Positions 1 to 26,942 of a stretch of DNA of 26,942 bases are shown here, piece by piece. The stretch is from a virus. The stretch covers positions 1 through 26,942 of the IMG/VR virus record IMGVR_UViG_3300046323_000777; one strand, written 5' to 3'. The notes under the pieces are model-generated. The model was not told where the DNA came from. It ran no database searches and saw only the letters and a list, made by a program, of their open reading frames with translations. The translations under genes were made by a program, and so were the position numbers. Each line of letters begins with the position of its first letter. Positions within the stretch are counted from its first letter, which is position 1.

Positions 1-523
1 CATATACGGTAGATTGATGCGGTATTTTTATGTCAAACTTGCCGAATTCGGCAAAGGTGACAGGCATTTTATATTGCTGTATGAGCCTAGCAACCAACTG
101 AGCACAGGCATCTACTTGCTCCTCCGGGTAAACTGGCCAATGCGATCCATTGCGCCAAGGTGCTTCGATGGTTTGACCTGTAAAAATAGGGCCGTTGGGA
201 TGTAGCCAACGCTTCCCATCTTTTTGTGGAAATAGAAAACCCTCGTTGACCAATTCTATCCCAATGGAACGGCGATTAAAATCCAAATTGGATGGATGCC
301 GAAGCCCCAAATGATGCGCCCAAAAACGGTTATCAAAACACTGGATAATAGTGCCATCTTTGGCGATGACGTATGCCGTGCCAATACGCTCAGGCTGCAT
401 TGACCACCATTTCAAGGGACTTTGCGCAGTACTACTCACCGTATGATGGAGTACTATATTTTTTTTAGGGAAAACCTGCCGGAAGTATTGCGTAGCGGCG
501 AGGTGTTGTTCTACGATCTTCAT
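1..523 (-). CDS. N-acetylmuramoyl-L-alanine amidase (endolysin), C-terminus cut by window edge
   Basis: The reading frame is open from an ATG at 523 to the left edge (174 codons seen). It begins MKIVEQHLAATQYF and contains the amidase_2/PGRP signature: NIVLHHTVSST with the first zinc-ligand histidine, then GTAYVIAKDGTIIQ, WAHHLG, and SIGIELVNEG. Proteins of this fold cleave the bond between N-acetylmuramic acid and L-alanine in peptidoglycan. The second zinc histidine and catalytic lysine or aspartate region normally lie nearer the C-terminus and are outside the window. No signal peptide is visible, so it is probably a cytoplasmic endolysin released by a holin. It follows a minus-strand terminator, so it may have its own promoter or rely on read-through. 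Family assignment is secure; the role in lysis is inferred from the phage context. Confidence 0.9.
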   Translation of the reverse strand, partial: MKIVEQHLAATQYFRQVFPKKNIVLHHTVSSTAQSPLKWWSMQPERIGTAYVIAKDGTIIQCFDNRFWAHHLGLRHPSNLDFNRRSIGIELVNEGFLFPQKDGKRWLHPNGPIFTGQTIEAPWRNGSHWPVYPEEQVDACAQLVARLIQQYKMPVTFAEFGKFDIKIPHQSTVY

Positions 524-565
524 AAGGCAAAAATGAGGCTACTATAAAGCCCACTAAAGGACAGC

Positions 566-598
566 AAAAAGCCCCATTCTGATTACTCAAAACAGGGC
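566..598 (-). terminator. Rho-independent terminator
   Basis: Read on the minus strand, GCCCTGTTTTGA and TCAGAATGGGGC form a 12-bp stem with three G-U pairs and a GTAA loop, followed by five T. The T run exists only on the minus strand. It would end transcripts that start at the promoter near 900, before the amidase gene. Confidence 0.7.
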
Positions 599-712
599 CA
601 ATCCCAAAAAACCGAATGAAGTAAAAATGTGTACTCTATCTTTAAGCACCTCAACAAAATCAGTAAGCCTACCGAATAGTCCCCCTCTCTTTAGGTTATT
701 TACTTCGCCCAT
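587..712 (-). CDS. Possible 41-residue small protein
   Basis: ATG at 712 opens a 41-codon frame beginning MGEVNNLKRGGLFGRL and ending in a hydrophobic FGFLGLALF. The stop codon lies inside the stem of the terminator at 566-598. No Shine-Dalgarno-like sequence precedes the start, as is common in Bacteroidota. The hydrophobic end could be a short membrane-seeking peptide such as a lysis accessory, but nothing proves translation. The alternative is that the whole region is untranslated RNA. Confidence 0.3.
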   Translation of the reverse strand: MGEVNNLKRGGLFGRLTDFVEVLKDRVHIFTSFGFLGLALF

Positions 713-787
713 ATCCCATGATACGAACTGGTAAATATGTCATACTGATTTGTTGCTGTACTATATATATTCTTTTGAGCAGAATCC

Positions 788-815
788 GGAGGGATAGTTC
801 GTTTACTACCCCTCC
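788..815 (-). other. Hairpin in the 524-921 transcript
   Basis: On the minus strand GGAGGGGTAGT pairs with ACTATCCCTCC (11 bp, loop AAACGA). The one imperfect pair is G-U on the minus strand and A-C on the plus strand, which favours an RNA made from the minus strand. The 5' arm carries a GGAGG sequence, but no start codon follows at the right distance. Confidence 0.6.
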
Positions 816-886
816 TTCAACTATAATCTCATGATAAGTGGCATTTAAAATACCCCGAGCCAGCAGTAACCCAGGGCTTGTTGATA

Positions 887-916
887 CAAAGGTATATCAT
901 TTGATAGACTTTGCAA
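887..916 (-). promoter_or_regulatory. Repressor-controlled promoter P(O1)
   Basis: On the minus strand, TTG (914-916), exactly 19 bases, then TACCTTTG (887-894) is a perfect Bacteroidota housekeeping promoter. The 18-bp operator O1 (892-909) fills most of the spacer and overlaps the first three bases of the -7 element. It directs transcription leftward from about 880, just past the stop codon of the 169-residue gene. Confidence 0.75.
892..909. promoter_or_regulatory. Operator O1
   Basis: GTATATCATTTGATAGAC: inverted arms GTATATC and GATAGAC around four bases, with one arm mismatch. It matches O2 (14472) at 16 of 18 bases and has the same position relative to its promoter as O2 and O3. The likely ligand is the repressor encoded at 14557. 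Confidence 0.75.
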
Positions 917-921
917 AATAT

Positions 922-1431
922 TTATTTTGCATTAAAAACTCGTTTTGCGATTTCCACTGTTTGACCAGGAAACTCATTAAAAGAGCCGTGCAATATATCG
1001 CATATTTTACTTAGTTCGTAGCAGTTTTTATTGCTGGTAAGGGCTTGACGGAAATCTTCATCAGATAAGTCGATCCAGTGTTGGAGTAATTCTTCCTTCC
1101 AAATTACGGTACAAGTAATTATTTCACCACAAGTCTTGCAAGGGCAAAATCCTTCATGCTCTTTGGTTTCCTCTATCTCTGACTCAAACCGAACAAAGTC
1201 ATCGGGTCGTTCAGCAGTGTCATTTTCTTCCAAATCCGAGACTACTTTTTTAATACACGACTCACAGTAGTCATCAGTGGCGGTTGGGTCGTAAGTATTG
1301 ACCCAACCTACCTGATCTATGTAGGTAACATAATTGCATGTTTTTTTAGGCGTATAAAGCCGTGCTTTAGATTGCAATTTATCTACTGCAAAAGTGAGCA
1401 TCTCTATGTTGTTGCGTAATGCCTTATTCAT
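922..1431 (-). CDS. Uncharacterised cysteine-rich protein, probable zinc site
   Basis: A 169-residue soluble acidic protein that I do not recognise. It carries cysteine pairs C56-x2-C59 (YCESC) and C98-x2-C101 (CKTC), with extra cysteines at 32, 96 and 107. Four cysteines in two CxxC pairs suggest a structural zinc ribbon or treble-clef site. The C-terminal half (EELLQHWIDLSDEDFRQAL) is helical. It is the last gene of a five-gene minus-strand group and follows the 207-residue membrane protein by five bases. No catalytic residues can be named. Confidence 0.65.
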   Translation of the reverse strand: MNKALRNNIEMLTFAVDKLQSKARLYTPKKTCNYVTYIDQVGWVNTYDPTATDDYCESCIKKVVSDLEENDTAERPDDFVRFESEIEETKEHEGFCPCKTCGEIITCTVIWKEELLQHWIDLSDEDFRQALTSNKNCYELSKICDILHGSFNEFPGQTVEIAKRVFNAK

Positions 1432-1436
1432 CGTTT

Positions 1437-2060
1437 TTAGTTGAATGTGGTATCTCTACCATTTGATTTAATATAGATGTTGTATTGTTCGATTGTTTGG
1501 CTTTGTGCTTTGGTTGTGGGTGTTGTTGGCTGTGGTTCATCTTGCTGATCCTCCTTGAGGAATGAATACAACACGACTAAAGCGCCAAAACCGATGACTG
1601 CGCCAATAAAATAGCCCACCCATTCTCCTATGATAGTAAAAGCCGTAGTGAGGCCAGCAGCCACCCCGGTAAGGATGCTGCCAGCCGCCACTACTATCAA
1701 CAAAACAACTACAACCAATCCTCCAGCACAAATCACGAATACAAACAAGGGACGGAACGCGGAAACAATATCGGCGGAAGAAACGATTTCTAATTCCGTG
1801 GCTTTCCGCGTAGGCTCTACTGGTGACGGAATGGAAAACCCCGCGAATGGCCCCGGCAAATATGTTCCGTCCACCCACTCCGATCCACGCGGAATAGAAC
1901 ATACCTCGCGAAATAGTTCCTCGTTGTTTTCCGCCACCGCATTTCGAAGTATATGCCGCTGATGCGGAAAAACCTTGACCGCTATGGCCAATGCTTCATC
2001 CTTTTTCCCTTGTGTGAATAGGGCATCAATGGTTGCCCTTCCTGTATCGTACTGATTCAT
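1437..2060 (-). CDS. Uncharacterised protein with two membrane segments
   Basis: This 207-residue protein has a soluble N-terminal region (residues 1-100) that starts with a helical segment (TIDALFTQGKKDEALAIAVK) resembling a TPR-like hairpin. Two long hydrophobic stretches follow at about 105-130 and 137-166, rich in Gly, Ala and Val. The tail is polar, with DEPQPTTPTTKAQSQTIEQ. I recognise no family. It is in the group of early genes with membrane segments, six bases from the next gene. A role in superinfection exclusion or membrane-bound replication is possible but not shown. Confidence 0.65.
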   Translation of the reverse strand: MNQYDTGRATIDALFTQGKKDEALAIAVKVFPHQRHILRNAVAENNEELFREVCSIPRGSEWVDGTYLPGPFAGFSIPSPVEPTRKATELEIVSSADIVSAFRPLFVFVICAGGLVVVVLLIVVAAGSILTGVAAGLTTAFTIIGEWVGYFIGAVIGFGALVVLYSFLKEDQQDEPQPTTPTTKAQSQTIEQYNIYIKSNGRDTTFN

Positions 2061-2065
2061 TGTGC

Positions 2066-2551
2066 TTAATTATTTATGTCAAAAATATAGGTGCGTTTCT
2101 TTGGGTCTTTTTGTCCATTGAATGCGCGGCGACCTTGTTGGTTAAGACCGATCTCGCCCTTGTCGGTTTTCATGGTGGTTTCCATGTTGGTTTCCCATGC
2201 GTTGACGCGCTTGCGGTGTTCGGATTCTACGAGATCAACCCAGTCTTGAAACTCGATAAACATAGTTGCATTCTGTGTGCGTGTACGGTATATCTCCAAG
2301 TGGATATCATCTGGAGTAATAAATATTTTACCTGCACGACGAATGTTTTCTTTTAGCCTGTAGTAGGCATCTTCGACATCGGGATCGCCGATATATCGGC
2401 TACGAATAAGAACGGGGCGTGTGTGCCTTGCAGCGGCTTCCAGTTCAGCTATTTCGGCTTCGCGGTCTTGGCGGTCGTTCCACCAGTTGGCCACGGGCGA
2501 CCAGATGAATAAGCCAGCGGCTAAGATGAGTAATAGTGTGGTGAGAAACAT
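2066..2551 (-). CDS. Uncharacterised membrane-anchored protein
   Basis: 161 residues. An N-terminal membrane anchor (FLTTLLLILAAGLFIW, residues 2-17) is followed by a charged coiled-coil-like stretch (DREAEIAELEAAAR) and a soluble domain of about 120 residues. The layout of anchor, coil, then soluble domain is reminiscent of phi29 p16.7, which tethers replicating phage DNA to the membrane, but I see no sequence match. The start codon lies just downstream of the TTAGTG repeat array, so its transcription or translation is probably tied to that array. Confidence 0.65.
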   Translation of the reverse strand: MFLTTLLLILAAGLFIWSPVANWWNDRQDREAEIAELEAAARHTRPVLIRSRYIGDPDVEDAYYRLKENIRRAGKIFITPDDIHLEIYRTRTQNATMFIEFQDWVDLVESEHRKRVNAWETNMETTMKTDKGEIGLNQQGRRAFNGQKDPKKRTYIFDINN

Positions 2552-2567
2552 GTTGTTGTTGTGTATT

Positions 2568-2694
2568 TTAGTGTATAAATTAGTGTGTTTTAGTGCCTAA
2601 ATTAGTGTATTAGACACTAACACTAAAAACTCGTAATGTGCTGATAATCAATATAAACACACACTAATTTTGTAGCATTAGTGTCTTTTAGTGC
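2568..2694. repeat. Array of TTAGTG-type short repeats (iteron-like)
   Basis: Six copies of TTAGTGT or TTAGTGC (starts 2568, 2580, 2590, 2602, 2678, 2688) and three inverted copies ACACTAA (2614, 2620, 2661) fill the gap between two genes. Neighbouring direct copies are 10-12 bases apart, about one helical turn. It lies in the region upstream of the gene starting at 2551 and next to the HTH-containing gene ending at 2695. Candidate roles are a cooperative protein-binding site, a secondary origin or a partition site. Confidence 0.75.
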
Positions 2695-3186
2695 CTACGT
2701 ACCACTTTCACCCCTCTCGCGCGATAGGGCAGCCCTGAATGCAGCCAATGACGTGGCTGCGTAGGACTTACTAAATCCGGTGATCATGGCCATTTCATCA
2801 GCGGTGGTATTGCCGTTCTTGGAATGGTATGTGGCTTTGAATACTTCGGCTGTTGCCTGTGGTACGGATGGCTTACGGCGTGCCAACTCTTCGAGGTCGA
2901 AACTGGTAAGATGGCTTACGACGTTGGCTTCTACAGCCTTACCCTTTGCGAATGCGCGTATTGTGCTGAACTCGGTAGAGTTATTGTCCTTGAAAGCCAG
3001 TGGCGTGGCTTTCATCACGTTTCCTGTAGGATTGTGTCCTACAAATTGCGTGTGCGGATCGCTTTTATCGCGTTCAGCCCTTGGTTGTGGCTTGCATTCT
3101 ATCTGAATGAAGTACCGTTGGTGATCGGCTGGCACGTATTGTGGCCATAACCATTGCTGTATCGCGTCCAAAATACCATTTTTCAT
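2695..3186 (-). CDS. Uncharacterised protein with C-terminal HTH-like segment
   Basis: A soluble 163-residue protein. The last 40 residues (TADEMAMITGFSKSYAATSL followed by AAFRAALSRER) read as a helix-turn-helix with its recognition helix, so DNA binding is plausible. The N-terminal part (QQWLWPQYVPADHQRYFIQI) has no recognised family. It sits five bases after the 299-residue membrane protein and directly before the TTAGTG array, which makes it a candidate binder of that array. That link is inference from proximity only. Confidence 0.65.
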   Translation of the reverse strand: MKNGILDAIQQWLWPQYVPADHQRYFIQIECKPQPRAERDKSDPHTQFVGHNPTGNVMKATPLAFKDNNSTEFSTIRAFAKGKAVEANVVSHLTSFDLEELARRKPSVPQATAEVFKATYHSKNGNTTADEMAMITGFSKSYAATSLAAFRAALSRERGESGT

Positions 3187-3191
3187 TGTGT

Positions 3192-4091
3192 TTACGACTT
3201 TTTGATGATGTTGAGTAGTGAAATCTCAAATAAAAGAGCCAATACCGGTAATCCGATACCGAGCGACCAGGCAAAAGTGATATCGTTCATCGCTGTGGTA
3301 TGGTTCACGTGATTGACAAAGTCCTGACTGGAGTGCTTATTAATGGCTACTGCATTACAGCATATTTCTATGATCAAGGTGATGGCCATTGTGGTATAGG
3401 CGAGCCATTTATCCACTTTGGCTCCAGCACTAAGCAGTAGTAATGGACTGCCACAAATCACCAAGGCGATAACATACGACCAATAACCTGTTGGAGAGGA
3501 TTCATTGATGACTTCGCCTACTGATATGACCGAAGCGATGATCAAAACTAATACTGCACCGGAATGGACAAGTGCGGAGGAATAGCGCCGCGCAAACGTT
3601 GGAGGAATTCCGCTTCCGCCAGTTGGAGGAATTCCGCTTCCGCCAGTTGGAGGAATTCCGCTTCCGCCAGTTGGAGGAATTCCGCTTCCGCCAGTTGGAG
3701 GAATTCCGCTTCCGCCAGTTGGAGGAATTCCGCTTCCGCCAGATGGAGGAATTCCGCTTCCGCCAGATGGAGGAATTCCGCTTCCGCCAGATGGAGGAAT
3801 TCCGCTTCCGCCAGATGGAGGAATTCCGCTTCCGCCAGTTGGAGGAATTCCGCTTCCGCCAGTTGAAGGAATTCCGCTTCCGCCGGTTGGAGGAATTCCG
3901 CTTCCGCCGTTCCGTGGCTTCCATTCCTTCAAAAGAATATTTTGCTGCTCTGTGGTAAGTATGGTATTCTTACTGAATGCTACTGAGGGGAATAGATCAG
4001 GCCACCGCTTTCGGAGCGTATCAATAGAGCGACCAACCTCTAAGGCCATTTGCTCTACCGATTTTTGCTCATTTAATTGTTGCATACCCAT
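3192..4091 (-). CDS. HTH-like N-terminus, 8-residue repeat spacer and four membrane segments
   Basis: 299 residues in three parts. Residues 10-60 look like a winged-helix or MerR-like DNA-binding segment (SVEQMALEVGRSIDTLRKRW, then LTTEQQNILLKEW). Residues 62-165 are thirteen tandem copies of GGSGIPPT/S. Residues 170-299 contain four hydrophobic segments (about 173-195, 204-224, 228-250, 270-294). Such a protein could hold DNA at the inner membrane on a flexible leash. I know of no described protein with exactly this layout. The ATG at 4091 is supported by an upstream promoter (4124-4152) and an unstructured CAA-rich leader. It opens the five-gene minus-strand group. DNA binding is inferred from the motif only. 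Confidence 0.75.
   Translation of the reverse strand: MGMQQLNEQKSVEQMALEVGRSIDTLRKRWPDLFPSVAFSKNTILTTEQQNILLKEWKPRNGGSGIPPTGGSGIPSTGGSGIPPTGGSGIPPSGGSGIPPSGGSGIPPSGGSGIPPSGGSGIPPTGGSGIPPTGGSGIPPTGGSGIPPTGGSGIPPTGGSGIPPTFARRYSSALVHSGAVLVLIIASVISVGEVINESSPTGYWSYVIALVICGSPLLLLSAGAKVDKWLAYTTMAITLIIEICCNAVAINKHSSQDFVNHVNHTTAMNDITFAWSLGIGLPVLALLFEISLLNIIKKS
3597..3908 (-). repeat. 24-bp minisatellite, 13 units
   Basis: Thirteen contiguous 24-bp units encode the repeated octapeptide in the 299-residue protein. Each unit contains GGAATTCC, so each carries a GAATTC site. Four adjacent units (4-7 from the N-terminus) encode Ser and most others Thr at position 8, which points to growth by duplication of blocks. 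A 24-bp unit keeps the frame, so copy number could vary without breaking the gene. Confidence 0.95.
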
Positions 4092-4122
4092 GTGTGTGTT
4101 GTTGTTGTTGTTGTTTGATAGG

Positions 4123-4192
4123 GCAAAGTTACAAGGTTTTTTGTATAAACAAAAAAATATTTTACATTTTACAAAAAAACTTGCAACTTTGC
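4123..4192. promoter_or_regulatory. Palindromic divergent promoter region
   Basis: Arms 4123-4145 and 4170-4192 are inverted copies of a 23-bp box (GCAAAGTTACAAG, then mostly T, ending TTTGTA), 21 of 23 identical, centred near AAATATTT. Leftward promoter: TTG (4150-4152), 18 bases, TAACTTTG (4124-4131), for the 299-residue gene. Rightward: CAACTTTG (4184-4191), for the gene at 4196, where the start of transcription should fall on or next to the ATG. A third copy of the box is at 8530-8552. The spacers are conserved, which sigma factor alone would not require, so a shared regulator is likely. Confidence 0.7.
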
Positions 4193-4195
4193 GGC

Positions 4196-4459
4196 ATGAA
4201 TAAACTAGTTGACTTTAAAGATGGGTTTGAATCTTTCTACAAATACGTAGAAAGCAGACTGAAACCAGATGGCCGCTGGGACAGTGGCCGTATTCCGAAC
4301 GAACTTAAACAAGCGTTGTATAGCGTGCAAGGAAAAGGAAGAGACAATCTAGGACCCGCACGTGCGCAAAGGCTGTTTGATAAGTATGCACCCGGAAGAT
4401 ACCGCGTTATCCTCGCAGTGGAGGAAATAGAGCAGGTGCCGGAAAAAGCAAAGGAATAG
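4196..4459 (+). CDS. Moron-like small protein of unknown function
   Basis: 87 residues, soluble and charged (MNKLVDFKDGFESFYKYVES ...). ATG 4196 is chosen because the -7 element ends at 4191; the frame extends upstream to 4094 but that part is the promoter and a GTT repeat. The message would be leaderless or nearly so. It is one of only three plus-strand genes, with the repressor and integrase, and has its own promoter and terminator inside a region transcribed the other way. This is the pattern of a moron expressed in the lysogen. The segment GPARAQRLFDKYAPGRYRV is basic and could touch nucleic acid. Function unknown. Confidence 0.7.
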   Translation: MNKLVDFKDGFESFYKYVESRLKPDGRWDSGRIPNELKQALYSVQGKGRDNLGPARAQRLFDKYAPGRYRVILAVEEIEQVPEKAKE

Positions 4460-4476
4460 AACGGAATAATTAACGT

Positions 4477-4523
4477 AAAAAAAAATAGGTGTATCGCGGA
4501 AGCGTTACACCTATTTTTTTTTT
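4477..4523. terminator. Bidirectional terminator
   Basis: A run of A followed by TAGGTGTA pairs with TACACCTA followed by a run of T (17 bp in all); an inner CGC/GCG pair closes a GGAA tetraloop. T runs exist on both strands, so it serves the convergent genes ending at 4459 (+) and 4527 (-). Confidence 0.93.
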
Positions 4524-4526
4524 GAT

Positions 4527-4775
4527 CTAACCTTCGAGGATGGCCATCAAACGCTTAAAGTCGTCGATGGCAAACTGCGACAGATCACTCACCAGTATTG
4601 CGCCTTCCTGGTCGTTTTCTGTTTCTTCATTTTGCAGGGACAACCTGCGGATCGATTCTAATCCGGTGATGACTCTCAATCGTAAGTCGCGGAATTCGGC
4701 AACTTGATTGTTAATGGAAAGATCTGGAACGGTTTGTACTGCTGGGAGTACGTTGGTAGATGTTGTAGTGCTCAT
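4527..4775 (-). CDS. Uncharacterised small acidic protein
   Basis: 82 residues from ATG 4775 (MSTTTSTNVLPAVQTVPDLS). A longer frame from a TTG at 4838 would begin inside the structured leader and is less likely. The protein is mostly helical (QVAEFRDLRLRVITGLESIR, then ISDLSQ-like and FKRLMAIL helices) and has no family I recognise. It has its own promoter (4964-4994), a 132-nt structured leader and a terminator, so it is an independently controlled single gene. Function unknown. Confidence 0.6.
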   Translation of the reverse strand: MSTTTSTNVLPAVQTVPDLSINNQVAEFRDLRLRVITGLESIRRLSLQNEETENDQEGAILVSDLSQFAIDDFKRLMAILEG

Positions 4776-4828
4776 TGTGCTGAACGGTTTTAAATCGGCA
4801 AACAAGAAAACGACTTGCCGTCTATCGC

Positions 4829-4960
4829 CGCCTAACAAATCTACAACGATTAGCCATCAGCGGTCTGATGAGCGAAAGAAGCGACAAGCCGTCGTATCTT
4901 AAATGAACACTTTACGCTAGAGGGCATAAAGAGACAATCGTTGTATTAATTTGTTAGGCG
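4829..4960 (-). ncRNA. Structured RNA leader, closed multibranch fold
   Basis: The ends pair in a long stem: minus-strand 4960-4949 with 4840-4829 (12 bp) and 4945-4936 with 4851-4842 (10 bp), separated by a 3x1 internal loop. Inside are three hairpins: CTTTATGC/GCGTAAAG (4931-4910, 8 bp), CGAC/GTCG (4894-4882) and CATCAG/CTGATG (4870-4855, plus a closing U-G). Imperfect pairs in the first and third hairpins are G-U on the minus strand but A-C on the plus strand, so the RNA is read leftward. The predicted transcription start is at the first base or so of the outer stem. It could be a cis-regulatory element or a small RNA. I recognise no known family. Confidence 0.65.
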
Positions 4961-4963
4961 TTG

Positions 4964-4994
4964 CAAAAGTATGCGACAATTGTCACGTGCGCAA
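4964..4994 (-). promoter_or_regulatory. Promoter of the structured leader, with internal palindrome
   Basis: Minus strand: TTG (4992-4994), 20 bases, TACTTTTG (4964-4971). The spacer contains the perfect palindrome GACAATTGTC (4975-4984), a possible operator unrelated to O1-O3. Confidence 0.6.
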
Positions 4995-5032
4995 CTAAAG
5001 GCTGGATTATTTTAAAAAAAATTTTTAGTTGC

Positions 5033-5052
5033 AAAAATTAGGCCAATTTTTT
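5033..5052. terminator. Weak AT-rich terminator-like hairpin
   Basis: AAAAATT and AATTTTT pair around AGGCC; T runs follow on both strands. It lies between the stop codon at 5074 and the promoter at 4994, where a terminator would be expected. The stem is entirely A-T, so it is weak. Confidence 0.3.
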
Positions 5053-5073
5053 AGGGGGTATGGCATCACTTAT

Positions 5074-5616
5074 TTATAGAATAATTGACTGAAAAAACAG
5101 GCTAATATTTATGATCGTTTGTTCTAGTAATGCAACATCCGGTGATCCTTTACCGGATTTGATGATGTCGATACAGTATATATGCTCTCTTCCTTCAGCA
5201 AAGGTAAATGGTTTTATACGAGGGTCTTTGAAAAAATTATGCAACGCTTTGATCTTTGCATCAAAAGATATTGCTTTTGATACTGGGTTGTACTTATTCT
5301 TCAGATCAACGCACTCTTTTTTGAACTCTAGGTAATCGGACTTGTAAACAATACCTTTACCTCGTTCTAAATCGGTAAATCGCTGTAGAGAAATCGACTT
5401 TATTTCTGAAAAATTCAGGTTATCCAACTTAAAAACTTCTAACAACCGGTATTTATCAGCATCGGTTATTTTTTCACCAAATACGGGTACGATATTACCT
5501 TCGGTATCGAAATACTTATCGGGAATATTGCCCCGCATTTTCCAAGTTTTTAAGGTTGCCGCTTTGATGCCGTGGACGATTGCCACGGCATCTGCTACTT
5601 CTTGATTATACTGCAT
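5074..5616 (-). CDS. Phage protein with N-terminal HTH-like segment
   Basis: 180 residues. Residues 5-33 (EVADAVAIVHGIKAATLKTW, then MRGNIPDKY) read as a helix-turn-helix of the kind seen in phage regulators that recognise a start with a W-x-x-x-G-x-I-P motif. The rest is mixed helix and strand with many lysines and aspartates, and ends in a hydrophobic stretch (NISLFFQSIIL) that is too short to be a convincing membrane anchor. It may be a transcription regulator of the early region. It is the last gene of a run that starts upstream, about 30 bases after the 53-residue gene. No precise function. Confidence 0.6.
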   Translation of the reverse strand: MQYNQEVADAVAIVHGIKAATLKTWKMRGNIPDKYFDTEGNIVPVFGEKITDADKYRLLEVFKLDNLNFSEIKSISLQRFTDLERGKGIVYKSDYLEFKKECVDLKNKYNPVSKAISFDAKIKALHNFFKDPRIKPFTFAEGREHIYCIDIIKSGKGSPDVALLEQTIINISLFFQSIIL

Positions 5617-5645
5617 GAAATACTATGCTTTTTTATTTTTAATGG

Positions 5646-5807
5646 TTAAATTAATTGTGCCTGTGCTGCTAAGGCTTTCAAATAAGAGTTGTAAGGCCCT
5701 TTGTTTTCGCCACCTGTCACTTGTGATCGAGACAAGGTATATTTTTGCTTGTCGCTGAACCTCGTTAGCCAGTATTGAGGATTTGGATTTTTAAATTTAT
5801 CACTCAT
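5646..5807 (-). CDS. Small hypothetical protein
   Basis: 53 residues from ATG 5807 (MSDKFKNPNPQYWLTRFSDK). This start overlaps the stop of the preceding gene by eight bases (ATGAGTGA), a typical coupled arrangement; the longer frame from 5834 would overlap more. Aromatic and basic, with a helical C-terminus (NSYLKALAAQAQLI). Not recognised. Confidence 0.55.
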   Translation of the reverse strand: MSDKFKNPNPQYWLTRFSDKQKYTLSRSQVTGGENKGPYNSYLKALAAQAQLI

Positions 5808-6261
5808 AATACGTACCTTCAATAACTTTTTCACTGTAATTTTTACCTCCTACGATTTTAACAGTAGTAACAATACCTTTGTAAGTATCATATATTTTTT
5901 TTGCTGTATCCAAATCGTTAATGCCTTCTATTTCCAATATTTTAAGACCAGCATTTACTTTTACTCTATATTCTTCATCATTGCTGTATTTTTTATGTAA
6001 CGGGCCATTCCAATCAACAGAAGAGCCATTTTTTTCATAATCCCTTGCAAGATCGATACTTTCTGAATCGACAAGAACTTCACCCGATTCATCCATGTAA
6101 TTAAATACAATGGCGTAATCCCATGCCCTTAAAGCATGTTTTAATGCCCTATATTCTTTTTCATATTGACCATCTTTGTTCCATACACTACATGGACATT
6201 CAGTATCAATTCCAAAAAGTAATGCCTTTGCTTCTTCAAATTTTGCTTTTTCAAATTTCAT
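5800..6261 (-). CDS. Uncharacterised early protein
   Basis: 153 residues from ATG 6261 (MKFEKAKFEEAKALLFGIDT). The frame extends back to 6342, but a promoter with TACCTTTG at 6312-6319 lies inside that extension, and the start of transcription should be near 6306, so an internal ATG (6261, or 6282) is more likely. The sequence is acidic with motifs CPCSVWNKDGQY and RAWDYAIVFNYMDESGEVLV. I recognise no domain. It is translationally coupled to the following 53-residue gene. Confidence 0.55.
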   Translation of the reverse strand: MKFEKAKFEEAKALLFGIDTECPCSVWNKDGQYEKEYRALKHALRAWDYAIVFNYMDESGEVLVDSESIDLARDYEKNGSSVDWNGPLHKKYSNDEEYRVKVNAGLKILEIEGINDLDTAKKIYDTYKGIVTTVKIVGGKNYSEKVIEGTYYE

Positions 6262-6311
6262 AATCTTTTGTTTTTTCTGCATCGCAACCTTGCTAAGCAT
6301 TTTTGTTGCTG

Positions 6312-6342
6312 CAAAGGTACGTCGGTTTAGTTTCATTTCCAA
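6312..6342 (-). promoter_or_regulatory. Early promoter
   Basis: Minus strand: TTG (6340-6342), 20 bases, TACCTTTG (6312-6319). It supports a downstream start for the gene ending at 5800. No operator resembling O1-O3 overlaps it. Confidence 0.55.
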
Positions 6343-6370
6343 ATATTTTACAAATTATTTTTGTTTTTTT

Positions 6371-6892
6371 TTAGGAAATGTTTTTAGTGTCCGTCTTTTT
6401 CAGTATTCGTTTGATCCTTTTAGTATCAAGGTCGATCATGTGGTTGGCTAGCAGTGTAAGACCTTGATCTATGTCTTGCTCTGGTTCGGGTTCATCTTCT
6501 GCCATTGGGATTGGGCTATCGGCGGTGGGGTTTTGTAAGTAAAAGTTGATAAGATCGCACAAATCAAAAGGCAGCCCAAAACGACTATATAGGCTCACCA
6601 TAAAAGCACTACATTGTTCATATTGGGTATCAGGGAAAAATGGGCCTATGTTGTAGCCTTCTCCTTTGGATTGGTCGCCCCAAATACCAAAAACCCTCCA
6701 GCCTTTTTTTGCCGTGGATATTTCAACTACTGGAGTAACTTCTAGGGCATTGATTATAGAGTTGGGTATTTCTATTTTCATGGATTGTAATCGCTCTTGA
6801 ATCTCTGTATCTAGGGCAAAGAATCTTTTTTGAAGATCATCGCGGAGACGTTCGTTTACGAATTTGTGAAAAATTTTTATGTTATCTTGCAT
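6371..6892 (-). CDS. Uncharacterised early protein
   Basis: 173 residues from ATG 6892 (MQDNIKIFHKFVNERLRDDL), one base after the stop of the upstream gene; the longer frame from 7105 would overlap that gene in another frame and is rejected. N-terminal helices, then a compact segment with Gly and Trp (KKGWRVFGIWGDQSKGEGYN), then an acidic tail (AEDEPEPEQDIDQ). The acidic tail followed by a basic end (TKRIKRILKKTDTK) may serve protein or DNA contacts. No family recognised. Confidence 0.6.
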   Translation of the reverse strand: MQDNIKIFHKFVNERLRDDLQKRFFALDTEIQERLQSMKIEIPNSIINALEVTPVVEISTAKKGWRVFGIWGDQSKGEGYNIGPFFPDTQYEQCSAFMVSLYSRFGLPFDLCDLINFYLQNPTADSPIPMAEDEPEPEQDIDQGLTLLANHMIDLDTKRIKRILKKTDTKNIS

Positions 6893-6893
6893 G

Positions 6894-7265
6894 TTATTGA
6901 TGTGTTGTGATGAACAAATAAGATTTTGCGGCTGCTTCCGCGGGGTTTTCGTGGACAAAACTGGGAAGGTGGAGCAGCCCACAAAACCAATCTTCGCCCT
7001 CTCGTGACAAAATGTATTTATCGGGCAATAGTTCGGTGGCTGATGCGGCATAAGACCAGCCCTCTGTATTAAACAGTGCAAGTGGAATACTCCAATTATC
7101 GGCATTTAGACGTTTGCCGTATGGAATACCATCACTACTATTAATGCCTGAGATAAGATATGTCCCACCATTTTCGGTGTACCATATTTGACCTACTGAA
7201 AATGCTGGCTGTTGAAACCCTGCGTCTTTTATTTTTTGCGACGTTTCGTGTGTGGTTACGTGCAT
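6894..7265 (-). CDS. Small phage protein (AGFxxPxFxxGQxWY type)
   Basis: 123 residues from ATG 7265 (MHVTTHETSQKIKDAGFQQP). The next in-frame ATG upstream (7322) would overlap the 43-residue gene; the shorter start matches the usual beginning of related Bacteroidota phage proteins (T-x-E-T-x-x-x-L/I-K-x-A-G-F then GQxWY), as I remember them. Later segments contain NTEGWSYAASATELLPDKYI. The function of that group is unknown to me. One base separates it from the next gene, so both are probably on one message. Confidence 0.6.
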   Translation of the reverse strand: MHVTTHETSQKIKDAGFQQPAFSVGQIWYTENGGTYLISGINSSDGIPYGKRLNADNWSIPLALFNTEGWSYAASATELLPDKYILSREGEDWFCGLLHLPSFVHENPAEAAAKSYLFITTHQ

Positions 7266-7305
7266 TGTGTTGATGATTGTGGGCGGTGTTAGCCGCCCGT
7301 GTGAC

Positions 7306-7437
7306 TTAGAGAATATGAACATGTTTATAGAGCCATATACAGCCGATAATTAGAAAAGAAATTACGGCCAAAATTCCAATTATTGCGCAAACTAAAAGGC
7401 AGCCCCAAGGGCCATCGCCTATTTTACCTCCGTCCAT
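7306..7437 (-). CDS. Small single-pass membrane protein (43 residues)
   Basis: A short frame from ATG 7437 begins MDGGKIGDGPWG and continues into a 25-residue hydrophobic helix (CLLVCAIIGILAVISFLIIG), ending WLYKHVHIL. It fills a gap between two genes on the same strand and has the composition of a genuine membrane peptide, with positive charges only after the helix. It neighbours another tiny membrane protein at 7450. A role in membrane perturbation or superinfection control is possible. Confidence 0.6.
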   Translation of the reverse strand: MDGGKIGDGPWGCLLVCAIIGILAVISFLIIGCIWLYKHVHIL

Positions 7438-7449
7438 GTTTTTGTATTG

Positions 7450-7641
7450 TTATTGTAAACGAAAAAGAATGTAAAGTACTAAGTATATTACAAGTACTAG
7501 CGCAAACGTAGCGTATGCTGGCATCAATACGATCCACCACGGCCATGTGATATACTTGAGTAGTTTAAGTGCGATAAAAAGGAGTGTTAAGGCTCCTGAG
7601 AAGGTTAAGGTTTGAGGGGTTACTGGATTTTGACTAGGCAT
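7450..7641 (-). CDS. Two-pass small membrane protein (transmembrane Fragile-X-F-like)
   Basis: 63 residues. Two hydrophobic segments, LTFSGALTLLFIALKLLKYI and WWIVLMPAYATFALVLVIYL, are joined at TW-P-WW. This is the pattern of the small phage proteins often labelled transmembrane Fragile-X-F protein: L-T-F/L-x-G-x-L-T-L-x-F-I-x-L-K-L, then W-x-W-W-x-V-L-x-P. That name comes from automatic annotation; the biological role is not known. The gene lies in the early run between the antirepressor-like gene and the 43-residue membrane gene. Confidence 0.7.
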   Translation of the reverse strand: MPSQNPVTPQTLTFSGALTLLFIALKLLKYITWPWWIVLMPAYATFALVLVIYLVLYILFRLQ

Positions 7642-7665
7642 GTGATTTGTTATTTTAAAAGTGAA

Positions 7666-8181
7666 TTAGTTAAAATCAAAAGACAACTGATTAGGCTCTG
7701 AAACCTTAATGACTTCGATTGTATCTTTGATGGCCTTTATCTGAGCGTTCAACTCTTTGCGCTCGTTCTCGAGGCCAAGCAATTGATTCTCTTTTTCTAG
7801 GATCAGAATCAGTTTCTTTTTCTGCTGTACAGGTTCAAGAAAAAATTTGTCGTAGATAATGTTATAAACCTGCTCTTGGTACTTAATAAGTTGCTCTGTG
7901 GCTTCAGGTCGAACTTTCCTGGCATCAATACAAAATAACCAACCAAAGAAATATTTAAGTGGTAAAGTAAGCATTTGATAACGCTTCCCATCGCTTCCAG
8001 TTGTGGTGTTCTCCACCATAACTGAACCCAAAATTGGATGGTTTTTCAAGGTTGAGACTTGGCTCGAATGGTCAATACCAAGCACCTCGCAGATTGGTTT
8101 AATAGGGATAAATACTGTTTCGCCTTCTTGTGTAAAATTAATTTCAACTTCGTTGATGTTTATTAAATTCATGTTGTCCAT
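7666..8181 (-). CDS. Phage antirepressor-like protein, P22 AR N-terminal type
   Basis: 171 residues. Residues 5-115 match the P22_AR_N domain pattern: a strand-turn with VFIPIKPICEVLGIDHSSQ, then LPLKYFFGWLFCIDARKVRP and a helix EQLIKYQEQVYNIIYDKFF. The rest is a coiled coil (KKKLILILEKENQLLGLENE ... IKAIKDTIEVIK). P22 Ant binds and inactivates the prophage repressor. Here the repressor at 14557 has no self-cleavage domain, so an antirepressor would be a natural induction switch. Many proteins with this domain have other or unknown roles, so the target is an inference. The coiled coil suggests oligomerisation. Confidence 0.8.
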   Translation of the reverse strand: MDNMNLININEVEINFTQEGETVFIPIKPICEVLGIDHSSQVSTLKNHPILGSVMVENTTTGSDGKRYQMLTLPLKYFFGWLFCIDARKVRPEATEQLIKYQEQVYNIIYDKFFLEPVQQKKKLILILEKENQLLGLENERKELNAQIKAIKDTIEVIKVSEPNQLSFDFN

Positions 8182-8223
8182 TTTGTTGAATTATGTTTAT
8201 AATGTGAATTGATTTGTTTTGAT

Positions 8224-8502
8224 TTAGAAACAATTAGGTTGCTTGAACCCACTACGATTAGGACTATCCTTGTACTCTTGCCTTTTTACATTACATAATG
8301 GAATAAAGCACCTCAAATGTTCTACAACGAATGAGTTATCTTTCTTTATAAAACGCGAGTACCTAGTAGGAAGCCCTGACTGATGAGACTTAGCGTTTAT
8401 AGATTGGTTAAGCGTCATTCTGTTATTTTCTGTCGCTATGACAATTGATCCTAAGCCGTTAATTGTGGCATACTCGGAATCTCCATGTTTATTTTTTTTC
8501 AT
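8224..8502 (-). CDS. Small hypothetical protein under its own promoter
   Basis: 92 residues, basic, no recognised domain (MKKNKHGDSEYATINGLGSI ...). It is rich in Asn, Ser and Arg and carries three cysteines towards its C-terminus. It is supported as a gene by a strong promoter 30 bases upstream (8531-8560) that shares its 23-bp box with the divergent promoter at 4123-4192. The co-regulated genes are therefore the 92-residue, 299-residue and 87-residue proteins. Function unknown. Confidence 0.55.
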   Translation of the reverse strand: MKKNKHGDSEYATINGLGSIVIATENNRMTLNQSINAKSHQSGLPTRYSRFIKKDNSFVVEHLRCFIPLCNVKRQEYKDSPNRSGFKQPNCF

Positions 8503-8529
8503 AAAATAATAGTTGTTTAAATTGATAAT

Positions 8530-8560
8530 GCAAAGTTACAAGTTTATTTGTAAAGCACAA
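8530..8560 (-). promoter_or_regulatory. Promoter with third copy of the 23-bp box
   Basis: Minus strand: TTG (8558-8560), exactly 19 bases, TAACTTTG (8531-8538). The 8530-8552 segment matches each arm of the palindrome at 4123-4192 at about 20-21 of 23 bases. TTACAA-N6-TTGTAA within it is an inverted repeat that could be a regulator site. Confidence 0.75.
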
Positions 8561-8584
8561 AAAAATATTTATTGATTTGGGATT

Positions 8585-9418
8585 TTAAAATAGAGAGTAC
8601 TGCTTTTTACACTCCAATAAAGGGTCATAGTTTAACCATATCATTTCAGATGTTACCCTTCCTTTACCTCGAGACATAGGAACCATTTTGGCATCGAATT
8701 TAATTTTGTAAAAATCGCTATAAAGGCTCTTATATAATTCACTTTCGTAGCCCGATAAAATCACTTTACCTTTTATCGACTTTAATTTATCTGCAAGTAT
8801 TACATGACCTGCTTGATTCATTTCAAACAGATAATCATTTGACGATTTGCGTACCGATGGCAAATAAGGTGGATCCAGATAAAATACAGTTTCTTTGGAG
8901 TCTAATTTGCTAATTAAATCAATTGCAGGCCTATTCTCAATTTGTATGTTCCTTATGCGATTAGAAATATCTAGCAATCCATTCACTTTAGTGTAGAAAT
9001 TGAATGGCGCATATGAAAAGTTGTTGATCACAAACTTTAGATTTTTAGACCAAGATTTGTTATTCTTTTTCCCTGCTTTAGAAATATCCATATTGACTCT
9101 TACAAAGAAACATCTTGCTCGCTCAATTGGGCATTCCGATATAGGCAGCCATGCTTGTTCAAACTCCGCCCTTGAATATGGTGTTAATTGGAGTAGTTGG
9201 ATCAACTCCATAGGATGATCTCTAAGAACTCTAAAAAAGTTTACAATATCGCCATTCAGATCATTTAGCGTTTCAATTCGAGACTTTGGTTTGTTTAAAC
9301 CTACGGCAAAACTTCCAGAGAACGCTTCTACATAGTGATCATGATCTGGGATAATATCAACTATCTTATCACACATTCCAATTTTACCGCCATAGTACGC
9401 AAATGCTATTTTCTTCAT
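8585..9418 (-). CDS. DNA adenine methyltransferase, Dam/D12 class (first copy)
   Basis: 277 residues. FAYYGGK (6-12) and the AdoMet-binding motif AFSGSFAVG (32-40) open the protein, and the catalytic motif DPPY is at 182-185, giving the alpha-class N6-adenine methylase order of the D12 family (Dam, T4 Dam, DpnM). The usual FFGGG in the first motif is changed to FSGSF, while the rest is intact. It would methylate adenine in phage DNA, possibly GATC, but the target cannot be read from the sequence. There is no endonuclease next to it, so it is an orphan enzyme, probably for protection from host restriction or for replication control. ATGA overlap with the 88-residue gene upstream. Confidence 0.92.
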   Translation of the reverse strand: MKKIAFAYYGGKIGMCDKIVDIIPDHDHYVEAFSGSFAVGLNKPKSRIETLNDLNGDIVNFFRVLRDHPMELIQLLQLTPYSRAEFEQAWLPISECPIERARCFFVRVNMDISKAGKKNNKSWSKNLKFVINNFSYAPFNFYTKVNGLLDISNRIRNIQIENRPAIDLISKLDSKETVFYLDPPYLPSVRKSSNDYLFEMNQAGHVILADKLKSIKGKVILSGYESELYKSLYSDFYKIKFDAKMVPMSRGKGRVTSEMIWLNYDPLLECKKQYSLF

Positions 9419-9681
9419 AATTCGAGTTTTGATTGATGATTAAGAAATTGATGGTATGAAACATCGAGTAAGCAGCGACCTTGGTATTTTTTCGCATAAT
9501 CGTACCAGCGCATCATCTTTTGGCAGTATTCGTGTGCGTCATCATATCCAAGGTATTCTGCTACTTCGGAGAATTTCCAGTCGATAAATCCGCGCTTGCG
9601 TTCAATCCACTTGGATGGATCAGCCTTACAAGCGCGGATATAATCTACTGGATCAATTGGCGGATGCAGCGGATCGTTCAT
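9415..9681 (-). CDS. Small hypothetical protein
   Basis: 88 residues, soluble, rich in aromatic residues (DWKFSEVAEYLGYDDAHEYC). Its middle resembles a small helical domain with an EVAEYLGYD helix-turn pattern, which could bind DNA, but this is weak. It overlaps the methylase start by four bases and the upstream 175-residue gene by 29, so the three are translated as a unit. Not recognised. Confidence 0.6.
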   Translation of the reverse strand: MNDPLHPPIDPVDYIRACKADPSKWIERKRGFIDWKFSEVAEYLGYDDAHEYCQKMMRWYDYAKKYQGRCLLDVSYHQFLNHQSKLEL

Positions 9682-10180
9682 CGTTTATGGCTTTTTCATA
9701 TCGTTTGAATGCCGTTATTGTTATTTCCTCCATGTCGGATGCGGGCTTGTAGGTGGCTCTATCATCCACCATAACCAAACAGAACTCATTCCCGAACAAA
9801 ACACCGGCGCGGCGCAAGAAAGCGTGTTCGACAAATTGATGTTCGAAGTTTACTAATTTGTTCAATTCGCCAACGGAAAGGACTGGGATCGCCTCCATTC
9901 GTTCTATACAGTCTTTTGTTGCTGCGCATTTCTTAGGCATGTAATACCCCGTTTGAGTACTGGAAATTGATACCCGTTTCCATTTTACTGGCACATCGGT
10001 TTTAAGTTCAAACTTAAACCCAATCGGAGGCCCCGATAAATGATCTTGCGAGAAACTGGCCGAGGCTGCATTGTATTCGCTGAGTAGCGAACGGACATCG
10101 GCTAAGGATGCTTTTAGCCGAGCCTGAAAAGACTTTAAGTCTTGAAATAATTGCGTGTTGTTATTGACTATGTAGTACAT
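9653..10180 (-). CDS. Uncharacterised early protein
   Basis: 175 residues. An N-terminal helical stretch (LFQDLKSFQARLKASLADVR) is followed by a beta-rich part with GYYMPKKCAATKDCIERMEA and ends with KRYEKAINDERSAASAN. It sits six bases after the SSB gene, suggesting involvement in DNA metabolism, but I see no catalytic motif. No family recognised. Confidence 0.6.
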   Translation of the reverse strand: MYYIVNNNTQLFQDLKSFQARLKASLADVRSLLSEYNAASASFSQDHLSGPPIGFKFELKTDVPVKWKRVSISSTQTGYYMPKKCAATKDCIERMEAIPVLSVGELNKLVNFEHQFVEHAFLRRAGVLFGNEFCLVMVDDRATYKPASDMEEITITAFKRYEKAINDERSAASAN

Positions 10181-10185
10181 ATCTT

Positions 10186-10638
10186 TTAAAATGGCAAATC
10201 ATTGCCGTTTGTGGCTGGTTCTGAAACGGGAAATTCCTCGGAAAGTGGTACGGGTTGTGTTGTGGCATTGGATGGGCTACTACGTTGAGTAGATTGATCC
10301 GGTTTGTTGGTACTCAGTAACCGAACCGTATCTACTTTCAGGTTCAGGGATACGCCTATGCCTATGCCTCCTTTTTCTGCTTTGTCGTAGGTAGTAGTGG
10401 TGAGCGTAGAACCTTCTACTACAACTAGAGTGCCTTTTCGTAGGTACTCCAATACTCCAGTAGTTTTAGTAAAGTAAGAGCAGTTGTACCAAGTGGTACG
10501 TTCCTGTCTGTTTCCTGCCTGATCTTTCCATGACTCGGTAGCGGCTACTGAAAAGTTAATAGCGGTATCACCGCTGGTAAATGTGCGGGTACTGGCATCT
10601 TGGCCAAGGTATCCGATAATGATGTGTTTTTGATACAT
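10186..10638 (-). CDS. ssb: Single-stranded DNA-binding protein
   Basis: 150 residues. The first 110 form an OB fold with typical SSB segments (GYLGQDASTRTF, INFSVAATESWKD, RTTWYNCSYF, YLRKGTLVVVEG). The disordered tail is rich in Ser, Thr and Pro and ends GNDLPF, the acidic-hydrophobic tip that recruits replication partners. It coats single-stranded DNA during phage replication. It is encoded just beyond the candidate origin and the primase-helicase, forming a replication module. Length and layout are normal for the family. Confidence 0.95.
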   Translation of the reverse strand: MYQKHIIIGYLGQDASTRTFTSGDTAINFSVAATESWKDQAGNRQERTTWYNCSYFTKTTGVLEYLRKGTLVVVEGSTLTTTTYDKAEKGGIGIGVSLNLKVDTVRLLSTNKPDQSTQRSSPSNATTQPVPLSEEFPVSEPATNGNDLPF

Positions 10639-10700
10639 GATAATGTATGTTTGATGATGAAAAAATGAAGGGATTTCAAAACACCCCCCTTTGTTTTTTT

Positions 10701-10910
10701 TGGACTTTTTTACTGGACTTCTGGACTTTCCTTTGTAATTGCCTCATAATCAATTACTTATTTAGTCCAAAATCAGTCCAAAACGTATTCTAAAACTGGA
10801 CTGATTTTGGACGTTTTGAACTAATTGAAAAACTGGACTGGTTTGGACTGATTTTGGACTGAATAACTTACTGATTTACAATGAGTTATAAAGGTTAGTC
10901 CAAAAGTCCA
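10701..10910. repeat. TGGACT repeat array, candidate replication origin
   Basis: Between SSB and primase, 379 bases without a gene hold seven TGGACT (10701, 10714, 10722, 10797, 10834, 10844, 10855), one TGGACG (10808) and four inverted AGTCCA (10764, 10775, 10897, 10905). Several neighbouring copies are 10-13 bases apart, about one helical turn. Past the array at 10911-10980 the sequence becomes very AT-rich, with a run of alternating TA, as in DNA-unwinding regions. Position between the replication genes and repeat layout fit an iteron origin. The same repeat recurs at 16326-16400. Confidence 0.7.
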
Positions 10911-11017
10911 GCGTTTTCCTTTTTTTTTAATAGGGTACTTGTTTATAAAGAGAGATAGTATATATATTATATGTGTTTTCCCTTTAAGTTACTGATAATC
11001 AAATAGTTATAGTGATT

Positions 11018-14000
11018 TTAGTACGGTGTTTGAGCAGTTACCACCGTGTCTTTGAATACCTTCTCACCGGGGTTTTGGGCTTCAAAGTTGTGATTTGCCA
11101 CCAAAACAAACTCTGAACCGTTCGTTTTTATCCTTCCATCGGGACCAGCGATGGGGTTATAAAGGAATTTTGAGTACTTTGCGTAGAGTTCGCACTTTGT
11201 CTTTATTTTTTTCGCGTCCATAAATCTTCTCTCATTTGGGTATTGAGCAAAGAAATCTTCCAAAACGCGAGTCTTTTCTACGATTCTGTTGAGCATAAAT
11301 CCCTCCACAAAGTAGGTGTCGGCGAAATCGAGGAAGTCTTCGCCGATTTGTTGGCGAAGTTTACGGCGATCAATATCATTACTTTCTATTGCGTAGCGGC
11401 CTAGATCGCTGTATTGCATATAGACTTGTATGCAAGTGGCCATCAGGTTGTAGTACAGGTTCCATTGTTTGTGGTTCCAGTCGGTGAATAACTGGTGGCC
11501 AAAGTAATGGGAAGGGGTACGGTGTTCATTAAAAAAGTTTGAAAATCCAAGGTAGTACTGGCGGCGTTTGAAACTGTTTCCTTCACCATTTAGGGAGTGG
11601 TTGGTGGTGAGTGTAAATATGGGAGCCGGTATGGTGATGGGCGCGCCTTGGAAAGGCTTTACCCGGATGAATTGAGTTATTTGTGAGAATAATAGTTCAA
11701 AATCGAAGTTTACCCGAATGTCATCAAATACGATTTCCCTTGTTCTTTCATCCACGCCGTGGTATAGGAACTTATCGTTTTTAAGATCTGCTGTTTTACC
11801 ATCCACTACAAACATAGGTTGGCAGTGCGTGGTGGCCATCGCGTAAATAGATTTACCACTACCGCCTTGGCTTTTGCCGACTGCGCTTTCTGTGCCATCC
11901 ATGCAGATGATTGCCCGCTTGTTGGATTCATCGCGGTAGTGGCGCAGTTTGTAGCCCCAAGCAATCATCTTTGTAACGATGTGCATCTTCCAAACCGATA
12001 ATTCAGAAGATGAAATGGTATCCGGTTTCTCTTTTGCAAAGTATTTCATTACTCCATCGGAGTCACGAAGTAACTCATACAGTTTCTCCCAGTGAAAAAG
12101 GGAGGTGCATCGGATATAGTCGTATAACTCCGCACCTTCTTTCCCGTTGCACTCTGGGGCTTCTTTTATATTCCATCCATTAGGGTCTTTGGTGACCTTT
12201 ACCATTGGGTGGCCGATATACTGTGCATCAAAGTTGATGACTTGGTTTTGCCAAATTGTGCCAGCTAGTTCGGATAGTGGCCGCTGCTCAATATTGTCAG
12301 CGGTGATGATCCAGTAACAGTTGTTAAAAACCATAATCTGCTGCTCTGGATTGGGGGTAATAAAATCGGGGTGATGCTCGAACATATAGTTCAAGTTATT
12401 CGGCCCTAGAAATTGTGTGTTACCTCGTAGGAGCATTTGTACTACGTCGCTCCGGTCTTCCTGAGCAACTGAGTTTTCTGCAAACTCCACTACGTATCTT
12501 TGAATCCACTGCGGCGTAATATCTGCGATGAGGTGGCTTTCGCGGCGTACTGTGCGGTAAAGTCCGGGAGCGTACTGATACAGGCCAATGCCACGGTTGA
12601 AAAGGAATTTGCGGATTCGGTCGTAATTGAACTTGCATTCCCGTACCCATCTTCCACCACGGCCCAAGTATTCATCTACGTCCCAGAACTTCTCAGCAGG
12701 AAGAATCTGCTGCGCCATCTGTATTTCTTTAGTGTCGGCGTTGTAGAAGTAGGTCACCCTTCCGTATTTGAACTCACCTATTGTTTTGAGTTTTTCAAAG
12801 TGTTTTGCGAAAAACTTCTGTGGGTCATCTAGTGACCACATCTCGGATAGTTGGTATTCAGATACCCGGAGCGGGTGGATATTGGCAGCCGTTACGAACT
12901 CTCCAGTACCTTGCGCGGATGTGATAGCAGTGGTAATGTCTTCAAATAGTTTTCCGGGTTGGTTTAGAGTCTCCAGTCCTTTGGTTTCGAGATCGAGCAA
13001 TAGATCATCCATTCCTTTGAACTGGTCATCTTTGCCTGTTGCTAGAAAAATACGGAGGTCTAATCCTGAATTGCGGTATCCGTAGAAATACTCCCTAAAC
13101 TTCTGTACTGCTTTAAAGAATGTGCGTGGACGGCTGTCGACTGACTTGCCTGTTGTAGCGGTGATCTGTTGCCAATCCGCATCTAATACGAAAACGACCT
13201 CTTCTACTTCGCATCTTTGAACGAGTAGTTCAAACGTGCGGGGCATGTCGGTATTAAATGCCAGGTTATGGATTCCCATAATCCCTACTGTTGGCATTCC
13301 GTGAAGGCACATTTTGTCCGCCTTTTTTTCACCTTCAGTAATGAATAAGGTTTTGATCTTAGTAGAGGTTTGGTAGCCTTTAATGATCGACATAGGCAAC
13401 CAAAGGTGGCTTCCTGAATCGTAAGGGCTACGGTACTTTACTGGTTTACCATCGCGGTCAAGGTGTAGGTCTGGGTATTGGTAACGTACCCGGATGAGGT
13501 CTTTTGCTTTGCCTTTCTTTGGTGTATATTGAATAGGCTTGCAATCTAACCCGATATAGTGTAGCACCATATCGTTACCCTCAGCCGTAAACTCACCTCC
13601 ATCTTTCATAGTCCCGGCTTGGTACCGATTGATCTCTTTGAATTGGCCATTCCCAAACGGTATGGGGCATACCTGGGCTTCGTTGGGAATGCCGGAGTGC
13701 TTTAGTTGAAGGTCACGGAAAGTGACTTTTTTCGCCGCTATTTCCTCATTGGCTTCTTTGTTTGTTTTCGGTTTTTGTTCTGGTATGGTATAGTGGTATT
13801 CATTGGCCAGCCAAGTATATGCTTCCTTCCAATCCTTTTTGTGCATTACTTGAAGGATAGATGCACCTCCTTTCCCTGCTTTGTTGCAATGGAAGCATTT
13901 GAAAATGCCTTTTTTCGAGCCTGATGCGATGATTTCGAGTCCATCTGCTGCATTGCAAAGAGGGCAATCATAGAGGTGTGTGTTTTTTCGAGCCTTGGGC

Positions 14001-14092
14001 GACTCTGTGGATATCCTCTTTTGTACATCCGCTGTGTCGGTAGAGAGTTCATCAATCGCTGAGCGATCTTCCTTTGATATAAATTTAGCCAT
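11018..14092 (-). CDS. Primase-helicase with zinc finger, TOPRIM and SF3-like ATPase
   Basis: 1024 residues. Zinc ribbon: C43-x2-C46 and C66-x2-C69 (CPLC...CFHC). TOPRIM-like segment: FITEGEKKADK (E253) and VLDAD (D304, D306), which bind the metal ions of primases. C-terminal ATPase: Walker A GGSGKS (743-748), Walker B VFDD (788-791), sensor TTNHS (829-833) and arginines 843-844, as in D5-type or superfamily-3 phage helicases. One polypeptide would thus make primers and unwind DNA at the fork. The candidate origin lies directly downstream of its stop codon. Length is in range for fused phage primase-helicases. The domain assignment is strong, but whether the enzyme primes or only unwinds is untested. 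Confidence 0.9.
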   Translation of the reverse strand: MAKFISKEDRSAIDELSTDTADVQKRISTESPKARKNTHLYDCPLCNAADGLEIIASGSKKGIFKCFHCNKAGKGGASILQVMHKKDWKEAYTWLANEYHYTIPEQKPKTNKEANEEIAAKKVTFRDLQLKHSGIPNEAQVCPIPFGNGQFKEINRYQAGTMKDGGEFTAEGNDMVLHYIGLDCKPIQYTPKKGKAKDLIRVRYQYPDLHLDRDGKPVKYRSPYDSGSHLWLPMSIIKGYQTSTKIKTLFITEGEKKADKMCLHGMPTVGIMGIHNLAFNTDMPRTFELLVQRCEVEEVVFVLDADWQQITATTGKSVDSRPRTFFKAVQKFREYFYGYRNSGLDLRIFLATGKDDQFKGMDDLLLDLETKGLETLNQPGKLFEDITTAITSAQGTGEFVTAANIHPLRVSEYQLSEMWSLDDPQKFFAKHFEKLKTIGEFKYGRVTYFYNADTKEIQMAQQILPAEKFWDVDEYLGRGGRWVRECKFNYDRIRKFLFNRGIGLYQYAPGLYRTVRRESHLIADITPQWIQRYVVEFAENSVAQEDRSDVVQMLLRGNTQFLGPNNLNYMFEHHPDFITPNPEQQIMVFNNCYWIITADNIEQRPLSELAGTIWQNQVINFDAQYIGHPMVKVTKDPNGWNIKEAPECNGKEGAELYDYIRCTSLFHWEKLYELLRDSDGVMKYFAKEKPDTISSSELSVWKMHIVTKMIAWGYKLRHYRDESNKRAIICMDGTESAVGKSQGGSGKSIYAMATTHCQPMFVVDGKTADLKNDKFLYHGVDERTREIVFDDIRVNFDFELLFSQITQFIRVKPFQGAPITIPAPIFTLTTNHSLNGEGNSFKRRQYYLGFSNFFNEHRTPSHYFGHQLFTDWNHKQWNLYYNLMATCIQVYMQYSDLGRYAIESNDIDRRKLRQQIGEDFLDFADTYFVEGFMLNRIVEKTRVLEDFFAQYPNERRFMDAKKIKTKCELYAKYSKFLYNPIAGPDGRIKTNGSEFVLVANHNFEAQNPGEKVFKDTVVTAQTPY

Positions 14093-14145
14093 GAGAATAT
14101 TTTTTGTAAAAATAGTCTGCTGGTATGCCTTTTATTTAGGACATT

Positions 14146-14173
14146 TGCAGACCGATTATTGCAGACCGATTAT
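14146..14173. repeat. 14-bp direct tandem repeat
   Basis: TGCAGACCGATTAT occurs twice in a row in the 89-base gap between the first early gene and the primase gene; an inverted AGTCTGC lies at 14114. It may be a protein site in front of the primase gene. Confidence 0.75.
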
Positions 14174-14181
14174 GAATAATA

Positions 14182-14424
14182 TTATTGCTCCCCACCAACT
14201 TGGTTGGTCTTTACCAAATTTTGATCCTTTACAAATTCTTCAAACTTCTGTAGGTAGAATCTTTGTCGAGCCGTGTAAGGCTCACGTTGCTTATCGCGCT
14301 TTACTGCGCGGAAAAGCGTATTCCTTGATACTTCTTCATAAAATTCAAATTGCGCGATCCATGATACGCAATCAGTCACCTTGCGGTGCTCTTGGAGGGT
14401 GTCGTAAATTTCTGTTGCTGTCAT
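14182..14424 (-). CDS. First early gene, small possible regulator
   Basis: 80 residues, soluble. MTATEIYDTLQEHRKVTDCV opens a helical domain, with NTLFRAVKRDKQREPYTARQ as a possible recognition segment. As the first gene behind the repressor-controlled early promoter, it occupies the place of a Cro-like regulator or excisionase, but the sequence alone does not prove either. The start is the ATG at 14424, with the promoter -7 element about 43 bases upstream. Confidence 0.6.
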   Translation of the reverse strand: MTATEIYDTLQEHRKVTDCVSWIAQFEFYEEVSRNTLFRAVKRDKQREPYTARQRFYLQKFEEFVKDQNLVKTNQVGGEQ

Positions 14425-14433
14425 AAAAAAAGT

Positions 14434-14463
14434 TTGTTAGTTTGTTACTTTTGTGTAACTTTG
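14434..14463 (+). promoter_or_regulatory. Repressor gene promoter P(R)
   Basis: TTG (14434-14436), exactly 19 bases, TAACTTTG (14456-14463). Predicted start near 14470, with O2 immediately downstream, so the repressor would switch off its own gene at high level. The leader to the ATG at 14557 is about 85 bases and AT-rich. Confidence 0.75.
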
Positions 14464-14466
14464 TCA

Positions 14467-14498
14467 CAAATGTATATCTTTTGATAGACACCGTGCAA
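14467..14498 (-). promoter_or_regulatory. Early lytic promoter P(O2)
   Basis: Minus strand: TTG (14496-14498), 21 bases, TACATTTG (14467-14474). The spacer is two bases longer than usual. O2 (14472-14489) covers most of the spacer and the first three bases of the -7 element, the same geometry as at O1. It drives the 80-residue gene and the primase. Confidence 0.7.
14472..14489. promoter_or_regulatory. Operator O2
   Basis: GTATATCTTTTGATAGAC lies between the divergent repressor and early genes. It blocks the early promoter and overlaps the beginning of the repressor message. Confidence 0.82.
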
Positions 14499-14556
14499 GG
14501 ATTTTTGTAATTATTTTATATCATTTTCAAACTTTAACATTTTAAACATTTAAAAC

Positions 14557-14904
14557 ATGGGTAAACAAGAAGAAAAAGAAACGGTACAAACCGTTGATTA
14601 TGACCGCATTGTGCGGTTAAAAGAGGTACTAAAGAAACTTGGTATCAACCAGATTGAGTTCGCTGAAAAAATTGGGATCAGCGACAAGTATATTTCACAC
14701 ATGCTTGCTGGTTATCGCCCGATCTCAGATAAAAATATCAAAAAGATAGTTGCGACCTATCCTGAGATAAATTATATCTGGATGCTAACAGGTGGGGGGC
14801 CAATGTATATTGGCAAGGATGGAATGTCATTTGATGACCTTGTTGAACTGGTTAAAGAATTGCGCACTCGAATAGAAGTGCTGGAGGGCGGCCAAAAGGA
14901 TTAA
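14557..14904 (+). CDS. Phage repressor, XRE-family HTH without protease domain
   Basis: 115 residues. The HTH spans about residues 30-55 (INQIEFAEKIGISDKYISHM), followed by YPEINYIWMLTGGGPMY (68-84), a motif typical of Bacteroidota phage XRE repressors. Residues 92-112 (FDDLVELVKELRTRIEVLEG) form a short coiled coil for dimerisation. There is no S24 peptidase domain, so the protein should not self-cleave with RecA. It is divergent from the early genes, flanked by operators O2 (upstream) and O3 (27 bases after its stop). It should keep the lytic genes silent in the lysogen. Confidence 0.9.
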   Translation: MGKQEEKETVQTVDYDRIVRLKEVLKKLGINQIEFAEKIGISDKYISHMLAGYRPISDKNIKKIVATYPEINYIWMLTGGGPMYIGKDGMSFDDLVELVKELRTRIEVLEGGQKD

Positions 14905-14930
14905 GAAGGAAGTGATTGGTAATCAATGAA

Positions 14931-14953
14931 GTATATCAAATGATATACTTTTG
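14931..14953 (+). promoter_or_regulatory. Operator O3 with integrase promoter
   Basis: O3 is GTATATCAAATGATATAC (14931-14948), with perfect 7-base inverted arms. It overlaps the first three bases of a -7 element TACTTTTG (14946-14953), as in O1 and O2. There is no TTG at the normal distance upstream, so the promoter may be weak or need an activator. It should drive the integrase with a leader of about 200 bases. Confidence 0.65.
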
Positions 14954-14970
14954 AGAAGGCCAATGTTGTC

Positions 14971-15010
14971 CAAGTTACGGCCAAGCGGGGTTTTGCTTGG
15001 TCGTAACTTG
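14971..15010 (+). other. 16-bp hairpin in integrase leader
   Basis: CAAGTTACGGCCAAGC pairs with GCTTGGTCGTAACTTG around an 8-base loop. The only imperfect pair is G-U on the plus strand and A-C on the minus strand, favouring plus-strand RNA. No T run follows, so it is not a simple terminator. It may control translation or processing, or be a core-type recombination site. Confidence 0.7.
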
Positions 15011-15062
15011 TTGATTGGTAAGGGATTGTGGTTGGTGGGGGTGTTTCCGTCGAGATCACAAT

Positions 15063-15090
15063 TAGCCGTTTATGCTTGCATAAACGGCTA
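15063..15090. other. Perfect 12-bp inverted repeat before the integrase
   Basis: TAGCCGTTTATG and CATAAACGGCTA around CTTG, 69 bases before the integrase ATG. No T run on either strand. It may be an RNA hairpin or a candidate attP core; which one cannot be told from the sequence. Confidence 0.7.
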
Positions 15091-15158
15091 CTAATCAATC
15101 TTTTGTGTTATTAAATCTTCGTAAAATCAGCCTAATTACGGCCAAATTAAGGACAAAA

Positions 15159-16319
15159 ATGCTTAAATTTAGTATCAAAATAATCCTCCGAGATCGTATA
15201 AAAAAGGATGGTACCGCGCCTATTGCACTACAAATATTTATTGATGGGCAAAGGAAAAGGCTTGCACTAAATGCCTACTGTCCACCGGAGCATTGGGATA
15301 ATGATCGTCAATTGTGTAAGAAATCATTTAAAAATGCCAATAGAGTAAACGCTATACTAAACAAATACAGGTCTCGAAGTGAGGAAATACTCTATGAATC
15401 CTCACTTACTGGAATCCATATTAACGTAGATAAGTTTATTGAACTAATTGATACCCGGCCATCTCCGGGTAATTATGTTGATTTTGTAGAAAGGGAAATA
15501 GTCAAAGAAAAGTCCGACAAAGAGGATGGTACAATAAAAGGCTATAAAACTTTGCATAACCACTTAAAGGAATTTAAACCCAATATTCCATTTTCAGATA
15601 TAAACTTTGAGTTCGTACAAGACTTTGAACGATTTTTAAGAGGTAAAAAAATTGCTCACAACAGTAGGTTAAACTATCACAAGCATAATCGGAAATTTAT
15701 CCGGCTGGCAATTAAAAAGGGGAAGCGGATAGAAAATCCTTATAAGGATTTTAAATTTACAAAAGAAGAAACAGAGCGGACGTGGCTCAATTCAAACGAG
15801 ATTGAAATATTAATGTCTGCTTATGAGAGTAATAAATTTTCAGGCAATGTACATAAATGCCTAAAACACTTTCTATTCCAACTGATGACTGGTTTGCGGG
15901 TTAGCGACTTACTAAAATTAGAACTTGATGATGCGGTTGGGGATATATTAATTATTCGGCCAAAGAAAAACACTAAAAAGATCGTTAAGATTCCTTTGTC
16001 CGCAGCGGCTAAAAAGATTATCGCCGACCGCGATGGTGATAAAACAAAGATGTTTTCTACATTCACTGACGTGACGATGAACCGGATGTTAAAAGATATT
16101 GCGGTGGCATTAGACATAAACAAATGGCTTACCACCCACGTCGCTCGACATACATTCGCATATATGTACTTGTACGCAGGTGGTAAGCTAGAGGAATTGA
16201 AAGAACTACTGGGCCACTCGAAGATAGAAACAACGTTGGTTTACACGCACGTTGACTTTAGTAGGAAGATTGAGGGGGTAAGTAGAATGGATAACATCTT
16301 CAATTTTAAGATTGAGTAA
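15159..16319 (+). CDS. int: Tyrosine recombinase (phage integrase)
   Basis: 386 residues from ATG 15159, chosen over a GTG at 15105 because AAGGA precedes it and the protein then starts MLKFSIKIILRDRIKKDGTA, the usual arm-binding N-terminus in Bacteroidota. Counted from this ATG: catalytic Arg in TGLRVSD (about 247), Lys in RPKKNTKK (about 269), H-x-x-R in HVARHTFA (327/330), His in LLGHSKIE (353) and the nucleophile Tyr in LVYTHV (362), so the set is complete. It catalyses integration and excision at attP and attB. It is convergent with the second methylase and probably controlled by O3. Confidence 0.95.
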   Translation: MLKFSIKIILRDRIKKDGTAPIALQIFIDGQRKRLALNAYCPPEHWDNDRQLCKKSFKNANRVNAILNKYRSRSEEILYESSLTGIHINVDKFIELIDTRPSPGNYVDFVEREIVKEKSDKEDGTIKGYKTLHNHLKEFKPNIPFSDINFEFVQDFERFLRGKKIAHNSRLNYHKHNRKFIRLAIKKGKRIENPYKDFKFTKEETERTWLNSNEIEILMSAYESNKFSGNVHKCLKHFLFQLMTGLRVSDLLKLELDDAVGDILIIRPKKNTKKIVKIPLSAAAKKIIADRDGDKTKMFSTFTDVTMNRMLKDIAVALDINKWLTTHVARHTFAYMYLYAGGKLEELKELLGHSKIETTLVYTHVDFSRKIEGVSRMDNIFNFKIE

Positions 16320-16325
16320 TCGCCG

Positions 16326-16400
16326 GACTTTTGGACTATTTGCCACAACTGTTTGATTTATAAACGTTTATTAAGTCCAAAGTTAGTCCAGTTTAGTCCA
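16326..16400. repeat. Second TGGACT/AGTCCA array
   Basis: TGGACT at 16332 (with a CGGACT variant at 16324) and AGTCCA at 16374, 16385 and 16395 lie between the convergent integrase and methylase genes. Spacings of 10-11 bases match those at 10701-10910. The last copies overlap the final codons and stop of the methylase (CTGGACTAA). Confidence 0.75.
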
Positions 16401-17175
16401 GTGGATAGTTACTTGTCAAAACCTCTGTTTTCTCTTTTCGTGTTTTACTGGCGTTTGTTGGCTTTTTGATTAGCATTTGAGACCAATTATTTTTGATTTT
16501 GAATGCTTCAAGTACTTCAGATGGGTATGAAGATAGCAGAAATTTACCTTTAATGCTTGATAGTACTTCTAGTAAATGTGTGAAATCATGGATTGAATAC
16601 CCTTTGTAATGTGCCATATCAGAGTTAAAGTACGGAGGGTCTATGTAGAAGAAAGTACTTTCGGTGTCCCTTAGTTTTATAAGTTCAATAGCATCCTTAC
16701 ACTCTATCTGAGTCATATCTAGTCTCTCCTTCAATTCAGTAGTGAAGTTGATGCGCTGGTTATTTAGTTTCTTCTCAATTGAATTTGTTGAAGTACCAAA
16801 TCCCCATGATCCAACTTGTCCACAATAGCCCTGATTGGTAGCGACGAAAAAAGCCCAAGCCCTGTCTAATTCGTTAAATAAATGCGGGTTGTTGTAGATT
16901 ACAATTGCGTCTTTGTATAACCCTCTGGAGTGTGGAGTTGATTTAATCCTTTCTTGTAGTGCTTCAAAATTGCATACAACTTGCCGATAAAAGTTGATTA
17001 CTTCTCGGTTTAAATCGTTGATGATTTCTACTTTGCTTTTGGGCTTTGCAAAGAATACTGCTCCTCCACCAAAAAATGGTTCGCAGTATGTTTTATGATC
17101 TGGAATGAGGTTGCAGATCGTTGGGGCTAATGTTTGTTTGCCGCCCCAGTAAGTGATAGGAGTCTTAAATTTCAT
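16393..17175 (-). CDS. DNA adenine methyltransferase, Dam/D12 class (second copy)
   Basis: 260 residues. ITYWGGK (7-13) and the canonical AdoMet motif PFFGGGAVF (33-41), then DPPY at 179-182. It is clearly diverged from the methylase at 8585, so two enzymes with perhaps different targets are encoded. It comes last in the structural run, after the connector gene, and a 12-bp hairpin abuts its ATG, so translation may be controlled. No restriction partner is present. An orphan methylase expressed late could mark DNA before packaging, which is inference. Confidence 0.92.
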   Translation of the reverse strand: MKFKTPITYWGGKQTLAPTICNLIPDHKTYCEPFFGGGAVFFAKPKSKVEIINDLNREVINFYRQVVCNFEALQERIKSTPHSRGLYKDAIVIYNNPHLFNELDRAWAFFVATNQGYCGQVGSWGFGTSTNSIEKKLNNQRINFTTELKERLDMTQIECKDAIELIKLRDTESTFFYIDPPYFNSDMAHYKGYSIHDFTHLLEVLSSIKGKFLLSSYPSEVLEAFKIKNNWSQMLIKKPTNASKTRKEKTEVLTSNYPLD

Positions 17176-17207
17176 AAGTAGGAGATAATTTATTCTATCT
17201 CCTACTT
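17176..17207 (-). promoter_or_regulatory. Hairpin against the methylase start codon
   Basis: On the minus strand AAGTAGGAGATA pairs perfectly with TATCTCCTACTT (12 bp, 8-base loop), and the ATG at 17175 follows directly. The 5' arm contains AGGAG. No T run follows. It would hide the ribosome-loading region, so a translational switch or RNase processing site is likely. Confidence 0.7.
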
Positions 17208-17225
17208 ACAAAAACTAAACCAAAA

Positions 17226-18269
17226 TCAGAGCATTACCGCTCCATCTTCTACACAATAGACCAAACTTGTATTTTCATCTACTTTACAGCAAGTGCTGTC
17301 CCGCCAAAGCGGAAATGTATCTTTGTTCTGATACAAATATTCAATGAGATCAGCGGTGGCTGTTGCTCCTGAATTCATCGCTTGCTCTTTAATACCAAGG
17401 ATTGCGCCCTTGATCGTTTCTACAGAATAGGTACGTTGATCCACCGAATCAATGGAAGTTACGATCCTAAATCCATCCTGCTCCGGTAGCACTGGCAAGG
17501 CATCGGCGGCTTCCATCACTGCATTTTTACAAACAACCTTTCTTACGTATTTCAATAATTCAATTTCGCTTGCACTTAAATCGTTTGTTCCTACCTTTGA
17601 TTTAAGTGCATCATACTGCGCTTTACATAAAATAGCCCTAACCTTGCTCTGACTTACTTCTTGTATGATTGTTCGCATCGCAATGAATGTACGTCGACTC
17701 ATATTGATGTTGTGATACTCGTTAAACTCCTTTGTTGTGCGGAAAAAGTCGGTACTTGAAACGTTATAACTCTCATCATTTTTCCATAAATCAAAGTAGG
17801 CAACTTCATTGAATACTGCCTTTTCGCAAATGGCTAGTGCGCGATCCAGATGTATCCCTGCATCCTGAAAAGATGTATATAGGGTTGCCTTAAAACCCCA
17901 CAAAGATGCCTGTGTAGTGCCGTCTGATGCGTTATTTTCAACTGCACCCATGCTCGATAACATAGTTTTTTTCTTTGGTAATGCAGATGCTACGACAAAG
18001 TTTGCAATACTATCCTTTAATGCTTCGACTAAATCAAACTGATCAATTGTAAGAGCCACATTTGATTGTACTTTATTAGCAAGATCATCATAAAGTGGTT
18101 TACCAATTACTGTGATAATTTGAGTTTGAGTAACCTGCCGGACATAAGGTGCGATTTCCGACCACATCATATTCCGATTTACAGAAGGGTAGTGAAGTAA
18201 AAAATTTGTATCGCCAACTTTCTCTTTCCCTGCTGTAACGCCTGAATTAATGGTGAATAATAAGTCCAT
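17226..18269 (-). CDS. Head-tail connector-like protein with internal duplication (DUF6712-like)
   Basis: 347 residues, largely helical. Residues 36-120 and 194-281 are related: both have the pattern V-x-Q-x-x-I ... Y-D-x-L-x-x-K-V-x-x-N-x-L ... N-x-x-x-x-x-A-x-x-L-P. It resembles the Bacteroidota phage family I recall as DUF6712, thought to be a head-tail connector component; no search was run. It lies between terminase and the second methylase, consistent with a structural role. The C-terminus (CCKVDENTSLVYCVEDGAVM) has three cysteines. Confidence 0.7.
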   Translation of the reverse strand: MDLLFTINSGVTAGKEKVGDTNFLLHYPSVNRNMMWSEIAPYVRQVTQTQIITVIGKPLYDDLANKVQSNVALTIDQFDLVEALKDSIANFVVASALPKKKTMLSSMGAVENNASDGTTQASLWGFKATLYTSFQDAGIHLDRALAICEKAVFNEVAYFDLWKNDESYNVSSTDFFRTTKEFNEYHNINMSRRTFIAMRTIIQEVSQSKVRAILCKAQYDALKSKVGTNDLSASEIELLKYVRKVVCKNAVMEAADALPVLPEQDGFRIVTSIDSVDQRTYSVETIKGAILGIKEQAMNSGATATADLIEYLYQNKDTFPLWRDSTCCKVDENTSLVYCVEDGAVML

Positions 18270-18370
18270 ATAAGTGTGTGATTTAAAAACAGTTATAAAA
18301 GTTTATCTAAAGAGCCGTTACAACCATCAAAAGGGACTGTGCGGGCGCGGTTTAGGTTTTATTTAATTAA

Positions 18371-18392
18371 ATAACCCCAATTTTTGGGTTAT
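18371..18392 (-). terminator. Possible weak terminator or processing hairpin
   Basis: ATAACCC and GGGTTAT pair around eight bases, followed on the minus strand by TTTAATTAAAT. It lies between terminase and the next gene. The T run is poor, so read-through is probable. Confidence 0.4.
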
Positions 18393-18400
18393 CTGTGGCA

Positions 18401-19849
18401 CTATCTTAGATCGTAGAAGTGTTCTCCTACGTTGTTTGCATCACTATACTTCCAATAGTGTTTAGCATCCATATAGTTGTCCATCGTATCACTTAGATGC
18501 GGGGCCCATTGCGGAGGGAATGATGGATCAGTCTCCATTGCTTTATCTTTCTGAAAGTCTCCTTTAATCGGGACCATTTCAATGGACTTAATCAAGTCTT
18601 CTGCTGCGGTTGATTGTAGCCTTATCTTCGGTAGGTACCATTCCGATTCATTGAATACAGACTCAAAGAAGAAATGCCTTTGCTTATGCTTCTTTGCTTG
18701 GGTACCAGGTATTACTTTGTCTTCGGCTACCCATCCACGGGCAAGGAAAGCCTTCGTGATGATCTTGTATAGATCATCATCGGCATATGGATTACTATCC
18801 TTACCGCGTGGCTCGCCCCAGAGCCTTATATATTTGAACTGATGATCCGCAAAGCGATTACATATAGCCTCTACTACACCTATTACTTTGTTCTGGTTCT
18901 GTGTAGTAAAGAATGAACCTAAGCAGTATTCTGTATTAAGATGTTCCTGCCATACGCTTGCACAGTTGAAGTTCCCACCAAAGTCCCACGAAGCCTCCAG
19001 TAACTCATTACTCCTTACTTCATAGCCTTTGTTGTATCCATGCTTATCCCTATCAAATGTATGATAAAATGATCGAGGTAGTTTTCTTATGCGTATATTC
19101 TCTACCTCTGACATGTACTCGCTTAGCCCCATTGTTGCTTTTGTTCGATCAAACCAAGCCTTACCTAAAACGACCTCGTTATCCTTTGCACTTGTCCAAA
19201 GAAATAGAACATCATCCGGGTTGGCGATGTGTTCATTCTCAAACTCCAGTATGTACTGGCCATCGGTAGTGGTAGGTTGGCTGGTGAGTAGGAATATAGA
19301 GTGGTGTAGCGTACTATCAAAACGATATAGGTTATCGCGAACCATAGGCACAATTATCCTTCTAAATGATGTCGCTTTCACGAACGCCGCTTCATCCACA
19401 ATGGCCATATCATAACTGCCACCCCTTTTCCCTATTGGTTTTGCAGTAGAAATAAATACTATTGTAAAACCATTAAAAAAAGTCATGGTATTATCATAAC
19501 TTTTTGGCGGTGAATAAGGATGGCAAATTGTTTGATCCCACCAATCCAATGGCTTTTTGCCAATTACATAGTGTATGTTTTCAATAAAGCCCATCTCCTC
19601 CAATTTCGATAAAACTGGAGGAAGTGTGCTATTCATGATCTGCTCTAAAGTTGTGGAAGAAAACAAGCATTTGCCTCTTGGCAATTCTTCAACCGCTCTC
19701 CTAATAATTAATGCTAATCCACTTGATTTGCCAGCACCACGACCACCCACCCAAACTTTTGTTTTTTGTGGCGCTATAGCAAACTTTATCTGCATTGGAT
19801 TAAAATAAACCTCTTTCGGCTTATTCGCTATCTTCTTTCCTGGAGTCAT
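18401..19849 (-). CDS. terL: Terminase large subunit
   Basis: 482 residues. ATPase: Walker A GGRGAGKS (35-42), Walker B MAIVDEA (149-155, with the DE pair), coupling motif LLTSQP (188-192 region). Nuclease domain: WDFGGNFNC (first acidic Asp at 289) and later PRGKDSNPYADD, which holds further acidic residues. It cuts concatemeric DNA and pumps it into procapsids through the portal. Length is normal. It overlaps the small-subunit candidate by 29 bases. The assignment is strong. Confidence 0.95.
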   Translation of the reverse strand: MTPGKKIANKPKEVYFNPMQIKFAIAPQKTKVWVGGRGAGKSSGLALIIRRAVEELPRGKCLFSSTTLEQIMNSTLPPVLSKLEEMGFIENIHYVIGKKPLDWWDQTICHPYSPPKSYDNTMTFFNGFTIVFISTAKPIGKRGGSYDMAIVDEAAFVKATSFRRIIVPMVRDNLYRFDSTLHHSIFLLTSQPTTTDGQYILEFENEHIANPDDVLFLWTSAKDNEVVLGKAWFDRTKATMGLSEYMSEVENIRIRKLPRSFYHTFDRDKHGYNKGYEVRSNELLEASWDFGGNFNCASVWQEHLNTEYCLGSFFTTQNQNKVIGVVEAICNRFADHQFKYIRLWGEPRGKDSNPYADDDLYKIITKAFLARGWVAEDKVIPGTQAKKHKQRHFFFESVFNESEWYLPKIRLQSTAAEDLIKSIEMVPIKGDFQKDKAMETDPSFPPQWAPHLSDTMDNYMDAKHYWKYSDANNVGEHFYDLR

Positions 19850-20399
19850 AGAATACCTGTGGGTCTGATGATATAATTAACTTTGGGATAGTCAATTTAC
19901 TAGGATCAAGTTTTTGGGTTTGATCATAAAACCCGTTTAATTTTGAAATATCGTCAAGCAATTTCCTTGTCATTTCCATGTATTTCATGTCGGTACCTTC
20001 CTGCTCTATTCCATCATCATCTTTATATTTATAAATTGCGTTTTGGTAAGCCTTATCTGCCAAAATTGCCAATCGTTCAACTATTTTCTGCTTATTCAGG
20101 AATTGATTCACTTGAATAAATGAACCAAACAGTTCCTGCGCTTCATCAAACAGTTGATTCGCAAAATTCAACGAAATACCCGGCTCTGTGGCTATAATTT
20201 TACTAACCGCCACTGCTCTTGATATTTCATTGACAGAAAGGTAAAAAGTGTTTTTAACCTTCTCGAAGTGATCCCAATCGCGTTGACTTAACTCAAATTT
20301 TTGCGGTTCAACTAAGTACATCCTTAGTCGCTCCAGTCGCTCGGCTTTGTCAAAGTCCTTATCCGTGTACGTTTTCAAGATCGTGCTTCTTGACCTCAT
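19821..20399 (-). CDS. Probable terminase small subunit
   Basis: 192 residues, helical and charged, directly upstream of and overlapping the large subunit. Sequence: KAERLERLRMYLVEPQKFEL early on, then EISRAVAVSKIIATEPG, whose layout fits a helix-turn-helix followed by an oligomerisation region, as in DNA-recognising small subunits. No signature motif confirms it, so the call rests mainly on position. The start at 20399 lies 41 bases inside the previous gene. Confidence 0.6.
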   Translation of the reverse strand: MRSRSTILKTYTDKDFDKAERLERLRMYLVEPQKFELSQRDWDHFEKVKNTFYLSVNEISRAVAVSKIIATEPGISLNFANQLFDEAQELFGSFIQVNQFLNKQKIVERLAILADKAYQNAIYKYKDDDGIEQEGTDMKYMEMTRKLLDDISKLNGFYDQTQKLDPSKLTIPKLIISSDPQVFYDSRKEDSE

Positions 20400-21018
20400 T
20401 TTCTAACATTTTTTTGTAAACCTCCAATTTTTTGAGGTTTTTGTCATGTTTATCCAGTTGCTTCTTTTGATCTTCGGTTTTGGTTTCAATATGGTATAAT
20501 TCAGTTATTTTCTTAGTCGTAATCGATATATTCGCTCTTACGGAATTCAACTTTTTTACCAGTTTAACCGGATCAACAGGTATTTGGAATTCATCATCAT
20601 CATCGTGCATTTTTCCGTTCTTTTTGTATGCAGACATTCGTTGTAAATGTGCCTCAATTTGCACCTGAATTGCAACTATTTTTTCTACAACTTTTGCCCT
20701 TTGCTGATCGGTCTCACATTCGTGCAGTTCGTTACTATGCTTCGCCCTTATTACAAAAAGATTGCTCTTTTGTATGTACATTTTCTTTAGCACTTCATCG
20801 TCGGTATCTGAAGGGGTTAATTGCTCCTCCAGATCATCTTCATCATCTTCATCTGTAATGGCTTCATCTTTTTCTAAGTCGTTAATTTGCTGGATTACAG
20901 TCAAAATACGCCTTTGATTCAGTAGGCTTGTGCCTTTCCGCAAAGTAGATAATAGCGGATGATTTGGGTAATCATCCGCTATTCTTAGTAAAAATGCATC
21001 GTAGGTTTGGTTCGTCAT
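20359..21018 (-). CDS. Coiled-coil protein between portal and terminase
   Basis: 219 residues, highly charged, with a run DEDDEDDLEEQ and long heptad-like stretches (KKITELYHIETKTEDQKKQL, KNLKKLEVYKKMLENEVKKH). The ATG overlaps the portal stop codon (ATGA). A scaffold, chaperone or terminase helper is possible; I recognise no family. The mix of acidic run and basic coils is unlike its neighbours. Confidence 0.6.
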   Translation of the reverse strand: MTNQTYDAFLLRIADDYPNHPLLSTLRKGTSLLNQRRILTVIQQINDLEKDEAITDEDDEDDLEEQLTPSDTDDEVLKKMYIQKSNLFVIRAKHSNELHECETDQQRAKVVEKIVAIQVQIEAHLQRMSAYKKNGKMHDDDDEFQIPVDPVKLVKKLNSVRANISITTKKITELYHIETKTEDQKKQLDKHDKNLKKLEVYKKMLENEVKKHDLENVHG

Positions 21019-22322
21019 ATCGTAACGGGCTGTTGACCAACGGGGCTTTCATCAAGTGTAGTGAGTTCAATGTCCCTGAATCCTATTTTAATCCTAGGAT
21101 CCCAACCATTTCTTTTCCGAGGAATATCAAAGAATTTGACAATGATCGACCTTGGTACAGGGGCCTTAATAGCAAGGAAAAGATTGAACGAGTTCCTTGT
21201 CTCTGATCCACTCCCTAATCGCCCAGGCGTTTGTATGCTGGCCAGTGCTGGAGGAATGCCTTGGCTGGAAATATTCGCATCATTTGACTTGTCAAACAAC
21301 TTCAACAATGCCTCATCTTTGATATCGACTTGAAATGGAGTAATCTTGATACCGGGAAAATCTTTACCCAGTTGCCTGTTTAGTTCATAACTGGTAACGA
21401 CCGCCCTACCTGCACCATCTTCTGCGGCTAGGAAGGAGTTGAGTTTCTTTATGAAATTTTCACGCGCTAACGTTTCGGCCTTTTTGGACTTATCAACGTC
21501 TTCTGGAGTCTGTGCCGCCGATGACGTATTTTTGAAGTAATCCAAAGGTATTTCGATATGCCAGCGGATTAGATATCCATTGTCCAGGTTTCGGTTGTGG
21601 AAAATTGGCACCCGGTTCGATAAAGAGATCCAGTCTTTACCACCCCACCAGCGTGGCGTAAAGTAATAGTCATTGTGGAAAAGATCGTCTCCACTATGTA
21701 CCATAAACTTAGGTTGTACCTGGTCTTTTTTATAAGCAGGTACTTTTTTTATGGTGACATTTTTGGCTCTAGTATCCTCCCATTTGCCGCAAATGAAATA
21801 ATCATTTATCACTCCATCTTCATCCTGCTCTCCACATCGAGCATGACGGCACTCAATGTTTTTCATTGAGGTGATACGCCCTCCTAATTCACCCACATAT
21901 TCAGTAAATATATTTCCGTGTGTGATAAGGCTTTTGCATGCGCCTCTTACATACGCTTCCACGTCAATATCATCGAAAAAAGATTGAATTTCCGGAGGAG
22001 TATCTACAGGTATTTTCTTTATAACACCATCTACAATCTGCTCAACATAGCAATAAAGCCCTCCTGCGACATATATATCCCGCTTTGTTCCTAGTAGTTC
22101 CGGGATTATGTTGTTTTCTCCAATAAGTGCCTCGCGTTCCTGCGGCAATGTATTACGCGCTCCCCAATACATTATTTTTGCGGTGCTGCCATCCTCCAAA
22201 GTGACGGTATTTAATTTGCCTTTTTCAGGATGGATTTTACCATTTGCGGTGCTTCTAAAGGAGACCATTACGCCAGTCCCTGCGGGCTTTAAAAGCCAAA
22301 TATTATCTGATAGTTGTTCCAT
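21015..22322 (-). CDS. Portal protein
   Basis: 435 residues. The C-terminal half carries the portal pattern SQGIPPALASIQTPGRLGSG followed by SETRNSFNLF, the long helix where related Bacteroidota portals read Y/Q-G-I-P-P-x-L-x-G. The N-terminal part has RDIYVAGGLYCYV and VRGACKSLITHGNIFTEYVG, the wing/stem strands. It forms the ring through which DNA enters the capsid and to which the tail docks. The short coiled-coil gene and terminase follow with overlaps. Size is at the low end of the range. Confidence 0.8.
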   Translation of the reverse strand: MEQLSDNIWLLKPAGTGVMVSFRSTANGKIHPEKGKLNTVTLEDGSTAKIMYWGARNTLPQEREALIGENNIIPELLGTKRDIYVAGGLYCYVEQIVDGVIKKIPVDTPPEIQSFFDDIDVEAYVRGACKSLITHGNIFTEYVGELGGRITSMKNIECRHARCGEQDEDGVINDYFICGKWEDTRAKNVTIKKVPAYKKDQVQPKFMVHSGDDLFHNDYYFTPRWWGGKDWISLSNRVPIFHNRNLDNGYLIRWHIEIPLDYFKNTSSAAQTPEDVDKSKKAETLARENFIKKLNSFLAAEDGAGRAVVTSYELNRQLGKDFPGIKITPFQVDIKDEALLKLFDKSNDANISSQGIPPALASIQTPGRLGSGSETRNSFNLFLAIKAPVPRSIIVKFFDIPRKRNGWDPRIKIGFRDIELTTLDESPVGQQPVTI

Positions 22323-22324
22323 TA

Positions 22325-22648
22325 CTAATGAATTACTTTGTATCCGTTAAATGATAAAATGCACGCGATCAATGGCGTTAGGTATTCTCCATTGTCATAG
22401 TCCGAAATAGGAAGTGTGCCTTTCTCGATATGAAGGGCGCGTTTCCTTTGCGCATCTAGTTTAATCGAAGGCATTTCCCCTGCTGTTTTGGAACGGCCAT
22501 AGACGGCCTTACCGACCGTTTTTATAGTCCCTCTGGTTTTCCCAGTGATCCTTACAAATTGAATAAAAAATGTCCGGCCAGAATGCTCCCTGATTTCGGC
22601 CAACACTTGTTGGATTGAAATCTGACCGTTTTGTGTCATTATTTGCAT
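22325..22648 (-). CDS. Small protein upstream of portal, possible head-tail factor
   Basis: 107 residues from ATG 22648 (MQIMTQNGQISIQQVLAEIR); the longer frame from 22696 has a weak upstream part. The core GRTFFIQFVRITGKTRGTIK is familiar from small genes next to portals in Bacteroidota phages, whose function is unknown to me. The C-terminus PLIACILSFNGYKVIH is hydrophobic and short. The gene ends two bases before the portal start. I cannot assign a role. Confidence 0.55.
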   Translation of the reverse strand: MQIMTQNGQISIQQVLAEIREHSGRTFFIQFVRITGKTRGTIKTVGKAVYGRSKTAGEMPSIKLDAQRKRALHIEKGTLPISDYDNGEYLTPLIACILSFNGYKVIH

Positions 22649-22704
22649 TTGCAAATGTGCCAGCCTTGTTATTCCTGTATTAGGACAACATAACAAAGTG
22701 CTTT

Positions 22705-22739
22705 AATCAGGCTGGATTTAATTAAAATCCAGCCTGATT
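22705..22739. other. Perfect 15-bp hairpin at the end of the tape measure gene
   Basis: The last coding bases AATCAGGCTGGATTT (minus strand, encoding NQAGF) have a perfect inverted copy after a five-base loop; the TAA stop begins at the stem's edge. No T run follows on the minus strand. It probably acts as an mRNA stabiliser or RNase site between the tail and portal parts of the message. Confidence 0.75.
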
Positions 22740-25550
22740 CGTAATTACATTTACTCTTTTCCCTGCGGTTTCGATGTCGCTGTAAACTATTGATACAGAT
22801 AGTTTTTCCTGCCAATTATTCATATCCGAGCGAAGTGCGGAAAACTCGGAAATCAAGTGTTCTATCATCCCGCCGTTTTCGGAAGTTGAGGCGTTGGGTA
22901 AATTCACCGATGGCGTTGTATTTATGTTTGTTAAGCCTCCTCTTGCGAAATAAGCATCACCACGACCATTCATAGCATTGATATTGCTTAATTGGCGCAG
23001 CATCGGCGCATTGTGTCTGTTTATGATTGCAAATCCTTCATCTTTCTCTACCTCAAAGGAACTGCCATCACTCGCCACGACTTGTGTGCCACCATGCGCG
23101 TGGTATTTGCCACCAAAGAACCCGAATTTACCACGTGCGAACTTTGTCCCTTCTACCTTTTTGATCGCAATCAAAGCCCTTGCCGTTGCAGCACCGGCTT
23201 GAATACCGGCAAGTATATTACCTGCGATTGGGCCTAGTAATTGAGCAACTGGAGACTTCTGTGCATTGGCGAAAATACTAGAGACCTCACTTACCAGGTT
23301 GATGGTAATGTTCGCTTTTTGAAGTTCTTTGATGGTTGCGGCGTGCTTCTTTTTGCTGGCTTCGTCCCTTCCTAGTATCTCCGCAGCGACTGTAAAAATA
23401 TCTGAAGTAGTTTTTAATCCAGTCTGGAGTACTTCCGTCCTTAGTGCCTCCAATGCGCGCTCATTTTCTAAACGCTGCTTCCCAATCGTTGCCTCAACCT
23501 TTAATTTTTCATCCTCGCGGCGTTTTATCTCATCAACCTGTGGATTAGTACCCTCTTTCAATATGGCGATTTCCTGTGCAAGAAAATCGCGTTTCATCTG
23601 GAGCCGCTGCATTTCATACTGCTGCTCTACTGCGATGGTCTTTACTAACTTGTTTTTTACCGCATCAATTTGAACCTGCTGGCCAATCTCATCAACTGCC
23701 AGTGCCTGTAACTTTTGATTGGTAGGGGCTTGGTCGCTTGTTACCGGGCCTAATTGCCTTTGCGCTAAAGGCGACAATACGGCTACTCCTTTTCGCGAAT
23801 TATCGGCCTGCATTTGAGCCAATTCATTCTGCAACTTTAGAGCCTCAATGGACTGATCCTTCGCGTATTTTTTGTAAATTAAAAGGCTCTGCTCTAGTTG
23901 CTCCTTCTTGATGGCCACCAGTTCATTACCATACTGGACTTCATTCTTGGTGTTGGCCAATCTCTCGCCCTCCAGTATAGTTTCTTTCCGGAGCGTTGCG
24001 GCTTCTAAACCTTTCAGTTCTAATTCTAAAGCCTCCTTTGATTCTTTTTGAATTTGTTCCTTAGATTTCTTTGAGTTGGCCTTGATGATAGCAAATTGTG
24101 CATCATAGCCGCCACCGAACGCAGATGCAAGCCCTTTGCCTTCTCCGGTTGCCGCAGCCTTGTCAGCAGGGGCAATTTCGGGCTGTGGGCTTTTTACGCT
24201 TTTCCAGCCATCCACAACGCCTTGGGCTAAGTTAATGCCCACTCCAACCGGGTTAAGGTTTTCAAAAGCCGATCCAAAAGAAGATGCCGCCTTTGAAAAT
24301 TCGCCACTGAAAAGGTTTACAAATCCATCGGCTACCGCACCAATCCCTTTGACTACGCCGCTGATCGCGCTGGCAACCCCGCCAAACGCGGCTGAAACGA
24401 CCGCTCTAAAGTTCTCCGCTCCCTGTATCAAATTGTAAATAGATGTGCCAAAGTTGACGATCCATTCTACCACAGGAATGATGGCTCCCAATACTTTATT
24501 AAAGACAGGAATCATTCCAGTGCCAAGGCCATCCACGATTTCGGAAATACGAGCGCGGAGACGTGCCTTTTTCTCTTGCAAATCATCTACGCCTTTACTG
24601 AAGGCGTTATTCGCATTCGATGATTGCTTGGTGATCTGCTCGAGCGTGATCAAGGCTTCGGCTTGTCGACGTTCATCTCCAGTAAGTTTTTCCAAGCCCT
24701 TGCGCTTTAATTCTGCCTGAATGATGCTGTCTTTTACATCAATACCCAGTGAATTTAGCGCGTCGCGTTCACCTAGCAATGCCTTATTAAGGATTTCAGT
24801 GGCGGTTTTAGTGTCCACTTTCCCTTTAGTCCATCGAGACAACACACCTGCCTGGTTCACCAACTCAATACTGAGTTCAGCCGCCGTTTTTTGGGTGAAA
24901 CCCATTGGTGTTAAAAGATCGGCTACGTCGGTGGCCAGCCCTCTATATTCCCTGCGGCTTAGTCCAATTGCTGCGGAATTCTTTTCTGCAAAATCATTTA
25001 CAATAGAAATACTTTCGCCAAATACAGCAGCCATTTTTGTTTTCAAGGCTTCTGCATCCACACCAATGTCAAATACTTTTTTTAGCCCCTCCAGCAAACT
25101 ACTTAATCCTACTACGGCTAATGCAATAGGCCCCAACGCTGACAGAAAACCTTTCGCTCCAGTACTCATGGCCTCCCAAACTCCTTTCGCGTCGCTAAGC
25201 CCTCTGTTTTCAGAACGAATTGCCGAAATTTGAGCATTAACGGCTTTCAATTCTTGGGATAGAATTTTATACTGAGGAGCCGATTGAGGTATAAGCCGAA
25301 TAGTCTGCTCTAACTGTTTGGCTCGTTCGTTCAGTTGCGCTGGAGCCACCTTGGTTAAGTCGATTTTACCTAATCCTGCGGCGGAATTAACGATCTTATT
25401 GATTGATCCAGAAAGATCATCACCTTTCTTCTTTGCCTCATTTAACTCTTTGATAAACTGCTTGTTTTGAGTCACCAGTTTAGCATACTCACGACTTTCG
25501 TCCGTTAAAAAAGCAATGCTTATTTGTACTTTATCCTTTGATACTGACAT
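22722..25550 (-). CDS. Tail tape measure protein
   Basis: 942 residues. N-terminal coiled coil (1-115), hydrophobic stretch GFLSALGPIALAVVGLSSLL (about 134-153), then a region typical of TP901-like tape measures (SAAIGLSRREYRGLATDVAD, ALLGERDALNSLGI), long helices (500-760), another hydrophobic stretch (IFANAQKSPVAQLLGPIAGN), and a glycine-rich end with ARGKFGFFGGKYHAHGGTQV. It sets tail length; at the usual 0.15 nm per residue, about 140 nm is expected, which suggests a long non-contractile or contractile tail. It overlaps the preceding gene by 20 bases. Confidence 0.9.
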   Translation of the reverse strand: MSVSKDKVQISIAFLTDESREYAKLVTQNKQFIKELNEAKKKGDDLSGSINKIVNSAAGLGKIDLTKVAPAQLNERAKQLEQTIRLIPQSAPQYKILSQELKAVNAQISAIRSENRGLSDAKGVWEAMSTGAKGFLSALGPIALAVVGLSSLLEGLKKVFDIGVDAEALKTKMAAVFGESISIVNDFAEKNSAAIGLSRREYRGLATDVADLLTPMGFTQKTAAELSIELVNQAGVLSRWTKGKVDTKTATEILNKALLGERDALNSLGIDVKDSIIQAELKRKGLEKLTGDERRQAEALITLEQITKQSSNANNAFSKGVDDLQEKKARLRARISEIVDGLGTGMIPVFNKVLGAIIPVVEWIVNFGTSIYNLIQGAENFRAVVSAAFGGVASAISGVVKGIGAVADGFVNLFSGEFSKAASSFGSAFENLNPVGVGINLAQGVVDGWKSVKSPQPEIAPADKAAATGEGKGLASAFGGGYDAQFAIIKANSKKSKEQIQKESKEALELELKGLEAATLRKETILEGERLANTKNEVQYGNELVAIKKEQLEQSLLIYKKYAKDQSIEALKLQNELAQMQADNSRKGVAVLSPLAQRQLGPVTSDQAPTNQKLQALAVDEIGQQVQIDAVKNKLVKTIAVEQQYEMQRLQMKRDFLAQEIAILKEGTNPQVDEIKRREDEKLKVEATIGKQRLENERALEALRTEVLQTGLKTTSDIFTVAAEILGRDEASKKKHAATIKELQKANITINLVSEVSSIFANAQKSPVAQLLGPIAGNILAGIQAGAATARALIAIKKVEGTKFARGKFGFFGGKYHAHGGTQVVASDGSSFEVEKDEGFAIINRHNAPMLRQLSNINAMNGRGDAYFARGGLTNINTTPSVNLPNASTSENGGMIEHLISEFSALRSDMNNWQEKLSVSIVYSDIETAGKRVNVITNQAGF

Positions 25551-26073
25551 CGAACTGTTTTTTTATTTGTTCAGTAATTTTTTCTGGTATAGCACCTACA
25601 ACCCGGTTAAATAAATCGTTTATCGCGCCTGTTTTTGCCTTATTCCACCACGCCTTGCGCCTGTTTTTACCGTTTGATCGTTTGCGCGATATGCCCCAAG
25701 CGATATAAACCAAAGCCTTTTCTGGCACTTTTGTCAATCCCCTTTTTGACATATAGTTATCCGTGAACTTCCCCTCCAGCCCTTTCTTTTTTATCCAATC
25801 TACTATGTCTTGTATGTACTCGGCACCACCTTCTGCACTATTCAATCTTTTCATATCAAGGTATCGGCCATGATCCGAAAAGAATATAAGCACCTCCACG
25901 GCCTCTGCTCGTGCCTGAGCATTCATTTCTGCATCTAGCGAGTTGATTAAGTTACCCGATGATTCCGCTTTCCGCTTACGCAAAAAGGCTACTCGATTAG
26001 CGATAAACTCAGTCGCCCAAGCCTGCATTTCATCGTGTATTAAATCATTGAGTTCTTTTTGTTGCTCGATCAT
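25531..26073 (-). CDS. Tail completion protein-like
   Basis: 180 residues, basic C-terminus. The segment VPEKALVYIAWGISRKRSNG then NRRKAWWNKAKTGAINDLFN resembles the small basic proteins near tape measures in Bacteroidota phages (HK97 gp10-like in position and size). The N-terminal half is helical. It overlaps the tape measure start and, by four bases, its upstream neighbour. Function inferred from position and weak resemblance. Confidence 0.55.
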   Translation of the reverse strand: MIEQQKELNDLIHDEMQAWATEFIANRVAFLRKRKAESSGNLINSLDAEMNAQARAEAVEVLIFFSDHGRYLDMKRLNSAEGGAEYIQDIVDWIKKKGLEGKFTDNYMSKRGLTKVPEKALVYIAWGISRKRSNGKNRRKAWWNKAKTGAINDLFNRVVGAIPEKITEQIKKQFDVSIKG

Positions 26074-26516
26074 AAGCAGTCGGGGCTTTTGATGGTGTTA
26101 CCGATCAATTTGAATTCCATAAACCAACCCCATAGATCATCGGCGGTATTTTTTGTTTTTGCGAACGAGACTACATCTTCAGCATCGAACAAAAAAGTTT
26201 TGGCAAGGTGAGCCGCTGTCATCTTCGTCACGATACGCTCCACTTTCGCTTCTAAATCGTTGAGTATTGTATCCTGCTCATCAATATCATCAATAGGGCT
26301 GTCTTGTAAAACACAAATCCATCCGTCAAATAGTTTGGATAAAGAGCCATTATCGACCCTTCTTATTTCGGGAATTCCTAGCCATAGCACCGGATATTTA
26401 ATATCCATATTTTGGCGGTTAAGTACTCGGTCGATGCCGCCAAATACGAAATCAAGCCCCTCATCCTGTGCGAGTGTCTTGAAATAGTCTTTGTATTGAT
26501 TGAGTGTCTGTATCAT
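26070..26516 (-). CDS. Tail terminator-like protein
   Basis: 148 residues, soluble alpha/beta protein (YPVLWLGIPEIRRVD, FDGWICVLQDSPIDDIDEQD) with mixed strands and helices and a C-terminal DDLWGWFMEFKLIGNT. The position before a tail-completion-like gene and the pattern of D-rich loops fit a tail terminator or neck protein. No firm family. ATGA overlaps with neighbours on both sides. Confidence 0.5.
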   Translation of the reverse strand: MIQTLNQYKDYFKTLAQDEGLDFVFGGIDRVLNRQNMDIKYPVLWLGIPEIRRVDNGSLSKLFDGWICVLQDSPIDDIDEQDTILNDLEAKVERIVTKMTAAHLAKTFLFDAEDVVSFAKTKNTADDLWGWFMEFKLIGNTIKSPDCL

Positions 26517-26942
26517 TTTAAACCCCAGTTTGGTGAACTCATTTTTATTCTCATTTCCTCGTCAATGGCTTCCTTTCGCTGCTTTACGAGGAACATGCAA
26601 ATGGTGTGGAAATTAGTTTTGTATATTTTGTCCAGGTTGGTAATGTTTCCGGCAAGTTCAAAGTACTTGCCCCACCACCCGAACATGGTACCTTCTTTGG
26701 CCTGTTGCTGTGATTCGGATTCTTCATCGTTGTCAAAAAGATATTTGCCATATACCCTGTTAATCAATTCTTTGACCCCGATGAAATAGTAAGCGACAAG
26801 CAACATTATCTCCGGCTCTAATTTTTTGAGTTTTAAAGCCCTAGCCTCTGCTTCACTCCTCGAATTGAGCGGAGTGCGAACGTCACCAGTTTTTGTAATC
26901 TCCTCAGTATTCTTATTGGGTTCGCGGCAAAGCGTTGCAACC
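26513..26942 (-). CDS. Uncharacterised tail-region protein, N-terminus cut by window edge
   Basis: The frame is open to the right edge: 143 codons are seen, and the ATG at 26806 is internal because coding sequence (VATLCREPNKNTEEI ...) continues upstream without a stop. Charged N-terminal part, then KLKKLEPEIMLLVAYYFIGV, an acidic stretch, WWGKYFELAGNITNLDKIYK and a basic end. Its place before the neck-like gene suggests a tail or connector role, but no family is recognised. Confidence 0.6.
   Translation of the reverse strand, partial: VATLCREPNKNTEEITKTGDVRTPLNSRSEAEARALKLKKLEPEIMLLVAYYFIGVKELINRVYGKYLFDNDEESESQQQAKEGTMFGWWGKYFELAGNITNLDKIYKTNFHTICMFLVKQRKEAIDEEMRIKMSSPNWGLK

Follow-up and report, generated by a model that had tools for sequence, protein, structure and literature searches.

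A putative membrane-bound DNA-binding protein with a 24-bp repeat linker in a temperate phage

Why would a phage join a DNA-binding-like N terminus to a membrane domain through a long, highly repetitive peptide, and does such a protein act on DNA from the membrane? DNA-binding proteins located at the membrane have been described in bacteria (CadC and RocS) and in few phages (phi29 p16.7). We addressed this question for a gene at 3192-4091 (-) of IMG/VR record IMGVR_UViG_3300046323_000777, the whole 26,942-nt stretch of which was analyzed (referred to here as the window). The open reading frame starts with ATG and encodes 299 amino acids (aa), comprising a head, a repeat linker, and a domain with four transmembrane (TM) segments (Table 1). 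Counting the units confirmed the 13-unit, 104-residue GGSGIPPT/S leash described in a sequence-only reading of this DNA (13 units of 8 residues; residues 62 to 165), the copy number of 13 being that of a single assembly. The four membrane segments described in the same reading were recovered as four hydrophobic peaks after the array, as assigned from hydropathy alone. Lysine and arginine residues are located on the head side of these segments (positive-inside pattern), from which the head is predicted to be cytosolic; the longest predicted outer loop is approximately 27 residues. The fold predicted for the whole protein was useless (pLDDT 45). Because the frame has its own promoter, ends 5 nt ahead of the next gene, and has a homolog of its four-TM (4TM) part, we consider it a real gene.

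Table 1. Coordinates of the target gene, its parts, and surrounding features in the window
Feature	Positions	Strand	Basis
Separate promoter with repressor-type operator TATCAAATGATA, upstream of endolysin and late genes	887-916	-	
169-aa gene, last of operon	922-1431	-	
207-aa gene, two TM segments	1437-2060	-	Hydropathy
161-aa gene, one N-terminal TM segment	2066-2551	-	Hydropathy
Nine TTAGTGY iterons in 143-bp AT-rich gap inside operon (163-aa/161-aa genes)	2568-2694		
163-aa gene, no family, start 5 nt after target stop	2695-3186	-	
Target CDS, 299 aa (head, repeat linker, four-TM domain)	3192-4091	-	
TM4 core, residues 278-296; conserved TFAW..G just before and within TM4	3204-3260	-	Kyte-Doolittle; alignment
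TM3 core, residues 232-250; E..CN conserved with homolog	3342-3398	-	Kyte-Doolittle; alignment
TM2 core, residues 206-224	3420-3476	-	Kyte-Doolittle hydropathy
TM1 core, residues 173-191	3519-3575	-	Kyte-Doolittle hydropathy
Tandem array, 13 × 24 bp, residues 62-165 (GGSGIPPT/S)	3597-3908	-	Tandem Repeats Finder and unit list
Head, residues 1-61, winged-HTH-like; helices 12-19, 23-33, 47-56	3909-4091	-	AF2 single sequence, pLDDT 81; Foldseek
Inverted repeat with arms at 4123-4145 and 4170-4192 (pairing at 21 of 23 bases), spanning both divergent promoters	4123-4192		
Target promoter, Bacteroidota type, TTG-N18-TAACTTTG	4124-4152	-	
TACAA-N6-TTGTA dyad within target promoter spacer	4130-4145	-	
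TACAA-N6-TTGCA dyad upstream of divergent 87-aa gene	4170-4185	+	
Divergent 87-aa gene, no family	4196-4459	+	
Terminator between target unit and early operon (stem with 95% complementarity between its 21-nt arms; T tracts on both strands)	4477-4522		
Third dyad copy, upstream of 92-aa ORF and then antirepressor gene (7666-8181)	8537-8552	-	
Fourth, weaker dyad, TACAA-N6-TTGCA, overlapping -33 element of early promoter	14494-14509	-	

Tandem Repeats Finder placed the array at 3598-3908 and described it as having a period of 24 and 13.0 copies, with 98% matches, 0 indels, and a score of 580. Eight of the 13 units read GGSGIPPT, four (units 4 to 7) read GGSGIPPS, and one (unit 2) reads GGSGIPST. 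Only four types of substitution occur among the copies, which include runs of identical units (units 4 to 7 and 8 to 12). Outside the T-to-S block, the deviating units (1, 2, and 13) are those at the edges, which is the usual pattern for recent homogenization. We conclude that the array is a young, homogenized in-frame minisatellite. Its G+C content is 59%, compared with 44 to 45% in the two ends of the gene.

A second record, IMGVR_UViG_3300046328_001044 (26353 bases), matched the window at 18364-26942 (99.9% identity) and at 1-3630 (100%) and provided an additional 14.1 kb. On the basis of this overlap and identity, the two records represent one temperate phage of approximately 41 kb, with genes for a tyrosine integrase, repressor, primase, portal, large terminase, and tape measure. 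The domain types and the distant phage relatives point to a Bacteroidota phage. The second record terminates 34 bp into the repeat array, suggesting that the assembler stumbled there, and independently confirms the junction between the array and the 4TM domain. In the order of transcription, the portal gene follows the tape measure gene and precedes the small and large terminase genes (18401-25550), unlike in Leef_1. Just before the tape-measure region, the second record (L028) also encodes a 180-aa protein (9001-9543 [-]) with a signal-peptide-like start and several hydrophobic stretches, which is another holin candidate.

The head, when folded alone (AF2, single sequence), gave a confident model with a pLDDT of 81 and three helices in the order of a winged HTH (wHTH). 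Its top fold match in the PDB (Foldseek) was RacA-DNA (5i44), followed by NmlR, CadR, CarH, MtaN, pSK1 Par (8csh), gpNu1, and RdfS. These further matches were mostly MerR-type proteins and included an excisionase, and 27 of the 50 best PDB matches were DNA-binding HTH proteins by manual count. Most of the named matches among viral models (BFVD) were likewise HTH proteins (e.g., a Salgado HTH protein; probability, 0.99; TM-score, 0.71). The best E values were 0.65 in the PDB and 0.029 in BFVD, and none reached 0.001. HTH and MerR family models (Pfam, NCBIfam, and PHROGs; up to an E value of 10) did not match the head. Judged from its model, the head is likely a DNA-binding wHTH. The earlier description of the N terminus as HTH-like is thus supported by the shape of the model and by its nearest folds, most of which are DNA binding, but no fold or sequence search gave a significant match.

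When 400 genomes from the order of a Bacteroidota genome with a related terminase were searched, a sole homolog was detected, in genome G655 (E value, 1.1e-5; 29% identity over TM1 to TM4). This 220-aa protein (L110:1462-2124; IMGVR_UViG_2509276062_000001, the same prophage as that of G655) is encoded by a prophage related to the target phage, as its primase, terminase, portal, capsid, and protease genes match. It has a head (TRQQIVSALVAGVPEAELKLRFPNFSTRTWTNYRRDARQ) that is HTH-like by eye and had no match among family models, a nonrepetitive linker of approximately 43 residues, and four segments that share E..CN and TFAW..G with the target. Its gene lies in an early operon, preceded by an HNH gene and the genes for replication; the target and homolog genes are both located between the replication and structural modules. 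The homolog comes from the same phage group and has the same order of parts and a homologous 4TM domain but differs in its HTH-like head and in its linker, which is repeat free and less than half as long. Given this conserved order, the more than twofold difference in linker length, and the lack of a repeat, the sequence comparison indicates that the head-linker-4TM plan is common to both proteins and that the repeat of the target is a recent local expansion. The proposal that leash length may vary between phages was therefore borne out (104 versus approximately 43 aa). Unrelated N termini, which the sequence-only reading had regarded as evidence against itself, were encountered in part, i.e., the two heads could not be aligned convincingly, yet each resembles an HTH domain.

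Wider searches returned little beyond this phage. When viral contigs were scanned for exact peptides of the 4TM domain, the head, two operon neighbors, and the large terminase, the same phage alone was detected, and the repeat pattern occurred in 23 stretches of viral contigs that, the same phage excepted, were single chance copies. Among known phages and plasmids, the whole protein had no match, and the head had one weak match (E value, 0.1) among known phages. In 395 genomes of the phylum, the 4TM domain gave three weak matches, with no convincing relative on inspection, and the head gave nothing significant. No counterpart of the target was found in six related prophages. DUF2637 (PF10935), considered as a possible look-alike of the target, matched neither in the window (where the controls gave no signal) nor in the Pfam scans. 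The members of the 4TM family thus found are two distinct proteins, with 395 to 400 genomes sampled per search.

Promoters of the Bacteroidota form (TTG-N18-21-TAnnTTTG) were present at 11 sites in the 41 kb, compared with 2.3 expected from shuffled sequences. The score of the inverted repeat between the target and the divergent gene was not reached by any of 40 shuffles. A 22-bp element, TACAAANAAACTTGYAACTTTG, is shared by the target promoter, the promoter of the divergent 87-aa gene, and a site at 8552 (-), with an expectation of 0.00 occurrences. Its core is the TACAA-N6-TTGYA dyad, which is distinct from the repressor-type operators and could be owned by other phage regulators. The second operator class, TATCAAANGATA, occurs at 14475-14486 (early/repressor), 14934-14945 (integrase), and 895-906 (late/endolysin promoter) and is probably the operator of the phage repressor. 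The target promoter does not have this operator, and we therefore regard the target operon as separate from the early and late genes.

The target is the first gene of a five-gene operon. Nine of the 19 TTAGTGY copies in the 41-kb map lie in the gap inside this operon, four of them consecutive and spaced 10 to 12 bp apart; simulations never gave more than three per 150 bp. Clusters of other iterons (GTTCCAA, TGTAACA, GTTACAA, and similar) were observed in the related prophages of G489, G695, G006, G632, G769, and G655 and in L032, apparently a few kilobases upstream of the protease/capsid genes. We considered co-occurrence as an argument that the TTAGTGY iterons are the head's own site and rejected it, because related prophages that yielded no homolog have such clusters as well. 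Elsewhere in the window, a candidate replication origin lies between the genes for the single-strand binding protein and the primase (10698-10916), a gap with approximately 12 AGTCCA/TGGACT motifs and an inverted repeat of 70 nt.

Several known systems resemble parts of this protein. RocS, RacA, and pSK1 Par carry an N-terminal MerR-type wHTH head of approximately 55 to 60 aa; the 61-aa head of the target may be of this type, and RacA and Par were among its fold matches. These same two structures (5i44 and 8csh) were reported as the two relatives of the head of RocS, in which a MerR-type wHTH is joined to a membrane helix (PMC11500499); the target has four hydrophobic segments, according to hydropathy, that may attach its head to the membrane. 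In contrast, RocS, RacA, and Par have a central coiled coil, which serves as an oligomerization domain, and an amphipathic or disordered C terminus, whereas residues 62 to 165 of the target are Gly/Ser/Pro repeats, followed by four TM segments, and no sequence homology to the three proteins was found. The order predicted for the target, with a cytosolic winged HTH, a disordered linker, and the membrane, is that of CadC and ToxR, which differ from the target in having a single TM helix, a periplasmic sensor domain, and another type of wHTH; with four TM segments and outer loops of at most approximately 27 residues, the target has no equivalent of this sensor. The phage protein phi29 p16.7, unlike the target, has only one TM segment and binds DNA through its C-terminal domain, and family scans of the target revealed no p16.7 homology. 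It binds viral DNA and helps to place replication at the membrane (PMC4974454), a role to which that proposed here would be analogous.

Our leading reading, which we hold tentatively and at somewhat short of an even chance, is that the target is a membrane-integrated MerR-type wHTH protein on a disordered leash with a 4TM base, which would regulate and/or anchor the (pro)phage locus. The cytosolic head (residues 1 to 61) would be the DNA-binding domain, and the Gly/Ser/Pro leash would link it to a base in the inner membrane. The head would bind specific phage DNA, the candidates being either the TTAGTGY iterons or the TACAA-N6-TTGYA dyads, among them those at the divergent promoter of the target gene itself, and the protein would act on the bound DNA from the membrane. 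In CadC, head and membrane are successfully joined by a disordered linker (approximately residues 107 to 159), which positions the heads on DNA (PMC5430869), as the linker of ToxR does, and a protein of this kind is captured from the membrane by DNA (PMC6320335). We infer DNA binding, the site bound, membrane insertion, tethering or regulation, and free drift of the leash length. That the protein holds DNA at the membrane, as originally proposed, is one construction of these features, which would equally well fit a transcription regulator bound to the membrane or a membrane effector.

In the effector reading, which is unlikely but has an appreciable chance of being correct, the 4TM domain would be the active part, for example by excluding other phages or changing the state of the membrane in the lysogen, in the manner of RexAB or Sie proteins. 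The head would gate this activity by sensing a partner or DNA. Polar residues within TM3 and TM4 are conserved across approximately 29% identity, suggesting that the base does more than anchor; the target promoter, without a repressor-type operator, may be on in the lysogen; and the operon neighbors are small orphan membrane proteins. However, no exclusion or Rex family in Pfam, PHROGs, or NCBIfam matched, and the mobility signature of accessory genes was not seen. We assign a rather small chance to the head being a helical protein-binding domain similar to IF2_N that recruits a partner to the membrane and never touches DNA. The highest TM-scores of the head in the PDB were those of the N-domains of translation factor IF2 (0.64 to 0.69 at 1.7 to 1.9 Å), which makes a non-DNA role possible, and the HTH matches were not significant; nevertheless, DNA-binding wHTH proteins ranked first and formed the majority of the fold list, and the different head of the homolog also appears HTH-like by eye.

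The location of the target operon, with three membrane proteins ahead of a downstream Amidase_2 endolysin, would also accommodate a lysis protein, a holin or antiholin carrying a cytosolic extension, that forms a cassette with the 161- and 207-aa membrane proteins. This is improbable, as the endolysin has, in the 523-916 (-) region, its own promoter at 916 with a repressor-type operator, followed by a leader of approximately 365 nt in which a strong terminator-like hairpin (599-570) precedes the endolysin start, reminiscent of the terminated leader of the lambda late promoter. In addition, the G655 homolog lies beside replication genes and approximately 14 kb from the likely endolysin of its phage (an M15-like candidate identified by eye); the location in a holin-type cassette is thus not conserved, and a lysis role is unlikely. 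Thirteen near-identical direct repeats could instead function as DNA, i.e., as an iteron array or centromere-like site within the gene with the linker peptide as a by-product, and BldC provides a precedent for the binding of direct repeats by a MerR-like domain (PMC5859096). The frame is kept over 312 bp, however, the array is GC rich (59% versus 41%), and the homolog's linker has no repeats, leaving this reading with very little probability.

Returning to the regulator or anchor reading, the target may be a new kind of phage protein that acts on DNA from the membrane, and its family is named by none of the libraries searched (Pfam, NCBIfam, and PHROGs). A bolder extension, which we regard as speculative and probably incorrect, is that it belongs to a new class of phage membrane tethers that share one 4TM base but carry exchangeable DNA-binding heads on linkers of freely evolving length (here, by in-frame minisatellite expansion), each phage holding or regulating its own DNA at the membrane via its own site. 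If true, the combination of a four-pass base, swappable heads, and a repeat leash would make it possible to study how the DNA of a lysogenic phage is placed or regulated at the membrane and if slippage tunes the length of the leash.
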